Part shown: one piece after another, positions 1 to 64,000 of the stretch
How the letters are laid out: every line of letters begins with the position of its first letter
How positions within the stretch are numbered: position 1 is the stretch's first letter
From: Bacteroidales bacterium
Lineage (GTDB): Bacteria; Bacteroidota; Bacteroidia; Bacteroidales; UBA3663
Assembly (NCBI GenBank): GCA_017548545.1
Contig: JAFYZW010000114.1
Span: 1-64,000 of the forward strand
Length of the DNA: 64,000 nt
Direction: 5' to 3'
The notes under the pieces: model-generated
What the model was told of the DNA's origin: nothing
The model's database searches: none
Seen by the model: only the letters and a program-made list of their open reading frames with translations
Made by a program: the position numbers and the translations under genes

Positions 1-1116
1 CCTCAGTTGCCTACCATCTTGCCTAATTATCAACCTTTCCTATTAGACAATGAATCGAGAGAGAAAAACTCGGAATTTGAGTTATCATATTACATTGATG
101 AAACAAACTTTATCTATGTTTTAAAGATATCTCGCGATCGAATAGAGGAAGAAGAATTGAAGATCAAAGGTCATGGGCAGAAAGTCTATACCAGAAAATA
201 CGACAAAGAATCTGAAACCATCAAGATCAATTTCGGCAGTGCTTGTGATTTGAACGAATCAGATCAACATGATCTGGAAATCAATCTTTGGAATAATGCG
301 ACTGTGCTTGCCACTTTTGGTTCATTGAATTTGGTAAGCAAATTGATGAAGACGAACTATGATTATTTTGTAAACCGCCTTAGTATAGTTCATAAGGCGA
401 ATATCTCATTGGCTGAAAAACTATCGACGGGAGATCAGGAAAGGGATGCCAAAATCAAGGAACTGCTTACTCAACTATTAAAGGATGTCGGCTCAAAAAT
501 CGTAGATTACCGTATTGAAGAGGTGAGCATCAACCTAAATGATCTGATCAAAAACGAGACACCCGACATTGTGAAAAATGTATTACAACAACAATATCCA
601 AATGGTAATCTGAAGCAAAAAGTAGTTAGATTCATTCACGAATTACAAACCGAGTTGCCGAAACTGAAAGAGGACGATCCGACAGAATACCAGACAGTAT
701 ATCGTTCGTTGGAATTTGATCCTGAATCGGACGGAACAAAACAAATCATTAAACTTGGACTCGTGCTATATGACATTGCTGTAGGAAAGAAAAGTGCCTG
801 CATCGATGAATTTGAACGATTAATGCATTCAAAAGCTGTGGAATTTATTTTGAAGATGTACCTATCGTTGGCTGCCGATAGAGAGTGCCAACTCTTTGTA
901 GCCACACACGACCTAATACTCTTCGACAGCAAGTTCATCCGTCAGGATGCAGTAAGAAAATTCCAAAAAGGTGCCGATGGCGTTACAAGAATCTTGAAGA
1001 AGAGATATGTTCATCACACAATGAATTTCCTAAATTCATATAATGAAGAATTAGATGAAGAGATTGGACGTGAAGAAGACGAAGCTACCACGCTGAGTTT
1101 CTACCAGGATTTCTGA
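1..1116 (+). CDS. AAA15/OLD-like ATPase, C-terminal part (5' end outside window)
   Basis: The frame is open to the first base, so the gene begins before the window and the Walker A part is missing. Counting from the TTG at 7, three nucleotide-binding elements of ABC-like AAA ATPases can be seen: a signature-type SDGTKQ near residues 241-246, a Walker B CIDEFE at 265-270 followed by the usual H-S-K stretch, and an H-switch ATHD at 299-302. This order is typical of AAA15/AAA21 (OLD-like, RloC/LapC-like) ATPases, which often occur in phage-defence or toxin-antitoxin settings. The partner gene, if any, would lie upstream. No nuclease domain is visible in the part present. Family call is fairly sure; the function is inferred. 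Confidence 0.75.
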   Translation, partial: PQLPTILPNYQPFLLDNESREKNSEFELSYYIDETNFIYVLKISRDRIEEEELKIKGHGQKVYTRKYDKESETIKINFGSACDLNESDQHDLEINLWNNATVLATFGSLNLVSKLMKTNYDYFVNRLSIVHKANISLAEKLSTGDQERDAKIKELLTQLLKDVGSKIVDYRIEEVSINLNDLIKNETPDIVKNVLQQQYPNGNLKQKVVRFIHELQTELPKLKEDDPTEYQTVYRSLEFDPESDGTKQIIKLGLVLYDIAVGKKSACIDEFERLMHSKAVEFILKMYLSLAADRECQLFVATHDLILFDSKFIRQDAVRKFQKGADGVTRILKKRYVHHTMNFLNSYNEELDEEIGREEDEATTLSFYQDF

Positions 1117-1290
1117 TAATCCGGTTAGAACATATTCCCCTGATTTCACCATTGTCGATGTATTAGTCAATAATTCTGAATTGCAACACGCATTTCGCGT
1201 GGCTTTTCACCGATTTTGATACATACATTTGGCAAATCTGAGAGGTTTATCATTATTTTTACGTTAATTTCCCACTTTATTTGAAAATTA

Positions 1291-1322
1291 TTTGCAAATG
1301 ATGTGGGAATATTATATATTTG
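1291..1322 (+). promoter_or_regulatory. Bacteroidetes-type promoter for a small transcription unit
   Basis: TTTG at 1291-1294 and TATATTTG at 1315-1322 are separated by 20 nt, matching the -33/-7 consensus of the major Bacteroidetes sigma factor. Transcription would start near 1328. No large gene follows on this strand; the transcript would cover the small ORF at 1415 and end at the hairpin at 1590-1621. Confidence 0.6.
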
Positions 1323-1414
1323 CACTCAGAAAAAGTGGTTGATGATGATTTGGGATAGGAGACTTTTGGAATGTAGAGGTAAAATGATTCGATTTTGTCT
1401 AACTAAAAAAGAAC

Positions 1415-1546
1415 ATGTATGAAGATGAATGTATGGAAAATATTTGGGATTGGAGAAAAAGTTACACCAATACCACAAGAGAAGAAGATGATCCTGATGT
1501 ATGTCAGACCGACAGAAACCAGATCAAGATGGAAAAGAACCACTAG
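1415..1546 (+). CDS. possible small acidic protein, 43 aa
   Basis: ATG at 1415 opens 43 codons ending in TAG at 1544-1546. The product begins MYEDECMENIWDWRK and is rich in Asp, Glu, Asn and Trp. A 26-codon ORF (1342-1422) precedes it and overlaps its start by 8 nt, which would allow translational coupling. The ORF sits between a good promoter (1291-1322) and a strong hairpin (1590-1621), so the stretch is probably transcribed. Whether the product is a peptide or the transcript acts as an RNA cannot be decided from one sequence. No family recognised. Confidence 0.35.
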   Translation: MYEDECMENIWDWRKSYTNTTREEDDPDVCQTDRNQIKMEKNH

Positions 1547-1589
1547 CTATTAAAGAAACGAATTCGATTGGTGTAGCAGGTATTATTGG

Positions 1590-1621
1590 GGAAGAGTCTC
1601 GACGCGTGTCGGGACTCTTCC
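1590..1621. terminator. strong hairpin between convergent units
   Basis: GGAAGAGTC...GACTCTTCC forms a 14-bp stem, including one wobble pair, closed by a 4-nt GCGT loop. A short T run follows on the + strand. It lies between the small + unit and the 3' end of the - strand gene at 1651 and could serve both. Confidence 0.55.
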
Positions 1622-1650
1622 AGTTTTATCAGACAAATATATTCAAGGGT

Positions 1651-3168
1651 TTACACCTTACCAAATGTTTCGGCACGATAACGACAATCGCGCGCGTAGC
1701 GAAGGTATTCGAGTTTGCGGGTGAGAGGAAGCATTTTGAGCGTGGAGTGATAGGTGCTGCTGCCCTTGTAACTATCGCGCCAAGCATAATAATCATCTTC
1801 CAGACAAACCACATCGATAGCCTCATAATAATAAATGAGATCCTCGACACTCTTTCGACTTGCATTGGGATAGTATTCATGCACCTCATTCATTATCTCG
1901 TCGATATGGACGGGATAATCGGGCATATCGCGGACGATGTTCTCAATGACATCATAGACCTCCAATGGGTCAGCACATTTATCTGATGAGTACATATCCG
2001 AATAGCCGCAGGCAAAGACCTCGTCAGACTTGTTGAGCAGTTTCTTGACCGTAGTAACATCGTCGATGGCCCATTTGGGATGCTGCGTATTGAAGGTCAT
2101 TAGCAGTTCGCGCAAGTGCATCGGAATACCATTATGGTCAAGAATATCCACCAAGGCATAAGTCTCGTTGATGCCATTTTGCGTAAAATGGAAATGATGT
2201 TTCTGTTGTATCTCGATGCCGAATAGTTCGTAGGCCAACGTTGCCATGATATCGAAGACAGCATCACGGATTTCAGGGAACAAGGCATCCACATGAGGCA
2301 GCACCGAAAGGAAGGGCACATCAGTGTCGTGGTCATACTTCTTCTTCGAAGCCGCCAACACTGCTTTACAACCTGCTTCCCAATCGTAGGTATCGGCCAA
2401 AGGTGAAGCGATAGCGTAGGACTCCTTCATGATCTTACACATCGTGAATTTACCCAACAGACTGATCATAGCAAGGAACCCTTCGAATTCGGTAGAGAGA
2501 GATTCACGCTCAGAAATCTTGGCAAAATCGGATGTCGTAGGTGTCAGGATAATTTCATCCATCAGATCATAACGGTTCCAATCTGGATTTTTCATCAGAT
2601 AAACGTCTTTTTTCAAGATGGGTTTATTGAGATACTGACGCACTCGGTCGCTCGACATTCCTATCTCCTGGGCGATGTCACGCCGATCCTTGGCCATATA
2701 TTTGCCTATACCATTGAACATGGCGAATATCTTCTCCTCCTTTTTGGTGGCTTTCGATAAACGATGTTCCAAAATAGCGAACATCGGATAATGACCATGT
2801 TCGGCTTTGAAGGACTCCACAAAATTGGCCTCCGGTTTGCCCAAAAAGGGAAACTTCTGAATAATCTCTTCGACATCAAGTTGTTCGACGGGAATGTTCA
2901 AAACCCTGTCGTAGATGCGTTGGAAATCGCGCACCCTCAAATAGAGCAACTTGACATCGATTGAGCGCAAAGGTCGTTCTATCCGAGACGCGAACTCATC
3001 GAAAGACAGATTGAAATAGGGCTCAATAGCACTCACCTTATAAAACATCGACATGAAAATCACACGCAGCCTCAGGTTGTTTATCTTGGCTGTGAAGTTG
3101 TGTAATTCATTACGTAGATATGCCTCCTTCTGGGAAGACAATTGTGAAAATTGCTCTGCCATAATCAT
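1651..3168 (-). CDS. sigma-4-like HTH protein with C-terminal winged-helix-like segments
   Basis: This 505-aa cytosolic protein has no signal peptide or membrane segment. Residues about 161-182 (DRRDIAQEIGMSSDRVRQYL) look like the recognition helix pair of sigma region 4. Two C-terminal stretches, about 347-393 (GIPMHLRELL to GYSDMY) and 421-463 (HIDEIMNEVH to DYYAW), both show the pattern of HARE-type winged helices. The rest is not recognised. The ATG lies directly after the stop of the upstream gene (TAG, one base, ATG), and a second ATG two codons later has a GG nearby, so the start could be at 3162. It is co-transcribed with the 254-aa gene. DNA-binding is inferred; the biological role is unknown. 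Confidence 0.8.
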   Translation of the reverse strand: MIMAEQFSQLSSQKEAYLRNELHNFTAKINNLRLRVIFMSMFYKVSAIEPYFNLSFDEFASRIERPLRSIDVKLLYLRVRDFQRIYDRVLNIPVEQLDVEEIIQKFPFLGKPEANFVESFKAEHGHYPMFAILEHRLSKATKKEEKIFAMFNGIGKYMAKDRRDIAQEIGMSSDRVRQYLNKPILKKDVYLMKNPDWNRYDLMDEIILTPTTSDFAKISERESLSTEFEGFLAMISLLGKFTMCKIMKESYAIASPLADTYDWEAGCKAVLAASKKKYDHDTDVPFLSVLPHVDALFPEIRDAVFDIMATLAYELFGIEIQQKHHFHFTQNGINETYALVDILDHNGIPMHLRELLMTFNTQHPKWAIDDVTTVKKLLNKSDEVFACGYSDMYSSDKCADPLEVYDVIENIVRDMPDYPVHIDEIMNEVHEYYPNASRKSVEDLIYYYEAIDVVCLEDDYYAWRDSYKGSSTYHSTLKMLPLTRKLEYLRYARDCRYRAETFGKV

Positions 3169-3169
3169 C

Positions 3170-3934
3170 CTATTTTATCTTATTCGACAGATTCTTTTCA
3201 ATACGCTCAACAAGTCTCATTTCAGCCTCAACCAAATCGCGGCGATACTGTTCAGTGGCCCCAAGGATATCCAAATAAGCCTCAGTCGAAAGACTGTCAT
3301 ATCCTTGTTCAAACAATTGAAAAACATTGGAGGAAAATACATCATCTGTGAAATGCTCAGCCAAAGTGCCGGATTTCACGAATTGTATGGATTTGCGTTC
3401 AAAAGTACAGTTGCCCAGTGAACCATCAGATTCGGTCACCCGTATAACCTCGAAGCCTTTGGAGTCCTCTTCATCTAACGCATATCGCTTGACGAAACAG
3501 TCGCCTGCCAATACAGTCCGATACTGGTCGGATTCAAACTGACGGAACAGAGGCCAACGTTCGGTCCGGAAGTGAGCGTGTTTCAATCCCTTATGCAATT
3601 GAACAAATACTTCCGGATACATGCGCATAAACTCTGAAGCACTGATGATCTCGCCTTGAATATTATGATATGCCACCAAGTGCTGAGGTACGTAATACTT
3701 TACAGCCAAGTTGTAGTCAGGAGCCATGTCAATCGCCTTAATGTCGTCGGGGAAATATGCCAAAACACTTTTGATCAACCCATTCCCATCGCAGACAACA
3801 TAGACGTTTTGGATTTTTCCCAGCAATGCCACATCTCCTCTGCCCCTGACATCATCACAACCCATTACCCCTTCCCGTATATAGAAAGGAGCCTCCTCGA
3901 GCTTGATATCTAAGACACTAATTTGATTTTCCAT
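3170..3934 (-). CDS. conserved-looking protein of unknown function, 254 aa
   Basis: I do not recognise the family. The protein is soluble, acidic, without signal peptide, and ends in a basic, helical stretch (about 225-254, with EAEMRLVERIEKNLSNK). It is the first gene of a two-gene operon: its stop is immediately followed by the ATG of the sigma-4-like HTH protein. A consensus promoter ends 31 nt before its ATG. The tight linkage suggests that the two proteins act together, for example as a complex or as sensor and DNA-binding partner, but nothing in the sequence shows the activity. Confidence 0.75.
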   Translation of the reverse strand: MENQISVLDIKLEEAPFYIREGVMGCDDVRGRGDVALLGKIQNVYVVCDGNGLIKSVLAYFPDDIKAIDMAPDYNLAVKYYVPQHLVAYHNIQGEIISASEFMRMYPEVFVQLHKGLKHAHFRTERWPLFRQFESDQYRTVLAGDCFVKRYALDEEDSKGFEVIRVTESDGSLGNCTFERKSIQFVKSGTLAEHFTDDVFSSNVFQLFEQGYDSLSTEAYLDILGATEQYRRDLVEAEMRLVERIEKNLSNKIK

Positions 3935-3964
3935 GTTGGTATGCTTTCATTGATATTGATGTCG

Positions 3965-3996
3965 CAAAGATACGACATCTAAATGAAAACACCAAA
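3965..3996 (-). promoter_or_regulatory. promoter of the 254-aa / 505-aa operon
   Basis: On the - strand TTTG (3996-3993) and TATCTTTG (3972-3965) are 20 nt apart. The first ATG (3934) follows after 30 nt. Confidence 0.65.
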
Positions 3997-4026
3997 TTTT
4001 GCCTTAGAAAAATGACAATTGTTGCA

Positions 4027-4052
4027 GAAAAACTGGCACTTAGGCAAGTGCA
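4027..4052 (-). terminator. terminator of the GH43-BASS unit
   Basis: On the - strand GCACTT-gcct-AAGTGC (4051-4036) is followed by CAG and a TTTTT run (to about 4027), 20 nt after the stop codon of the transporter gene. Confidence 0.55.
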
Positions 4053-4070
4053 AATGACACGAAATAGGGC

Positions 4071-4922
4071 TTATTTCCTACGCTTAATGATGATGCCAAC
4101 GTAGGTGAGCAATACGACGTTCATCAAAAGTGCGTAGATAATAGCCGGGATAGCGATGACGCCGTTGTTGAAGATGAACGGACTAGAAGCGATGGCTATG
4201 GCTTGAGCCGCATTCTGCATACCCACCTCGATGACGATGGTGCGCTTCTCGCGAGTCACAAGTCCAAAGAGATGACTGGCACACCACGACAATCCAATGG
4301 CAAGGAGTATCAGAGCTGTAAGGCAGAGCCCTAGAATACCGAAGTTGTCGGCAATAGTGGCATGATGCTGGACGAAGAAGATACCCGCGAGGAGCATCAA
4401 GGCTGGAAATGCAATCTTCGACAAGACACGTTCCATGCGGGATGCCAATACAGGCCAATAATGACGCACGCCAATACCCAACAGAATTGGAATGAGCATG
4501 GTGACGAGATTCTGCACCAGCAGATTGCCGATAGGCAGATGGATGCCGATAGCTTCACCTGCTCGCAAAGTAGCCCAGTCGAGGATCACAGGTACAGTGA
4601 ACAACGTAATGATGGAACTGAGTGCCGTGAGTGATACTGAAAGAGCCACATCTCCTTTCGCCAACATCGAGAAGACATTGCTCGAAGAGCCTCCTGGGCA
4701 ACAGGCGATGAGCATTATACCAATGTAGAACAAAGGTTCCAGGTGAAACACTTCTGCCAAGGCAAATGCTATTAGCGGCAAGAGAATAAGCTGCCCAGCC
4801 AAACCCAATAGGATAGCTTTCGGGCGCTTGAATACCAGCATGAAGTCATTGGGACGCAAAGTGAGTCCCAAGTCGAACATCAGCAGGGTCAAAATTGGTA
4901 AAACAATAAGGATTCCGTTCAT
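4071..4922 (-). CDS. bile acid:sodium symporter (BASS/SBF) family transporter
   Basis: The product has 283 aa and is almost entirely hydrophobic, with about nine or ten membrane segments, as in the SBF/BASS family (usual length about 300). Family-like features are the N-terminal LMFDLGLTL stretch, the conserved CCPGGSSSNVFS loop near residue 77 and a QNAAQAIA motif in the C-terminal half. The ATG at 4922 was chosen because upstream codons overlap the previous gene and lack a membrane start. It follows the GH43 gene by 41 bp and is probably co-transcribed. Bacterial BASS members move organic anions (bile acids, pantoate, sulfated or keto acids) with Na+; the substrate here is unknown. Confidence 0.88.
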   Translation of the reverse strand: MNGILIVLPILTLLMFDLGLTLRPNDFMLVFKRPKAILLGLAGQLILLPLIAFALAEVFHLEPLFYIGIMLIACCPGGSSSNVFSMLAKGDVALSVSLTALSSIITLFTVPVILDWATLRAGEAIGIHLPIGNLLVQNLVTMLIPILLGIGVRHYWPVLASRMERVLSKIAFPALMLLAGIFFVQHHATIADNFGILGLCLTALILLAIGLSWCASHLFGLVTREKRTIVIEVGMQNAAQAIAIASSPFIFNNGVIAIPAIIYALLMNVVLLTYVGIIIKRRK

Positions 4923-4963
4923 GTTGAAGGATGCTGATAGTATGCAGAGGGATCGAAATATTC

Positions 4964-6565
4964 TTAATCTTTCATGAAGTGAAGATAATTGAGCTGGCAA
5001 ATGGACTGTTTGGGCATCGCAGCATCAAAGACAAAGAAGAGGGCATGCTTGCCATTATAATATTTCAGTTGCTCCAATTCGATCTTAGCAGTAGAGGGTT
5101 GCCCGATACCTTCGGTGCTTACATTGAGCGAACCGAGACGAACGCCCCCTTCGGCCTCCGACGGACGATCGAGGAAGATGTCGATACGACCAGCTACACC
5201 ATCGGGTGTATAGTCGAGTGCAAGTTTCAACCCTGTCTGGCCGAAGGTCTTGCTGAAGTTGTAATATTTGTAGCCTACAACCGACCCTGCCGTGTTGTTG
5301 ACCATCGGGCAACGGTTCACACTGAGGTCATAGAGATCAGTGGTGCCTTGGTATTGGCCACGAACGATCTGCGTATGCGATCCAGGATAATTGACATTGG
5401 GATAGTCCTGCGTGGCTGGTTCAGGACCCATGTAGTAGCAGGCAATGCCAGCGGGATAAGTCTCATAAGGATCGAGGCCGTCAACAAGAAAGCCTTCAGA
5501 AGTGAATTCTGCCTCAGAAATCCTGACATAACCGTCCTCACCAGGTACCACCTCCACACGAAGGGGAGCCACCATGGCTTGACGACCATATTCGTTGGTG
5601 CCAGCCTGACGATGGTAAAACACATACCATTGGTCTCCAATCTTGCAGATACTACCATGGGTGTTGCCAAATGGTGTAGCCGTTGCCACAGTGGTACCAT
5701 CGGGACGATGCTCCTTGCCACGGCCATCGATGATAGTGCCTCCATAGGTCCAAGGGCCGAGAGGATGATTGCCGTAGCAGTAGGCCAACGTATAGTTACA
5801 ACTGTGCAAACCATCCTCACCGTCGTTGGTAACACGGCTATAGACAAAGACATACTTGTCCTCAATCTTGCGCATCGACGAAGCCTCAAAGAAACGATAA
5901 GTATGGTCCTGCTTGCTGCTTGGAATCATGTTCTCGACAATCTTTGTGCCGGGTTTCACGGTAGCCATCGTCGTGGGGTCGAGTTCGGCACCATTCGACT
6001 GCTCAAAGCCCCAATAGGCATAAGTGCGTCCATCGGTGTCGGTGAAGACTGCGGGGTCGAAGCCCAGGATGCCAACAGTCTGTTTCGGATTGTCCGGACT
6101 CCAATTGCAAACCTCAAAAGGACCGTCGGGACGGCTTGCCTTGGCCACCATCGTCTGCCGGCCTCCAGCCTGATTGTTCGGATAGAGGTAATAGGTCTTG
6201 GCGCCATCCTTGCCGATGACTTCGTTGACATCGGGGGCAAAAAGGACATCACCCTTGCCATCGGGATGCAAGTTGTTGCCAAGTGCATCCTTCTTCGATT
6301 CAAAAATCACACCATCGTAGCGCCAATGGCGAAGGTCATCGACGGGAGCCGACCAAACGACTTGGTCGAGTCCGCAATACATAGTGACCAGATTGTCGTG
6401 CGATCCATAGATATATACACGATACTGACCTGGCTGGTCAGGATCCTCGAAGACGTAAGGCTCGCCATCGGGGATAAATTCCCAAAGGGGGAGATATGGG
6501 TTCTGTGCCACAACAGAAGTGGCGAAAAGGACTAAGAAAGAGAAGAGAGGAAAGAGTGGTTTCAT
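4964..6565 (-). CDS. secreted GH43-family glycoside hydrolase with C-terminal beta-sandwich
   Basis: The product has 533 aa. A signal peptide (MKPLFPLFSFLVLFATSVVA) supports the start at 6565 rather than further upstream. The five-bladed propeller hallmarks of GH43 are visible: the candidate base Asp33 in IPDGEPYVFEDP, the pKa-modulating Asp170 in FDPAVFTDTDG, and the candidate acid Glu227 in YRFFEASSM. Residues about 390-530 look like a CBM6-type sugar-binding sandwich (RGQYQGTTDLYDLSVNRCP...). GH43 enzymes release arabinose, xylose or galactose from plant polysaccharides. No SusC/D lies in the same unit; the BASS transporter follows. Family sure, substrate not. Confidence 0.9.
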   Translation of the reverse strand: MKPLFPLFSFLVLFATSVVAQNPYLPLWEFIPDGEPYVFEDPDQPGQYRVYIYGSHDNLVTMYCGLDQVVWSAPVDDLRHWRYDGVIFESKKDALGNNLHPDGKGDVLFAPDVNEVIGKDGAKTYYLYPNNQAGGRQTMVAKASRPDGPFEVCNWSPDNPKQTVGILGFDPAVFTDTDGRTYAYWGFEQSNGAELDPTTMATVKPGTKIVENMIPSSKQDHTYRFFEASSMRKIEDKYVFVYSRVTNDGEDGLHSCNYTLAYCYGNHPLGPWTYGGTIIDGRGKEHRPDGTTVATATPFGNTHGSICKIGDQWYVFYHRQAGTNEYGRQAMVAPLRVEVVPGEDGYVRISEAEFTSEGFLVDGLDPYETYPAGIACYYMGPEPATQDYPNVNYPGSHTQIVRGQYQGTTDLYDLSVNRCPMVNNTAGSVVGYKYYNFSKTFGQTGLKLALDYTPDGVAGRIDIFLDRPSEAEGGVRLGSLNVSTEGIGQPSTAKIELEQLKYYNGKHALFFVFDAAMPKQSICQLNYLHFMKD

Positions 6566-6620
6566 TGTTTCGATATGTATGAGGATGATAGGATTTATGG
6601 GAGTGGAACATTTTTCCGTG

Positions 6621-6652
6621 CAAATATAGATAGTTTTTTCAGCAAAACCAAA
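6621..6652 (-). promoter_or_regulatory. promoter of GH43 gene
   Basis: On the - strand TTTG (6652-6649) and TATATTTG (6628-6621) are 20 nt apart, with the ATG 55 nt downstream. It stands back to back with the phosphatase promoter, and the two -33 boxes lie inside two adjacent 12-bp palindromes (6648-6659 and 6661-6672). Confidence 0.65.
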
Positions 6653-6667
6653 TTTTTGGCCCAAATA

Positions 6668-6699
6668 TTTGGCAGAATCAAAAAAAGTCCGTATTTTTG
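6668..6699 (+). promoter_or_regulatory. promoter of PafA-like phosphatase gene
   Basis: TTTG (6668-6671) and TATTTTTG (6692-6699) are 20 nt apart, and the ATG lies at 6744. Confidence 0.65.
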
Positions 6700-6743
6700 C
6701 GGCAAATAATTGTATTTATCAAAACCTCTAAAACACAAAAGAT

Positions 6744-8228
6744 ATGAAAAGACTATTGACATTGATGGTGGCCACGTTGGTATGCATGTCAGCGATGGCC
6801 GAAATTCAACGGCCCAAACTCGTAGTAGGTCTCGTCGTGGATCAAATGCGCTGGGACTACCTTTATTATTATTATGATCAATATGGCGAAGACGGACTAC
6901 GCAAACTCGTCGATGATGGCTTCAGCTTCGAGAACACGATGATCAACTACGTGCCAACCATTACCGCTATTGGTCATACAAGCATCTACACGGGCACGAC
7001 ACCAGCCTTGCATGGCATCTGCGGCAACGATTTTTATATTAACGGCAAGCGTACGTACTGCTGCGGCGACGAGACGGTGCAGAGCGTCGGCTCCGACAGC
7101 AAGGAAGGACAGATGTCGCCCCGCAACAATCTGGCCACAGGTATCGGCGACGTGCTGAAGATTGCCACCGACTACAAGGCCAAGGTCATCGGCGTTGCCT
7201 TGAAGGACCGTGCGGCCATCTTGCCTGCTGGCCATGGCGCCAATGCAGCCTACTGGTGGGACGGAACAGTGGGTCACTTTGTCAGTTCGACGTACTATAT
7301 GACCGAGTTGCCCGAGTGGGTCAAGCAGACCAACAAGAAGATTGGTGTGAAGCCAGGTGTCGATATCAAGCGCTCACCCGAAGGCGTCACCAAGACCTTC
7401 CAGATGGCTATTGCAGCCCTCGAGAACGAGCAGATGGGACAAGATGAGATCACCGACATGCTGGCTATCAGCATCTCTTCAACCGATGTCATCGGACATG
7501 CCATTGGCACACGCGGTCCCGAGAACCAGGCTGTGTATATGGAACTCGACCGCCAGGTTGCCAACTTCATCAAGGTGCTCGACGAGAAAGTGGGCAAGGG
7601 CAATTACCTGATGTTCCTGACAGCCGACCACGGTGGTGCACACAACCCCAATGTGATGAAGGCTCACAACATTCCTTCGGGTGGCCTCGAAATGTGGAAC
7701 AAGCTGAAAGTCGTTGAGGAGGCTGTCAAGGCGCAATTCGACATCGAAGGTGAAGGCAGGGTCATTCTCGCCGAGAATGCTGGACGCATTTACCTCAACC
7801 ACGAGTTTATCAACGCAAGCGGCAAGAAGGTATGCGAGGTCAAGCAGGCAGTTATCAACGAGCTTAAGAAGATCGAGGAACTCATCTATGTGGTCGATTT
7901 CGAAAAGGCCCTAACCACCACAATGCCCCAACTGCTGCGTGAGCGCATCGCCAATGGTTATAACCCCGCACGCAGCGGCGACATTTTCATCGTCCCCAAG
8001 GCAGGATGGGAGAACGTAAGTGACAAGCCCGACTATGTGGGTACCACTCACGGCATGTGGAACCCTTACGATGCTCATATCCCATTCGTACTCTATGGCT
8101 GGCACGTCGAGCACGGCGAAACCTCCACTCCTACCTACATTGTCGATATCGCTCCGACCATCTGCGAGATGCTCCACATCCAGATGCCCAACTCATGCAT
8201 CGGTAATGCGAAGAAAATGAAATTATAA
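6744..8228 (+). CDS. pafA: PafA-like alkaline phosphatase
   Basis: This 494-aa protein has a signal peptide (to about Ala19) and belongs to the alkaline phosphatase / nucleotide pyrophosphatase superfamily. Metal ligands and active-site residues can be placed: Asp33 in VVDQMRWDYL, the nucleophile Thr74 in PTITAIGHTS, Asn95 in GICGNDFY, and Lys154/Arg156 in ALKDRAAILPAGH. The N...K.R set is the pattern of PafA-type phosphomonoesterases of Bacteroidetes, which work without phosphate repression. Late metal ligands are in TADHGGAH (near 294) and THGMWNP. It would free phosphate from organic phosphates in the periplasm. Monocistronic, with its own promoter and a strong terminator. Confidence 0.9.
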   Translation: MKRLLTLMVATLVCMSAMAEIQRPKLVVGLVVDQMRWDYLYYYYDQYGEDGLRKLVDDGFSFENTMINYVPTITAIGHTSIYTGTTPALHGICGNDFYINGKRTYCCGDETVQSVGSDSKEGQMSPRNNLATGIGDVLKIATDYKAKVIGVALKDRAAILPAGHGANAAYWWDGTVGHFVSSTYYMTELPEWVKQTNKKIGVKPGVDIKRSPEGVTKTFQMAIAALENEQMGQDEITDMLAISISSTDVIGHAIGTRGPENQAVYMELDRQVANFIKVLDEKVGKGNYLMFLTADHGGAHNPNVMKAHNIPSGGLEMWNKLKVVEEAVKAQFDIEGEGRVILAENAGRIYLNHEFINASGKKVCEVKQAVINELKKIEELIYVVDFEKALTTTMPQLLRERIANGYNPARSGDIFIVPKAGWENVSDKPDYVGTTHGMWNPYDAHIPFVLYGWHVEHGETSTPTYIVDIAPTICEMLHIQMPNSCIGNAKKMKL

Positions 8229-8236
8229 ATAGACCT

Positions 8237-8276
8237 AAATAGAGGGGGTGTGCTGATGAGCACACCCCCTCTATTT
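8237..8276. terminator. bidirectional terminator, phosphatase / SusD
   Basis: An 18-bp perfect stem (AAATAGAGGGGGTGTGCT with its complement) around a GATG loop, with T-rich sequence after it on the + strand and A-rich sequence before it. It separates the convergent phosphatase and SusD genes. Confidence 0.85.
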
Positions 8277-8296
8277 ATTTGCAAGAAAGGCAGGAA

Positions 8297-10084
8297 TCAA
8301 TAGCCTGTGTTCTGATATTCTTCTGGATTAAGCAGGTTGAGAATCTCGGTGGTGTTGATTGGACGGACATAGTAAGACTTTTTCCAATTACCGGAGTTCT
8401 GAGGATTGAATGCTGCCAGGCGCGATTCGAATGCACGGAAGCGCTTAAGTGTGAACCAGCGGTTCCACTCTCCCACCATCTCGAGTGCATACTCGTCGAG
8501 AAGTACGTCCTGATTTATGGCAGTGAGATCCATACTGTGGTCGTGTCCGATGCAGGCACGATTACGGATCACATTGAGATACTTGAGTGCATTGGAATCA
8601 TCACCGAGACGCCAGCATGCCTCAGCAGCCATCAGGTAGGTCTCTCCCAAGCGATAAATGATGCAGTCGCCCGAAGTGTAGGGCTTGGAGGCATTAGAAC
8701 CCGCATAATCGCTCGGGTCGTTACCCTTGCGACAACTTGGGAAGAACTTACGAGGCTGCTTTGCATCGGTATAATTATCCTCTACATTGAAGATTGCATA
8801 TCGGCATGCATCCTTCTCCGCCTGAGTAAAGGTCTTACGGCTGATGAAGACAGCGGTATCGCCTAATGCAAGATTGTAAGCGGCATTCCCAACACGGCTA
8901 TCATCCAAACCATAAATCTTGCAGTCGGCAGAGGTCCATGCATAATGGTCGCCGCTATTGGCATTGTTGACATACCAGGCAGTGGTGAAGAATGCCTCAT
9001 AGCGTCCGTCCTTCTCCCCATAGAGGTCAATGAACTTCTTCGATGGGCACATATAACAGTTGCCCTTGGCCAACTTCGGAGTTGTGGTGTAACTTGGAAT
9101 CATACCCTCGAGGTAAATGCCGTTGTTGTTGTTATTGTAGGCACAATAGTGCTTCCAGGCGCGATTGTAGTAGTTTCCTCGTGGATTTAATGCCTGAATG
9201 GTAGAGTGACAAACACGGAATATTGCTTCCTTGTTGGTCTTATTGTTGCCATCGCGGAAGACGTCCTCTATGTCGGGATAAAGTTCGACACCAAGCATAC
9301 TGGCATTGTTGATGAGGTATTCGGCTGCTTCCTTGGCTTTGGTGTAATAGCTCTGCGCTTCGCCTGCAGAAATGGGATTAGCATTGCAGATAGCGCAGAT
9401 CTCGGCATCGGTATAGGAAGCATAACTCAGACAGCACTTGGCATACTGATGATAGGCAGCTGCACGTGTAACATGTCCATAGACATCTTGGGTAACAGGC
9501 AAATACTGCATCGCGAATTCAAGGTCGGCAAAGATGACGTCATAGAATTCGTTGACAGTGCTGCAACTGAGCGAGACTATTGCCGAACTGGTAGGTTCGG
9601 TAGCAAGATACTTGCCACCATATTGCTCAACGATGCTATAGAGAGCATGAGCACGCAAGAAGTGGGCCTCGGCGGCCAAAGCGTTGATGGCATCTTGCGA
9701 GAGTCCAGTTACCTTATCGGCATACTGGATAGCAGCATTGGCCTCATTCAGGGTGTAATAGAAGCCCTGATAGGCTTCGAGGAACATGCTCACCGAAGCG
9801 TCGAATCCTTCGTATGTCAATGCCTTGCGCCAATTGCCGGAATTGCTGACATCCTGCCAGATGTCGGTGCCGCCTTCCGAACCTATGATATAAGTGTCCT
9901 CGGCCTGTCCATAAACGACACGAATCAATCCCATATAACAGGAATTGACGAGTTTCTCAAAGCCAGCAGCCGTCGACCATTCCTCGTCGGTCGAGATAGC
10001 CGAGTAATTGTTCTCATCCAGGCTGCAGCTGCCCATTGACATCATCGATGCCAAAGCAGCGGTTAGGAAAATATATTTTTTCAT
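8297..10084 (-). CDS. SusD/RagB-type glycan-binding outer-membrane lipoprotein
   Basis: This 595-aa protein has a lipoprotein signal with lipobox SMGSC (Cys20). The helical SusD pattern is present: N-terminal TPR-like helices (YQGFYYTLNEANAAIQYADK; AEAHFLRAHALYSIVEQYGG) and a C-terminal RLGETYLMAAEACWRLGD ... LNVIRNRA ... EYALEMVGEWNRWFTLKRF stretch typical of the family. It is translated 36 bp after the SusC gene upstream and forms the lid of that transporter. No enzyme or regulator lies in the same unit, so the ligand cannot be guessed. Confidence 0.93.
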   Translation of the reverse strand: MKKYIFLTAALASMMSMGSCSLDENNYSAISTDEEWSTAAGFEKLVNSCYMGLIRVVYGQAEDTYIIGSEGGTDIWQDVSNSGNWRKALTYEGFDASVSMFLEAYQGFYYTLNEANAAIQYADKVTGLSQDAINALAAEAHFLRAHALYSIVEQYGGKYLATEPTSSAIVSLSCSTVNEFYDVIFADLEFAMQYLPVTQDVYGHVTRAAAYHQYAKCCLSYASYTDAEICAICNANPISAGEAQSYYTKAKEAAEYLINNASMLGVELYPDIEDVFRDGNNKTNKEAIFRVCHSTIQALNPRGNYYNRAWKHYCAYNNNNNGIYLEGMIPSYTTTPKLAKGNCYMCPSKKFIDLYGEKDGRYEAFFTTAWYVNNANSGDHYAWTSADCKIYGLDDSRVGNAAYNLALGDTAVFISRKTFTQAEKDACRYAIFNVEDNYTDAKQPRKFFPSCRKGNDPSDYAGSNASKPYTSGDCIIYRLGETYLMAAEACWRLGDDSNALKYLNVIRNRACIGHDHSMDLTAINQDVLLDEYALEMVGEWNRWFTLKRFRAFESRLAAFNPQNSGNWKKSYYVRPINTTEILNLLNPEEYQNTGY

Positions 10085-10120
10085 TGTTTGAAGTCTTTAA
10101 ATGTTCAATTACTACGCTTG

Positions 10121-13100
10121 TCAAAAGGTGAGATTCACGCCCACTACAAATTGCTTATACAATGGTGCATCATCGTCGTCGCCACCCTTTTCAGGATCGT
10201 AGTCCTTCAGGTATTCGCTCTTGGTCCAAATCAATGGATTAGCTGCGGTGAAATAGATGCGAGCCTTTTCTATCTGGAACTTCTTAAGGACATTTTTCGG
10301 CAACGTATAGCCGAAAGTGAGATTCTTGATCTTAATGTAAGAACCATCAAAATAATTGATCGAAGAACCCGACTGATAAGAGTCAAGACCCGTGGCAGAG
10401 CTTGCATCAGGAGCGGGGAAGCGAGCCCCTTGATTGTCGGCCGACCAATAATCGCAGACAGCAGGCGATGGAGACAAACCATTCGTGCGATACCATCCGG
10501 TAACGCCATAGGCGATAGTCCAATCCCAGCGGCTTACAAGCTGGAAACTGAAATCGAAATCGTAGAAGGTGAAACTGTTGGTAAGTGAAGCCGTCCAAGA
10601 AGGATCGGCATTACCGATAATCTGATAGTCGGTTGCGCTATACTTGCCATCGCCATCGACGTCTTCCACCTTAATCTGACCAGGCTTTGCCCCAAACTTG
10701 GCAGCTTCGTCAGCCTCGGCTGTGCCCCAGCAACCCAAATACTTATATAAATAATATGTATGTACGCCTTCGCCAGGGATTAGGTAATAGTCACCATACT
10801 GCAATGGATTCTCGCTTGTGGTCTGGAGCACCTCTTCGTTATTCTTTGCAAAGGTGAGAGTGGTGTTCCAAGTGAAGTTGCGACGGATGATATTGCGGCT
10901 ATTGAGGGTGAGTTCGATACCCTGATTGCGGGTCTTGCCAACATTCTCCCAAATCTTGAACGTCGAGACGCCACCACTTCCTGCCGAACCGCCTACGGCA
11001 TAAGGCAGGCTGCGCTGGAAGAGAAGGCCGCGTGTTGTGCTCGAGTACCAGTCGAAGACAATATCCAAACGATTGCCCAAAAGAGTCATATCGAGACCGA
11101 TATCCCAAGTGTAGGTCTTCTCCCAACCGAGTCCAGGATTTGCAATGTTCGAACTATACTCACTGTAGTTGGTAGCCACATCCTGCATACCATACTGACC
11201 TGTGGTCGAGTATGCCATCGTAGCATATTCCGCTGCACCAGCATTACCAGTGATGCCCCAGCTAGCACGGAGCTTCAAGTTGTCGAGCCAATCGCTTGTG
11301 CCAGACATGAAAGCTTCATCACTGATACGCCAAGCTCCCGATACCGATGGGAAGACATCCCATTTGTTGCCCTCGGCAAGGATGGACGATCCATCCCAAC
11401 GTGCACTAGCACTCAAGAGGTAGCGTCCCAAGTAGCTATATGAGAGACGGGTGACGTAGGACATCATCTGATTTTGAACATAAGATGACGATACGCGATA
11501 GCCGTTGGTACCCGCTGCGAGGTTGTGATAAGTATAGGAATCACTGTCGAAACCATAAGCTGCAGCGGTGTTGACCTCACGATGATTATTACTCCACTCG
11601 GTTACACCTGTGAAAGTAAAATCATGAGCTTTGAAAAGCTTGAAATTATAGGTCAGGATGTTCTGCCACTTCATATTGTACGAAAGGGTGTTGGGCACCG
11701 AAGCATAAGAACCTGTAGCCAAACCGTTGAACGACTTATTGCCCTCGTAGATTCCCTGCTTAGTAGCATTGAAGTAGCCACCAATGACCGTCTTGAGCGA
11801 GAGGCCTGTGATAGGCTTCAACTCGAAGTAAGCCTGAGGAGTAAGAGAAATCTTCTTGACATTGTTGGTGTATTGGCCTTCACCCGTATCAGTTATAGGG
11901 CTCTGACTGCCCGTATCACCACCCACTGGGTAGAGCACCACGTTGCCATCCTCGTCATAAGGAGTACCCAACGGAGGTGTGCAGAGCATACGGTTCCAGA
12001 TGCGGCTGTTACGCTTATCGTTGTCGCTATACATTCCATACAAATTGGCACCGAAGGCTACATAGCGATTCGGAGAGACATCCACTTTGGCACGCATAGA
12101 ATAGCGCTTCAGTTCATCTCCCTTGAGCATGCCCGATACGTCGTTGTAACCCAATGACAAGAAAGTGTTGACTTTCTCGGACGCATAGGTGGCTGAGAGG
12201 TTATACTGTTGTAACGTACCGGTGTGCGATCCTTCGTCAAACCAATCCACCCACTGGTTGTTATTGATAAGCTGCTGCAGATAACTTGGGAAGAGATTTG
12301 CCTCGTCGGTATAGAGACCAGCATTCTTCATGGCCTCACGACGAAAATCGACATACTTATCGTGAGAATTAATCTCTGGGAAGCGGCTGATTACATTCCA
12401 TCCATAATACGCATCAAGGTCAATCTGAAGTTTGTCGCGTTTTGCGCTCTTGGTGGTGATGATCACTACACCGTTGGCGCCGGCAGCACCGTAGATTGCA
12501 GTAGATGCGGCATCCTTCAATACCTCAACTGAAGCGATATCGTTGGTATTGAGTTCATCGTAGGATCCTTCCATTCCATCGATGATGAAGAGGGGTGCAT
12601 TGTTGCCATAGATCGAACGATTGCCACGCAGGGTCATGTTCATCGATGCTCCAACTTCACCAGTGGAACGTGTGATATCGAAACCAGCTACCTGGCCTTG
12701 GAGGGCTTCCATGACGTTGGTCGTAGGAGTCTTGACGATCTCATCGCTCTTGACACTAGCCACGGCCCCTGTTAGGTCACGTTTTTTGACAGCGCCATAA
12801 CCAATGACTACGGTCTCCTCAAGGTCCTGATAGTCTTCCTTGAGGACGATTTTCATATTGCTTCCTGCCTTCAATTGCTGACTAACATAACCAATGAAGG
12901 ATACTTGAAGCGGAGTGCCATCAGGCACGTTGATTGAAAAACGACCATCGACGTCAGTCACTGTGCCTGTCTGACTATCCAATGTAGCCACATTGGCGCC
13001 AATCAAAGGCTCTCCGTTGACATCGATAATCTGCCCTGTCACCCTATTCTGAGGTGCAGCGGCTGGAGCCGGGCTGCTGGCATCAATTGCCAGTGCATCA

Positions 13101-13159
13101 TGCTGTGTGACCACAATAGACATTGCAGCCACGACCACTAAAAGCTTAATAGATTTCAT
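10121..13159 (-). CDS. SusC/RagA-type TonB-dependent transporter
   Basis: The 1012-aa product has a signal peptide (to about 24), a carboxypeptidase-regulatory-like domain (about 39-108), a TonB-box region ETVVIGYGAVKKRDLTGAV (from 115), a plug domain and a C-terminal 22-strand barrel ending in a terminal Phe (VVGVNLTF), as usual for outer-membrane barrels. It lacks an N-terminal STN domain, so direct sigma-factor signalling is unlikely. A consensus promoter lies 85 nt upstream, and the paired SusD follows. It imports an oligosaccharide or similar ligand through the outer membrane, powered by TonB. Confidence 0.95.
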   Translation of the reverse strand: MKSIKLLVVVAAMSIVVTQHDALAIDASSPAPAAAPQNRVTGQIIDVNGEPLIGANVATLDSQTGTVTDVDGRFSINVPDGTPLQVSFIGYVSQQLKAGSNMKIVLKEDYQDLEETVVIGYGAVKKRDLTGAVASVKSDEIVKTPTTNVMEALQGQVAGFDITRSTGEVGASMNMTLRGNRSIYGNNAPLFIIDGMEGSYDELNTNDIASVEVLKDAASTAIYGAAGANGVVIITTKSAKRDKLQIDLDAYYGWNVISRFPEINSHDKYVDFRREAMKNAGLYTDEANLFPSYLQQLINNNQWVDWFDEGSHTGTLQQYNLSATYASEKVNTFLSLGYNDVSGMLKGDELKRYSMRAKVDVSPNRYVAFGANLYGMYSDNDKRNSRIWNRMLCTPPLGTPYDEDGNVVLYPVGGDTGSQSPITDTGEGQYTNNVKKISLTPQAYFELKPITGLSLKTVIGGYFNATKQGIYEGNKSFNGLATGSYASVPNTLSYNMKWQNILTYNFKLFKAHDFTFTGVTEWSNNHREVNTAAAYGFDSDSYTYHNLAAGTNGYRVSSSYVQNQMMSYVTRLSYSYLGRYLLSASARWDGSSILAEGNKWDVFPSVSGAWRISDEAFMSGTSDWLDNLKLRASWGITGNAGAAEYATMAYSTTGQYGMQDVATNYSEYSSNIANPGLGWEKTYTWDIGLDMTLLGNRLDIVFDWYSSTTRGLLFQRSLPYAVGGSAGSGGVSTFKIWENVGKTRNQGIELTLNSRNIIRRNFTWNTTLTFAKNNEEVLQTTSENPLQYGDYYLIPGEGVHTYYLYKYLGCWGTAEADEAAKFGAKPGQIKVEDVDGDGKYSATDYQIIGNADPSWTASLTNSFTFYDFDFSFQLVSRWDWTIAYGVTGWYRTNGLSPSPAVCDYWSADNQGARFPAPDASSATGLDSYQSGSSINYFDGSYIKIKNLTFGYTLPKNVLKKFQIEKARIYFTAANPLIWTKSEYLKDYDPEKGGDDDDAPLYKQFVVGVNLTF

Positions 13160-13243
13160 GTGTTGTTAAAAAATTAAAGTTGTTCTGTATCATAACAGTG
13201 ATAGGTGCGCTATAAATGTGAGTTTAGATTCATACAAGCGGCA

Positions 13244-13274
13244 CAAATGTAATGAATATTTTCGAAACCACAAA
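13244..13274 (-). promoter_or_regulatory. promoter of the SusC/SusD operon
   Basis: On the - strand TTTG (13274-13271) and TACATTTG (13251-13244) are 19 nt apart. The 5' UTR would be about 80 nt. The rest of the 13160-13481 gap is A/T-rich, with runs of A, and holds the ald terminator; no gene seen. Confidence 0.6.
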
Positions 13275-13380
13275 AAAATGAAAGAAAAGAGAAGAAAAAT
13301 AAAGATTATTTAACTTTTAATATCGAAAAAAGCAAGAAAAATAAGAAAAAAACATTTCGTTTTTTCTTTTTGTATAGCTC

Positions 13381-13430
13381 AAAAAACAATCGACGGCATG
13401 CCCACCAAAAACTCAGCAGACATGCCGTCT
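13381..13430 (-). terminator. terminator of ald
   Basis: On the - strand GACGGCATG...CATGCCGTC (13429-13392) makes a 9-bp stem with a 20-nt loop, followed by GATTG and six T (to 13381). Confidence 0.65.
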
Positions 13431-13481
13431 CCACTATCTGTTTACCATATAGAAGTATTCAGGCAGAAAGCATTTGAGCCA

Positions 13482-14588
13482 TCAAAGCTCTACAGGTTCA
13501 TACTTCATGCCGAAAGCTTCGGCAACAGCCTTGAAGGTGACCTTGCCATCGACCACATTGAGGCCCAGATAGAGCGAATGGTCGTCGCGGCAAGCCTGCT
13601 GCCAACCCTTGTCGGCCAAAGCGAGTGCATATCGCAATGTAGCATTGGTCAGAGCCAGCGTCGAGGTATGAGACACGGCTCCTGGGATATTGGCCACGCA
13701 ATAGTGGATGATACCATCGACCGTGTAGATCGGATCCTCATGAGTAGTGGGACGCGAAGTCTCGAAGCAACCACCTTGATCGATGGCTACATCGACAAGC
13801 ACAGTGCCGGGTTCCATCAGACCTAACATGTCACGAGTAATCAGATGTGGGCACTTGGCACCGGGGATGAGCACCGAACCCACGACAACATCGACCGTTG
13901 GAAGAAGTTTGCGGATGTTGTGTTCGGTGGAATAGACGGTATGGACATTGGGAGGAAGCTCCATGCCAAGTTGACGCAAGCGTGGCAAGTTAATGTCGGT
14001 GATGATGACACTGGCGCCCAAACCTGCTGCCATACGAGCTGCAGCCTCGCCTACCGTGCCACCACCCAAAACGAGCACTCGTGCAGGTTCCACACCGGGC
14101 ACACCGCTGATGAGCTTACCCTTGCCGCCCTTGGTCTTTTGCAGATAATATGCACCATTGAGCGTAGCCATGCGTCCTGCCACCTCGCTCATCGGGATGA
14201 GCAACGGCAACGAGCGATCGGCCTTCTGCACAGTCTCATAGGCAATGCAGATGGCACCACTCTTCAACATGGCATCCGTAAGCTCACGCTCGCAGGCAAA
14301 ATGGAAATAGGTAAAGACTACTTGTCCCTTACGTACCAAAGGATATTCGGGCTCAATGGGTTCCTTGACCTTCACAATCATATCGGCTGCGGCATAGACC
14401 TCCTCCATCGTTGGCTTGATTTCAGCACCAGCTTCAACATACTCCTTGTCGGGGAAGCCACTGCCATCGCCTGCCGTATGCTGCACATAGACGGTATGTC
14501 CATGCTTCACAAGTTCTGACACTCCTGCAGGCGTCATACCTACACGACTCTCGCCCTGTTTGATTTCTTTTGGAATTCCGACTTTCAT
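13482..14588 (-). CDS. ald: alanine dehydrogenase
   Basis: This 368-aa cytosolic enzyme has the usual length. It interconverts L-alanine and pyruvate plus ammonia with NAD. The key residues are all in place: Arg15 (GESRVG), Lys75 (VKVKEP), His96 (TYFH) and Asp270 (VDVAIDQGG), plus the Rossmann motif LGGGTVG at about 174-180. It begins MKVGIPKEIKQGESRVGMTP, which is characteristic of the family. It is monocistronic with its own promoter-like upstream sequence and terminator. It would serve alanine catabolism or ammonium assimilation and is not obviously linked to its neighbours. Confidence 0.97.
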   Translation of the reverse strand: MKVGIPKEIKQGESRVGMTPAGVSELVKHGHTVYVQHTAGDGSGFPDKEYVEAGAEIKPTMEEVYAAADMIVKVKEPIEPEYPLVRKGQVVFTYFHFACERELTDAMLKSGAICIAYETVQKADRSLPLLIPMSEVAGRMATLNGAYYLQKTKGGKGKLISGVPGVEPARVLVLGGGTVGEAAARMAAGLGASVIITDINLPRLRQLGMELPPNVHTVYSTEHNIRKLLPTVDVVVGSVLIPGAKCPHLITRDMLGLMEPGTVLVDVAIDQGGCFETSRPTTHEDPIYTVDGIIHYCVANIPGAVSHTSTLALTNATLRYALALADKGWQQACRDDHSLYLGLNVVDGKVTFKAVAEAFGMKYEPVEL

Positions 14589-14672
14589 AGTATTTTCCTT
14601 TCTAAGTTTTAAGGGTTGTTTTTAGATGAAATTCTGCTATTCTTTGATATGTTTTTCGTGAATAAACTGCTG

Positions 14673-14701
14673 CAAAGATAATTAAATTTTCCTTTTTCAA
14701 A
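14673..14701 (-). promoter_or_regulatory. probable promoter of ald
   Basis: On the - strand TATCTTTG (14680-14673) is a perfect -7 box. The nearest TTTG (14701-14698) is 17 nt away, slightly short of the usual 19-21. Confidence 0.45.
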
Positions 14702-14816
14702 ATAGTTTCCATCCTATTTTTGTAGCGTTCTACACGTTTTAATGGCTATTTGTCATGTCCACTTTCGACATAAACCACCTCACACCTCTCCTATTTTGAA
14801 AAATTAACCGAAAATT

Positions 14817-14848
14817 TTTGGTATATTGTTGTTTTTCCTCTATCTTTG
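14817..14848 (+). promoter_or_regulatory. promoter of ECF sigma gene
   Basis: TTTG (14817-14820) and TATCTTTG (14841-14848) are 20 nt apart. A start site near 14854 excludes the upstream in-frame ATG at 14818 and supports the ATG at 14890. Confidence 0.65.
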
Positions 14849-14889
14849 CCAATGAAAACAAAACAACAATCCTTCTTATCAATGTGCTC

Positions 14890-15447
14890 ATGACAGATAA
14901 TGAAGAAATAAAATGCATAAAGGCATTTGCACAAGGTAACACTCGGGCATTCGAATTGCTTTTCCTCAACTACCAGCCCAAGCTGGTGGCATTCATCGAT
15001 GGCTTTATAAAGGACACTGAAGAAGCACGGGATATGAGCCAAGATATCTTTATGAGGCTATGGGAGCGACGAGAAGCGTGTTGCGAAATACGCTCTTTTA
15101 AAGCATTTCTTTTCAAAACTGCAAAATTTTCAATCTACAACTACTATGACCATCAGTTGGTTAATAACAAGTTCGTAGAACAAATGTTATATGCGCCAGA
15201 AGGGACTGTCAGTGCTGACGAGAGCCTGTTTGCAAAAGAGCTGCAGGGACTCATCGACCAAACGGTGAAAAATATGCCCGAACAACGTCGCCGAGTATTT
15301 GAGATGAGCCGCGAAGAAGGGCTATCTAACGAAGAGATTGCACAACTTCTCGGCATAAGTAAGAGAACGGTTGAAAACCATATCACAACAGCTTTGGCTG
15401 CATTACGCAAAATTACGCTTCTCGCAATTTTCCTTTTCGGATGCTAA
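14890..15447 (+). CDS. ECF RNA polymerase sigma factor
   Basis: The product has 185 aa. Sigma region 2 lies at about 10-80 (ELLFLNYQPKLVAFIDGFI, DMSQDIFMRLWERRE) and region 4 at about 115-170 (MPEQRRRVFEMSREEGLSNEEIAQLLGISKRTVENHI). The gene is followed by a FecR-type anti-sigma factor and then a SusC with an STN domain. That order defines a trans-envelope signalling PUL in which the loaded transporter releases this sigma factor to transcribe the susCD genes. The start at 14890 is set by the promoter and by the family's length. Confidence 0.93.
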   Translation: MTDNEEIKCIKAFAQGNTRAFELLFLNYQPKLVAFIDGFIKDTEEARDMSQDIFMRLWERREACCEIRSFKAFLFKTAKFSIYNYYDHQLVNNKFVEQMLYAPEGTVSADESLFAKELQGLIDQTVKNMPEQRRRVFEMSREEGLSNEEIAQLLGISKRTVENHITTALAALRKITLLAIFLFGC

Positions 15448-15506
15448 AAAATCATTATTATTGTGTGTTTGCCTTGTTTTAACTTTCTTTTCTATAGAGA
15501 AACAAT

Positions 15507-16520
15507 ATGGGAAAAATGAATATTGAACAAATCATAAGGACATTCTTCAAGAGCCGCTTCTCAGATTCCACACGCAACAAGTTCGCATGGTGGATGGTTA
15601 ATTCATCAGATGAAAACAAGGCCAAAGACGAAACGATGGAGCGTCTTTGGGAGGAAAGTATGGGTCAAATAGACATACAGACCTTGAATGACTTGGAGGG
15701 CCTTCGATCAAAAATAAAAAAAGAGAATAAGGATCCATTTCGAACCACAGGACGAAGGAAATATTGGCAAGCTGCCGCCACCATTGCTCTCGTTGTTCTG
15801 ACAGCATTGACCACATACCAGCTGTCTAGAGACAAACGTCCCACAGGAGATGAGTTTGTGCATATCAGTGTTCCTTATGGACAAACCAAACAATTGTATC
15901 TTGAAGACAGTACAAGTGTGACCATCAATGCAGGAACGACACTGATTTATCCCCGCAAATTCTCTAAGGAGAAACGCAACGTCTTTTTACTCGGCGAAGC
16001 AAATTTTGACATTAAGAAAGATGAAGCCCGACCGTTCACCGTAGAAACTCAAAGCATTCATGTGACTGCATTGGGAACGAAGTTTGATGTCCAAGCTTAT
16101 CCAGATGCTCGCACTGTAAGCACTACGCTCGAAGAGGGAAGCACGCAAGTAGAAATCGTAGAGCGAGAAGCAAAGACATCGGGCATGAAATATCTGATGA
16201 CTCCGAACCAAAATCTAACCTACAATAGAGGTTCTGGTGAAGTTACTCTCACCGAAGTAAATGCCAAGCGACGTCTCTCATGGGAAAAGGGTAACCTGAT
16301 ATTTGAAGGAGAAGACTTCAAGACCATTCTCCAAGCTTTGGAACGCAAATACAACGTCACCATCATTTGCGAACATACCGAAAGAATGGGTGGCGAATAC
16401 TATGTCAAATTCCATGCCGATGAGTCACTCTCTGAAGCATTAGATATACTGAACAAACTTAGCCATCACTTTACCTACAAACAAGAAGAGAATACCGTAT
16501 ATATCACTCCAGTGAGATAG
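15507..16520 (+). CDS. FecR-family anti-sigma factor
   Basis: The product has 337 aa: a cytoplasmic N-terminal part (1-85) that would bind the sigma factor, one membrane helix at about 86-106 (WQAAATIALVVLTALTTY), then a periplasmic FecR domain (VPYGQTKQLYLEDSTSVTINAGTTL...; about 118-220) and a C-terminal DUF4974-like domain (FEGEDFKTILQALERKYNV; about 262-335). It should hold the ECF sigma factor at the membrane until the STN domain of the adjacent SusC signals ligand capture. A strong terminator follows, so the susCD genes are a separate, probably ECF-dependent transcript. Confidence 0.92.
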   Translation: MGKMNIEQIIRTFFKSRFSDSTRNKFAWWMVNSSDENKAKDETMERLWEESMGQIDIQTLNDLEGLRSKIKKENKDPFRTTGRRKYWQAAATIALVVLTALTTYQLSRDKRPTGDEFVHISVPYGQTKQLYLEDSTSVTINAGTTLIYPRKFSKEKRNVFLLGEANFDIKKDEARPFTVETQSIHVTALGTKFDVQAYPDARTVSTTLEEGSTQVEIVEREAKTSGMKYLMTPNQNLTYNRGSGEVTLTEVNAKRRLSWEKGNLIFEGEDFKTILQALERKYNVTIICEHTERMGGEYYVKFHADESLSEALDILNKLSHHFTYKQEENTVYITPVR

Positions 16521-16542
16521 ATAAAGAGGTTGAAAACGTTAA

Positions 16543-16588
16543 GAGAGTGAAGAAGGTCCAAACAACTTTCTTCACTTTCTTTTTTTTC
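16543..16588 (+). terminator. terminator after the sigma/anti-sigma unit
   Basis: A 12-bp stem (GAGAGTGAAGAA with TTCTTCACTTTC, one wobble) is followed by eight T. It cuts the regulatory genes from susCD. The remaining sequence to 16723 has no TAnnTTTG box at a good distance; the closest is GACCTTTG near 16628. Confidence 0.75.
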
Positions 16589-16723
16589 TAACCACCAAAA
16601 AAACTCTATCCGCTTGTGTGTATTCAAGACCTTTGCTTTCTTATTAGTGAAAGATGATAAAAAATCTCATATAACCACACTAATTAAGCAAGCAGAGTCT
16701 TATAACAAATAATTACAAATCAA

Positions 16724-19700
16724 ATGAACACAAAGCATTCCATGAGCAAAAGTCTTGTTCTTGCTTCATTGTGCATGATGGCTCCTCTTGCCATCTGGGC
16801 ACAAACAGTAAATTTCAATCCGAAAGAAGACACTCTGAAAAATGCCATTTCAGCGATTGAGCAGCAATCAGGGTATTCTGTCGATTACAATGCCTCGGAG
16901 GTTGATGTAAACACCATCATCAAAACCCGTGACATCAATGGAGACATCGAAGCCAAAATCAGAGAGATGTTGAGCGGCACAGGTCTTACATGTGAAGTAA
17001 ACGGCAAACACATCATTATCAAGAAGGCCAGTGCTCAAAAAAGTGGCCGAATCGTGACCGGCACCATCCTTGACGAGCAAGGCGAACCGGTTGCTGGAGC
17101 TACCGTTCTGGCCAAAGGTACTACCATCGGCACCGTGACCGATATCGATGGTAATTATTCACTGGAAGTTCCTGCCGACTGCAACGAATTGCAATATTCG
17201 TACATCGGTTATACTCCGCAGGACATCGTCATCGGTAATAAAAGAACCGTGAATGTGACGATGGAAGAAGATTCACAACTGCTTGAAGACGTTGTTGTCG
17301 TAGGCTACGGCGTTCAGCGCAAGGTGGATCTTACCGGTTCTGTATCGGCCATTACTTCAAAGGAACTTGAAAGTAAGCCAGTGATGAGTACTGCCCAAGC
17401 CTTGGCAGGTGTAGCCCCCGGCTTAAGCGTAGTTGCTAACTCCGGACGTCCTGGTGCAGGCGCTTCCATAAAGATACGCGGCACTGGCACTTTCTCATCG
17501 GCAGGCAACGACCCACTGGTCCTCATAGATGGACTCGCAGGAAGTGTAGATGATGTTGATGCCAACGACATCCAGAGCATCTCGTTCCTCAAGGATGCAG
17601 CTTCGGCATCCATCTACGGCAACCGTGCCGCCAATGGTGTTATCCTTATTGAAACCAAGAAGGGAACAAAGGGGAAAACCCACGTGACCTATAGCAATCA
17701 GTTTGGTTGGCAGACAGCCAACGAATTGCCCGAGTTCCTGGAATCGGCTGACTATGCCACCTATTATAATATGGCCATGTCGAATATGGGTCGTGCCGAA
17801 GTTTATTCGGCCGATGTAATCCAGAAATACCGTTCGGGCAGCGATCCGGACAATTATCCCAATGCCAATCACCTCAAATGGCTCCTCGAAAGCGGCTCGG
17901 GCTTCCAGCACCAACATAATGTAAGCGTGCAAGGAGGAAGTGGCAACACCACCTATAACCTCTCCGTTGGATTGCGCGACCAGGATGGTCTAACCGCACG
18001 TACCAACAACAGGCGTCTGACCGCACTCTTCACTATGAAGAGCGAACTTTATAAGGATCTGACCCTCACTTTCAACCTCAATGCCTATCGCAACCGATAC
18101 GGAGCTCCCTACGGTTCTGGAAGTATCGATGCCATTATTGGATATGCCGTGCGCGAGACTCCTATCATTGCCGGCAAGAAAAGCGATGGTACCTATGGAT
18201 ACCAGGACGACTATTGCCCCGAAGGTTGGCTCGACAGCGAATCTTTTGTCAAGAACTACTCCACCAATGTCTCGGCATCGGCACAACTGAAATGGATCAC
18301 TCCCATCAAGGGCCTTTCCCTCACAGGTAAAGCCGGAACAAACTACTATACATCAAACAACAAGACATTCAAATCGACTGCACAGTTTGATGAGAACAAG
18401 AGCATTGGTCCAAATTCTCTCTCGGTAAGCAGCAGTAACAATCTCTACACCGACGTTGAGGCATTAGCCAACTATGACCTCAAGGTGGCTGACCATACAC
18501 TTAATGTGTTACTGGGCACATCGCTAGAGCAGACCCAGAACAAGGGATTGAATGGCTATCGCACTTCGTTCCCCAACAACTACCTCTATGAACTCTCTTC
18601 GGGCGATGCATCCACTTCGACCAATGGCAGTTCGTTGACGGAATATACTTTGTTGTCGTTCTTCGGTCGTGTCAACTATTCATTCAAAGACCGTTATCTC
18701 TTTGAAGCCAATATGCGTGCCGACGGTTCTTCGCGCTTTGCTGAAGGAAACCGCTGGGGTATCTTCCCTTCTGTCTCTGTCGGATGGCGTGTTTCAGAAG
18801 AATCATTCTGGAAGAACTCTGCCCTATCGTCTTGGTTTGATAACTTGAAGATACGTCTTTCGGAGGGTGTGCTCGGCAACCAGAATATCGACGTATATCC
18901 CTATCAGCAAACCTATACCCTCGGGCATAACTACGTTTTGGGAGGCTCGCTGGTATCGGGTGCCTATAGCGCAACCTACAAGAATGAAGATGTGACATGG
19001 GAACGCACCAGCATCTTTGACGTAGGTCTTGACTTCGGCATGTTTGGTGGCCGCTTGTCGGGTACCATCGACTATTTCAACAAATATACAAGCGACATCC
19101 TTGCGTCAGTCGAGGTGGCTACCATCATGGGCCGTGGTGTCGGTCAGTCAAACGTCGGTGCCGTATCGAATAAGGGTATCGAAGTGGAACTGAATTGGAA
19201 GGGACGAATCGGAAATGATTTCGAATATGGCATCGCTCCCAACTTCACGTATGTAAAGAATGCCGTTGAGGAACTCGCCGATGGCGCCACGGAGGACCTT
19301 AACAACAACCGTATTGTCGGTGAACCTATCGGCATCATCTACGGCTACGAGACCGAAGGACTCTTCGTTGACCAATCGGAAATCGACGCTGCCCCCGAAC
19401 AACTCGTTGGCAAGTCGAGCCTCAAGCCCGGTTACATCAGGTACAAGGATTTGGATAACGATGGAAAGGTGACTGCCAACGAAGATCGCAAGGTACTGGG
19501 TTCGATGACTCCAAAATTCTATTACGGTCTGAACCTTACCGCTTCGTACAAAGGCCTTGACCTTGCCGTTCTCTTCCAGGGTCTTGGTGGACATAAACGT
19601 CTCATCGGCTCGTATATGGCATACGCTTTCTACAATGGTGGTCAAATACAGAAATGGCAAGCCGAAGATTGTTGGACAGAAGCCAATCCAAACAAGTGGG

Positions 19701-20005
19701 CTTCTTACCCTCGCATCGAAACGATGAACATGAACAATGTGAATGCCCAGACATCGGACTTCTGGGTACGCAATGCAAGTTACCTGCGCTGCAAGAACAT
19801 CCAATTGGGTTACACCTTGCCCAAGGATATGGTCAAGAAAGTCGGCATCGACAATGTACGTGTCTTCTTCAGCGGCCAGAACCTCTTCACTTGGAGCTCC
19901 TTCTACAAGGGATGGGATCCGGAGAATGAAATCGGCACGGGCGATGCTCCATCATACTATCCAATTACGAGAATCTTCTCGTTCGGCATGAATGTCAAGT
20001 TCTAA
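16724..20005 (+). CDS. SusC-type TonB-dependent transporter with STN signalling domain
   Basis: The 1093-aa product has, in order, a signal peptide (to Ala26), an STN domain (about 30-100, NFNPKEDTLKNAISAIEQQS), a carboxypeptidase-regulatory-like domain (108-182), the TonB-box region VVVVGYGVQRKVDLTGS (190-206), a plug and a barrel ending in FGMNVKF. The STN domain is the part that contacts FecR anti-sigma factors, which fits the neighbouring genes. With the SusD and the GH29 fucosidase it forms a fucosylated-glycan PUL. ECF-controlled PULs of this layout usually serve host glycans. Confidence 0.95.
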   Translation: MNTKHSMSKSLVLASLCMMAPLAIWAQTVNFNPKEDTLKNAISAIEQQSGYSVDYNASEVDVNTIIKTRDINGDIEAKIREMLSGTGLTCEVNGKHIIIKKASAQKSGRIVTGTILDEQGEPVAGATVLAKGTTIGTVTDIDGNYSLEVPADCNELQYSYIGYTPQDIVIGNKRTVNVTMEEDSQLLEDVVVVGYGVQRKVDLTGSVSAITSKELESKPVMSTAQALAGVAPGLSVVANSGRPGAGASIKIRGTGTFSSAGNDPLVLIDGLAGSVDDVDANDIQSISFLKDAASASIYGNRAANGVILIETKKGTKGKTHVTYSNQFGWQTANELPEFLESADYATYYNMAMSNMGRAEVYSADVIQKYRSGSDPDNYPNANHLKWLLESGSGFQHQHNVSVQGGSGNTTYNLSVGLRDQDGLTARTNNRRLTALFTMKSELYKDLTLTFNLNAYRNRYGAPYGSGSIDAIIGYAVRETPIIAGKKSDGTYGYQDDYCPEGWLDSESFVKNYSTNVSASAQLKWITPIKGLSLTGKAGTNYYTSNNKTFKSTAQFDENKSIGPNSLSVSSSNNLYTDVEALANYDLKVADHTLNVLLGTSLEQTQNKGLNGYRTSFPNNYLYELSSGDASTSTNGSSLTEYTLLSFFGRVNYSFKDRYLFEANMRADGSSRFAEGNRWGIFPSVSVGWRVSEESFWKNSALSSWFDNLKIRLSEGVLGNQNIDVYPYQQTYTLGHNYVLGGSLVSGAYSATYKNEDVTWERTSIFDVGLDFGMFGGRLSGTIDYFNKYTSDILASVEVATIMGRGVGQSNVGAVSNKGIEVELNWKGRIGNDFEYGIAPNFTYVKNAVEELADGATEDLNNNRIVGEPIGIIYGYETEGLFVDQSEIDAAPEQLVGKSSLKPGYIRYKDLDNDGKVTANEDRKVLGSMTPKFYYGLNLTASYKGLDLAVLFQGLGGHKRLIGSYMAYAFYNGGQIQKWQAEDCWTEANPNKWASYPRIETMNMNNVNAQTSDFWVRNASYLRCKNIQLGYTLPKDMVKKVGIDNVRVFFSGQNLFTWSSFYKGWDPENEIGTGDAPSYYPITRIFSFGMNVKF

Positions 20006-20031
20006 GTTTAACCAATAAAGACTATTCTAAT

Positions 20032-21708
20032 ATGAAAACCAGATATTCAAACCTTTTTATGGGAAAGATGTGCATCGTGGCAGCTGTAGCCATGACTTTC
20101 GGATTGAGCAGCTGTGATGAAGACCTGTTGGAGAAGAATCCGCCTTCAGAAATCTCAAACGGCAACTTCTGGACTGGCGAAAGCGATGCGAAACTTGCTT
20201 TGGTAGGTTGTTACACTTCATCTAATGGATGGAATCATGACAATTTCGATTCACCTCAGGGCATGCTGTACTTGGATTTTGCAGGTGGCAACGGTACCGA
20301 GAAAGAGAACTTCACTTCGCTGATGTGCAGTACCAACACCCTGGCGACCAATAGCAACCTTCGTTATTACTGGTCGAATGCTTATACGAATATCGCCAAC
20401 TGCAACACCTTCCTCGACAACATCGAGTCATGCAAGATGGACGAGAGTAAGATCAAGGCTTGGTCGGCTGAAGTGAAATGCATCAGAGCTTCATTCCTTA
20501 TGAAACTTGCATTCCACTACAAGGACGTTCCTATGCCACTCACCACCCTCAGCATTGAGGATGCAAACACTATTGGTCAGACACCTCAGCAGCAGGTTTA
20601 TGACCAATGCGAGAAAGACCTCTTGGAAGCAGTCTCCCTCCTGCCTCTCGAATATTCGTCGGAGGACTATGGTCGATATACCCAAGGTGCTGCCCGTGCC
20701 TTGCTGGGTCGTCTCTATCTGGCCGAAAACCGTTGGTCAGATGCAGCCGCACAATACAAGGCAATCATCGATTCCAGAAAATATGAGATCGATAGAAGCC
20801 ATGGGGAAGACAGCTACGAGAAACTCTTCTGGTATGGTGGAGAGAACAGCAAGGAAAACATCTTCTTCATCAACGGATCTAAGGGCCAATATACCTGGTC
20901 GCGCTACATCTATCTAACACCCGAGACCTACGGCGGATGGCACCAGTTTGCCGTCTATAACGAGTTGGTTAAGGATTACTACTGCAAGGATGGCCTGAGC
21001 ATCGACGAATCGCCACTCTACAACAAACTGGATCCATACGCCAACCGTGAAGTACGTCTTTATGCATCAGTCTTCCTTCCTCCAGTGGGAACATATCCTG
21101 GCACCGTATTCAACGGTCAGGTCTATGACTGCTACAATGGAGGGTCAAGCAGCGATGCCTACAATAAGTTCAACCTGTTCAATGGTTATTGCCCGAAGAA
21201 AGGTCTTGATCCATCGAACGAAGACATCTGGAGCGCTTACGTGTATGTGCCTGTTATACGTTATGCTGAAGTACTGCTGAGTTATCTTGAGGCTGTGAAT
21301 GAATATGCTCCCTCGCAAGTCGATCAAACGCTGCTCGACTTGACAATTAATGACATACGCGATAGAGCTCTCCTTCCAGGTCTCGACAAGAACAAGCTAT
21401 CCAGCCAGGAAGCAGTTCGTCAGGCTGTTCGCAAGGAACGTCGAGTAGAGTTGGCTTTTGAAGGACTCCGACTATTTGATGTGCTGCGATGGGGAATAGC
21501 TGACAAGGAACTTAACCATTATTTCACAGGTGTATTGCTGAGCGATGATCCTTCAGCACATAACTATGGCGGCAATTCCGCCAAGGACGCTGATGGTTAT
21601 TATCAGTTCGAGCAAAGGGCATGGGCTTCACATAATCGTTATTGGCCTATTCCGCAGAATGACCTGAATGTGAACAAGAGTCTTGTACAGAACGAGGGTT
21701 ACAATTAG
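20032..21708 (+). CDS. SusD/RagB-type glycan-binding lipoprotein
   Basis: The product has 558 aa with lipobox GLSSC (Cys28). The SusD hallmarks are a long N-terminal helical region (NTFLDNIESCKM; WSAEVKCIRASFLMKLAFHYKDVP, the usual R-A.Y...L....G-V-P type site) and a C-terminal RYAEVLLSYLEAVNEYA ... INDIRDRA ... RKERRVELAFEGLRLFDVLRWG. It starts 26 bp after susC, so the two are one transcript, and together they bind and import the glycan released by surface enzymes. Confidence 0.95.
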   Translation: MKTRYSNLFMGKMCIVAAVAMTFGLSSCDEDLLEKNPPSEISNGNFWTGESDAKLALVGCYTSSNGWNHDNFDSPQGMLYLDFAGGNGTEKENFTSLMCSTNTLATNSNLRYYWSNAYTNIANCNTFLDNIESCKMDESKIKAWSAEVKCIRASFLMKLAFHYKDVPMPLTTLSIEDANTIGQTPQQQVYDQCEKDLLEAVSLLPLEYSSEDYGRYTQGAARALLGRLYLAENRWSDAAAQYKAIIDSRKYEIDRSHGEDSYEKLFWYGGENSKENIFFINGSKGQYTWSRYIYLTPETYGGWHQFAVYNELVKDYYCKDGLSIDESPLYNKLDPYANREVRLYASVFLPPVGTYPGTVFNGQVYDCYNGGSSSDAYNKFNLFNGYCPKKGLDPSNEDIWSAYVYVPVIRYAEVLLSYLEAVNEYAPSQVDQTLLDLTINDIRDRALLPGLDKNKLSSQEAVRQAVRKERRVELAFEGLRLFDVLRWGIADKELNHYFTGVLLSDDPSAHNYGGNSAKDADGYYQFEQRAWASHNRYWPIPQNDLNVNKSLVQNEGYN

Positions 21709-21728
21709 TTGTTGTATATATGTGTGTT

Positions 21729-21760
21729 GGGGGAAGGTGCTTCGTATCTTCCCCCATTTT
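21729..21760 (+). terminator. terminator after susD
   Basis: GGGGGAAG...CTTCCCCC (21729-21755) is followed by ATTTT. It separates susCD from the separately promoted fucosidase gene. Confidence 0.65.
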
Positions 21761-21780
21761 GAAATTTTTATTCATTTTAA

Positions 21781-21812
21781 TTTGGTCAATTCATTTTTTA
21801 TCTCTATCTTTG
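21781..21812 (+). promoter_or_regulatory. promoter of fucosidase gene
   Basis: TTTG (21781-21784) and TATCTTTG (21805-21812) are 20 nt apart; the ATG is at 21838. The fucosidase therefore has a housekeeping-type promoter in addition to its PUL neighbourhood. Confidence 0.65.
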
Positions 21813-21837
21813 CCGATAGAAATCAATACCAAACACT

Positions 21838-23478
21838 ATGAAACATTTTACCACCCTACTATCGTTGGCCATGGTTGCCACGATGAATGCACAAACCTAT
21901 GAAGTGCCCGTGCTGGAGAATGACGAACCGATGGCAACGGGCAAGTTTGAACCCACCTGGGAATCACTGAGCACCTACGAGGTGCCGGAATGGTTCCGCG
22001 ATGCAAAGTTCGGCATCTGGGCACATTGGGGTCCTCAATGTGTAGAAGGCTCAGGCGACTGGATGGCCCGCAGCCTCTATATGGAAGGTACCCGCGAATA
22101 TGAATTCCACCGAAAGAACTACGGACATCCGTCGGAAGTGGGCTTCAAGGACATCCTTCCACTCTTCAAAGCCGAAAGATGGGACCCTGAAGGACTCGTT
22201 GCCTTCTACAAGGAGATCGGAGCACAATACTTCTTCGCCCTGGGCAATCATCACGACAACTACGACCTTTGGGACAGCAAATACCAGCCATGGAACTCGA
22301 TGAACATCGGCCCACACAAAGATATTCTCGCAGGTTGGGCTGCCGCTGCCAAGAAGGCGGGACTACCCTTCGGCATCTCGTTCCATGCCGACCATGCCTG
22401 GACTTGGTACGAGCCATCACGCCGCTACGACACACGTGGTGATAAGATGGGCGTGCCTTACGATGGCTGGCTGACCAAGGAGGACGGCAAGGGCAAGTGG
22501 TGGGAAGGTTACGACCCACAAGAACTTTATGCCCAGAATCACCCCCTGAGCAAAGGCTCATGGGCCAATGGCATGATACATCGCCAATGGGGATGGGGTG
22601 ATGGCGCTTGTCCACCCTCACAGGAATTTGCTACTAACTTCTACAACCGAACCCTCGATGCCATCAATCGCTACAACCCCGACCTGATCTACTTCGACGT
22701 CACCGTGCTGCCCTTCTACCCCGTGAGTGACGCAGGCATGAAGATTGCCGCACACATGTACAACCACAGCATGGCAATGAACAATGGCGAGAACCGCGCT
22801 ATCGTCTTCGGCAAGATTCTCGAGAACGACCAGCAACGCAAAGCCCTGGTATGGGACGTGGAACGTGGTGCGCCCAATGAAATCGAACCCGAACCCTGGC
22901 AATGCTGCAACTGCATCGGTGGCTGGCACTATAATACTGAGATCTATGTGAAAGGCAGCTACAAGAGCGCTGCCACCGTAGCAAAGCTGCTCGTCGATAT
23001 CGTATCGAAAAACGGCAATATGCTACTCTCGGTACCTCTCCGCGCCGATGGCACTTTCGACGAGAAGGAGGAGGTAATACTCAAGGAATTCGGTGCATGG
23101 ATGAAGGTCAACAAAGAGAGCATCATCGGCACACGTCCATGGAAGATCTTTGGCGAAGGTCCCATTGCCGAAGCGACCATTCAGCTCAATGCCCAGGGCT
23201 TCAACGATGGCAATTACACCAAAGCAGGCAGCAATGAGATTCGTTTCACACAGACGGCAAAGAATCTCTACGTAAGTGCCCTTGCCTGGCCCGAGGATCA
23301 AACAATCACCATCAAGAGCCTTGCCAAAGGAAGCAAACTGTTCCCGAAAGGAATATCAAAGATCGAACTCCTCGGCTATGGTCCGGTCAAATTCCAGAGG
23401 ACAAAAGATGCACTCATCGTGACACTTCCCGACGAACCTCTCAATGGCATCATGCCGGTATTGAGAATCAGGAAATGA
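21838..23478 (+). CDS. GH29 alpha-L-fucosidase, secreted
   Basis: The 546-aa product has a short signal peptide (to about Ala18). GH29 hallmarks are KFGIWAHWGPQ near 57-67, the GNHHDNYDLW segment (136-145), and NPDLIYFDVTVLP, in which Asp287 is the expected nucleophile. The LLSVPLRADGTFDEKE stretch is the common GH29 LLNIGP-type element. The C-terminal 100 residues form a small beta domain. It removes terminal L-fucose from glycans in the periplasm or outside the cell. It ends the ECF/FecR/SusCD locus and points to fucosylated mucin or milk-type glycans. The acid/base residue was not assigned. Confidence 0.93.
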   Translation: MKHFTTLLSLAMVATMNAQTYEVPVLENDEPMATGKFEPTWESLSTYEVPEWFRDAKFGIWAHWGPQCVEGSGDWMARSLYMEGTREYEFHRKNYGHPSEVGFKDILPLFKAERWDPEGLVAFYKEIGAQYFFALGNHHDNYDLWDSKYQPWNSMNIGPHKDILAGWAAAAKKAGLPFGISFHADHAWTWYEPSRRYDTRGDKMGVPYDGWLTKEDGKGKWWEGYDPQELYAQNHPLSKGSWANGMIHRQWGWGDGACPPSQEFATNFYNRTLDAINRYNPDLIYFDVTVLPFYPVSDAGMKIAAHMYNHSMAMNNGENRAIVFGKILENDQQRKALVWDVERGAPNEIEPEPWQCCNCIGGWHYNTEIYVKGSYKSAATVAKLLVDIVSKNGNMLLSVPLRADGTFDEKEEVILKEFGAWMKVNKESIIGTRPWKIFGEGPIAEATIQLNAQGFNDGNYTKAGSNEIRFTQTAKNLYVSALAWPEDQTITIKSLAKGSKLFPKGISKIELLGYGPVKFQRTKDALIVTLPDEPLNGIMPVLRIRK

Positions 23479-23497
23479 TGAAACCATCGAACCAAAA

Positions 23498-23541
23498 ATA
23501 ACAACTCCACCCTCGAGATCCCTCTTGGGTGGAGTTGTTAT
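23498..23541. terminator. bidirectional terminator, fucosidase / LRR protein
   Basis: ATAACAACTCCACCC pairs with its complement (15 bp) around a 14-nt loop, between two convergent genes. Confidence 0.8.
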
Positions 23542-23561
23542 AATACCGCAAGCCATGTGGA

Positions 23562-24641
23562 TTATTCGGCCGAGATGGCCCCATGAAGGATGCGCCTGCA
23601 CTCGTCGAAGTTTGAGCTGACGAGCGCCTTGTAGATGGCATCCTTGAAGCGAGCATTCTGCTGCTGGAGTTCGATTACTTGACGCTGCAGGTCATTGATC
23701 TGATCATCATAGCTATAGTTGTCATACGTGTCGTAATTACCACCTTGTTGGGTATAGCCTTGCTGTCCATAACCCTGTGATGGATAGTTTTGCTGACCTT
23801 GTTGAACATAATTCTGCTGGTTGTAACCTTGCTGATTATAACCCTGCTGAACATAATTCTGCTGGTTATAACCCTGCTGATTATAGCTCTGCTGATTATT
23901 ACCCTGTTGACCATAATTCTGTTGGTTATATCCCTGTTGGTTGTAACCCTGCTGGTTATAGCCCTGCTGGTTATAGCCCTGTTGCCCATTGCCACCAATC
24001 TCGCGAATGTCGCTGAATGCACTCCAGTAGTTGGCATTGCGATAACTGGCAAAAGAACCGTAGGGAACATAGAGCGTGAAGGGCACCTTGCCACTGTCGT
24101 TCAGCGGGAAAGCTGAAGAAGCGACAGTGGGTGGCGTGACACTGTTGACGTAGAGTGTCTTCAGCGCTTCGCAGTCCTCGAAAGCTTCTATGCCGATGCT
24201 CACCACGCTGCGTGGCAGGGTGAGTTCGGTAAGCGAACTGCATTCCTCAAAAGCCTCATCACCGATGGTCTTGATGGCATCAGGAAGGTTGACCGTGGTC
24301 AGGTTACGACACTTCTGAAAGGCTGCATTACCAATGTAGGTCACAGTGGCCGGAACAGTGACAGACGAGAGGCCACGGCAATGCACGAAAGCAGATTTGC
24401 CGATTCCCACAACTGTGTAGCGATTACCTTCGGCATCAGTCACCTGAGTGGGTATCACGAGACTTCCGCTCACATAGGAGGCATTACGCTCGGTATAGTA
24501 CATGCGCGACACTTCGCACTCGTTGTTCGAGAGGACATTGAAGTAGAGGACACGTCCATCGGACGTGGTGGCCTGAAAGTCGTAGGCCATAGCCGACATA
24601 ACAGCCGAAAAGGCAAAAAGCAGAGTGAATAGTTTTTTCAT
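23562..24641 (-). CDS. secreted LRR_5 (BspA-like) protein with YNQQG repeat tail
   Basis: The product has 359 aa: a signal peptide (to about Ala19), four or so BspA-type leucine-rich repeats at about 75-165 (for example [20 protein letters not shown]), a short beta region ending at FSDIREIGG, then a low-complexity domain at about 218-300 built from GYNQQ-type pentamers with NYGQQ/NYVQQ variants. A Tyr/Asp spacer and a C-terminal helix with coiled-coil character (about 315-345, [18 protein letters not shown]) follow. The Q/N/Y/G-rich domain is prion-like in composition. BspA-type LRRs usually mediate surface binding. A promoter lies 43 nt upstream. The role of the tail is unknown. Confidence 0.88.
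23760..23990 (-). repeat. 15-bp minisatellite encoding GYNQQ pentamers
   Basis: About 15 in-frame copies of a 15-bp unit (on the + strand variants of CTGCTGGTTATAGCC) code for the YNQQG domain. The unit is a multiple of three, so slippage would change domain length without breaking the frame. Confidence 0.85.
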
Positions 24642-24683
24642 AAGTATTATATATTATCATTAATGTTTCACGGTTTCACGCCG

Positions 24684-24715
24684 CAAATATAAAGATAATT
24701 CCCGACACTTCCAAA
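24684..24715 (-). promoter_or_regulatory. promoter of the LRR/YNQQG gene
   Basis: On the - strand TTTG (24715-24712) and TATATTTG (24691-24684) are 20 nt apart. The -33 box lies in the loop of the hairpin at 24697-24729. Confidence 0.6.
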
Positions 24716-24729
24716 AAGTATCGGGAATT
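24697..24729 (-). terminator. hairpin after the acid phosphatase gene
   Basis: On the - strand AATTCCCGATACTT pairs with AAGTGTCGGGAATT (14 bp, one wobble). Only a short T run follows, so this may be a weak terminator that also shapes the overlapping promoter. Confidence 0.45.
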
Positions 24730-24840
24730 ATTTTGTCTTTGTAAGATTTTTATACACGAATTATCGTATTTGAGAATCATTGTATGTCATACAGAAAACG
24801 ACGGATTCTCATTAGGGATTCGCATATCCGCAAATAATCA

Positions 24841-25698
24841 TTACTGAGTGGCGTACTTGCGTCCGTTCTGCACCTTGATGCCAGGTGTTTGTTCGATAGC
24901 GCGTGTACCATCGATGCGGAAGATGTATTTGGTGGGAGCTGGGGCGGCAGCAGCCACTGCATCGACCTCTACAACCTGTCCAGTCTTCACAGCATATTCG
25001 TATTGAGCCTTCTCCATCTGCTCGCGGAAAGCGGGGCTACCCTGAAGGGCGCAGAAACCAATACTTGCTGCTGTACGGCTGGCATCGACATCACTCTGCC
25101 AGTGGGCACCCACGATGACACGGCTATTGCAGTAATCCCAACCACGGCGGAAGATCTCGTTGGCACGGGCAGGGGCAATTTGAGCCAAGAGCAGGGCAAT
25201 ACCCCAACCGCGCAGAGAGTGACCTGAGGGATAACTGCCTTCACCGCGTAACTCTTCCTCCTCGTTCGAGGGCATGGTATCGTCGAAACGCTCGAAAGGA
25301 CGCTGACGGCCATAATATGCCTTGCATTTCTTGCGCATGGGATCGGTAGTTGCCAAACTGTTAACCAACAGCTTGTAGATTTCTGGCGTATCTTCAGGAG
25401 TAATTGTCAAGCCGAAGGCTTCCGCATACTGTCCGAAGAACATTGTCAAATTGTCCCACTCGGCATCGGCAATGGCCAAAGCCAGGCGATCGGGATCTTG
25501 ACGCTGCAACTTGCCCCAACCGTAACGTACTATGTCGTTAGCAAACTCAGGGCTCTCAAAGGCGGGAGGTTCGGGCATGATTTCCAAAAGCTCAGGCAAC
25601 TCGGATAATTCGAAATAGGGCTGCACGGTCTCGTCCTGTGCACCAGCGTTCATCGTAGCCATTAGGGCGGCTACTACCAACATGAGATACTTTTTCAT
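24841..25698 (-). CDS. class A acid phosphatase (PAP2 superfamily), periplasmic
   Basis: The product has 285 aa with a signal peptide (to Ala20). The three PAP2 motifs are intact: KAYYGRQRP (Lys126, Arg133), GSYPSGHS (His160) and SRVIVGAHWQSD (Arg193, His199, Asp203). The GSYPSGH form is the signature of class A non-specific acid phosphatases such as PhoN. A C-terminal extension (about 255-285, FRIDGTRAIEQTPGIKVQNG) resembles the short sorting-like tails of other secreted Bacteroidales proteins, for example the neighbouring CotH protein. It follows the cotH-like gene by 56 bp and is probably co-transcribed. Confidence 0.92.
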   Translation of the reverse strand: MKKYLMLVVAALMATMNAGAQDETVQPYFELSELPELLEIMPEPPAFESPEFANDIVRYGWGKLQRQDPDRLALAIADAEWDNLTMFFGQYAEAFGLTITPEDTPEIYKLLVNSLATTDPMRKKCKAYYGRQRPFERFDDTMPSNEEEELRGEGSYPSGHSLRGWGIALLLAQIAPARANEIFRRGWDYCNSRVIVGAHWQSDVDASRTAASIGFCALQGSPAFREQMEKAQYEYAVKTGQVVEVDAVAAAAPAPTKYIFRIDGTRAIEQTPGIKVQNGRKYATQ

Positions 25699-25754
25699 CT
25701 ATTTTAATTTGTTATTTCTATCGCAATTATAGTAACTAAAGCATCTATAATCAA

Positions 25755-28625
25755 TTATTTGATAACTATCTTACGACCTCGGTTGATATATATTCCCTTG
25801 GTTACAGGCTTGCCATTCAAACGACGACCGTCGAGGGTGTACCAGCTCGTATCAGCATCCTGCATTCCTTCGTCAGCTATCAGCGTAGTGATGGCTGTCT
25901 CCTCACCATCGAAATTGAGCTCGAAGGCGCGGATGGTGCTCGGTTGCTCCATCGGATTACCTGCTGTGAGCTCTTGCTGCAGTTCGAAATAGCCGCGGAA
26001 GGCATTGACATTTACATCGGCTGCGGGATAATAGAGTGTGTTATTTGCACCGAGGTATAGCTTGGTGTTATCGTTAGCCTCTATTGTGACAGGCGCAAAT
26101 GTGCCAATGAAGTACAAGTAATCGCTCTTCTTCTGGTCAGGAGTCTTGCTGATTGTCACATCATTGAATGTTGGGTTATCGATCACATCGTTGCCATCCC
26201 ACTTTACGATATAAGGCTTGCCGGCCTTGATCTTCGTCGCAGTCTTGAAGTTGATGGTCAGTGTAGAACCCGAGAAACTCGTTTTATCAAGCTCCATCAC
26301 TGTAGCATCGGACAAAATTGTACCATCGAAGCTTTCAAGGGAGAATGGCAGGCTGAGCGTATTCCAATAGCCATCCTTATAAAGCGTGCGTCCGTCAATC
26401 TTGACATTCACAGTCTTGCCTTCCAGAGCAGACAGCGCTTTCGTGTTGTCGGCACCATCGCTGAGGGCAACAACAGCAAATACAGGCATTGACGACTGTC
26501 CGACAGGACATGTAATATATGCGCCAAGTCCGACCAGATCGTTTGCTGAGGTATTGGCAGCAAATTGCTCCTGACTGGCATCAAGCAGCATCGTTGTGCC
26601 ATCGGTCGAGATACTGGTCTTCGAGAAGATGCCTTTGAACCCGAAGGCATTGTTCTCGGCATAGCTAACAGTAACGGGAGTGCGGCACGAGATTGGCATC
26701 TGCGAGAAGCTTGGATTCACGACATCGTTGCCACTGGGCTTGATGAGATAGGGGATTCCGGCCACGAGACGAGTGTCGGCAGCAGGGAGGAACAACATCG
26801 TCGAACCAACAATGGCACTGTACTCGAGCAGCTCAACGTCTTCGCCAAAGGTGGCCTTCAACTGGTCATGGCTAAGCGAGAAGGGCAGGCAGATGGTGTT
26901 CCACTCGCCAGCTTCGAAGGTACGGTTGCTGATCTGCACGTCACAGATCTTGCCAAAGCAATCGTCCATGTTCACAGTCGGAGCATTGGCATCGATCGTA
27001 AAGGTCGTGTTCAAGGTCAAATTGGCCTTAAGCTCGTGGACGGCCTCTTCGAGCCAATGATTGTGATCTTGTATGAACTGCCAAAGGGCATTCTTGGCTG
27101 CATCATAAGAGTCAAAGGTCGATCCGTACACCCAACCCAAGTAGTCCTCACTTGTAGTCCAGCCGGCACCACCCGCTTCCTTTGAGGTGTAGTTGAGGGT
27201 GCGCGACTGTTCCATGGCAGTATTAATGTCTTGAATACGGTAATACATGGAGTTCGTAAGACCATTGTCGGTTGGCCAATTACCAGGTTGGCTAGCATAA
27301 ACCTGTTCCCAGCGCTTGACAAGCAGATTGACGAATTCAGGGCTGTTCTCAACCAAGTTTTTGACACAGGTTCTCAGATAGGGTTCCCATCCGTCCCAAC
27401 CCCAATCCTTTCCTCTCTCAAAGATAAAGCCTTCACGCAGATCCCCGTAGTTTCCGTATGCGATATCAAAGTCCCAAAGTGGGCCGAAATGCAGTTTGTC
27501 GTCAGGATTGATGTCACGATAGGCGTAGTTGCTGATAAGGCCGTCGTAGTTGCCCGAAACCTCATTGCCAATGAAGTAGGCCACAAGCGATTCCATGTCA
27601 ACATATTTGAACAGACCGGTGGCTTCGCTGAAGTCTTTGGAGAACGTGCAAGCATATGCCGCATTGAGGAAGTCCGAAATTGACTGTTCTACCTCGGCGG
27701 TGTAAAAATCGTCTTCAGGATTCTTTACATTAACGGCATATTTATAGCTATCATTGTAGCTCATGACGACATGGATATCCTCGATGAAATTCGAATTAGT
27801 CGAGACTGCTTCCAGAAGCCATCCATTGTCCTCATCGATCTCGATGCGTCCTTTGTGAATCTGAGTGTGGTCCGAGATCTGGTAGGTGCCAATGTATTCA
27901 TCGTTCATCACAACGTCCACGAACTTGTAGGCGGGATTATAAGGCAGTCCCTTCACGCCGGTCTTCTGTTCGATACGCTTTCCGACTTCAGCTGTCAGTG
28001 CATTGCGCATCATGGTCTTGTCGGCGACATTGGCCAGCAGCGTCCAGTTCTTGGCATCGGCATAGTTGTTGGTGCCGTCGCCCTGAGCCAGCAGCTTGGT
28101 CTTCGACGAGAACTTCAAGCGGTACGATTTCTTCGGACTAACCCATGTGGAATTGCCACGGCCACGAATGGTGGTCAATTCGTCACGCAGCTTGATGCTG
28201 CCATTGGCATCCACCACCTTGATGCGCGCTAGACGGTATTGGTCTGATTTTTCTTCATATTGTCCATAATTGGGCAGAATGGCGGCACCATCAGTGATAG
28301 TAGGGTCGGCTGCGATGATATTATTGCTGATTTGCGTGTCATAATCCACACCACCCTGCATCTTGATCAAGTAGTAAAGGTCGTTCTTGTCGCCTGTCAC
28401 GTCCGAAACGTCCGAGTACTCCTGTGGTTTGGTCGCTTTCTTGTTCAGTTTTGCATCAAGCATCCAGATATAGACCGTCGGTGCATCTGTGAGCTGACTT
28501 TTGGCCGCAATTCTTGCATCGGTCTCCGCCTTTGATGTAGGCGAAGTGATTGTGGTTTGAGCCGATCCACTCATGATGTTCATCATAAGAAGCATCAAAA
28601 GAAACAATGATGGTGTAAGTTTCAT
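25755..28625 (-). CDS. secreted CotH-kinase-family protein
   Basis: The 956-aa product has a signal peptide (to about Ala22). A CotH domain at about 125-440 shows RGRGNSTW...KKSYRLKFS, a central YKFVDVVMNDEYIGTYQISDHT segment and FGPLWDFDIAYGNYG, the usual kinase-like motifs of the family. Repeated beta modules with W-T-I-C-L-P-F-S-type motifs (residues 560-900) follow. The C-terminus, YTLDGRRLNG...KGIYINRGRK, is a T9SS-like sorting tail. CotH proteins phosphorylate extracytoplasmic proteins in spore formers; in Bacteroidetes the substrate is unknown. The acid phosphatase downstream may be functionally linked (inference). Confidence 0.9.
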   Translation of the reverse strand: MKLTPSLFLLMLLMMNIMSGSAQTTITSPTSKAETDARIAAKSQLTDAPTVYIWMLDAKLNKKATKPQEYSDVSDVTGDKNDLYYLIKMQGGVDYDTQISNNIIAADPTITDGAAILPNYGQYEEKSDQYRLARIKVVDANGSIKLRDELTTIRGRGNSTWVSPKKSYRLKFSSKTKLLAQGDGTNNYADAKNWTLLANVADKTMMRNALTAEVGKRIEQKTGVKGLPYNPAYKFVDVVMNDEYIGTYQISDHTQIHKGRIEIDEDNGWLLEAVSTNSNFIEDIHVVMSYNDSYKYAVNVKNPEDDFYTAEVEQSISDFLNAAYACTFSKDFSEATGLFKYVDMESLVAYFIGNEVSGNYDGLISNYAYRDINPDDKLHFGPLWDFDIAYGNYGDLREGFIFERGKDWGWDGWEPYLRTCVKNLVENSPEFVNLLVKRWEQVYASQPGNWPTDNGLTNSMYYRIQDINTAMEQSRTLNYTSKEAGGAGWTTSEDYLGWVYGSTFDSYDAAKNALWQFIQDHNHWLEEAVHELKANLTLNTTFTIDANAPTVNMDDCFGKICDVQISNRTFEAGEWNTICLPFSLSHDQLKATFGEDVELLEYSAIVGSTMLFLPAADTRLVAGIPYLIKPSGNDVVNPSFSQMPISCRTPVTVSYAENNAFGFKGIFSKTSISTDGTTMLLDASQEQFAANTSANDLVGLGAYITCPVGQSSMPVFAVVALSDGADNTKALSALEGKTVNVKIDGRTLYKDGYWNTLSLPFSLESFDGTILSDATVMELDKTSFSGSTLTINFKTATKIKAGKPYIVKWDGNDVIDNPTFNDVTISKTPDQKKSDYLYFIGTFAPVTIEANDNTKLYLGANNTLYYPAADVNVNAFRGYFELQQELTAGNPMEQPSTIRAFELNFDGEETAITTLIADEGMQDADTSWYTLDGRRLNGKPVTKGIYINRGRKIVIK

Positions 28626-28653
28626 AGCAAAAAAAGTATGTTAAATATAACGC

Positions 28654-28714
28654 CAAAGCCCCCTATCCGAACCGATAGGAGGTCATTGGTGGGTTATGCC
28701 CGTAGTTGGCTTTG
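28654..28714 (-). ncRNA. possible three-way-junction RNA upstream of cotH-like gene
   Basis: On the - strand an outer stem CAAAGCC (28714-28708) / GGCTTTG (28660-28654) encloses two hairpins: GGG-cataa-CCC and CCTCCTATC-ggttcg-GATAGGGGG. The element occupies the gap between the beta-barrel gene and the CotH start. It may be a structured leader of cotH or a complex terminator of the upstream gene. No known riboswitch consensus recognised. Confidence 0.35.
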
Positions 28715-28769
28715 CATTATTCAGCTAAAGTTAATAGTATGTAATTGATCTAACAGTTCAAGATTCAGT

Positions 28770-29489
28770 TTAGTCACTGAGGTTAATCTTGTAACCGAGG
28801 GTGAGCTGGAGGATGGCGTTCTGCATATCCTTGCCCTCGACAGTCTTCTCCTTGTTGACATTGGTGATGCCAATGTTGTAGCGTGCATCAATGAAGAGGT
28901 GACTGCGCCACTCGTAGCTGATGCCGACGGGAACGGAGAAGTCGAACTTGTTGAAGTCAGACTTGCAGCCTCTGCTATAGCTGTACGTATAGTCGCCGTC
29001 GTTGTCGTAGGTCAACGTGCCCTCAGCCCTGGCAGCGGTGAGGAATGCAGCCTGTACTCCGGCATGCAGCGCCAGTCCGCGCCAGACGTAGAAGTTGGCA
29101 GTGAGAGGAACAGCCACGTAGTAGGTCTTGATCGAAGCGTCTTCGAGCTTGTAGTCGATGTTGTTGGCGTTCCACTTGTGGTCCTCCCATCCTGCACCGG
29201 CGTTAATCCAATCGACGCCACCCGAGATGCTGAACCTGTCAGTCAGCTGTTTTTCGAGCTCCAGTCCGAAGGTGTGACCTCCTACGGCCGACGACTTGAC
29301 TGATCCGTCGGGCAAAGCGATGACCGAATGTGCGCCAAGAGCACTGGCGAGGTTCAAATCAGGCGAGTTAGTCATCATTGCTCCCGTAAAACCCCAACGG
29401 ATATTGAGCGACCAGGTACCTGCATCATATTGTGCACTTGCTGTAAGCGTTACTGCCGTCATGGCAGCCAGAAGGAAAATCTTTTTCAT
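28770..29489 (-). CDS. outer-membrane beta-barrel protein (PorT/OMP_b-brl type)
   Basis: The product has 239 aa with a signal peptide (to about Ala19). Alternating hydrophobic strands rich in aromatics and Gly (SLNIRWGFTGAMM, HTFGLELEKQLTD, FSVPVGISYEWR, LFIDARYNIGITNV, AILQLTLGYKINL) fit a small 8-10 strand barrel. The last strand motif LTLGYKINL is shared with the paralogue at 52852. It has its own promoter. Function unknown; such proteins are common unspecified porin-like proteins in Bacteroidales. Confidence 0.85.
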   Translation of the reverse strand: MKKIFLLAAMTAVTLTASAQYDAGTWSLNIRWGFTGAMMTNSPDLNLASALGAHSVIALPDGSVKSSAVGGHTFGLELEKQLTDRFSISGGVDWINAGAGWEDHKWNANNIDYKLEDASIKTYYVAVPLTANFYVWRGLALHAGVQAAFLTAARAEGTLTYDNDGDYTYSYSRGCKSDFNKFDFSVPVGISYEWRSHLFIDARYNIGITNVNKEKTVEGKDMQNAILQLTLGYKINLSD

Positions 29490-29567
29490 TGTTTATTTCT
29501 TTTTATTTGTTGAACATTGTTGTTTGCTTATTGCGTCATGTCAAGTGTTTCTTGATTTTTGACGGTG

Positions 29568-29599
29568 CAAAGGTACGGGGTTTTTGCAAATGCTCCAAA
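29568..29599 (-). promoter_or_regulatory. promoter of beta-barrel gene
   Basis: On the - strand TTTG (29599-29596) and TACCTTTG (29575-29568) are 20 nt apart; the ATG is at 29489. Between this promoter and 29722 an imperfect hairpin (about 29646-29688) may end the upstream lipoprotein gene. Confidence 0.65.
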
Positions 29600-29722
29600 T
29601 AAAAAGACTACTTTCTGCGATGTATATGGCGACAAGTGACCCGAAAGACGACAGAGTCAAAAAGGTCCTTTCGAATCTGTCGCGTCTGTGACGTAATTTC
29701 GGCAAAATTTTTCAAAAAAGCA

Positions 29723-31219
29723 TCAATATTCCGAATCAGGATCGTGGAAATAGGCGGTGATCTCCTCTGGCTCGGGCAGATTATCGAGATACGCCTTTCC
29801 TTCTACAGGGCTGAGCGGCCTGCCGTCCATACGGCATTCGGTGACCTCCCCATCCTCCAGCTGACAAGTAAACTCCTCAATCTCCTCGCCATCCTTGTAT
29901 GCGAAGACCTGCTTGCTGTAGGTCGTGCTATCGATAGGACCTTCAAACTGCACATAGAAGATCTTGTAGTCGCGGTTCATCTCCTTGGGCTTGATCTGAG
30001 GTGTCTCCAGGCCCACAAGCTGGAAGTGCCCATCCTTGCGGATGAAGATGCCGCCATGCTGGTCTTCCTTGTCGCGCATCCAAACCCATTCATTCTCCAA
30101 GTCAAAGAAGCAATGGGCATATTTGCTCAAAACCACATCCTTCCCCTCCTCGGCAGCAGCGTCATGATAGAGTTTGTTCAGTTCGGCGATGTCGCTCTTC
30201 CACAGGGGAATCTCCTCGTCAATCATGTACTGGTAGATGTCGTATTGATCCAGCACATATTTCCCATCGCGCAGATAAGCCATGCCCACAGCCAGGCTTT
30301 CGGGCGCTGAGCGGGTATAGCAGAACTCCAGTCCGTTGGGTCCTTCGTACGCGGTATGGATGTAGACATTGATATAAATGCCTTCGTCATCCACGTTCCA
30401 GCCATATTCATTCTCCGAGGAATAATAGCCCAGCACCTCATATGCATAGACCTCGCTGCTGTCGGCAATCACCTCCAAAGCGAGGCAGCGTTTGGTGCCC
30501 CATTGGTCGGCAGGAGCATCCTTGTATTCGCCCTCAAACTGCAAACAGCCCTGGATATAGCGGCCGTCGATGGTGTGGTACCAGAGCGAACGCGAAGCCT
30601 TCATGCCATAACGCTTCTCAAGCTTGGTCACGATCGATTCGGGCAATGGTCCCATCTCCTCACCCTCCTCATATTCGGCGGTGAGTTCGGCTTTGCGGCG
30701 TGTCTGCAGGTAACTGTCGGTCACAGCCACGATGCCATATGCCTCATTCTCCTCTTCCAGCTGATTCACCAGTTTGTAGCGTGCGCAAAGCGAAGGTATC
30801 TGGTCGCGGCCATGCAGCTGTCCGATGCTCGGCGTATTGCCATCGGGATCCTTCAGTACCTCATCGAAGAACTTGATGGGGAGGTCCGAATAGTTGGTAA
30901 TCAGATGGGTATATTGCGAAGCACGGTGGCGGAAAGCCTCCTGCCTCTCCCATGCTGCATGATACGATACGAACCATTCTTCATCCTCGTCACCTTCTCT
31001 CATGGGCTCCTCCACATTCGTCCAATAGTGCATCTCAAGATAGGGCAAACGGGACATAAGGAATATCGGCATAGGAACCGTGTCGGTCGTCTCGACGAGA
31101 CCTCCCCCTATCTTGCCTTCCGGTGCTTGGGGATTGTTCTTCACCTTGTTTTGGCAACCTGTCAGCAAAACCATCGCGCCGATGGCAAAGAGTGCAATTC
31201 TTTTCATCATTACGTTCAT
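29723..31219 (-). CDS. lipoprotein of unknown function, 498 aa
   Basis: The lipobox is LLTGC (Cys21 with the first ATG; the start may also be the MKR at 31207). The mature part is soluble, acidic and not recognised. It contains an RDG.F-type beta motif (GGIFIRKDGHFQLVG) and a C-terminal stretch DGEEIEEFTCQLEDGEVTECRMDGRPL. It is the last gene of a likely three-gene operon (DUF4468-like protein, 245-aa lipoprotein, this gene) with a 27-bp gap to the previous stop. Envelope location is supported; activity is unknown. Confidence 0.8.
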   Translation of the reverse strand: MNVMMKRIALFAIGAMVLLTGCQNKVKNNPQAPEGKIGGGLVETTDTVPMPIFLMSRLPYLEMHYWTNVEEPMREGDEDEEWFVSYHAAWERQEAFRHRASQYTHLITNYSDLPIKFFDEVLKDPDGNTPSIGQLHGRDQIPSLCARYKLVNQLEEENEAYGIVAVTDSYLQTRRKAELTAEYEEGEEMGPLPESIVTKLEKRYGMKASRSLWYHTIDGRYIQGCLQFEGEYKDAPADQWGTKRCLALEVIADSSEVYAYEVLGYYSSENEYGWNVDDEGIYINVYIHTAYEGPNGLEFCYTRSAPESLAVGMAYLRDGKYVLDQYDIYQYMIDEEIPLWKSDIAELNKLYHDAAAEEGKDVVLSKYAHCFFDLENEWVWMRDKEDQHGGIFIRKDGHFQLVGLETPQIKPKEMNRDYKIFYVQFEGPIDSTTYSKQVFAYKDGEEIEEFTCQLEDGEVTECRMDGRPLSPVEGKAYLDNLPEPEEITAYFHDPDSEY

Positions 31220-31246
31220 TGTTTATAATATAGGAGAAACATTACC

Positions 31247-31984
31247 TTAAAAATCTTCGCCATCCTCCTTCACGGATTCCTCCTCTCCCATAAACCGTCC
31301 GTCGTAGGAATATTTCAAGATCACCGAGTAGCGACCTCCTTCGGGATGATAACGGTAATGGCTCAGGCAGATGGCATGATGGCGAATATACAGGTCGCGG
31401 AATCCCTCGTTCGAAGGCAACTGGATGATGCGCCCGTTGTAGATATCGTAGATGTACGACCACACGTTGCGACTGTCGGGACAACCCTCCACAAACACCA
31501 GCCCCCGTCCATTGGGGATAAGGAAGGCCTCGTCGCAATCGCCTGCAGCGATCTGTTCGAGCGGCACTTCCACGGCATTGCGGTCCTTCATCTGTTCCCA
31601 CCGGGGCTTGGCATCGTTGTTCGTATGGATCAGGAAGACCACCTTCTCGGTCTTGTTGTCCCTGAGCCACAACGACCATTGGTTAGGATGTTCGTCGCTT
31701 TCCGCAATGTCGAGGTTCGTGTAGAGCTCCATTCGTCCCTTCACGTCGCGCAGCACGGCCGTGTTGGGCAGTTTCTGTGCGATGCCTTCAGGCAACGTGG
31801 CATCACTCCACACATCGGCAATCGAAGCCGTTTCGTCGCCCGCATTGCCAGTGGCTTCCTGCTTGTTCGCAGTCTTCCCTGCGCCGTCATTGTCGACGAC
31901 GGGCCCCTTGTCCTTCCGCCCGATGCAGCTGCTCGCCAGCACAACGACCGACAGCATCGCCCAACATATTGCCTTTCTCATCAC
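31247..31984 (-). CDS. lipoprotein of unknown function, 245 aa
   Basis: The N-terminus is a lipoprotein signal with lipobox LASSC (Cys20). A Gly/Ala/Asp-rich linker (about 25-60) leads to a beta-rich domain with W-S-L-W-L-R-D-N-K and GRGLVFVEGCPDSRNVWSYI segments. The family is not recognised. Its ATGA start overlaps the stop of the upstream DUF4468-like gene by 4 bp, which indicates translational coupling. With the 498-aa lipoprotein downstream it forms an envelope operon of unknown role. Confidence 0.8.
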   Translation of the reverse strand: MMRKAICWAMLSVVVLASSCIGRKDKGPVVDNDGAGKTANKQEATGNAGDETASIADVWSDATLPEGIAQKLPNTAVLRDVKGRMELYTNLDIAESDEHPNQWSLWLRDNKTEKVVFLIHTNNDAKPRWEQMKDRNAVEVPLEQIAAGDCDEAFLIPNGRGLVFVEGCPDSRNVWSYIYDIYNGRIIQLPSNEGFRDLYIRHHAICLSHYRYHPEGGRYSVILKYSYDGRFMGEEESVKEDGEDF

Positions 31985-32706
31985 CAGTCGTCGTCTTCAT
32001 TGCCGACAAGGCCGTTCTTGATGGCCTCCTCCACCTTGTCGAGCACAGCATTCGAGTAGGCATGTGTCATCACCAGCGCCTTCGAGCAAGTGCGCTTCTG
32101 CAGGTCCTTGGGCACGAAGGGATAGTGCTGTGCAATCTCCCACTGCTCATCGTAGAGGTTCGGGTTCGTCTTGTCTTCGGCCTTGCGCTTCGAGTCACCA
32201 AAGGTACGCTCGTCGGGTTCGGCGAGGCTGAACCAGCCGCCGCTGATGTCGGTCAGGATGTCGTAGTTCTGTACAGTATAGGTTACGCGCACACGTCCCT
32301 CCTTAATGTCGATGCGAATCACAGGAGTGATGCTCACCGAATAGGAGTTCATTGTGCCCATATGCTTCACGATGTTGTGGATGGTCGAGGAGATGATGAT
32401 GCAGCCGGCCTCCTTGTCGTTGAGGGTGATGGCCTGACGATCCTGGAAGGTAGCTGTAGCCCAGTAGTTGAGCGCCACGTAGAGCTGCTCCTTGGTCTTG
32501 CCCGGAGCCTCGATGATCTGCTGATAGGTGAGGCTCTCGTTCTTATCAAGTGTCAATGTTCTGGCAAGGTTGGCGGCTGCGACAAGCCACTTGTCGCCGT
32601 AGCGTTCCTTGGCATACTGCTCAAGGTCGGCAGCCTTCATCATCTGTGCATTCACATGCATCGTAGCCATTATGGCGGCTACCACCAATAAAAGTAGTTT
32701 TTTCAT
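31981..32706 (-). CDS. secreted DUF4468-like protein
   Basis: The product has 241 aa with a signal peptide (to about Ala20). The central part (about 45-150: QQIIEAPGKTKEQLYVALNYWATATF ... RVRVTYTVQNYDI) matches the layout of DUF4468, a small alpha/beta domain of unknown function common in Bacteroidales secreted proteins. It is the first gene of the three-gene envelope operon. The 76 bp upstream contain a 16-bp direct repeat (AGCATCTAGAATTTCT, at 32736 and 32763) but no clear promoter. The domain call is moderately sure. Confidence 0.78.
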   Translation of the reverse strand: MKKLLLLVVAAIMATMHVNAQMMKAADLEQYAKERYGDKWLVAAANLARTLTLDKNESLTYQQIIEAPGKTKEQLYVALNYWATATFQDRQAITLNDKEAGCIIISSTIHNIVKHMGTMNSYSVSITPVIRIDIKEGRVRVTYTVQNYDILTDISGGWFSLAEPDERTFGDSKRKAEDKTNPNLYDEQWEIAQHYPFVPKDLQKRTCSKALVMTHAYSNAVLDKVEEAIKNGLVGNEDDDW

Positions 32707-32782
32707 TGTTCTCTATTTTCTATGTTTCTTATTTTAGCATCTAGAATTTCTTGAGTATCTAGAGCATCTAGAATTTCTATTC

Positions 32783-33655
32783 CTATCTTATCTCTCGTTC
32801 GAACGCCTCAGTCTTGATCTTGCTGATCTGCTGCATCTGTCGCGTCGAGAGGTAGGGATGGCTTTCGTAGTAGGCTTTCTTGCAACTGCCTGCAAAGTCC
32901 TCGAGCCACTCCGACGAGAACGTCGAACCGCTGATGAACATTCGGATGATGGCAAAGGCGAGCATCACGATGGCAGCAACACCGACCAGGTAAACCACCT
33001 GCATGGAGAGCGTGGCATTCAGGAAGAGGCTCAGCACATATCTCGCCCAATCCAAGCCCCTCAATGCCACTAGGCCGCCAGCCAAAGCCACCACGATGAG
33101 TGCCGCCAACCCATTCATGAGCGGGGTGTGCATACGCGCCTCCCGCTTGTTGGTCTCCTCCTGATATCGGCGTTGCAGCTCTCCCCAATCCACGGTGCTG
33201 AAGAACGACTGGTAGAGCTTGTATTCGGGGCGTTTACCCTCTTCAATCTCGATGATTCCCCGTCGTTCGTAGTCCAGCAGGTAGGTCCGCAGTTGTTCGA
33301 AGGTCTTGGGTTCGAAGGCATGGCGTCGGGCCTGATCGACCAGGAAAACCACCTGTCCTGGCTGCACTTCGAACGCCAGCAGCATCTCTTCGAAGATGAC
33401 AGGCACACAGACGAAATCCAGCTTCCCGAGTTCCACATGTATCCTTTTGACACCCTCTTCGAAACTCCATTTGCCCGAAATCGTACCGCCTCCCTTCTTC
33501 TCTCGCACAATGCCGTCTTTCCCGAAGGTGACAATCTCCTCCTTCGCCCCCTCATCGAACACGATCCACGTGCGGTCGCAAAGATCGCTCTCCGGATTGA
33601 TGGTCAGTCCGAAGATCTTGTAACTTCTATAGGTGGCCAAAGGGAAGGTTTTCAT
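32783..33655 (-). CDS. two-helix membrane protein of unknown function
   Basis: The product has 290 aa from the ATG at 33655. This start was chosen because the upstream ATG at 33709 lies inside the promoter. The N-terminal 170 residues are soluble (FPLATYRSYKIFGLTINPESD...) and beta-rich. Two membrane helices follow (about 178-200, LMNGLAALIVVALAGGLVAL, and about 215-240, VVYLVGVAAIVMLAFAIIRMF) with a short basic C-terminal tail. No family recognised. It is transcribed toward the DUF4468 operon with a 76-bp gap and could feed into it. Confidence 0.78.
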   Translation of the reverse strand: MKTFPLATYRSYKIFGLTINPESDLCDRTWIVFDEGAKEEIVTFGKDGIVREKKGGGTISGKWSFEEGVKRIHVELGKLDFVCVPVIFEEMLLAFEVQPGQVVFLVDQARRHAFEPKTFEQLRTYLLDYERRGIIEIEEGKRPEYKLYQSFFSTVDWGELQRRYQEETNKREARMHTPLMNGLAALIVVALAGGLVALRGLDWARYVLSLFLNATLSMQVVYLVGVAAIVMLAFAIIRMFISGSTFSSEWLEDFAGSCKKAYYESHPYLSTRQMQQISKIKTEAFEREIR

Positions 33656-33678
33656 CAGATACGTCGTTTTATGCCGCG

Positions 33679-33710
33679 CAAAGATGACGACAAATTTTGA
33701 ATTTTCCAAA
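33679..33710 (-). promoter_or_regulatory. promoter of the two-helix membrane protein gene
   Basis: On the - strand TTTG (33710-33707) and CATCTTTG (33686-33679; one mismatch to TAnnTTTG) are 20 nt apart. Confidence 0.5.
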
Positions 33711-33757
33711 TTTTCCCGCCCAAAAGTAGGGAATCATACCACAAAATCCAAAATTCT

Positions 33758-33789
33758 CTTGGTTTTTGTCGGGAAAAGATGTATCTTTG
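33758..33789 (+). promoter_or_regulatory. promoter of the 318-aa lipoprotein gene
   Basis: CTTG (33758-33761) and TATCTTTG (33782-33789) are 20 nt apart. The start site near 33795 rules out the upstream in-frame ATG at 33766. Confidence 0.55.
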
Positions 33790-33816
33790 CCAAGTCTAAC
33801 AAAAAAGAATTGTAAA

Positions 33817-34773
33817 TTGAAAAAGCTCCTCTTCATATTCCTCCTGCTCCTGAGTTGTCAGTCCGACAAGCAGGAAGCCGTCATCACCGGCACCATTGAC
33901 CATTGGTCGCCAAACAGCCGCCTCCAGCTCGACATCATCGCCGACGAAAGGCAGCACACCGTCGTGGCCGAGATTCCCGTCCGCGACGATGGCACGTTTA
34001 CCTATAGACAGCCTGTCGAAAAGCCCACCGTCGCCTCCATCATCATCAACGACAAGGGCAGCGTCAAGGACCGCATCACCCTCTATCTGCAACAGGGCAA
34101 GTCTGTGCATGTGGATCTCCGGCATATGCAGGAGGCCGATGGCACCACCATCTCCATCCTCCCCACCTTCAGCGGGGACACGCAAGCCGAGTCGGCATTC
34201 GTCAACGACAACGCCTCGGTCGATCCCCGAAACTTCGACACCTTCACTGCTTATAAAGATAGCGTAGATAAGATTTATGCCGACCGCCTGGAGCGAGCCC
34301 AAGCCATCGGCAATCACGTTTTTGTCGAAGAATATCTCTCCATCAACGACCCCAGCAGCCATCATGCGCGACTGGTGAACTATATCCCCCACGATGCCGA
34401 CCTCGATTCCGTCGAGACGGCCTACAAGGACTTCATCAACGCTCTCGATTTCGACGACCCCATCAACGAGGCCGCCCTCCAACAATACCTCATCACCTAC
34501 GGCCGCTTCGTGCAGAAGAAGAAGGAAGGAGGCAGCGCCACCATGCCCGCGCTCGAAGAACTCACACGTCGCACCCGGAACCAGTCCATGCGCAACAACA
34601 TCTCCTCCCGCCTCATGTTCTTCTTCCTCATGATCGACACCCCCTACATCGAAAGCGTTTGGGCCAAATACAATGAGATCTGCAACGACAAATCCCAAAT
34701 CGACGAACTCCGTCCCCGCTACGAAGCCCGCCGCAAAGAACTCAAGAATGTGAAGGCCAAGAGGGAGCATTAA
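33817..34773 (+). CDS. lipoprotein of unknown function with TTG start
   Basis: The product has 318 aa. The only start consistent with the promoter and with a lipoprotein signal is TTG at 33817, giving (M)KKLLFIFLLLLSC with Cys14 as lipidation site. The N-terminal 90 residues form a beta domain (ITGTIDHWSPNSRLQLDII...VRDDGTFTYRQPVEKPT) like the DUF4369 domains of Bacteroidetes thioredoxin-like proteins. The rest is helical, without a thioredoxin CxxC, and ends in a very basic helix. Function unknown; the domain resemblance is a guess. Confidence 0.72.
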   Translation: MKKLLFIFLLLLSCQSDKQEAVITGTIDHWSPNSRLQLDIIADERQHTVVAEIPVRDDGTFTYRQPVEKPTVASIIINDKGSVKDRITLYLQQGKSVHVDLRHMQEADGTTISILPTFSGDTQAESAFVNDNASVDPRNFDTFTAYKDSVDKIYADRLERAQAIGNHVFVEEYLSINDPSSHHARLVNYIPHDADLDSVETAYKDFINALDFDDPINEAALQQYLITYGRFVQKKKEGGSATMPALEELTRRTRNQSMRNNISSRLMFFFLMIDTPYIESVWAKYNEICNDKSQIDELRPRYEARRKELKNVKAKREH

Positions 34774-34782
34774 GTCACCCCT

Positions 34783-34840
34783 CAAACCTCTCAAACCCTC
34801 AAACCTCTCAAACCTCTCAAACCCTCAAACCTCTCAAACC
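34783..34840 (+). repeat. CTCAAACC short tandem tract
   Basis: Seven imperfect copies of CCTCTCAAAC / CCCTCAAAC fill the gap between the convergent lipoprotein and RmuC genes. The same heptamer tract occurs at 40859-40904 and, inverted, at 47750-47800. Confidence 0.85.
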
Positions 34841-36226
34841 CTAATCCTCCCGAATTTTCGAGGGTATATGCTTCCCCGAACTCACCCCCATATTCTGCAA
34901 GGCATCAAGGCGCTTGATGATGTTGCCGCGTCCCTCATTCAGCTGCGACTTCGCGATGTCGTAGCTTTTTTGTGTCGTCTGCAGTTGCACACCGATACGC
35001 TCGAACGTCTCGGCAAAGACGCAGAACTTCTCACAGAGCACTGTAGCTGCCTCGACGATGCGCTTGTCGTCCTCCTCGCGGTGCTCGATCTTCCACAGCT
35101 GGTAGATGAGCGTAAGCGCCAGCATCAGGTTCGTCGGGTTGATGAGCAGCACGCCCTTACGAAATGCCTCGTTCGCCAGGTTCTGGTCCTTCTGCATAGC
35201 CAGGATATAGCTGCCCTCGTTGGGAATGAACATCAGCACCGTGGGCACGGCATTCGGCACCAGCTTGCTGTAGTTCTTGTCGGCCAGTTCCCTCACGTGC
35301 GTCTTCACCGATGCCAGGTTGTCGCGTGCCGCCTGCTGCCTGTCCTCCTCATTCGTTGCATTCACGTAATTATAATAGCCTGTCAGCGATACCTTCGAGT
35401 CGATGACGATGTTGCGACCATCCGAACAATGCACAATCACGTCGGGACGCAGGTTGTTGCCCTCCTCGTCCTTTACGTTCCCCTGCACCTCGTATTCCTG
35501 GCCTTCGCGCAGACCGCTATTCTCCAGAATCCTTACCAGCAGCTGTTCGCCCCAGTCGCCCTGCACCTTGCCGTTGCCCAAAAGCGCCTCGGTGAGGCGT
35601 TGGGCCTCGGTGCCCAGTCGGATCGAGCCGTCGAGCATCGCCTTCATCTGAGCCTCGAACGCTGCCGAATTGCGGTGATTGCTCTCCTGACTCTCCTCAA
35701 AAGCCTTCTTCATCTCGGCCAGCTTCTCCTTCAAAGGCGTCAAGAGGGCATCCATCTGGCGACTGTTCCCGCGCTCCAGTTCCTCCTGGCGCTCCTCCAG
35801 CAGTCGCCGCGTCGCATTCTGCACCTGGTCGTTCAGCGCAGCCAACTGTTGTTCCTGCATGTCGTGCAGCACCTTCATCTGTGTCTGGAAACGTTCGCGC
35901 ATGGCAGCCTTCTCTTCCTGATGACGTTGTTCCATGCGAGCCTGTTCCTCGAAGTGCTCCGTCTTCGTGCGGTTCAGCAGCTCTTTCGCGTCGGCCTTCG
36001 CCTCGTCCATTCGGCGGTCCGCCTCGGCCTTCACTTCGGTCAAAATCCTGTTCGAAGCCACCTTCCACTCTTCCAGCTGTTGTCCCAGCATCTCCTTTTC
36101 CTTGTTAGCGATGGCAAGTCGCGACTCCACCTTGCCCTTGCCGATGTGGCTTGCTACCAATGCTACCAGCACCAGCAGGATCACAAGGGCCATAGCCCCT
36201 ATAATAATATATAATGTATTATCCAT
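34841..36226 (-). CDS. rmuC: RmuC-family DNA recombination protein
   Basis: The 461-aa product starts at the ATG at 36226. It has an N-terminal membrane helix (about 5-27), a long coiled coil (about 35-190, Glu/Gln/Arg-rich) and the RmuC domain (about 195-430: KVQGDWGEQLLVRILENSGLREGQEYE, RPDVIVHCSDGRNIVIDSKVSL, VLMFIPNEGSYILAMQKDQNL). The IDSKVSL segment fits a PD-(D/E)XK-like nuclease fold. RmuC proteins limit inversions at short repeats. The only good -7 box ends 4 nt before this ATG, so the mRNA may be leaderless, or the true start may be the Met 11 codons later (36193). Confidence 0.93.
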   Translation of the reverse strand: MDNTLYIIIGAMALVILLVLVALVASHIGKGKVESRLAIANKEKEMLGQQLEEWKVASNRILTEVKAEADRRMDEAKADAKELLNRTKTEHFEEQARMEQRHQEEKAAMRERFQTQMKVLHDMQEQQLAALNDQVQNATRRLLEERQEELERGNSRQMDALLTPLKEKLAEMKKAFEESQESNHRNSAAFEAQMKAMLDGSIRLGTEAQRLTEALLGNGKVQGDWGEQLLVRILENSGLREGQEYEVQGNVKDEEGNNLRPDVIVHCSDGRNIVIDSKVSLTGYYNYVNATNEEDRQQAARDNLASVKTHVRELADKNYSKLVPNAVPTVLMFIPNEGSYILAMQKDQNLANEAFRKGVLLINPTNLMLALTLIYQLWKIEHREEDDKRIVEAATVLCEKFCVFAETFERIGVQLQTTQKSYDIAKSQLNEGRGNIIKRLDALQNMGVSSGKHIPSKIRED

Positions 36227-36230
36227 GCCA

Positions 36231-36262
36231 CAAAGATAAGAAAAATTCCGATAAAAAGCAAC
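36231..36262 (-). promoter_or_regulatory. promoter of rmuC, very close to the ATG
   Basis: On the - strand TATCTTTG (36238-36231) is preceded, 20 nt upstream, by GTTG (36262-36259), a partial -33 box. The distance to the ATG at 36226 leaves essentially no 5' UTR. Confidence 0.5.
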
Positions 36263-36298
36263 ATTCCGTCGAAAAAACACGCAAATTCCCGCGTTTCC

Positions 36299-36329
36299 TT
36301 TGGTTTTCGAAAAGTTTTCCCTATATTTG
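36299..36329 (+). promoter_or_regulatory. promoter of HTCS gene
   Basis: TTTG (36299-36302) and TATATTTG (36322-36329) are 19 nt apart; the ATG is at 36350. Confidence 0.65.
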
Positions 36330-36349
36330 CGGCATCAAACACACAAAAT

Positions 36350-39300
36350 ATGTTTAGCTGCTACTATAAACTGAAAGCCATGCTGCTGATGCTGTTCAGC
36401 CTCAGCCTCATGGAAGCCTTAGCCCTACCTGCCCACAAGTTCACCCATTACACCTCCGAGGACGGCCTGGAGGAATATGTGGTGCAAAACATCGTGCAGG
36501 ATCACCAAGGCCTGATGTGGTTCGCCACCTGGGATGGACTTTATAACTTCGACGGATACAAGTTCCGTCACTTCAATGCCGGAGCCAATGGGGTCAAACC
36601 CACCAACAACCGCCTCGAACAGTTGGTCGAAGACGTCAACGGTTATCTCTGGATGGTGTCGTACGATGGTGTAGTCTATACCTTCGACCCGCGCCGTGAA
36701 CAGTTCGACCAAATCACCTCCGAGACGCATCGCGTCTTGACCATCCAAACCATGGACGATGGCACTGCATGGCTCATCACCCAGCAACAGGAACTGCTTA
36801 TTGCGCGAAGGGATTCATCAGGCAACAAAGTCGATGTGAAGGATTTCTTTGCATCCTACGAGCTGATCAAGCCCTCGCGCATCCATTCGCTGAAGCTTGA
36901 CAAGATGGGACGCCACTGGATCCTCTCCGAAGAGGGGGCCTATCGTTTCGACCCGAAGACCGACAAGGTCACCATCGTAACCAATCAGACATGCTACGAA
37001 CTCGTCGAGATCGAGGGCTCCTACCTTATCGGCTCAAGGAACGGCCTCCTGCTCGACATCCCCGAAGGAGGACGTGATATCCGAAATCATCAGCTCGACA
37101 CACGCTCCTCCATCACGATGCTGCGCCTCCACCCCTCCGGTGGCATGGTGGCTTGCACCTCCACCGACGGTTTCTTCATCATCCCATCGGCCTCTGTTCC
37201 AGCCCGACACATCACCACAGCCAACTGCAAGGCCTTGGGCAGCAACAACATCCAGGACATCTATATCGACCGACAGGGCGAACTATGGTTTCGCACCGAC
37301 CACATGGGGGTGGTGCATTATGATCCCGTCACCGGCAACGCCCGACATTTCATCCTCCACGGTGTCTATGGCAACGAAATAACCGATTCGCGAGGCGACC
37401 AGATAGTGGTCGAAGATGTGGACGATCAGCTTTGGATTCATCCCTCTGGTGGTGGCTTGGCATGGTACGACCGCGTGAATGACGAACTCGAGCCCTTCTA
37501 CAACCCCAATCTGCAGAACCGTTGGAGCAATGCCAACAAACTCACCGCCCTATATAGCGACAGCCAGGGCAACCTGTGGTTCTGCTCCTACGGCAACGGT
37601 CTCGAGAAAGCCTCCTTCGGGCAATATCCCTTTGTAGTCGAAAGCTATGACCGCAAGGCGCTCGACTTCGCAGGCAACAACACCCGTGCCATCCTTCAGG
37701 ATAGCGAAGGTTACATCTGGGCAGGTGGCAAGGATCGGGTGATCCGTGTCTTCGATGCCGACTACCGTTTTGTGGGCAACCTTTGTCGCGATGGCAGCGT
37801 GCGCCCCGACCGTGAGGAAAGCCTCGGCATGGCCTATGGTTTCCTGCAAAGCCGCGATGGGACACTATGGATTGGCACCAAAGGTGATGGATTGTACATG
37901 CTCACGCCCAAATCCTCGGCACAAAAGGGCCGACCGGCCTTCACGCTCCGGCAATTCACCTCGTCCGACGACAACGTCTATAGCCTCAGCAGCAACGAAA
38001 TATACAGCCTCTACGAAGGGCCGACAGGCTGGATTTGGTTGGCAACCTTCCAAAATGGAGTCAATATCATGGAGCGAGGCACCGACGGCATACCCACACG
38101 CTTCTTCAGCACCCGCAACCAGCTCACCTCCTATCCCCTCATCGCATGTTATCGTGCCCGCATCATCACGGGCGACAGGCAGGGCAACATCTGGATCGGA
38201 ACCACAGGTGGTCTGCTCTCCTGCCCAGGCAACCTCGATTCTCCCGACAAGGTGTCGTTCCGAAGGTATCATCACGACAAGAACGACCCCACCACACTCG
38301 GCAGCGACGATGTGCATGGCATCTGCTTCACCGACGACGGGCGCAGCTTCGTCTGCACCTTCGGCGGCGGTCTCAGCGAGATGAAGCTTTCGTCCGACGG
38401 CTCTGCCACCTTCCATCGCCTGGGCAGCATGGAACAGCGCGAGACGGGCGACGTTGTGCTCTCGATGCAGCCCGACAGCATCGGCCATCTCTGGTGCGCC
38501 ACCGAGGACGGACTGTTCAGCTACAACTTGCTGACAGGACGCATCACCAATTTCCGTGCACGCCTCTTCCCCATCCGTTTCACCTTCAACGAGGGACAAG
38601 CCACGTCGCTCCACAATGGCGAACTGCTGTTCAATACCACACGCGGCCTGCTCCACTTCAATCCGATCAACCTATCGGTCAATCGTTTCGTACCACCCAT
38701 ACACTTCAGCAACGACTCTATCCTGCTCCAACCAGGCCAGCGAAGCTTCGTGGCACAGTTTGCCGCCCTCGACTACGTTTCGCCCGAATTCATCACCTAC
38801 GCCTACCGCCTCAAGGGCTTCGACAACGACTGGACCTATATAGGCACAGGACATACGGCCACCTACACCAACCTGTCGCCCGGTAAATATCAGTTGGAGG
38901 TGCGTTCCACCAATAGCGGCGGTTTCTGGGTCGATAATGTGAAGAGCCTTCCCGTCGAAGTGTTGCCCACCTTCGGCGAAACCCCGCTTGCCACCGCGCT
39001 CAAGGTCCTCGCCGTCCTCGCCCTGCTGGCACTCATCATCGGCATCGCCCTCGTCATCTATCGCCTCAAGCATAAGGTCAAGTACGAAGAGCAGCTCACC
39101 AACCTGAAGCTGAAGTTCTTCACCAACGTCTCGCACGAGCTGCGCACCCCCTTGACGCTCATCACAGGCCCGCTCGAGCATATCCTCCAACGTGGCGACC
39201 TCACGCCCGAACTGGCCGAACAGCTGAGCATCGTGTCGAGCAATGCCACCAAGATGTCGCGCCTCGTCAGTCAGATTCTCGACTTCCGCAAGATACAGAA

Positions 39301-40708
39301 CGGCAAGATGTCACTCACGGTCGAAAACTTCGACTTCGTGGCATTTGTCGCCCGACAGGTCGATGACTACAAATTGCTGGCCGAAACCATGCAGATCGAC
39401 CTGATCTATGACCACAAGGTCGATAAACTCCCCATCTGGGCCGATCGCGACAAGCTCGCCCAGGTGGTGAACAACATCCTGAGCAACGCCTTCAAATACT
39501 CGCACACAGGTCATCCCATCCGCGTCATGGTCGAGGAAGCCAAGGGCAAGGCCATCCTCTCGGTGCGCGACTACGGCGTGGGCATCACCAAGGAAGGCCT
39601 GCAGCACCTCTTCGAACGTTTCGGCAGCAGGGAACGCTATACGCCTTCGGGCATGGAGAGCACCGGCATCGGACTGTCGTTGACCAAGGAACTGGTCGAT
39701 CTGCATCACGGTCAGATCTCCGTCCACAGCCAGCCCAACGTAGGCACCTGCTTCACCATCTATCTGCCCTTGGGACGCGAACACTTCGCCCCCGACACCG
39801 AATTCATCGTCAGCGACGACCTTTCGGCCGAACCTTCAGCCTTGGCACAAGCCGACGAGGCAGCCACCTCCGACAACGACCTCACCCTGCTCATCATCGA
39901 GGACAACGACGAGTTGCGCCGCTTCATTCGTCAGATCTTCGCATCAAAATATCAAGTGTATGAAGCTGCCGACGGCCTCGAAGGTTTGCAAATGGCCAAC
40001 GAGCTGATGCCCGACATCGTCATCAGCGACGTCATGATGCCGCAGCTCGACGGCTTCGGTCTTGCTCAGCGCATGAGGCAAAGCAACGAGTTGTGTCACA
40101 TCCCGCTCATCCTCCTCACCGCCCTGGCCGACACCGACAACAAGCTCGAAGGACTGCGCTCCGGCATCGACGACTACATCACCAAGCCATTCAGCGCTTC
40201 CTATCTCCTGGCTCGTGTCGAGAACATCCTGCAGAAGCGGCAACTGCTGCAGCAATACTATCAGCATCGTCTCTCCGCTGCCGTGGCCCCCACCCTCACC
40301 GCCATGCAGGACCAGCAGCCGGGCAACACGCAGCCCGATGTTCCCGCCGTACTCCTCTCGCCCGCCGACCAGCGTTTCATCGACATTGTCACCGCCGATC
40401 TCCAGAAGAACCTCTCGAATGCCGACTATTCGGTCGATGACATGGCGCGAGTCTCAGGCATGAGCCGCAGTGCCTTCGGCAAGAAACTCAAGGCACTCAT
40501 CGGACAGTCACCGCTCGACCTGTTGCGCGAGACGCGTATGAAACGTGCTGCCGAACTCATCGACGAAGGTCGGCTCAACGTGGCACAAGTGGCCTACGAG
40601 GTGGGATATAACGACCCTCACTATTTCGGCAAGGCTTTCAAGGCATATTATCAGATGACAGCCACCGAATGGAAAACACGCTTCAACCCCGACACGTCAC
40701 CTTCCTAA
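36350..40708 (+). CDS. hybrid two-component system regulator (HTCS) of the pectin PUL
   Basis: The 1452-aa product has, in order, a signal/anchor helix, two seven-bladed Reg_prop beta-propellers (about 30-770, repeated QGNLWF / GYIWAGG / GNIWIGTTGG motifs), a Y_Y_Y domain (about 780-870, ITYAYRLKGFDNDWTYIG), a membrane helix (about 881-904) and a histidine kinase (His929 in SHELRTP; N-box NNILSNAFKYS; G-box TGIGLSL). A receiver domain (Asp1227 in DIVISDVMMPQLDG) and an AraC-type HTH (about 1340-1446) follow. It senses an oligosaccharide in the periplasm and activates its PUL. It is convergent to the CE8-SusC-SusD-esterase operon, its likely target. A near-copy of its last codons lies at 47912. 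Confidence 0.97.
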   Translation: MFSCYYKLKAMLLMLFSLSLMEALALPAHKFTHYTSEDGLEEYVVQNIVQDHQGLMWFATWDGLYNFDGYKFRHFNAGANGVKPTNNRLEQLVEDVNGYLWMVSYDGVVYTFDPRREQFDQITSETHRVLTIQTMDDGTAWLITQQQELLIARRDSSGNKVDVKDFFASYELIKPSRIHSLKLDKMGRHWILSEEGAYRFDPKTDKVTIVTNQTCYELVEIEGSYLIGSRNGLLLDIPEGGRDIRNHQLDTRSSITMLRLHPSGGMVACTSTDGFFIIPSASVPARHITTANCKALGSNNIQDIYIDRQGELWFRTDHMGVVHYDPVTGNARHFILHGVYGNEITDSRGDQIVVEDVDDQLWIHPSGGGLAWYDRVNDELEPFYNPNLQNRWSNANKLTALYSDSQGNLWFCSYGNGLEKASFGQYPFVVESYDRKALDFAGNNTRAILQDSEGYIWAGGKDRVIRVFDADYRFVGNLCRDGSVRPDREESLGMAYGFLQSRDGTLWIGTKGDGLYMLTPKSSAQKGRPAFTLRQFTSSDDNVYSLSSNEIYSLYEGPTGWIWLATFQNGVNIMERGTDGIPTRFFSTRNQLTSYPLIACYRARIITGDRQGNIWIGTTGGLLSCPGNLDSPDKVSFRRYHHDKNDPTTLGSDDVHGICFTDDGRSFVCTFGGGLSEMKLSSDGSATFHRLGSMEQRETGDVVLSMQPDSIGHLWCATEDGLFSYNLLTGRITNFRARLFPIRFTFNEGQATSLHNGELLFNTTRGLLHFNPINLSVNRFVPPIHFSNDSILLQPGQRSFVAQFAALDYVSPEFITYAYRLKGFDNDWTYIGTGHTATYTNLSPGKYQLEVRSTNSGGFWVDNVKSLPVEVLPTFGETPLATALKVLAVLALLALIIGIALVIYRLKHKVKYEEQLTNLKLKFFTNVSHELRTPLTLITGPLEHILQRGDLTPELAEQLSIVSSNATKMSRLVSQILDFRKIQNGKMSLTVENFDFVAFVARQVDDYKLLAETMQIDLIYDHKVDKLPIWADRDKLAQVVNNILSNAFKYSHTGHPIRVMVEEAKGKAILSVRDYGVGITKEGLQHLFERFGSRERYTPSGMESTGIGLSLTKELVDLHHGQISVHSQPNVGTCFTIYLPLGREHFAPDTEFIVSDDLSAEPSALAQADEAATSDNDLTLLIIEDNDELRRFIRQIFASKYQVYEAADGLEGLQMANELMPDIVISDVMMPQLDGFGLAQRMRQSNELCHIPLILLTALADTDNKLEGLRSGIDDYITKPFSASYLLARVENILQKRQLLQQYYQHRLSAAVAPTLTAMQDQQPGNTQPDVPAVLLSPADQRFIDIVTADLQKNLSNADYSVDDMARVSGMSRSAFGKKLKALIGQSPLDLLRETRMKRAAELIDEGRLNVAQVAYEVGYNDPHYFGKAFKAYYQMTATEWKTRFNPDTSPS

Positions 40709-40812
40709 AAAAACTTTGAACCGGCCGTAGCTTCTCGCCACTGCCGGTCCATAGTGAGTAGGTGCTTTACAATGCTATTTAAGTGATATTCGTACTACAC
40801 ACATTATTATTA
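40680..40812 (+). repeat. repeat A: HTCS 3' end plus downstream sequence
   Basis: The last nine codons of the HTCS gene and about 105 bp after the stop recur, with a few changes and small gaps, at 47912-48043. Shared parts include CGGCCGTAGCTTCTCGCCAC, GAGTAGGTGCT and GTGATATT...ACTACACA. The ACCGGC...GCCGGT pair inside it may be the HTCS terminator. Confidence 0.85.
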
Positions 40813-40858
40813 ACTAACAAAACAATATCATTTCAATCATTACTTATAATATTATTCT

Positions 40859-40904
40859 TGAACTTCTCAAACCCCTCAAACTTCTCAAACCCCTCAAACC
40901 CCAA
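40859..40904 (+). repeat. CTCAAACC tract at the 3' end of the pectin operon
   Basis: Four imperfect copies of CTTCTCAAACCC / CCTCAAAC lie just before the esterase stop codon side. CTCAAACCCCTCAAAC (16 bp) occurs twice here and once in inverted orientation at the 5' end of the operon (47774-47797 region). Confidence 0.8.
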
Positions 40905-40907
40905 TTG

Positions 40908-42047
40908 TTATAAGAAAGCGTCAAAGAATGCCTTGGCGGCATCCTGCACTTCCGTGCCGCACCAGTGCGGCATATCCCATAATTCGGTCTTGAGCTTGTC
41001 TCCCGCTCCCTGACCATCCCATACCCCATGCATATAGTCGTAAGCCTTCTGCACACCTTCGGGATGAAAGAGCTTATCATGCTGTCCGTTGATGAAGTAC
41101 ATCGCCTTCGGGCAAGCCATGGCAGCAATGTGTGGATAGTCCAGATAGCGTTTGATACCAGGCAACGTATTGGCAAATCCGCCGAACTCATTGCCATACT
41201 TCCACGAACATTGCACGTCGGTGGTCACCATCCAGCAGACGGCCACACCCACCTTCACCTTGTCGCTCATCGCCGCGAGCATCCAGGTGCGATAGCCGCC
41301 CATCGAATGTCCCATACAGCCGATCCGTTCCTTATCTACTTCGGGCAAAGTAGCCACATAATCTGCCGTATAGATGTCGTCGTAGGTGATGATGCCGCTC
41401 CAGCAGTAACCCAGTTCCATCAGGTTGCCTGCCATGCGCATGTGGGTGTCTTCCCGACGGCCTTCACGCCGTCCACGGTCGCCCCAGTAGAGTGCATCTG
41501 TCACAAAGACCGCATAACCCTGCTGTGCAAGGTAATCGCCCACATACCTACCTCCATAACATTGCGTCTGCCACCACTCGGCATCCTCTCTGATAGAGTC
41601 GGGACACGCAAAGGGACGCACCATCTTCTCCTTCCCGATCACATAGTGTCCCCCGTGGTCATGCAGCAGGATGATGGTGGGGAAAGGTCCTTCGCCATCG
41701 GGCACCAGGTAATAAGCCTCGGCACGAGTAAAGGCCGAGAGGTTGAACCGCAGCTTGCGCGCCTCGTAGCCTTCACGATGCTCGGTGGCCACCACCTCCG
41801 TGCAGTAATCGGTCGAGGCAGGTGGTGCCATCTGCATCGCATCGAGCACGCAACGTCGCGCCTCTACCTTCCACAGGTCAAATGCCTTCACCGGGCTGTT
41901 GCCCCAAGCCATCGGATAGGTCAGCGTCTCGTGCATCGCATCCAGACAGGCGGGGAACTCCCGTTCGAAGCCGTAGTCGAGGAAAGGCTGCGCACTGGCT
42001 GTCACACCAATGACAGCCAGTGCAGCCAATAAAGCTGTAGTTTTCAT
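40908..42047 (-). CDS. secreted alpha/beta-hydrolase esterase (dienelactone-hydrolase/acetylesterase-like)
   Basis: The 379-aa product has a signal peptide (to Ala19). The alpha/beta-hydrolase triad can be assigned: Ser248 in MGHSMGGYR, Asp324 in INGQHDKLF and His361 in WDMPHWC, with an oxyanion-type HDHGGH at 129-134. The length and layout fit acetyl-xylan-esterase-like or multidomain carbohydrate esterases in plant-glycan PULs. It is the last gene of the CE8-susC-susD-esterase operon (11 bp after susD), so removal of acetyl or methyl esters from pectin fragments is likely. The exact CE family is not certain. Confidence 0.87.
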   Translation of the reverse strand: MKTTALLAALAVIGVTASAQPFLDYGFEREFPACLDAMHETLTYPMAWGNSPVKAFDLWKVEARRCVLDAMQMAPPASTDYCTEVVATEHREGYEARKLRFNLSAFTRAEAYYLVPDGEGPFPTIILLHDHGGHYVIGKEKMVRPFACPDSIREDAEWWQTQCYGGRYVGDYLAQQGYAVFVTDALYWGDRGRREGRREDTHMRMAGNLMELGYCWSGIITYDDIYTADYVATLPEVDKERIGCMGHSMGGYRTWMLAAMSDKVKVGVAVCWMVTTDVQCSWKYGNEFGGFANTLPGIKRYLDYPHIAAMACPKAMYFINGQHDKLFHPEGVQKAYDYMHGVWDGQGAGDKLKTELWDMPHWCGTEVQDAAKAFFDAFL

Positions 42048-42058
42048 TTAAGAAAGGA

Positions 42059-43612
42059 TCAATATCCGGGATTCTGCTTCAGATTCGGATTGGCAGCGAT
42101 CTGCTGGGCAGGAATTGGATAGAACTGGGTGTCGCGAGTTGCATCAGGCGTTGGTTTCCACCAGTTGGTAGCAGTGAAGAACGAGCCGAAGCGCTGCATG
42201 TCGCGGCGACGCTGTCCTTCCCAGATGAACTCGTTGGCACGTTCACGCTCGATGTTGGCGAGGGTGAGCTCGGCAGCAGTGAGGTCACGCAGCTCCGAAC
42301 GATTGCGCACCTGATTGATCAGGTTCAGCGCAGTGCCGAGGTCCTTGTTCTGGCGCACCAGAGCCTCGCACTTGAGCAGGAGGACGTTCGAATAACGGTC
42401 GAGCACATAGTCGTTGTTGAGCGAATTGCCCTTCGTCGTTCCTCCCACAGGAGTGTATTTCAGTACGATGTAGCCCTCGTCGGTCTTCGAGTCACGCTTG
42501 TTGGTCATTGGCTTCAGTACGAGCTGATCGGCAGGGTCAGTGACCACCTTGCCGGTGGCATCGATCATGTTGCCATTGAGGTCGAACTGTGGGCCGTACT
42601 CCAAGAGCTCCAGACGCTCGTCGCCTTCCTCATAGCGGCTCAAGGCCTCGTCGCTGAAGCTGTAGCCACGTGCACCGTAGGCTGTGCAGCCATACTTCGC
42701 CATGTCCCACTCGCCGTTGGAATAGAGCCAGAACTCGTTGCCGCCCACATTCTGGTTGGCATCGACAGCAAAGCCCGAGATAACCTCGGTGGTCTTGCCC
42801 TCGTAATCCTCGCGGAAGCAGTAGCCCACATGATCCATGAGCTTGTAGGCACCCGTGTTGATGATCTGGTCGCAAACCTTCTCGCAGTCTGCCCAGCGAG
42901 CCGTACCGGTGTAGAACTCACCCATGATGTAGAGCTGGGCCAGGCGGCACAGGGCAGCCTCCTTGGTGATACGCGGATAGTAGCTGGCGCTCACGGTGGT
43001 TACCGAAGGAAGGGCAGCGGCAGCCTCCTTCAACTCGGTCTCGATGAAGGCATAGACCTCAGCCACAGGCGAAGTGACAGGCAGGTTGTTGGCATCGACC
43101 TTCGGACCTGTGAAAACGGGGATATTGCCCCAGTACTCCATGGCCCAGAAATACTCGATGGCACGCAGGGCGCGGCATTCGGCAATAAGTCCGGCAAATT
43201 CGTCTGCCTTGGGCGAAGCCTCCAGCGAAGCAATTACTGCATTGGCACAACCGATGCCCGGGAAGAGCGTGTTGGCCCAGCAGCCCTTCAGACGCTCGTT
43301 GGTCGGGGTGCACGCATGAAGCGCCATTTCGTCCTGGTTGTCATCCCACCAGCCGCCGCCACGTCCTGGACAGAACAGCTCGTCGGTCGAATACTCGCCC
43401 ACACGCCAGCCGTCGCCACCGGCACGTACCATGTAGCTTGTGTAGTGATAGACACCTGCCACCGACGACAGTGCCTCTGACTCGTTCTGATAATAGGTGT
43501 CGGGCGATAGTTGTCCATACAGCTCCTCGTCCAGATCCGTGCAGCTGGTACCCAGCAGCATCACACCTGCCGCACACGCGGCCATACCTTTGAAAATATT
43601 ATTGTATTTCAT
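42059..43612 (-). CDS. SusD/RagB-type glycan-binding lipoprotein (pectin PUL)
   Basis: The product has 517 aa with lipobox LGTSC (Cys24). SusD-type helices are AECRALRAIEYFWAMEYWGNIPVF (about 142-165), EAALCRLAQLYIMGEFYTG, RYSNVLLLKCEALVRQNKDLG, LNLINQVRNR and IERERANEFIWEGQRRRDMQRFG. It lies 35 bp after susC in the same operon. It captures oligosaccharide, presumably galacturonate- or rhamnogalacturonan-derived given the CE8 enzyme. Confidence 0.95.
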   Translation of the reverse strand: MKYNNIFKGMAACAAGVMLLGTSCTDLDEELYGQLSPDTYYQNESEALSSVAGVYHYTSYMVRAGGDGWRVGEYSTDELFCPGRGGGWWDDNQDEMALHACTPTNERLKGCWANTLFPGIGCANAVIASLEASPKADEFAGLIAECRALRAIEYFWAMEYWGNIPVFTGPKVDANNLPVTSPVAEVYAFIETELKEAAAALPSVTTVSASYYPRITKEAALCRLAQLYIMGEFYTGTARWADCEKVCDQIINTGAYKLMDHVGYCFREDYEGKTTEVISGFAVDANQNVGGNEFWLYSNGEWDMAKYGCTAYGARGYSFSDEALSRYEEGDERLELLEYGPQFDLNGNMIDATGKVVTDPADQLVLKPMTNKRDSKTDEGYIVLKYTPVGGTTKGNSLNNDYVLDRYSNVLLLKCEALVRQNKDLGTALNLINQVRNRSELRDLTAAELTLANIERERANEFIWEGQRRRDMQRFGSFFTATNWWKPTPDATRDTQFYPIPAQQIAANPNLKQNPGY

Positions 43613-43647
43613 CGTTTTATGTTTTGTCGGGGTTGTATTTTCTCAGT

Positions 43648-46600
43648 TTAGAATGTCACGTTAAGACCCAGGGTGAAGGTGCGTGCACGCGGATAACTCA
43701 GGTAATCCATGCCGAGGGTTGACAAACCGTTGCTGGTGATGACCGAGCTGACTTCGGGATCGAGGCCGGAGTAACCGGTGATGACGAAGAGGTTCTGTGC
43801 CGAAAGGCTCAGGCGTGCATGGCTGATGTGCAAAGCCTTGACGTCGAAGTCATAGCCGAGGGTGAGGTTGTCGAGGCGCAGGAACGAGGCATCTTCAACG
43901 AAACGGGAAGAGAATGCCTTGGGCTCGCCGTAGGTGATGCCCGAATCGAGGGCCTCGCGCAGGATGTTGCGGCCCGGCAGGTTGCCCGTGTACATCAGGT
44001 TGTTGGCCGTACAGTTATAGACCTCGTTGCCGATGGTTCCACGCATGACGATGCCCATCGTCCAGTTCTTGTAGTGCAGGTTGGTCGTGATGCCGTACGA
44101 AAGGTCAGGCATGGCGCAGCCGATCTCGCCTACCCAGTCGCTGCCGTCAGCGTCCTTGCGATAGGTCTCCTTGCCATCGACGATGCCCAGGTACTCCTTG
44201 CCCCAGAAGGTGCCGATCGAGTAACCCTCCTTGATGCGCTGCGAGTAGGAGCCCGAGAGGCCCTGACCCTGGCAGGCAGCTGTGAGCACGTCGTCGCCCG
44301 TCCACTTGTCGTTCGAAAGGCTCGTCACCTCGTTGCTGTTGTGGCTCAGGTTGAGCGCGATGTCCCAGCGCCAGTCCTTTGTGCGCACGATGTCGGCGGC
44401 AATCTCCAGCTCGATACCCTTGTTCTCCACCGAACCCACGTTGGCGATCTGTCGGGTGATGAGCGAAGGAGCAGGCACATCGACACTGAGCAGCAGGTCG
44501 TCGGTCTTCTTGTAGTACCAGTCCAGGCTGCCACGGATGCGGCTGTCGAGGAAGCCGAAGTCCAGTCCGATGTTGTGCTGCGAGGTCTCCTCCCACTTCA
44601 GGTCGGGATTCGAATACTGTGCAGGCAGGATGATGGTGATCTTGCTGCCGCCGATCAGATAGCCGTTCGACGAGGCGGCAAGGGTGTTGAGCGACTGGTA
44701 GTTGCCTATCTCCTGGTTACCGGTGATGCCGAAGCTGTAGCGCAGCTTCAGGTCGTTCATGGCATCCCAGCCCCAGAACTGCTCCTGGCTGATGCGCCAC
44801 GAGGCGGCAGCCGATGGGAAGAGGCCCCACTTGTGGTCGGCGCCGAAACGGCTCGAACCGTCACGACGTACGGTAGCTGTGAGCAGGTAGCGGTTGTCGT
44901 AGTTGTAGTTCACACGTCCGTAGAACGAGATAAGCTTGTTGCTCTCCATGTAGCTCGTCGGAGCGTTGAAGCTCTTGGCAGCACCGATGTTGTAGTACTT
45001 GAACTCGTCCGAAAGGAAGCCCTGTGCCGAAACGAGACTACCGTTGTTCTTGAAGTACTGGTACGAATAACCGGCCATGGCATCGATGTTGTGTTTGTCG
45101 AACTTCTGGTTGTATTTCAAAATGAGGTCGAGGAGCTTGGTGTAGTCCTCCATCTTCTGCATCGAGGCATAGCCGTTAAGGCCAGCGCCGAAGAGGTTGT
45201 CCTTCGAAATATACGAGTTACGGCTCACGTTACTGTAGCTGTAGCCCAGGTTGGCATGGAAGGTGAGCGGACCCCAGAAGTTGTAGTCGGCCGAGAGGTT
45301 GCCGATGAACCTGCGCGTGGTACGCTTGTCCTGCACCTCTTCGAGGAACGACACGGGATTGACACGATAGGGGCGCACATCCACATAGTCGCCATCCTCG
45401 CCGAATACGGGCAGTGTCGGGTTGAACACGTAAGCCTCATAGAGGGCGCAGGTACCCATTTCCGAACCCACAGTACCCGAGATGGGAGCCTGGTTGGCAT
45501 GCTGCTCGTTGTAGCCCATGTTCAAATCCACCTTCAGGCGGTCGTCGATGGCAGTCTGGTTGATGTTCACACGTCCGTTGTAGCTCTCCAGACCCGAGTT
45601 CTTGATGATACCGTTCTGGTCGGTATAGCTCAGCGAAGCACGGTAGCTGGTACCCTTCGAGCTGTTCATCAGCGAAACATGATGGCTCTGTGTAAAGCCC
45701 ACGCGCAACAGCTCGTCCTGCCAGTCGGTATCGGTGCCACCATCCTGCAGCGTAATCTGATTAGCGGCATCCAGCGTCTTGTTAATCTCGCTGAAGGCGC
45801 GGCGATATTCGTCGGCATTCAGCACGTCGAGTTTCTTCGCATTGAAGCTCCAACCCAGGTTCACACCGTAGTTGAGCTGCTTGATGCCCTTGCGGCCCTG
45901 CTTGGTGGTGATGATGATGACGCCATTGGCACCACGCGAACCGTAGATGGCTGTAGCCGAAGCGTCCTTCAGGACGTTGATCGACTCGATATCGTCGGGA
46001 TCAATCATCGACAGCGGGTCAACGGCCTCCAGGTCGAAGGCATCGGTGCTTACCGACGACGAGATCTTCGTATGCTTGGCTCCCGCATTTGCATTGAGGG
46101 GCACACCATCGACCACATAGAGCGGGTCATTCGAAGCCGAGATCGATGTGCCGCCACGTACGCGGATGGCACTCGAACCGCCAGGTTTGCCTGAACTCAA
46201 CGTGATATCCACGCCCGAGAACTGGCCCTGCATCAGCTGCTGCGAAGTCAGGTTGCTGCCAGCCTTGAAGTTCTCCGAACTGATCGACTTCACCGCTCCG
46301 GTGAGGTCGCTCTTGCGCATGGTGCCGTAACCTACTACCACAACCTCCTCGAGGTCGGCAAGGTCATCCACCATCTTGATGCGGATGCTGTTCTTGGCAC
46401 CCAGCACGATGGTCTGAGTCTCGAAGCCCACGAACGAGGCCACAAGCTCCTTGCTGCCGTTGGGCACATTGAGCGTGAAGTTGCCGTCCATGTCGGTCAT
46501 CGTACCCAGTTGGGTGCCCTTCACAACAACATTGACACCAGCAAGGGGTTCCGACTGCGCGTCAGTCACCTTGCCCGTAATGGTGCGCGACTGTGCCAAC

Positions 46601-46671
46601 AACACCTGCCCCATCAGAAGCATGACGATGGTCAACGCACACCATTTCAAAAATAAATGGTACTGTTTCAT
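43648..46671 (-). CDS. SusC-type TonB-dependent transporter (pectin PUL)
   Basis: The product has 1007 aa: a signal peptide (to about Ala26), a carboxypeptidase-regulatory-like domain (about 28-102, ITGKVTDAQSEPLAGVNVVV), the TonB-box region VVVVGYGTMRKSDLTGAV (110-127), a plug and a barrel ending in FTLGLNVTF. No STN domain is present, consistent with control by an HTCS rather than an ECF sigma factor. It sits between the CE8 gene (66 bp upstream) and susD in one operon. Confidence 0.96.
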   Translation of the reverse strand: MKQYHLFLKWCALTIVMLLMGQVLLAQSRTITGKVTDAQSEPLAGVNVVVKGTQLGTMTDMDGNFTLNVPNGSKELVASFVGFETQTIVLGAKNSIRIKMVDDLADLEEVVVVGYGTMRKSDLTGAVKSISSENFKAGSNLTSQQLMQGQFSGVDITLSSGKPGGSSAIRVRGGTSISASNDPLYVVDGVPLNANAGAKHTKISSSVSTDAFDLEAVDPLSMIDPDDIESINVLKDASATAIYGSRGANGVIIITTKQGRKGIKQLNYGVNLGWSFNAKKLDVLNADEYRRAFSEINKTLDAANQITLQDGGTDTDWQDELLRVGFTQSHHVSLMNSSKGTSYRASLSYTDQNGIIKNSGLESYNGRVNINQTAIDDRLKVDLNMGYNEQHANQAPISGTVGSEMGTCALYEAYVFNPTLPVFGEDGDYVDVRPYRVNPVSFLEEVQDKRTTRRFIGNLSADYNFWGPLTFHANLGYSYSNVSRNSYISKDNLFGAGLNGYASMQKMEDYTKLLDLILKYNQKFDKHNIDAMAGYSYQYFKNNGSLVSAQGFLSDEFKYYNIGAAKSFNAPTSYMESNKLISFYGRVNYNYDNRYLLTATVRRDGSSRFGADHKWGLFPSAAASWRISQEQFWGWDAMNDLKLRYSFGITGNQEIGNYQSLNTLAASSNGYLIGGSKITIILPAQYSNPDLKWEETSQHNIGLDFGFLDSRIRGSLDWYYKKTDDLLLSVDVPAPSLITRQIANVGSVENKGIELEIAADIVRTKDWRWDIALNLSHNSNEVTSLSNDKWTGDDVLTAACQGQGLSGSYSQRIKEGYSIGTFWGKEYLGIVDGKETYRKDADGSDWVGEIGCAMPDLSYGITTNLHYKNWTMGIVMRGTIGNEVYNCTANNLMYTGNLPGRNILREALDSGITYGEPKAFSSRFVEDASFLRLDNLTLGYDFDVKALHISHARLSLSAQNLFVITGYSGLDPEVSSVITSNGLSTLGMDYLSYPRARTFTLGLNVTF

Positions 46672-46737
46672 TTCTTTTGATTTTTGGTTTGTTATAAGTA
46701 TAGTGTGTTTGTCAATTCACAATAATGTGCTCTCCAA

Positions 46738-47748
46738 TTATTGGGTCGAAACCAATAGTGGAGCCTCCGTCCCTGCAGGCATCCAGCCATCGCGACCCGC
46801 CAGAATCTGGAGCATGTCGTAGCCCGCCAGGCTGTCAAGCTGTCGGCTGAAGTAGGCACGACCTAGCGGATTCGCACCCGGACCTATGCTGTTGTATTCA
46901 GCATAGAGCACCGTCTCCTCGGGATGCTCCTTGTCCCACGGGTCCCAGCCCACCGGGGTGATGTGCTTGCCCAGTTCGCAGCGGACGAAGACAGCCTTCG
47001 CGTAGGGACGCCAGGGACGCGACAGATAGACCTCCGTGACACCCTCGTCAGCCGTCATCGAGCAGTCGTAGAACACGTAGCCGTACTTCTGTCCCTGTGG
47101 TGTAGATGGCGCAGTGAGGAAGCCGTTCTGCAAGCTGTGAATCTCGCAGTGATCGAAGACCGCAGTCGATTTGCCGAAGATGAAATCCACCGTTCCCTCC
47201 ACATAACAGCGGTCGAAGTAGATGCGGCAATCCTCGCCAAAAGTATATAAGGTATCCTGGAAGCCGAGGAAGCGGCAGTTGCGGAAGCAGCAACGGTCGC
47301 CGCTCACGAAGCAAGCCACGGCCTGCCCCACGGGCCCCGCAGTGTTCTGGAAGGTGATGTTCTCGGCATAGAAGTCGGGCGCATACAGGTAGATCGTAGC
47401 CGAGCCCGAGGTGGTGGTCTCCTCGCCGAAACGGTTGGGACGTTGTGCAAAGTCGTCGTAGGCAATCACGGCGCCCTCCTCGCCCACCAGCGTGATGTTG
47501 ATCTTGCATGGCGCCACGATTACCTTTTCCTTATAGGTGCCCTTCTTGACCAGGATGGACGTGCGGTTGGTTTTACGGAAAGCAGGTACGGCATCGATGG
47601 CAGCCTGGATGGTGGTGAAATCACCCGTACCATCGGCAGCAACCACGATGTCGTACCCATCGGCAGCGTCCGTGTCGCATGACGAAACAGCAGCCTGGAT
47701 GACAAGTGCTGTGCAAAAAATAGCTATCAGTGTGCTGAGGATTCGCAT
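46738..47748 (-). CDS. CE8 pectin methylesterase
   Basis: The product has 336 aa from the ATG at 47748; the upstream codons lie in a repeat tract. The signal peptide may be of lipoprotein type (AVSSC, Cys24). The right-handed beta-helix motifs of pectinesterases are all present: GTYKEKV (70-76), Gln142 in GQAVACF, Asp165 in GFQDTLYT, Asp188 in VDFIFGKS and Arg244 in LSRPWRPY. It hydrolyses methyl esters of homogalacturonan so that lyases or hydrolases can act. It is the first gene of the operon; no pectate lyase is encoded nearby, so depolymerisation must be supplied elsewhere. Confidence 0.95.
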   Translation of the reverse strand: MRILSTLIAIFCTALVIQAAVSSCDTDAADGYDIVVAADGTGDFTTIQAAIDAVPAFRKTNRTSILVKKGTYKEKVIVAPCKINITLVGEEGAVIAYDDFAQRPNRFGEETTTSGSATIYLYAPDFYAENITFQNTAGPVGQAVACFVSGDRCCFRNCRFLGFQDTLYTFGEDCRIYFDRCYVEGTVDFIFGKSTAVFDHCEIHSLQNGFLTAPSTPQGQKYGYVFYDCSMTADEGVTEVYLSRPWRPYAKAVFVRCELGKHITPVGWDPWDKEHPEETVLYAEYNSIGPGANPLGRAYFSRQLDSLAGYDMLQILAGRDGWMPAGTEAPLLVSTQ

Positions 47749-47749
47749 G

Positions 47750-47800
47750 GGTGTGTTTGAGTGTGGTTTGAGTGTGTTTGAGGGGTTTGAGGAGTGTCTC
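47750..47800 (-). repeat. CTCAAAC tract in the 5' UTR of the pectin operon
   Basis: Read on the - strand, imperfect CTCAAACCCC / CTCAAACACA copies run up to 2 bp before the CE8 ATG. The orientation is inverted relative to the tract at the operon's 3' end. Confidence 0.75.
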
Positions 47801-47811
47801 AAAATCCGCTG

Positions 47812-47905
47812 CAAAGGAACGGAATATCTGCATGTCACAGGGGCAAAAACAGACAAAATAAGGGTAAAAACGCATTTTTACCAATATTTTACGCATTTTT
47901 ACCCT
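47812..47905 (-). promoter_or_regulatory. promoter/operator region of the pectin operon (P1)
   Basis: A -7-like box TTCCTTTG (- strand, 47819-47812) lies 64 nt before the CE8 ATG; there is no TTTG at normal spacing, as expected for an activated promoter. Upstream, on the + strand, GGGGCAAAAAC (47840-47850) and AGGGTAAAAAC (47861-47871) are direct repeats 21 bp apart. They are followed by two inverted copies, GCATTTTTACC (47872-47882, and 47893-47903 extended to CCC). AraC-type proteins often bind half-sites 21 bp apart, so this is a candidate HTCS binding site. The same pattern recurs at 48111-48142. Confidence 0.5.
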
Positions 47906-47911
47906 CAAATA

Positions 47912-48043
47912 GCTTCAACCCCGACACGTCACCTTCCTGAAAAAACTTGGACCGGCCGTAGCTTCTCGCCACTGCCGGTCCGTACTGAGTAGGTGCTGTT
48001 TATTTGCTAAAACAAGTGATATTTTATACTACACATACCTAAT
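47912..48043 (+). repeat. repeat B: relic of an HTCS 3' end and its downstream region
   Basis: Codons for FNPDTSPS followed by TGA (instead of TAA in repeat A) and about 105 bp of downstream sequence match 40680-40812. No HTCS gene precedes them; homology begins abruptly at 47912. Confidence 0.8.
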
Positions 48044-48082
48044 TACAAAACTAATGTGTGTTTGAGGGGTTAAAAACCGCGG

Positions 48083-48160
48083 CAAAGGTAGGTATTATCT
48101 GGATTAATTAGGGGTAAAAACAGATAAAAAAAGGGTAATAATGCGTTTTACCCCTTTATT
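48083..48160 (-). promoter_or_regulatory. orphan promoter/operator copy (P2)
   Basis: A diverged copy of P1 without a gene: TACCTTTG (- strand, 48090-48083), GGGGTAAAAAC (48111-48121) and AGGGTAATAAT (48132-48142), again 21 bp apart, then TTTTACCCC. Reading away from it on the - strand leads through a short TTTGAGGGG remnant into repeat B. No start codon with an ORF follows. Confidence 0.5.
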
Positions 48161-48264
48161 TCACATATTTTCCCACAATAGCTCCATATTTAGTGGTGAA
48201 AATCCCTTATTGCAAATGACAAAATGACAAAATGAGAAAGTGAGAAAGTGATTTTTTTGCGAAA

Positions 48265-48308
48265 AAGAGTGACATCCCGATTGGTGTGTCACTCTTCTTT
48301 ATTTTTTT
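48265..48308. terminator. hairpin terminator without obvious gene
   Basis: AAGAGTGACA...TGTCACTCTT (10-bp stem, 12-nt loop) is followed on the + strand by CTTTATTTTTTT and preceded by an A-rich run, so it could act in both directions. Confidence 0.6.
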
Positions 48309-48309
48309 C

Positions 48310-48405
48310 CCTGATGTAGTCCCGAAGGGGCGAAAGTGTAACACCCGGTTGGGAATCGACCAACAGACGGGAGCCCCGAAAGGGTGATGATAAGTTTGGA
48401 AGTGA
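48310..48405. repeat. probable extragenic repetitive element
   Basis: The stretch with CCGAAGGGGCGAAAGTGTAA, CACCCGGTTGGGAATCGACC and GCCCCGAAAGGGTGATGA contains several short inverted repeats (CCGAAGGGGC / GCCCCGAAAGG). It is unlike coding sequence, and I judge it an extragenic repeat by its composition only. The 48406-48570 stretch that follows shows no gene; CTTGCAAG and ACTGTCATTGGACAGT are short palindromes in it. Confidence 0.35.
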
Positions 48406-48571
48406 CTGCGGAAAGCTTGCTTTCAGATGCCACTTGCAAGCTTAACATCAGAACTGTCATTGGACAGTTCCCTCTTCTTAAATCCATTTTTCATCCTTTG
48501 GAGAAAAATCATCTTAAATCTATTCTCGCCTTTCTCATAATACTATTTGAGAATTTGTAGCCGAAAACGCA

Positions 48572-48728
48572 GCAAGCATTCTGTCGCGCGTCACGATGCT
48601 CTATCAAATCGAAGAAAGCACTCTGTCGCGCGTCACGATGCTCTATCCAACCGAGCAAGCATTCTGTCGCGCGTCATAGTGCTCTATCAATTTGAGCAAG
48701 CACTCTGTCGCGCGTCAGAGTGCTATAA
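48572..48728. repeat. tandem array 1: four 41-42-bp palindromic units
   Basis: Units start at 48572, 48614, 48655 and 48696. Each holds AGCA(T/C)TCTG-TCGCGCGT-CA...(A/G)TGCT followed by CTATC-A/T-rich sequence. In the last unit the dyad is perfect: AGCACTCTG (48699-48707) pairs with CAGAGTGCT (48716-48724) around TCGCGCGT. The changing period (42, 41, 41) breaks any reading frame, so it is not coding. Confidence 0.85.
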
Positions 48729-48812
48729 GACGTAGAAGATAGATAGTTTGTAATGGCAAGTGTCTTTCCACCGAAGGATAATCACCAGTCCTAAATGAAG
48801 AAAATCATTTTC

Positions 48813-49197
48813 CAATCGCCGCATGTCCCCCAACGAACGTAAGAGGACATTATTCTTTAGAACCATATCCTCCAGCGGACGTTAGGGGACATTCTACAAT
48901 CGGAGCATATCCTTCAGCGGACGTTAGGGGACATCCCACAATCGGAGTATATCCTTCCACGTACGTTAGAAGACATCCCACAATCGGAGCATGTCCTTCA
49001 GCGTACGTTAGAAGACATCCCACAATCGGAGCATGTCCTTCAGCGTACGTTAGAAGACATCCCACAATCGGAGCATGTCCTTCAGCGTACGTTGGGGGAC
49101 ATCCCACAATCGGAGCATATCCTTCAGCGTACGTTAGCGGACATACAACAATCGAGGCATATCCTCCAGCGACCATTGGGGGACATGCCTCGATCGG
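48813..49197. repeat. tandem array 2: about nine 42-bp units
   Basis: Units beginning CAATCGG start at 48813, about 48855, then 48897, 48939, 48981, 49023, 49065, 49107, 49149 and a partial one at 49191; the period is exactly 42 bp. The core is GAGCATGTCCTTCAGCGTAC followed by GTTAGAAGACATCCCA; the central units are nearly identical and the edges diverge. GACAT...ATGTC in each unit can pair. Because 42 is a multiple of 3, the - strand has an open frame of 14-residue repeats (TYAEGHAPIVGCLL), probably by chance. 49198-49382 holds no recognisable gene. Confidence 0.88.
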
Positions 49198-49382
49198 TAA
49201 TAGGGAATCGGATTTGCCGAGCAAATTATAGTTTATGGAAATTCGCGGTTATTCATGTTTCCTCTTCAATATCCGCAGCGTCGAAACACCTCTTGCAGCG
49301 CAGCAATGCGCAGAACGTACCCTAACCCCACGGCGAGCAATCTCAAATTGTGAGACCTCCGCTCAAAGTCGGGCAAGCCCTA

Positions 49383-51321
49383 ATCGAGTAGGAGGTAAAC
49401 GCTAATCGTAGGCGTTTATCTCCTACTTTCACGTTTACCGACCTCTCACACCACCGCACGTGCCGTTCGGCATACGGCGGTTCCTTATTATTGCACGCGG
49501 ACTATTAAACGATGATAGTCCATTAAGCATGGCCAGCCTTGCTTTTGAAGAGCCTCTTTGCCTATGGCACGGTCCAGTATTCCACTGCCCGCGACCCTCC
49601 AATAGCCTTTGCTGCTGTTTCCCCATTCATAGGCTTGCCATTCCGCTATGCCGCACTTGATTAGGTTCCTGATTCTCGTGCGGCATTTCTTCCAGGCCTT
49701 CCATATGCACATGCGATAACGGCGGCGTAGCCATTTGTCAATCTCTTTCAGCCGTTTCTGCATGTCTGCCAGCTGAAAGTAGGTTATCCATCCGCGTATA
49801 ATCTGGTGCATCTTCTCCTTGCGGATCTGATACCCCATTCCATTGCTGCGCATGGTGGCCTCCTTCAGCTTCTTCTTCAGTTTCGCGTATGTCTTGGAAT
49901 GGACGGTCAATCGGCACTCCCCTCGCATGATGCGGAAGGAATAGCCGAGGTATTTCATCCCAATGATACTCCCCACTTCGGTCTTTTCGCGATTGACTTT
50001 CAGATGTAGTCTCCTTTCGATAAAGTCCGTAATGGTGCTACTGACGCGTTGGGCCGCACGTTCGCTCTTGCAGAAGATGATGCTGTCGTCCGCATAGCGG
50101 ACAAAGCGCAGACCTCTCCGTTCGAGTTCCTTGTCAAGCTCGTTCAACATGATATTGCTGAGCAATGGACTCAAGGGACCACCTTGCGGTGTGCCCTCCT
50201 CCGTCGGCTGCAATACTCCGTGTACCATAACGCCACTGCGGAGATACTTGTGTATCAGCGACACTACACGTCCGTCCCTGATTGTACGGCCGAGCACCTC
50301 TATCAGTTTGCTTTGATTCACGGTGTCGAAGAAGCGTTCCAGGTCGATGCCCACGGCATACCTGTAGCCTTCGGTTACGTTCTTCCTTGCTTCACGCAGG
50401 GCATCGTGTGCTCCTCGCTTGGGGCGGAAGCCATAACTCGTCCGACTGAATCTCGGCTCGTAGATTCCTGAGAGGACTTGGCTGATTGCCTGCTGCACCA
50501 TACGGTCTATGACCGTGGGGATGCCGAGCTGACGTTTCTTGCCGTTATCCTTCGGGATTTCTACGCGCCTTACTGGATTGGGGACATACGTCCCTTCCAT
50601 GAGGGATTGTCTCAGGTCTTCGATATGGGATTGACACCAGGTGTATAGTTCCTTGACATCCATGCCATCGACCCCTCCCTTGCCTTTGTTGCCGACTACT
50701 TGCTTGTAGGCGGCCCTGAGGTTGGCAATGTCGATTATCCGCTCCATGAGGCCTTGTCCCTCAAAGTGCATTTCCACAAGTCCCCCTTCGACTATCTCCA
50801 TGTAGGTCTGCGCTCCCACGTACCCTTCGGATGCCGTCCTGTCTCTTTGTGGGAAGCCATGCGCATTCGCGGATGTATTCTGCATTCTATCCTTCATAGA
50901 GTAATCTTTTGTCGGTAAACTTGTTTCAATAAGGTTCGGCCCTTCCCCTCTTTCCGGGTACTATGGCCTCTGCTGACTTCTCACGGCAAGCGTTACTCCA
51001 AGGCTCCGAGTGTCGTGCGACTTGTCGGTCTGCCCCGTCCGTGAGACCTCCCCAGTTAAGAACATATTCTTTCCATCTCATCTCCGCATGATTTACCTTT
51101 GCAAATTCCGGATAACTATCGGGCTTTGTCTTCTTGTGCAGACTCACCGCACTTGCACCGGCCTTATATCATGTTCTTGTTCATCAGAGCAGATGTTTGC
51201 CGCCGACTTCCTTCAGATTCCGCGTCGCCACGGACACCCTTGCCTTTGGCTGTAGCCTTCCCGTTATCAGGGCGGCTTCGGGACTTGCACCCGTTAGAAT
51301 ATGCCCATGCTGGGCGAACAC
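49383..51321 (-). mobile_element. group II intron with maturase ORF
   Basis: On the - strand the element begins with GTGTTCGCCCAGCATGGGC (51321 downward), followed by the domain-I-like GGGTGCAAGTCCCG and the segment CAAGGGTGTCCGTGGCGACG...GAATCTGAAGGAAG. The reverse-transcriptase ORF occupies domain IV. A domain-V-like hairpin (about 49483-49451, ACCGCCGTATGCCGAACGGC...GCGGTGG) and a domain-VI-like hairpin with an unpaired A (about 49427-49388, GTAGGAGATAAACGC...GCGTTTACCTCCTAC) follow, and the intron ends near 49382-49384. The 5' junction lies directly behind a terminator-like stem-loop. Boundaries are by consensus, plus or minus a few bases. Confidence 0.85.
49488..50897 (-). CDS. ltrA: group II intron reverse transcriptase/maturase
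   Basis: The product has 469 aa. RT motifs run from about residue 100 (RRVEIPKDNGKKRQLGIPTV) through GFRPKRGAHDAL and GIDLERFFDTVN to the catalytic RYADD (Tyr268-Asp271 core), followed by the thumb and the maturase (X) domain (about 350-430, MRSNGMGYQIRKEKMHQIIRGWITYFQLADM). No HNH endonuclease domain follows; the protein ends shortly after the maturase region. It promotes splicing and reverse transcription of the intron that carries it. The frame is intact, so the intron may be active. Confidence 0.95.
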   Translation of the reverse strand: MKDRMQNTSANAHGFPQRDRTASEGYVGAQTYMEIVEGGLVEMHFEGQGLMERIIDIANLRAAYKQVVGNKGKGGVDGMDVKELYTWCQSHIEDLRQSLMEGTYVPNPVRRVEIPKDNGKKRQLGIPTVIDRMVQQAISQVLSGIYEPRFSRTSYGFRPKRGAHDALREARKNVTEGYRYAVGIDLERFFDTVNQSKLIEVLGRTIRDGRVVSLIHKYLRSGVMVHGVLQPTEEGTPQGGPLSPLLSNIMLNELDKELERRGLRFVRYADDSIIFCKSERAAQRVSSTITDFIERRLHLKVNREKTEVGSIIGMKYLGYSFRIMRGECRLTVHSKTYAKLKKKLKEATMRSNGMGYQIRKEKMHQIIRGWITYFQLADMQKRLKEIDKWLRRRYRMCIWKAWKKCRTRIRNLIKCGIAEWQAYEWGNSSKGYWRVAGSGILDRAIGKEALQKQGWPCLMDYHRLIVRVQ

Positions 51322-51324
51322 AAA

Positions 51325-51372
51325 ATGCGGAAACGCGCCACAAAGTTGGACGCGTTTCTGCATTGTTTTTTT
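51325..51372. terminator. terminator-like hairpin at the intron 5' junction
   Basis: ATGCGGAAACGCGCC (51325-51339) pairs with GGACGCGTTTCTGCAT (51348-51363). On the + strand nine T follow (51365-51373 region). On the - strand the hairpin is followed by TTTT and then the intron. It would be the terminator of the SUKH gene. Confidence 0.7.
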
Positions 51373-51397
51373 TTACATGTCTGCTAGTGGCATCATT

Positions 51398-51466
51398 GAG
51401 GATGAAAGGGCTGACGTATTCCATGCTTTGATGTGAGAAATGGTCAAGTTATTTCAGGGGAAGACA
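51398..51466. repeat. short interspersed repeat, copy 1
   Basis: About 70 bp with GATGAAAGGGCTGACG, ATGCTTTGATGT and GAAATGGTCAAGT match 63521-63587 at roughly 80 percent. Both copies lie directly downstream of small - strand genes (the SUKH gene and the 120-aa membrane protein). Confidence 0.65.
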
Positions 51467-51522
51467 CCTCCTCTTAAGGTCGATTCGTCTGGATCTATGC
51501 TTTCTCTCATCATCACAGAGCC

Positions 51523-52026
51523 TTATTTCTTTGAAATAATCTCCGACATGATAATTGACAAGTCTTCATCGTCTAAAATCGTCCACTCAATGAATATTTC
51601 TTGCATCATTGCGGCCAATGTGTTATAAACGACTTCTGGAGAGCTCTCTGAATAATTGCAATCATATTGCCAAAAAACAATCTTATTAAATTGAATATCG
51701 AAACAATAATGATTGCCAAATCCATCTGGACAGAACGGAACCAAGTTCAATGGCATGGGGTTGTCACAATCATAGTGTTCAAATTGGTAACTGCTGTCTA
51801 AATTCTCAGGATCTCCATGTTTCGAAGGGACACCAAGTAAGACGTTACCCATCAAATTGATGCCATTATATTTCATGAGTAGCTCGACGTAGTCACCGGG
51901 CAAAGAAATATTCCATTTCTTCTCAAATTCAGCAATTTCTTTTTCAGATGCTGGTGGATTATATTTAATATACTTTTCTGGAACTTTTTCCAGAATATTA
52001 ATTATTTCTAACATTTTGTCATTCAT
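51523..52026 (-). CDS. SUKH (SMI1/KNR4) family immunity protein
   Basis: The 167-aa soluble product shows the SUKH-1 pattern: PPASEKEIAEFEKKWNISLPGDYVELLMKYNG (about 24-56), a central LGVPSKHGDPEN strand region, LVPFCPDGFGNHYCFDI (about 95-111) and KIVFWQYD. SUKH proteins neutralise nuclease toxins of polymorphic toxin systems. Four bases upstream ends the remnant of an HNH-type toxin gene (52030-52224), the expected cognate arrangement. The toxin is broken, so this is an orphan immunity gene. Confidence 0.88.
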   Translation of the reverse strand: MNDKMLEIINILEKVPEKYIKYNPPASEKEIAEFEKKWNISLPGDYVELLMKYNGINLMGNVLLGVPSKHGDPENLDSSYQFEHYDCDNPMPLNLVPFCPDGFGNHYCFDIQFNKIVFWQYDCNYSESSPEVVYNTLAAMMQEIFIEWTILDDEDLSIIMSEIISKK

Positions 52027-52029
52027 ACG

Positions 52030-52224
52030 TTATTTATTTAGAGGGAAAAACTCATTTTTCCAATACTCTCGTTTTTGTTTGTTAAAACTATTTCTATCTA
52101 TAGAAGAAGGCCGATTTAAAATAGGATGATTACTTTTATTATTCCCTTTCCCTCTATGGAGTTCTTTATGCATTTCTATAAAAGGACCTTCGGTTTTTTG
52201 TCCAACATGGTGTATTTCTACACC
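52030..52224 (-). pseudogene. 3' remnant of an HNH (LHH/GHH-like) nuclease toxin gene
   Basis: On the - strand 64 sense codons follow an in-frame TAG (52227-52225) and end in TAA at 52032-52030. The translation starts GVEIHHVGQKTEGPFIEMHK and continues ELHRGKGNNKSNHPILNRPS. The (E/L)-(I/L)-HH-VGQK...(M/L)HKELH...NHP pattern is that of the C-terminal toxin domains of the HNH/EndoVII superfamily (LHH/GHH families), whose paired His act in catalysis. No start codon or upstream carrier domain remains; the next 300 bp upstream are non-coding. It directly precedes the SUKH gene. Confidence 0.72.
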
Positions 52225-52294
52225 CTAGAATCCGCAGCATTGTTAAAAAATATTTTTTTTAGAATAACTTGGGCAACAAAAAGTTACCCAAGTG

Positions 52295-52325
52295 TTTGTC
52301 ATGTCAAAAATTTCACTTATCTTTG
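52295..52325 (+). promoter_or_regulatory. orphan promoter
   Basis: TTTG (52295-52298) and TATCTTTG (52318-52325) are 19 nt apart, but no gene follows on the + strand. The stretch 52326-52756 is A/T-rich and then holds G/C-rich inverted repeats (GCACCCTTTGGGGTGGGC; GAAGCTTCACC...GGTGGAGCTTTC), probably extragenic repeat sequence. Confidence 0.45.
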
Positions 52326-52756
52326 TGCTGCGAAAAATCAAACATAAGAAAACCTTTAACAAGACGTGGCAAAGATACAAATAAAAACTGAAAAAGTTAC
52401 ACCTTTTGGTGGAATTTTTATAATAAAGGATACTTTTGACCATTATTTTAGGCAAAATCGTTGATTTCTCATTCCTTTTCAGAGGCAAATTGCTTAGTAA
52501 AGCAGTAAAGTTAAGGATTTCGGCAGATATCTAAGCTCCTCAATATTTCATGCTAATACGGCTTTGCAAATTAGGTTGCGGATTTTTTGCATCGACATTG
52601 GCCAAGGACGCACCCTTTGGGGTGGGCAGCCCAAGCTCGGAAGCTTCACCTTTTTCGGTGGAGCTTTCGTTATTATTGCGCCATTCAAATAACATTTTAC
52701 AAAATTGCAGATTTTCTAAACTCACATTTTAATTATCCGTTTATTCCGATGATATA

Positions 52757-52800
52757 AAAACCGAAGGCGCGATACCATACGATGCCGCGCCTTCGGTTTT
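52757..52800 (-). terminator. terminator of the 242-aa beta-barrel gene
   Basis: AAAACCGAAGGCGCG pairs perfectly (15 bp) with CGCGCCTTCGGTTTT, followed by more T on the - strand. The right arm plus about 50 bp (CGCGCCTTCGGTTT...GAGAAAGGACTGA) recurs near 63498-63538. Confidence 0.8.
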
Positions 52801-52851
52801 AGAGGATAGAGAGAGAAAGGACTGACTTTATTTGATGATGCTTCCCTGACT

Positions 52852-53577
52852 TTATAGCTTGAACTTATAGCCCAAGGTGATGGAGAGGACGCGGTTGTGC
52901 ATGACCTCTGTGTCCTCCACATCATTCATGTTCGTTAGGCCGAAGTAATATCGGGCATCGAGGGTGATGTTCTTGTATTCGTATGAGATGCCGACAGGGA
53001 TGCCAAAGTCAACGCTCTTGCAGATGTCTGTGGAGGAGGCTTGCAATCCTCCAAATTGTGTTGAAGGCACCCCTGTTGATAAGTCGATCACATTATACAC
53101 GTCACTAGTCAAATCAGCTCCTACAGCAATTAAACCAATCAAATCCAACTTGTCATGCACATTGAAGCCCACCTGAACACCTGTTTTTAGGGCCAGCCCC
53201 TTATAGATATAGAAGTTTGCCAACAGTGGCATGTTGATATAATCAACTTTCACCTTGCCATTCATCTTTATGTACATTAATAAAGGCTGACCAATCTCAT
53301 TAACGTCCCTTTCAAGAATGGAGGCTTCATACTTTGCCCCTTGTTGGGAATACAAAGCGCCCAATGAAACACCAAGCCAGGGAGTAACGCCATATTCGGC
53401 CTCCACACCTCCGGTGAAACCGACCTTTGATTTGTAAGTAACATCCTCGTTGGTCGTGATATCCGACACATTGATACCGATCATCGGTTTGAGTGAGAAT
53501 TCGCCCACCTTGTTCTGGGCTGTTGCTGCCATTGTGCTGAGCGACATGGCAGCTAATAGGATTGAAAGTTTTTTCAT
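52852..53577 (-). CDS. outer-membrane beta-barrel protein (PorT/OMP_b-brl type)
   Basis: The product has 241 aa from the ATG at 53577, which gives a clean signal peptide (MKKLSILLAAMSLSTMAATA). The barrel pattern is clear: FSLKPMIGINVSDI, GFTGGVEAEYGVTPWLGVSLGALYSQQG, VKVDYINMPLLANFYIYKGLALKTGVQVGF, FGIPVGISYEYKNITLDARYYFGLTNM, LSITLGYKFKL. This layout (PLLANFYIYKGLALKTGVQ) is also seen in the paralogue at 28770. Function unknown. A strong terminator follows. Confidence 0.87.
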   Translation of the reverse strand: MKKLSILLAAMSLSTMAATAQNKVGEFSLKPMIGINVSDITTNEDVTYKSKVGFTGGVEAEYGVTPWLGVSLGALYSQQGAKYEASILERDVNEIGQPLLMYIKMNGKVKVDYINMPLLANFYIYKGLALKTGVQVGFNVHDKLDLIGLIAVGADLTSDVYNVIDLSTGVPSTQFGGLQASSTDICKSVDFGIPVGISYEYKNITLDARYYFGLTNMNDVEDTEVMHNRVLSITLGYKFKL

Positions 53578-53609
53578 TGAATTATTATTTATGAAGGTAT
53601 ATGATCTAT

Positions 53610-53721
53610 TCATAGTACAATTATATAGCCTTTATTATCGAATTTGAAATCTATTGTTTCAATTTGTTCTATCGGGTTACCCCATTCGTCTCCGCAATCA
53701 CCTAAGATAAACTCATCTAAG
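53610..53721 (-). pseudogene. coding-like tail in another frame after the 167-aa lipoprotein gene
   Basis: On the - strand, in a frame different from the preceding gene, about 37 codons read GLDEFILGDCGDEWGNPIEQ then IETIDFKFDNKGYIIVL and a TGA (53612-53610). There is no start codon, and a TGA stands just before it. It overlaps the end of the lipoprotein gene (stop at 53713). It could be the original C-terminus separated by a frameshift, or a remnant of another gene. Confidence 0.3.
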
Positions 53722-54216
53722 CCGTTTCAACTGCTCTATAAGTTTATCATCAGACACACGTAACTTTTTCCAATATGAAATTACAGCATCATAACCACCT
53801 ATTTTCTTTTTTTGATTAGCATTGAGTATATATAATCCACAACCGCCAACCCCACTTATTTCACCACGTTTAAATCTTTCTCTTTCGTCAACGAAAAAAT
53901 CTTTTTTGCTGCCTATAAATCTAACCTTTGCTCCTACAAAATTGTAATCACACGTGTCTAGTCTAAAAATATAATTCAAATAATTAGTTTCATATTCGTT
54001 AAGTTCCGATAAAGTATCTATTCCCATTTTGTCTAAGTTATTCAATAGCTCATAGGGAATATCCTTAAAGTTTTGAACTTGTCTATCTTTGTATTCCATA
54101 CTATCACGAGAATAGTTATTAACAGTTGAACAACTTGACATCAATAATGCCAACATAATTACACTAAGTCCAATTAATGGAATCAACGATAGAAGTAAAA
54201 GAAGGACGTGTTTCAT
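53713..54216 (-). CDS. lipoprotein of unknown function, 167 aa
   Basis: The N-terminus has a long hydrophobic signal with lipobox LMSSC (Cys29). The mature domain is small and charged, with a Cys-containing GGCGLYILNANQKKK motif and no recognised family. DNA is more A/T-rich than the flanking core genes, in line with the accessory character of this region. The reading frame may originally have continued (see the coding-like tail at 53610-53721). Confidence 0.65.
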   Translation of the reverse strand: MKHVLLLLLSLIPLIGLSVIMLALLMSSCSTVNNYSRDSMEYKDRQVQNFKDIPYELLNNLDKMGIDTLSELNEYETNYLNYIFRLDTCDYNFVGAKVRFIGSKKDFFVDERERFKRGEISGVGGCGLYILNANQKKKIGGYDAVISYWKKLRVSDDKLIEQLKRLR

Positions 54217-54384
54217 AATTGTAGTTTTAATTATTCAAGTTTCTCATATCGCTTTGCATTAGCTGCGGGAAACTTTCGAAAATCGAGTTCTGTCGGAAGT
54301 GAGGGGCAGGTCTGCCTTATCCTGTGCCTTCTATAATCTGGTGCGGGAATAGTCTGGTTATTTTAGGAAAGACATCCGCCAATG

Positions 54385-54903
54385 TTATCTGTTTGGATAG
54401 AGTTTGTGATGGTATTCTTTTGCGGCACTATAGACCTCCTGCATCTTGTCTTCCTTGATTCGCTTCAGTTGAATAGATCTTACAACGCCTGCAAATTCGA
54501 CTGTTATAACTAATATGTCACTCTTTACTTCGAAACGTCCGGTATCCGTATCAAATCTTGTAGGATCGTCCCACTGATAGTTTGTGGTCTGAGTGACCAC
54601 ATCGCCATTCACCGACCATTTGCCGGTATCCGAAAAATAATACTCCGAATTGTTAGTCTCCGTGTCGGTGACAATATCCACGGCTATAAACGAACCATCC
54701 TTCTTGTACCAATAATAGAAAATATCCTCTAAGTTTGGCTCAGTTTCCTGCAAGCTCGCATCCATATACACCGGTAACACTTCCGACACCCACGTACCCA
54801 CGATGGCTGGATCCTTGTCCTCATCGTCGTCCTTGCACGATACAAGCGACAAGCTTGAGAACACCACAAAAAGAGTAAAAATTACTTTAAAAAATGTCTT
54901 CAT
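54385..54903 (-). CDS. lipocalin-like lipoprotein, 172 aa
   Basis: The lipobox is SLVSC (Cys23). The mature protein begins with a run of Asp/Glu/Lys and then AIVGTWVSEVLPVY, typical of the first strand of lipocalin-like Bacteroidales lipoproteins. Further strands (KKDGSFIAVDIV, GKWSVNGDVVTQTTNY, GRFEVKSDILVITVEFAG) fit a small barrel. It starts 40 bp after the TPR/HTH regulator gene on the same strand and could be co-transcribed with it. Ligand unknown. Confidence 0.78.
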   Translation of the reverse strand: MKTFFKVIFTLFVVFSSLSLVSCKDDDEDKDPAIVGTWVSEVLPVYMDASLQETEPNLEDIFYYWYKKDGSFIAVDIVTDTETNNSEYYFSDTGKWSVNGDVVTQTTNYQWDDPTRFDTDTGRFEVKSDILVITVEFAGVVRSIQLKRIKEDKMQEVYSAAKEYHHKLYPNR

Positions 54904-54943
54904 AATGATTGATATTTTAAAAAAGATGGATAGGGGGACATCG

Positions 54944-56761
54944 TCACATCAAAGAGGCAACTTCCTCCTTATACGGCGACTCGGATTGAAGTATCGTCTT
55001 CCTTATGCGTTGTATTCGTTTCCTGATTGCAGGCGGATTATCATAATGCATGATGAGGCAAATGGCTACTGTAGAAAAGCCCGAAACCTTGAGCCGGTAT
55101 AGCTGCAGCTCCATTTCATTCAAGCCGATTTCCGCCGATTTAACCTTCTTCATTGCGTTGTCGAAGTTCGCATCGATTATGCTGTCAAGCTTTTTTTGTT
55201 GGGAGGGTTCAACAAAACCATCTATAAGCATTCGCACCTTTTTATAGATTTGCTTTTGCTCGTCTATTTTTCCCTGAACACGATAGAAACTCTCGCACAG
55301 GTCGTTCAGTTCGATAAATCTTTTGGCATAGAGTTGCCTGACCTGTTCAAGATGTTTTCTCTCCCTGTCCTCCTGTTCTGCCGAGATGAGGTCAATTCGA
55401 TGCTCGAACTCGGCATACGCATGCTTGATGTCTGTATCTGTACGTCTGATGTTATTATCCAGTTCCGAAGATGTCTCTTCCACTTTATTCTGCAGTGCTG
55501 AGATCTTTTCCTTCTGCTCCATTAGCACCTGTTCCAGAATGGATGCTTTCTCAACATAGGAATTGATTGTTTGTTGTTGCTCCTTCCTGCTGCTATAAAA
55601 ATATCGAAAGGCAGCCATCAACAATAAAACAACGATGCATGCCACAAGACCAGATATGTACCGATATTGGGAATATTGATATTCGGCAAGTTCCTTCTGC
55701 TGCTTCTCGAAATCGCGCTGATAATCGGAAACTGATTTGGAAAAGATGGATGTTATAACTTCATTCTGCGCATCTATTCTTTTGCTTTTATATGCGAGTG
55801 CAGAATCCAGATTACCTTTCATTTCTGAAATCGAACTGAGTTTCTCATAATAGAAAACAGTTTGTTCGGGTGCTATAATGGCATCTTTTGCTCGCTGCAT
55901 ATAAACATCTGCGCTGTCGGACATCCCCTTTACTTGAAATAGGCAAGCTTTATTCATAAGGTCAACAGATTGACGAATGGGCTTGTTGAATAAGCCAAAT
56001 AGACTATCAGCCAAATGATATCGTTCAGAAGTCATGCATAGTTCAATATATGATGTGAGGCATGACTGTACAATTGGATCAGCTGCCGTAAGGGAATTAA
56101 TCACCTGACGAAACCAATATTCTGCAGAATCATGAACCAATCGAACTGAATACGTTTTCGCCATTTCAGCTTTAGCAAGTAAAGCTTCACGTAAATCGCC
56201 AGATTTCCGAGCATATTCCAAATTTTTACGAGCATACATTATAGCATCTTTGCTGTAGGTATCGTAACTAAGGGTGAAAAGATTACCATAAATACGAGTT
56301 AGATAATAGTCTTCATTTATATCTAATGCCAGGCTCTCGGCTTGGCGATAAGCCACAAAGGCAGCGCCATAATCTCTGGCATTACGGAAGATGGCGGCAT
56401 GATAGAAATGTGCCAGCATCTTCTCCCGTTTGCTGCCATGCTCATCATAGTAACGCACGGCGAGGAGGATGAGACTGTCGCTGGTGTCATCGATGTAGTT
56501 CTTGTCATTCGTCTGCGTCTTGAGTAGGGCATAGCGCGCCATCTGACGCTCGCCTTCGATGCTCACAGCGCCAGCGTCCAGAAGGCTATCGAGGCGAACA
56601 AGTTCGATGAGGGCAGAATCGGGACGCGGCACGACCACCTGCTCAATGCGGTCGAGCGAAGAGCTGACCTCAGAATTCCCGTGCTTGCAAGACACAAACA
56701 ACTGTCCTACGATTAGCGGAAGGATGACAGCAAAGAGATATTTCAATGTGTTGTTACTCAT
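54944..56761 (-). CDS. TPR / membrane / coiled-coil / HTH regulator, copy 2 of LRR-TPR pair
   Basis: The product has 605 aa: a lipoprotein-type signal (FVSC, Cys25), helical TPR-like repeats over about 30-350 (MLAHFYHAAIFRNARDYGAA, LADSLFGLFNK), one membrane helix at about 366-385 (GLVACIVVLLLMAAFRYF), a coiled coil (about 388-470) and a C-terminal LuxR-like helix-turn-helix (about 551-594, MELQLYRLKVSGFSTVAICL). The topology suggests a periplasmic TPR sensor with a cytosolic DNA-binding end, a one-component transmembrane regulator. It follows a secreted LRR gene by 76 bp; the same pair occurs again at 58592-61670. The role is inferred; the HTH is degenerate. Confidence 0.82.
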   Translation of the reverse strand: MSNNTLKYLFAVILPLIVGQLFVSCKHGNSEVSSSLDRIEQVVVPRPDSALIELVRLDSLLDAGAVSIEGERQMARYALLKTQTNDKNYIDDTSDSLILLAVRYYDEHGSKREKMLAHFYHAAIFRNARDYGAAFVAYRQAESLALDINEDYYLTRIYGNLFTLSYDTYSKDAIMYARKNLEYARKSGDLREALLAKAEMAKTYSVRLVHDSAEYWFRQVINSLTAADPIVQSCLTSYIELCMTSERYHLADSLFGLFNKPIRQSVDLMNKACLFQVKGMSDSADVYMQRAKDAIIAPEQTVFYYEKLSSISEMKGNLDSALAYKSKRIDAQNEVITSIFSKSVSDYQRDFEKQQKELAEYQYSQYRYISGLVACIVVLLLMAAFRYFYSSRKEQQQTINSYVEKASILEQVLMEQKEKISALQNKVEETSSELDNNIRRTDTDIKHAYAEFEHRIDLISAEQEDRERKHLEQVRQLYAKRFIELNDLCESFYRVQGKIDEQKQIYKKVRMLIDGFVEPSQQKKLDSIIDANFDNAMKKVKSAEIGLNEMELQLYRLKVSGFSTVAICLIMHYDNPPAIRKRIQRIRKTILQSESPYKEEVASLM

Positions 56762-57060
56762 ATTTATAAAACGAACAAATCGGTCGTTTATTGTATGCCT
56801 TTGTGTTCAGCGGATGGAGCGAGAAAGAATTCTCCCCTCATTTCACCATAATCTTCACACTCTTATCGCCTATCCTGACGATGGCGGTTGTACCAGATGG
56901 CAAGTGGTTGACAATGCTGGCCGCGTCATTTTGATCAGTAGCTGAGCCAATAAACTTCCCATCAATGGAATAGATGTTGATGCGGTCGGATGGCGATGAG
57001 TATTCGAGCGTTTCGATAGATTCATCATTCAAGGGAACGATGTCCTTGAAGTTCTTCCAA
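56513..57060 (-). repeat. junction repeat, copy 1
   Basis: The LRR 3' end, the intergenic 76 bp and the TPR gene 5' end are nearly identical to 60068-60615 (over 90 percent around the junction), while both genes diverge outside this block. Confidence 0.8.
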
Positions 57061-58253
57061 GGCACAGCCGCTTTGTAGGCATCGACTGAACCTGCGGGCA
57101 CATGAAGTGTCGCATAATCGTTAGGGCTACGGTTGAAAGCATCACTATGTGTCGAAGGAACATTTTCGGCATAGCAATAGACATCTAGAAGCGTCAAGCA
57201 TAATCCGAATGCCCCTTCTCCAATTGATGTCACGCCACCGGGGATGGTTATGGAGGTCAGGTTGTAACAGAAAAGGAAAGTGTTAGGTTCAATCGTCGTC
57301 AAGCTGTCGGGGATATTGACGGAGGTTAGGCCGAGACAGAAGTTGAAAGCAGATTCTCCTATCGTGGTCACACTGTTGGGAATGGTGATGGAGGTTAGGC
57401 TGGCACATTCATTAAAAGCATAACTTCCAATTGATTTCACGCAGTTGCCAAGGTCGATAGAGGTTATCCTACAGCGTGAGAAAGCACGATCTCCAATCTT
57501 CTCCACATTATTGGGCATCGTGATGGAGGTCAGGCTGGTACACTCTTCGAAAACGGAGACACCAATTGAAGTCACGCTATTGCCAAGGTCAATAGATTCC
57601 AGGCTTTGACAATGGAAGAAAGCACGATCTCCAATCTCCTCCAAGCTATTGGGAATGGTAATGGACGTCAGGCTGGTACACTCTTCGAAAACGGAGACAC
57701 CAATTGAAATCAGGCTGTTGCCAAGGTCAATAGATGCCAGGCTTTGACAATGGAAGAAAGCTTGACCTCCAATCTTCTCCACATTATTGGGCATCGTGAT
57801 GGTGGTCAGGCTGGTACACTCTTCGAAAACGGAGACACCAATTGAAGTCACGCTATTTGGAATGGCAATCGATGTCAAACTGCCGCAATTGTAGAATGCA
57901 CCGTATTCTATCGATGTCACACTGTTGGGGATGGTGACCGAGGTCAGGTTGGGACAATACCAGAAAGAACCCTGTCTAATTAAACTCACGCTATTAGGGA
58001 TGGTGACCGAAGTCAGTTCGATACTGCTCTTGAAAGCCCACTCTGCTATGGATGTTACGCTGTAGTCAACTCCATCATAATTCACTGTGGCTGGAATATC
58101 CACACTTCCGGAATACATGTTGGGGTTGAACGTTACTTCGGCTTCCTTGATATCTTCCATCAAATTATAATAGATGCCATCGATTTCAACAGCATCGGCA
58201 AATGCTACCATAGGTAACAAAACTGTCAGAAGGGGAAGGATGTACTTTTTCAT
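56838..58253 (-). CDS. secreted BspA-type LRR protein, copy 2 of LRR-TPR pair
   Basis: The product has 471 aa with a signal peptide (to about Ala19). A short N-terminal beta domain (VEIDGIYYNLMEDIKEAEVT) is followed by about 13 BspA/LRR_5 repeats of 23 residues (for example SLTSITIPNSVTTIGESAFN; about 70-375), a closing segment and a C-terminal sorting-like tail (about 430-471, INIYSIDGKFIGSA...VRIGDKSVKIMVK). Three copies of a 138-bp unit inside the LRR region show recent expansion. BspA-type LRRs bind host or bacterial surfaces. It is co-transcribed with the TPR/HTH regulator. Confidence 0.9.
   Translation of the reverse strand: MKKYILPLLTVLLPMVAFADAVEIDGIYYNLMEDIKEAEVTFNPNMYSGSVDIPATVNYDGVDYSVTSIAEWAFKSSIELTSVTIPNSVSLIRQGSFWYCPNLTSVTIPNSVTSIEYGAFYNCGSLTSIAIPNSVTSIGVSVFEECTSLTTITMPNNVEKIGGQAFFHCQSLASIDLGNSLISIGVSVFEECTSLTSITIPNSLEEIGDRAFFHCQSLESIDLGNSVTSIGVSVFEECTSLTSITMPNNVEKIGDRAFSRCRITSIDLGNCVKSIGSYAFNECASLTSITIPNSVTTIGESAFNFCLGLTSVNIPDSLTTIEPNTFLFCYNLTSITIPGGVTSIGEGAFGLCLTLLDVYCYAENVPSTHSDAFNRSPNDYATLHVPAGSVDAYKAAVPWKNFKDIVPLNDESIETLEYSSPSDRINIYSIDGKFIGSATDQNDAASIVNHLPSGTTAIVRIGDKSVKIMVK
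57531..57944 (-). repeat. 138-bp tandem repeat inside the LRR gene
   Basis: Near-identical units begin at 57531, 57669 and 57807 (CAGGCTGGTACACTCTTCGA on the + strand). Each encodes 46 residues, that is two LRRs, so copy number can change in frame. The third copy diverges toward its end. Confidence 0.85.
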
Positions 58254-58275
58254 AATAGAATTTTTTATTTCGCTG

Positions 58276-58306
58276 CAAATATATGTATTATTTTTGTTTC
58301 TTCAAT
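58276..58306 (-). promoter_or_regulatory. promoter of the LRR-TPR pair, copy 2
   Basis: On the - strand ATTG (58306-58303) and TATATTTG (58283-58276) are 19 nt apart; the ATG is at 58253. Further upstream (58444-58451) is another -7-like TAACTTTG, in a block with GGGGACATTTTAAAAAAAT (58473-58491) that is also found upstream of the other LRR gene (61794-61812). The rest of the 58254-58591 gap shows no gene. Confidence 0.5.
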
Positions 58307-58591
58307 CTTATTGGCCTGTTTTTTTCACTATTTTCGCGTCATAAGTGCAAATCGTCTTCGCGAAATCGATTTCCAAATTTGTTGAAGAGAAAGGGCTGAC
58401 GTTTTAAGTGAATTGGTTATCACTTTAATTTATTTTTCGAGTGCAAAGTTACAAATAATTTTTTAAATAACAGGGGACATTTTAAAAAAATGAGTTTACT
58501 GATTCATTTTCATAAGCCGTTGAAAAACAAACAAAAAAGATACGAGCAAATTATAAATTTTCAACGGACGAAAAATGAGGTGGGGACATTG

Positions 58592-60316
58592 CTACATAAG
58601 TGAGGCAAGTTCTGTAGCGAAAGGAGATTTTGATTCAAGTATCTTCTTTCTCAAGCGTTGCTGACGCTTCTGCAAAGCGTCTTGTGATTCGATATGCATA
58701 AGCATTCGAATGGTTCGAGCGGAAAGACCAGCCACCTTGTACTTGTAGAGTTGAAGTTCCTTGTCGGAAAGTTCAAACTCTGGAGACTTGACTTTCTCCA
58801 TTGCATGGTCGAAGTTCTCATCGATGAGATGATCCAGTTCTTCCTGTTGGGTTGCCTGGGCAAAGGCATTTATGCGGTCACATACATCTTTATATATCTC
58901 TCGTTGAATGCCTTGTTCGTTTTGGAACTGGTAGTATTTTTTATAAAGGGACTCCAGTTCGTGGAAACTTTTCGCAAAGAGAGTTTTTATCTGATTTCTA
59001 TACGTTTCCTCTTTGGCAAGTCGCTCGGAATCCATAGCTTCTGCTTTGTGCTGCAAAGTGGCAATGGCATCGGTATTCTCAAGAAGGGTTCGCTGCATAT
59101 CGGACACGTTTTCCATATAGGTCTCAATGATGCGCTGCCTTTCCTTCTTCTTTTTTATTGTGTATGCTATTCCACCACCAATCAGTAATAAAGATAATGC
59201 AGAGGCAAGAATTGTGCGACGCTTGTATTCGGCATATCGATATTCGGCAAGTTCCTTCTGCTGGAGTTCGTAGTTGCTCTGAATATTTGAAACGGAGGCC
59301 GTTAAAAGGTTACGCACAATGGAATCTTGTAAAGCTGCTCGATGAAATAATGTTTGGCTCGCTTCATAATACTCCTCTCTATTATTCTGCAATGTGGCAA
59401 TGGTTGCGAGTTCGAAAACTTTATCTGTAGCTGTCGAATTGAGTCTTGCTGCAAACTGCATCATGCTGTCGGCCTCATTTTGTTGACCCTTCATTTCGCA
59501 GACGATAGCTCGACTCATATAATCAACAGGGTATCTCGGGTTATGCTGCAAGTGAATCAATGAGTCAGCCCTCTGATACTGATGTTGAGATACACATTGA
59601 TAAATATAATAAGGGAGAACTTCCTGCCTGAGTACTGCGTTAGTATCGGAATGCAAGAGATAGTCGAAAATGCTCTCTGCCTCTGGATACCGTTTCTGAT
59701 AATTCAAGGCTATACCCTTCAGCATCAATGCCCAATTTATTCGTGCTGTATCTCCAGTGGCTTGATGACACTGGTATGATAAATCAGCATAATATAAACT
59801 CTCTCCACTATACAACTCGCGGCAGATACAAGAGACATTGCCGTAAGATAATCCAGCGTAGGTGTTATCACCATAGTCGGTAGCCAACTTAGCTGCAAGG
59901 AGGAAGGAAGAATAGGCCTGGCTGAAGTTTGCGGCATTGCGGAAGATGGCGCCATGATAATAGTGCGATAGCATTTGTTCCCGCTTGCTTCCATGCTCAT
60001 CATAGTAGCGGACAGCGCGAAGGATGAGGCTGTCGTTGGTGTCGTCAATCCAGTTTTTATCATGCGTCTGCGTCTTGAGCAGAGCATAACGCGCCATCTG
60101 ACGCTCGCCTTCGATGCTCACAGCGCCAGCGTCCAGAAGGCTATCGAGGCGAACAAGTTCGATGAGGGCAGAATCGGGACGCGGCACGACCACCTGCTCG
60201 ATGCGGTCGAGCAAAGCGCCGACCTCAGGATTCCCGTGCTTGCAGGCCACAAACAACTGTCCTAAGATCAGAGGAAGGAATACAGTAAATAGATGTTTCA
60301 ATGTGTTGTTACTCAT
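58592..60316 (-). CDS. TPR / membrane / coiled-coil / HTH regulator, copy 1 of LRR-TPR pair
   Basis: The product has 574 aa with the same plan as the 605-aa paralogue: lipobox FVAC (Cys25), TPR-like helices (about 30-350, LNYQKRYPEAESIFDYLLHS), a membrane helix (about 368-388, LASALSLLLIGGGIAYTI), a coiled coil and a C-terminal LuxR-like HTH (about 512-560, KELQLYKYKVAGLSARTIRM). The first 100 residues are nearly identical to the paralogue, while the sensor and coiled-coil parts are strongly diverged, as expected for different ligands. It follows its LRR gene by 76 bp. Confidence 0.82.
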   Translation of the reverse strand: MSNNTLKHLFTVFLPLILGQLFVACKHGNPEVGALLDRIEQVVVPRPDSALIELVRLDSLLDAGAVSIEGERQMARYALLKTQTHDKNWIDDTNDSLILRAVRYYDEHGSKREQMLSHYYHGAIFRNAANFSQAYSSFLLAAKLATDYGDNTYAGLSYGNVSCICRELYSGESLYYADLSYQCHQATGDTARINWALMLKGIALNYQKRYPEAESIFDYLLHSDTNAVLRQEVLPYYIYQCVSQHQYQRADSLIHLQHNPRYPVDYMSRAIVCEMKGQQNEADSMMQFAARLNSTATDKVFELATIATLQNNREEYYEASQTLFHRAALQDSIVRNLLTASVSNIQSNYELQQKELAEYRYAEYKRRTILASALSLLLIGGGIAYTIKKKKERQRIIETYMENVSDMQRTLLENTDAIATLQHKAEAMDSERLAKEETYRNQIKTLFAKSFHELESLYKKYYQFQNEQGIQREIYKDVCDRINAFAQATQQEELDHLIDENFDHAMEKVKSPEFELSDKELQLYKYKVAGLSARTIRMLMHIESQDALQKRQQRLRKKILESKSPFATELASLM

Positions 60317-60615
60317 ATTTATAAAACGAACAAATCGGTCGTTTATTGTATGCCTTTGTGTTCAGCGGATGGAGCGAGAAAGAATTCTCCCCTCATTTCA
60401 CCATAATCTTCACACTCTTCCCGCCCTTCTTGACGATGGTGCTGGTGCCGGATGGGAGATTGTTTATGATCCTGGCAGCTTCGCTTTGATCAGCAGCCGA
60501 GCCGATGAGTTTGCCATCGATGGAATAGATGTTGATGCGGTCGGATGGCGATGAGTATTCGAGCGTTTCGATAGATTCATCATTCAAGGGAACGATTTCC
60601 TTGAAGTTCTTCCAG
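60068..60615 (-). repeat. junction repeat, copy 2
   Basis: Partner of 56513-57060; see that entry. The 76-bp intergenic sequence (TATTTATAAAACGAACAAAT, CGGTCGTTTATTGTATGCC) is identical in both copies. Confidence 0.8.
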
Positions 60616-61670
60616 GGCTCCTTGCTGCTGTAGGCCTGCAGGGCAGAGGCTGGCACGTGGAGAGTAGCGCTGGCGATGTCGGTGTTTGCGAAGGGCTCAC
60701 GCCAGATATTCGGGACTGCTTCGGCAAGACAATAAACGTCGGTCAGTGCGGAGCATTGGGCGAAGGCTTTGTCAGAAATGCTCCACACACCACTGCCGAT
60801 GGTTAGGATGGTGAGATATGGGCAGTTGTTGAAGGCACCTCTTCCGATCTGCCCCACGCTGTTGGGGATGGTGACGGAGGTGAGGCCACACACCGTGAAA
60901 GCATTATCGCCTATGTAGGTTACGCCGTCGGGAATAGTGACTGAAGCCAGGGCAGGACAGACGGCGAAAGCACATTCTTCGATGGAAGTTAGGCTGCTGG
61001 GCAGAGAGACGGTGGCGAGGTGTCCGCAGCCGAAGAAAGTATATTGTCCGATTTTGGCCACGCCTTCGGGGATGGTGATGGAAGTGAGGCTTGAGCATTG
61101 GCAGAAGGAAAAGCTACCGATGGATGTTACACCATCGGGGATAGTGATGGAGGCCAAGGCGTTACAGCCGTAGAAAGCATAATCTTCGATTGATTTCAGG
61201 TTGTCGGGGATGGTGACGGAAATGAGGCTTGTGCATTGGTAGAAGCAAGAATTGCCTATCGATTTCACACTGCTGGGCCAGACGATGGAAACAAGGCCAG
61301 TGCAGCAGTAGAAGGGTTGAAGTCCGATTTTGGTCACGCTGTCGGGGAGATCGAGGTGAGTGAGGCTGGAAATTTCGGCGAAAGCTCGCTCTCCGATGGA
61401 TGTCACAGTGTTGGGGATGGAGACTGCTGTCAATTCATTGCAGTCCCAGAAGGCATAAGATCCAATCGATGTCACCTTGTATTCGGTCTCGTCATAAATA
61501 ACAACGGAGGAAATATCTACACTGCCGGAATAACGGTCGGGGTTCCAAGCGACCTCGGCCTCCTTGGTTTCTGCGTTCAGATTGTAGTAGATGCCATCAA
61601 TCTCCACGGGTTCGGCCAGTGTCACAATCGGCAACAATAGGGCTGAAAGAGAAAGTAAGAGTTTTTTCAT
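60393..61670 (-). CDS. secreted BspA-type LRR protein, copy 1 of LRR-TPR pair
   Basis: The product has 425 aa with a signal peptide (to about Ala19) and an N-terminal domain (VEIDGIYYNLNAETKEAEVA) like its paralogue. About 11 LRR_5 repeats follow (about 70-330, SLTSITIPEGVAKIGQYTFF) and then the shared C-terminal tail (YSIDGKLIGSAADQSEAARI...VKIMVK). The LRR units are more diverse than in the 471-aa paralogue and show no recent DNA-level duplication. It is co-transcribed with the 574-aa TPR/HTH regulator. Confidence 0.9.
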   Translation of the reverse strand: MKKLLLSLSALLLPIVTLAEPVEIDGIYYNLNAETKEAEVAWNPDRYSGSVDISSVVIYDETEYKVTSIGSYAFWDCNELTAVSIPNTVTSIGERAFAEISSLTHLDLPDSVTKIGLQPFYCCTGLVSIVWPSSVKSIGNSCFYQCTSLISVTIPDNLKSIEDYAFYGCNALASITIPDGVTSIGSFSFCQCSSLTSITIPEGVAKIGQYTFFGCGHLATVSLPSSLTSIEECAFAVCPALASVTIPDGVTYIGDNAFTVCGLTSVTIPNSVGQIGRGAFNNCPYLTILTIGSGVWSISDKAFAQCSALTDVYCLAEAVPNIWREPFANTDIASATLHVPASALQAYSSKEPWKNFKEIVPLNDESIETLEYSSPSDRINIYSIDGKLIGSAADQSEAARIINNLPSGTSTIVKKGGKSVKIMVK

Positions 61671-61899
61671 AATTGAAAGTATTTGGTCAGTTTATTTCTT
61701 TACTCGTTTGCGGATTATTTGCTTACCGCGTATAGGGTAGCCATTATTATTTATATTTGCGCTGCAAAGTTACGAAATTTATTTTAAATAAGAGGGGACA
61801 TTTTAAAAAAATAAAAACAAAAAATAAAGAACGATAAGCAACTGATTAACAGCACGAAGAAAAGGCCAAAAAGGTTTTTTGTTTTAAGTCGTCTTTGGT

Positions 61900-61932
61900 G
61901 ATAGGGGGGACATCGTCACATCAAAGAGGCAA
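61900..61932 (-). pseudogene. remnant of a third TPR/HTH regulator gene (3' end)
   Basis: GATAGGGGGGACATCGTCAC and ATCAAAGAGGCAA match the 3' end of the 605-aa regulator gene (54928-54960) over 32 bp with one inserted G. They code on the - strand for ASLM, the TGA stop and the downstream flank. Nothing of the gene body is left; the ATPase gene lies 50 bp further. The remaining gap 61671-61986 holds the GGGGACATTTT block and a -7-like TAACTTTG (61772-61765), the likely promoter region of the LRR gene. Confidence 0.6.
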
Positions 61933-61986
61933 TCTGGCCTCGAAAACTACGGGGAAATGTTTACTTCATGTGATGTATTCTCGATA

Positions 61987-63327
61987 TTATAAGAACATAG
62001 ACATAAACACTGGCACTAATAAAGTGTCACCTTCCTTACGCATATCCTTTGTATAGACGAGATAGCTATGTAAAATTCTCTCAGAAAACTTCTCTTTGAA
62101 CTTGTCAAGCGATGTATGTGTCTTGTACCCTGATGATTTTACCTCAATTGGGCAAATTTTACTGCCGCGTGACAATAGGAAGTCTATTTCATAATTGCGC
62201 CTGCCAGTTTCCGTTGGCCAAGTGTAATAGAACAATTCGTTTCCTGCGGTCTTCAACATTTGTGCCACAACATTTTCATACACGTATCCAAGATCAGCCG
62301 ATAGCTTGTCATTGAGCAGCTTCTGGTAAATGATATTTTCTGTGATCTCTTTATCTCTAAAGGCAAGCGTTATGAATAGGCCAGTATCATTCATGAACAT
62401 CTTATATTGGCTGAAGGAAGCATGCAAGGGGAAACCAACATTTGGATCACTGGCATGACGAGAAAAAAGCACAACTTGAGATTCTTCCATCTCCTGAAGA
62501 AGTTCCTCTATTCTATCTCTTTTCCCATTTTCGATGACACTGGAGACTTGGTACCTTGATGCATTGCTATTCAATTGTCCTGGTATAGCATAAAACAATC
62601 TTGTTGCCTTGCCAGTAGGATCAATCTTTCGGAAATCATCGGCATAGAGTTCCAGAATATCCCGTTTCACCAGATCGACTGCCTCCAGATTGTTACTTTT
62701 AAGATATTCGTTTACAGCCTGGGGCATTCCTCCGACAAGCATGTAAAGACGAAAATCGCGAAGCAGTGTCCTTGTAACACCATCACCCAAAGTTCTTTTT
62801 GCCAAGAAAGCTTCATGCAGAAGGGATGTGGTCACTTCATCACCCAATGCCCAACGGAATTCTTCATAATCCATTGGGAAAAGAGTTAGTCTTGTCTCTT
62901 CGCTCGGTATGCGAATGTCTTGAATATTCTTCTTAATCGAAATAAGGGAACCGGTTTCAATATAGTCATACCGATGGTCTTTCACCAGTTTCCTAATTGC
63001 CTGTCGAGCCAAAGGGCAGTCCTGGATTTCATCAAAGATGATAACGGACTTTCGAGGAGTAAGACGTTTATGATAATGAAACTGAAGTTGGAAAAGCAGC
63101 TGGTCAAGATCAGAAATGTCTTCGAACAATGCCTTGACTTCCTGTCGGGCTTCTGTGAAATCGATTAGAATATAAGAATCATATTCTCGTTTGGCAAACT
63201 CTTCAACAATTGTAGATTTTCCTACACGACGAGCTCCCTTGATTAGCAAGGCGGTACTTCCATCCCGTTCCTGTTTCCAACGAAGCATTTTGTCATACAA
63301 CTTTCGTCTAAATATTTGTCCTTCCAT
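61987..63327 (-). CDS. AAA ATPase with DUF4143-type C-terminal domain
   Basis: The product has 446 aa. The AAA_14 domain shows Walker A KGARRVGKST (30-39), Walker B VIIFDEIQ (95-102) and a sensor-like IETGSLISI. The C-terminal half carries the DUF4143 region (about 210-390), ending in YEIDFLLSRGSKICPIEVKSS, a PD-(D/E)XK-nuclease-like E...ID...EVK pattern. Such ATPases are frequent, often horizontally moved genes of unknown role in Bacteroidales. It stands alone, has a TATCTTTG box (63355-63348) 21 nt before the ATG, and is preceded by a repeated element. Confidence 0.9.
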   Translation of the reverse strand: MEGQIFRRKLYDKMLRWKQERDGSTALLIKGARRVGKSTIVEEFAKREYDSYILIDFTEARQEVKALFEDISDLDQLLFQLQFHYHKRLTPRKSVIIFDEIQDCPLARQAIRKLVKDHRYDYIETGSLISIKKNIQDIRIPSEETRLTLFPMDYEEFRWALGDEVTTSLLHEAFLAKRTLGDGVTRTLLRDFRLYMLVGGMPQAVNEYLKSNNLEAVDLVKRDILELYADDFRKIDPTGKATRLFYAIPGQLNSNASRYQVSSVIENGKRDRIEELLQEMEESQVVLFSRHASDPNVGFPLHASFSQYKMFMNDTGLFITLAFRDKEITENIIYQKLLNDKLSADLGYVYENVVAQMLKTAGNELFYYTWPTETGRRNYEIDFLLSRGSKICPIEVKSSGYKTHTSLDKFKEKFSERILHSYLVYTKDMRKEGDTLLVPVFMSMFL

Positions 63328-63347
63328 ATTATTGAGGTTTTATGGCG

Positions 63348-63477
63348 CAAAGATAATGTTTTTGCCGAAAATCGCATAATTTTTTTCACTAAAAATGCCG
63401 AAAATCGCACTTTTTATGCTATTTTGCCGAAAATCGCATAATTTTTTTCACTAAAAATGCCGAAAATCGCACTTTTT
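63348..63477 (-). promoter_or_regulatory. -7 box and 62-bp direct repeat upstream of the ATPase gene
   Basis: TATCTTTG (- strand, 63355-63348) has no -33 box at normal spacing. Instead, a 57-bp sequence occurs twice (63359-63415 and 63421-63477, offset 62 bp). Each copy holds TGCCGAAAATCGCA twice, at 63363, 63396, 63425 and 63458, a candidate operator. Confidence 0.6.
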
Positions 63478-63520
63478 CGGCGTAGAACACACGATACCGC
63501 GCCTTCGGTTTCTGCGAATA

Positions 63521-63587
63521 GAGCGAGAAAGGACTGATTCTTCTATGCTTCGATGTTGAAATGGTCAAGTAATATCAGGGCAAGACA
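63521..63587. repeat. short interspersed repeat, copy 2
   Basis: Matches 51398-51466 (see there). Its left flank (CCGCGCCTTCGGTTT...GAGAAAGGACTGA) also matches the terminator region at 52784-52830. Confidence 0.6.
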
Positions 63588-63592
63588 GTCTA

Positions 63593-63955
63593 TCATCTCA
63601 TTTTTTTCTTTGTCTTCTCAGTTGTCCTATTCATTAAAATATATGTAATACGACTTATGACAATAAGCATTGGTAAACTTGAATAGAATCCATACTTAAT
63701 TGTAGGACATACATTTCCAAACACCTGCACATAAAAGAAAAAGAGAGATATCGCAACTGTTACCATTAATATTATAATTTTATCCTTAAAGAAAGACAAC
63801 AACAATTGAATGGACGATATGATTATATAAAAAATGGAACTATCTAGAAAAAAATTCAAAGGGACAACTGTTTCATGCCGCTCTTTTTTGCCGCCTAAGA
63901 ATAATACTTGGAATATTATTTGATCATAGCTCTCAAACAGTACCGCTTGTAGCAC
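63593..63955 (-). CDS. small membrane protein of unknown function
   Basis: About 120 aa with three membrane helices (IFYIIISSIQLLLSFF, IIILMVTVAISLFFFYVQVF, LPMLIVISRITYILM) and a basic tail. The frame is closed upstream by a TGA at 63997-63995. No ATG is available near the start; GTG at 63955 is the best candidate, so the gene may be 5' truncated. DNA is A/T-rich. It shares its downstream repeat with the SUKH immunity gene, which raises the possibility that it is a membrane-type immunity gene; that is inference only. Confidence 0.45.
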   Translation of the reverse strand: MLQAVLFESYDQIIFQVLFLGGKKERHETVVPLNFFLDSSIFYIIISSIQLLLSFFKDKIIILMVTVAISLFFFYVQVFGNVCPTIKYGFYSSLPMLIVISRITYILMNRTTEKTKKKMR

Positions 63956-64000
63956 ATGAAATAGTACCGCTCCAGAGATCTGCAGATGGTGTCGTCAATC

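Follow-up and report, generated by a model that had tools for sequence, protein, structure and literature searches.

The array described here raises the question of what is inherited as a unit: a surface protein together with a regulator dedicated to it, or a regulator together with the DNA that it might bind. Within the window (the whole stretch of DNA analysed, 64,000 nucleotides, from a rumen bacterium), the list of open reading frames placed two pairs of an LRR_5 gene and a regulator gene in tandem on the minus strand at 54944–61670, with a gap of 76 bp between the LRR gene and the regulator gene in both pairs (Table 1).

Table 1. Positions of the genes, candidate sites and recombination tracts of the array within the window.
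Feature	Position	Strand	Remarks
LRR2, BspA-type LRR_5 protein, 425 aa	60393–61670	−	Predicted secreted; C-terminal tail of ~75 aa conserved; LRR_5 E 4e-137
reg2	58592–60316	−	Lipoprotein signal, TPR, TM, coiled coil, HTH-like (predicted); TPR body class B, C-terminal class I
LRR1, LRR_5 protein, 471 aa	56838–58253	−	Predicted secreted; LRR_5 E 1e-93
reg1	54944–56761	−	Predicted architecture as reg2; TPR body class A, C-terminal class I
Exo_endo_phos gene, last codons	61921–61959	−	Truncated in window; complete in L012 at 3509–4396
Third-regulator tail (..IASLM-stop) and first copy of the putative operator	61905–61933	−	Nuclease-like gene joined at ATTGCC
Site 1 (ATGTCCCC), LRR2 upstream region	61906–61913	−	
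Site 2 (ATGTCCCC), LRR2 promoter	61794–61801	−	
−7 box TAACTTTG, LRR2 promoter	61765–61772	−	
Site 1 of reg2	58582–58589	−	Immediately 3′ of reg2 stop codon
Site 2, LRR1 promoter	58473–58480	−	
−7 box TAACTTTG, LRR1 promoter	58444–58451	−	
Site 1 of reg1	54934–54941	−	3′ of reg1 stop codon; no following site 2 or −7 box
reg2 identical tract	60090–60199	−	Contains L012 crossover
reg1 partner identical tract	56535–56644	−	3,555 bp from reg2 tract
Putative small lipoprotein gene	54385–54903	−	After last regulator, in window and L012

The LRR_5 assignment was unambiguous, with scores of 310 bits (LRR1) and 451 bits (LRR2) against the Pfam cut-off of 27.7, as expected of BspA-type proteins, in agreement with the earlier description of the two as BspA-type LRR proteins. 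LRR1 and LRR2 are 50% identical and have near-identical tails; the C-terminal tail of the LRR2 type is conserved in eight LRR genes of the genus. These tails scored 13.7–14.1 bits, below the cut-off of 23 for the T9SS type A sorting domain, and the same genome encodes the T9SS protein SprA and seven sorting domains above that cut-off. The LRR surface protein is probably exported by the T9SS, a route that we infer as part of the best explanation of the locus.

The regulators reg1 and reg2 are 44–47% identical overall, and searches of Pfam and NCBIfam with either protein gave no significant match. Cys25 follows a hydrophobic stretch, as in a lipobox, and is invariant in 12 homologues, suggesting that the regulators are lipoproteins. 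Each contains one hydrophobic segment (~365–391), and the predicted structure comprises a helical-repeat domain, then a single long helix, and a C-terminal domain that is confidently helical (pLDDT 90.6). A single-sequence Pfam search detected no TPR in reg1 or reg2. A profile search against solved TPR proteins identified a TPR superhelix (E 7e-8), and the best Foldseek neighbours of the full-length model were NprR and Rap, matched through the TPR domain (5dbk, 4gpk and 8rsv; E 2.4e-5). The anatomy proposed in the first-pass annotation (lipoprotein signal, TPR domain, single membrane helix and coiled coil, with no kinase) is supported by Cys25, the hydrophobic segment and the model. The helical C-terminus had FixJ, SdiA and VpsT among its Foldseek neighbours (probability 0.72–0.84), but these similarities were weak, none reaching E <0.001, and no Pfam HTH matched the domain. 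A profile of the C-terminal domain searched against PDB sequences likewise returned noise and no HTH. The model is compatible with a LuxR-like HTH at the regulator C-terminus, and in the more distant Parabacteroides homologues the sequence closes with an HTH-like stretch.

The history of the array could be read from a sister MAG, L012. It carries a single pair, in which the regulator joins reg2 to reg1 exactly, through one crossover; a unit of 3,555 bp is thus the difference between the two loci. The N-terminal parts of reg1 and reg2 share 88% DNA identity across 300 bp and lie exactly 3,555 bp apart, and their GC content is 53%, compared with 41–43% in the rest. The difference of exactly one unit upholds the earlier view that the pair is the unit of duplication. 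The two complete copies were also found as described, and the scar of a third copy proved real but composite. Its 28 bp (61905–61932) are identical to the 3′ end of reg1 (54933–54960), the array being flanked by 28-bp direct repeats, and this regulator tail runs into the final codons of an Exo_endo_phos gene, of which L012 has a complete copy. We also considered whether the scar is the end of the nuclease-like gene alone. A second copy of that gene, on contig C44 of the same genome, has an unfused ending, which shows that a regulator tail was joined to the nuclease-like gene, and this candidate was rejected.

Such a history might also be expected of an array that mainly reshuffles LRR genes, through conserved regulator N-termini and LRR tails, to vary the cell surface. 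The clean L012 recombinant agrees with this, as do the LRR tails (alike in LRR1 and LRR2, different in L012), the direct repeats at the array flanks and the distinct GC content of the regulator N-terminal region. However, only two states were observed, the locus showed neither a recombinase nor an invertible segment nor a store of silent cassettes, and homologous recombination of duplicates suffices without selection for variation. We therefore regard this explanation as very doubtful.

The recombinant also bears on whether the two genes of a pair belong together, as the LRR2 protein in L012 is paired with the reg1 body and not the reg2 body, indicating that a given LRR protein need not go with a particular sensor body. 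The first-pass annotation had proposed a dedicated LRR–regulator module, to be abandoned if homologues of the regulator were rarely next to LRR genes. In the fullest version considered here, each LRR protein would act on the TPR domain of its own regulator, as cognate ligand or effector, and both would be inherited as a signalling unit. An LRR_5 gene adjoins 5 of the ~25 homologues with visible neighbours, in three independent contexts, and most homologues sit beside other secreted genes, so by that test the narrow proposal of dedicated pairing failed. Among about 20 LRR_5 loci in the same genome, a regulator homologue adjoins only those of this array, and other LRR genes in the genus that share the tail, among them the one on C44, have neither regulator nor site. 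The dedicated module is favoured by the near-identical junctions with the same gap in both pairs, by an LRR_5 gene that follows a homologue from a different family within the order and by another after a truncated homologue in G006. Set against these are the lack of an LRR neighbour at most homologues, the exchanged partners in L012 and the same-tail genes that stand alone, and we consider the module unlikely. LRR–regulator coupling extends to only some of the homologues, and a broader module, consisting of the regulator, a neighbouring secreted gene and a paired operator, gains support. A DUF3244 gene lies directly downstream of the homologue in both P. distasonis records, with weak DUF3244 matches elsewhere. 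A literature search covering Bacteroides, Prevotella, BspA and DUF6377 found nothing on LRR–regulator pairing.

A pair of heptamers was present in all 12 of the genus regulator loci tested, namely those in which the 3′ end was intact and a promoter lay downstream. At these loci, site 1 lies 0–6 bp 3′ of the regulator stop codon, and site 2 lies 96–112 bp beyond site 1 and 28–29 bp before the −7 box (TAnCTTTG) of the next gene. The heptamer is TGTCCCC in the window, and the variants were TGTCCCC, TGTCCAC, TGTC[A/C]GA, TGTCTAA and TG[T/A][A/C]CCA; the two copies within a locus are matched or nearly so, while different loci differ. When site partners were permuted among nine loci, the observed match was reached in 31 of 100,000 shuffles, a test weakened by the fact that several loci share TGTCCCC. 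The pattern TGTCCCC-N20–23-TAnnTTTG gave 10 matches in 15 genomes, all MAGs, compared with 0 for the reversed control; the family-level set consisted of the same 15 genomes as the genus. Eight of the 10 matches lay beside the regulator family, for which the probability by chance is ~5e-33 if a uniform model is assumed and shared ancestry is left out of account. As the word ATGTCCCC alone is unspecific, being frequent in repeat arrays of the genus, the evidence is limited to occurrences at the set distance from the −7 box. The class III pattern TGTCCGA-N-TAnnTTTG is by itself uninformative, with 10 genome-wide matches (2 of them the expected ones) versus 7 in the control. The gene reg1 has site 1 only and is followed by no promoter of the TAnCTTTG form. 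Homologues from other families had no matched heptamer at 28–29 bp. Several of them had other motifs downstream, CTGATnnTCA-like by eye, as well as GAACAAA repeats in P. distasonis. Our literature search found no target site described for TPR-membrane-HTH proteins.

The regulator C-termini vary in step with the sites. Sensor bodies fall into two classes, A and B (22–32% identity between, 57–89% within), which occur with C-terminal classes I, II and III in the combinations A-I, B-I, A-II and B-III, and the C-terminal class tracks the heptamer, class III regulators having TGTC[A/C]GA. On this comparison, sensor and predicted DNA-binding domains reassort between homologues. It might be argued that the helical C-terminus has no DNA-binding role and that the repeated heptamer serves transcript-end or leader processing or some unrelated factor, since the domain has no Pfam HTH match and low Foldseek scores, and site 1 is followed by a hairpin in several loci. 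Site 1 could indeed be a transcript-end or hairpin-linked feature and not an operator. However, the distance from site 2 to the −7 box is fixed, the two sites match within a locus and vary between loci together with the C-terminal class, and the distant Parabacteroides homologues carry their HTH-like end; as a whole, this alternative seems rather improbable.

Taken together, the genes, the anatomy, the recombinant, the paired matched sites and the domain reassortment, all read from the DNA itself, point with moderate confidence to a cassette array encoding a membrane regulator that has no kinase and an operator that moves along with the DNA-binding end. DNA binding, activation and the class of ligand are parts that we infer as the best explanation. 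The locus would be a tandem array of a regulatory cassette, and the regulator a predicted inner-membrane one-component transcription factor, in which the N-terminal lipid anchor and a periplasmic TPR domain would sense a peptide or protein ligand, the signal would pass via one membrane helix and a coiled coil, and the C-terminal HTH-like domain would bind the locus-specific heptamer. Site 2, at its distance from the −7 box, would occupy the usual activator position, overlapping the −33 region, and from there the regulator would activate the adjacent gene for a secreted protein. The output gene in the window would be that of the surface LRR protein, a gene that probably shares its transcript with the next regulator. 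As the operator directly adjoins the DNA-binding end, any recombination within the conserved N-terminal region would carry the HTH and the operator along together, and would swap sensors or partners. More tentatively, and short of what we would call probable, the DNA-binding gene end may be joined to its cognate operator pair and output promoter, so that specificity moves as a single unit, with sensor bodies and outputs exchanged at the N-terminal seam, as a plug-in signalling cassette of rumen Bacteroidales. On this reading the lipid anchor could even lie in the outer membrane, with the protein spanning the envelope.

Proteins of the TPR-membrane-HTH type are spread across the Bacteroidales and are mostly annotated simply as TPR proteins. 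What appears to be new here is the heptamer pair at the gene end, matched within a locus and differing between loci with the predicted DNA-binding class. The regulator seems to carry its own DNA switch 3′ of the stop codon, so that sensor, DNA reader and switch could be swapped or copied as cassettes, and the paired sites offer a direct handle for testing what these regulators bind and control. If the proposal is true, a DNA-recognition code would be readable from genomes alone, the family would be a ready stock of interchangeable sensor and output parts, and simple recombination would account for surface-protein genes coming under dedicated control and losing it again.

Among known systems, the SusR-type regulators of Bacteroides combine a periplasmic sensor, a membrane helix and a cytoplasmic DNA-binding domain in one protein, without a kinase. 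Like them, the present family is predicted to be one-component and adjoins cell-surface genes, but reg1 and reg2 have a TPR sensor in place of Reg_prop/Y_Y_Y, a single helix after a lipoprotein signal and a different HTH type. The RRNPP sensors NprR and Rap share the TPR fold with the regulators, but are cytoplasmic and only ~15% identical in sequence, and the HTH of NprR is at its N-terminus. LRR1 and LRR2 resemble BspA-type proteins in their LRR_5 repeats, signal peptide and sorting-like C-terminal tail; they differ in the operon and promoter sites that LRR and regulator have in common here. Such tails are also common in the genus at genes that have no regulator. The distant homologues show full-length similarity to the BT3442 family (NF053779; BT_3442 in the MACPF cluster of B. 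thetaiotaomicron), the best at 1.6e-45, and 8 of 12 aligned homologues match NF053779, the best at 155.9 bits, below the 940-bit equivalog cut-off; reg1 and reg2 gave no match up to E 10. BT_3442 has been described as a multidomain protein with TPRs, next to lipoprotein genes that are duplicated (PMC2954219). This family and the Parabacteroides TPR-DUF3244 pairs likewise place a TPR protein beside secreted or lipoprotein genes, whereas in the present array the partner gene is LRR_5, and the matched heptamer pair was found only in this genus.

Paired heptamer sites were found at the regulator loci. ATGTCCCC is located both behind the regulator stop codons (site 1) and within the LRR promoters (site 2), and in the whole genome only the two LRR promoters matched TTTTAAAATGTCCCC with ≤1 mismatch. 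The same layout was observed at 12 of 12 tested genus loci with an intact regulator 3' end and a downstream promoter: site 1 lies 0–6 bp from the stop codon, site 2 lies 96–112 bp beyond site 1, and a –7 box (TAnCTTTG) lies 28–29 bp past the start of site 2. The heptamer varies among loci (TGTCCCC, TGTCCAC, TGTCTAA, TGTC[A/C]GA and TG[T/A][A/C]CCA) and is the same or nearly the same inside one locus; when partners were permuted among nine non-redundant loci, an equally good match arose in 31 of 100,000 shuffles. The pattern TGTCCCC-N20–23-TAnnTTTG gave 10 matches in 15 genomes (44.7 Mb; all MAGs from one genus), eight of them lying shortly downstream of regulator homologues or at LRR–regulator pairs, and the reversed pattern gave none; the chance figure for these matches comes from a uniform model that takes no account of ancestry shared by the loci. 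The site 1–site 2 spacings form two groups, near 96–98 and near 108–112 bp; the offset between the groups is roughly one turn of the helix and would fit cooperative binding. Homologues outside the genus did not follow the paired-site rule. The direct repeats of Parabacteroides distasonis (Table) suggest a similar layout with a different motif.

Coordinates of features in the window and at homologous loci
Sequence	Coordinates	Strand	Feature
Window	54944-56761	minus	reg1
Window	56838-58253	minus	LRR1
Window	58592-60316	minus	reg2
Window	60393-61670	minus	LRR2
Window	23562-24641		Further secreted LRR_5 protein; repetitive, YNQQG-rich tail
Window	48823-49186		Array of about 42-bp repeats, palindromic units of CATGTCCCCCAACG type; similar arrays at L010, L019/L050, L035, L047, L059, L060
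Window	49488-50897		Group II intron-type reverse transcriptase gene adjoining the array
Window	63360-63477		Two identical copies of a 56-bp sequence, 62-bp spacing, upstream of the next feature
Window	61987-63327		AAA_14/DUF4143 gene
L052	4126-5031		Short regulator, 301 aa
L053	1676-2581		Short regulator, 301 aa
L107 (another family of the order)	422-4039		Regulator homologue, DUF3244-like remnant (by eye), then LRR_5 gene
L112 (P. distasonis)	5725-5827		Direct repeats with GAACAAA, immediately past the stop codon of the homologous TPR gene and ahead of a DUF3244 gene
L113 (P. distasonis)	5656-5784		As L112
L077-L085			CTGATnnTCA-N5-TTnC-like sequence recurring downstream of distant regulator homologues (by eye)

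The window contig belongs to a 3.33-Mb MAG (85% complete), whose closest relatives with a name are MAGs of rumen Bacteroidales. As the first-pass annotation had proposed, the genes are in tandem (LRR2–reg2–LRR1–reg1), with 76 bp between LRR and regulator in both pairs and a repeat offset of exactly 3,555 bp; the LRR_5 assignment of both LRR proteins was certain. The regulators share 44–47% identity overall and 86% over the first ~130 residues, and their N-terminal parts have a GC content of 53%, the remainder 41–43%. A sister MAG (locus L012) carries a single pair, whose regulator agrees at all informative bases with reg2 before an identical tract of ~110 bp and with reg1 beyond it. A single crossover gaining or losing one unit thus separates the two loci, in keeping with the pair as the proposed unit of duplication. 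In the window LRR2 stands beside the reg2 body, in L012 beside the reg1 body; this speaks against obligate cognate pairs. A short stretch in which the LRR1 and LRR2 tails agree mutually and differ from L012 looks like gene conversion. The scar of a third copy was also recovered upstream of LRR2, where the final codons of an Exo_endo_phos gene, complete in L012, run at ATTGCC into the tail of a regulator gene together with the adjoining site 1. On another contig of the same genome (C44), a further Exo_endo_phos copy has an unfused end and is followed by an LRR gene lacking both regulator and site. This C44 locus has the neighbours of L012 (uvrC-like, nuclease-like and LRR genes) and no regulator, the regulator block of this genome lying elsewhere, in the window; the block has apparently moved, unless the MAG is a mixture of strains.

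Domain searches of the regulators gave no kinase domain, as anticipated. Of the architecture first proposed, the lipoprotein-type signal (Cys25, behind a hydrophobic stretch and invariant in 12 homologues), TPR-like domain, membrane helix and coiled coil were supported. Each regulator has one hydrophobic segment, at about 365–391, and the AlphaFold2 model comprises a helical-repeat domain, a long helix (342–463) spanning membrane segment and coiled coil, and a compact helical C-terminus (pLDDT 90.6 in a model of the C-terminal part). The HTH was less firm: structural neighbours of the C-terminal model include FixJ, SdiA and VpsT (probability 0.72–0.84), interspersed with 14-3-3 proteins, at non-significant E-values. 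The full-length model matched the NprR and Rap peptide sensors best (E 2.4e-5), and also the Parabacteroides TPR protein 4r7s; from this fold, a peptide or protein ligand may be inferred.

Sensor bodies fall into two classes (22–32% identity between, 57–89% within), and the C-termini of closer homologues into three (18–30% between). They occur as A-I, B-I, A-II and B-III, behind a common N-terminal part; class III C-termini pair with TGTC[A/C]GA sites and class I mostly with TGTCCCC. The short regulators, which lack the TPR sensor body and the membrane helix, are retained in two species, with both TGTCCCC sites still downstream.

The dedicated LRR–regulator pairing envisaged earlier was not supported: among about 25 homologues whose neighbours could be seen, 17 from the genus and 8 from other parts of the order, only five adjoin an LRR_5 gene, in three independent contexts. 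The five comprise both pairs of the window, the single pair of L012, a regulator that is truncated in G006 (L050), and G244 (L107). Other homologues lie upstream of small secreted proteins, some weakly matching DUF3244 or a T9SS tail, and in the two P. distasonis records examined the gene following the TPR protein is annotated DUF3244. The general rule is thus a regulator with a secreted gene as its neighbour, LRR being one putative output among several. The LRR proteins are probably exported by T9SS: the genome encodes SprA and has seven T9SS sorting domains above the cut-off, the LRR tails falling below it. Taken together, the best-supported reading is a membrane one-component regulator that would bind both sites and act from the –33 region to switch on the next gene. 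The LRR–regulator operons would then be chained, reg2 facing the LRR1–reg1 promoter.

The regulator architecture belongs to a kind that is known though uncharacterised; it lies close to the BT3442 family, whose cut-off was not reached; in B. thetaiotaomicron, the TPR protein BT_3442 adjoins duplicated lipoprotein genes (PMC2954219). In the open-access literature searched, no description was found of the LRR partner, of the domain reassortment or of the matched pair of putative operators; these would be additions to this known architecture.
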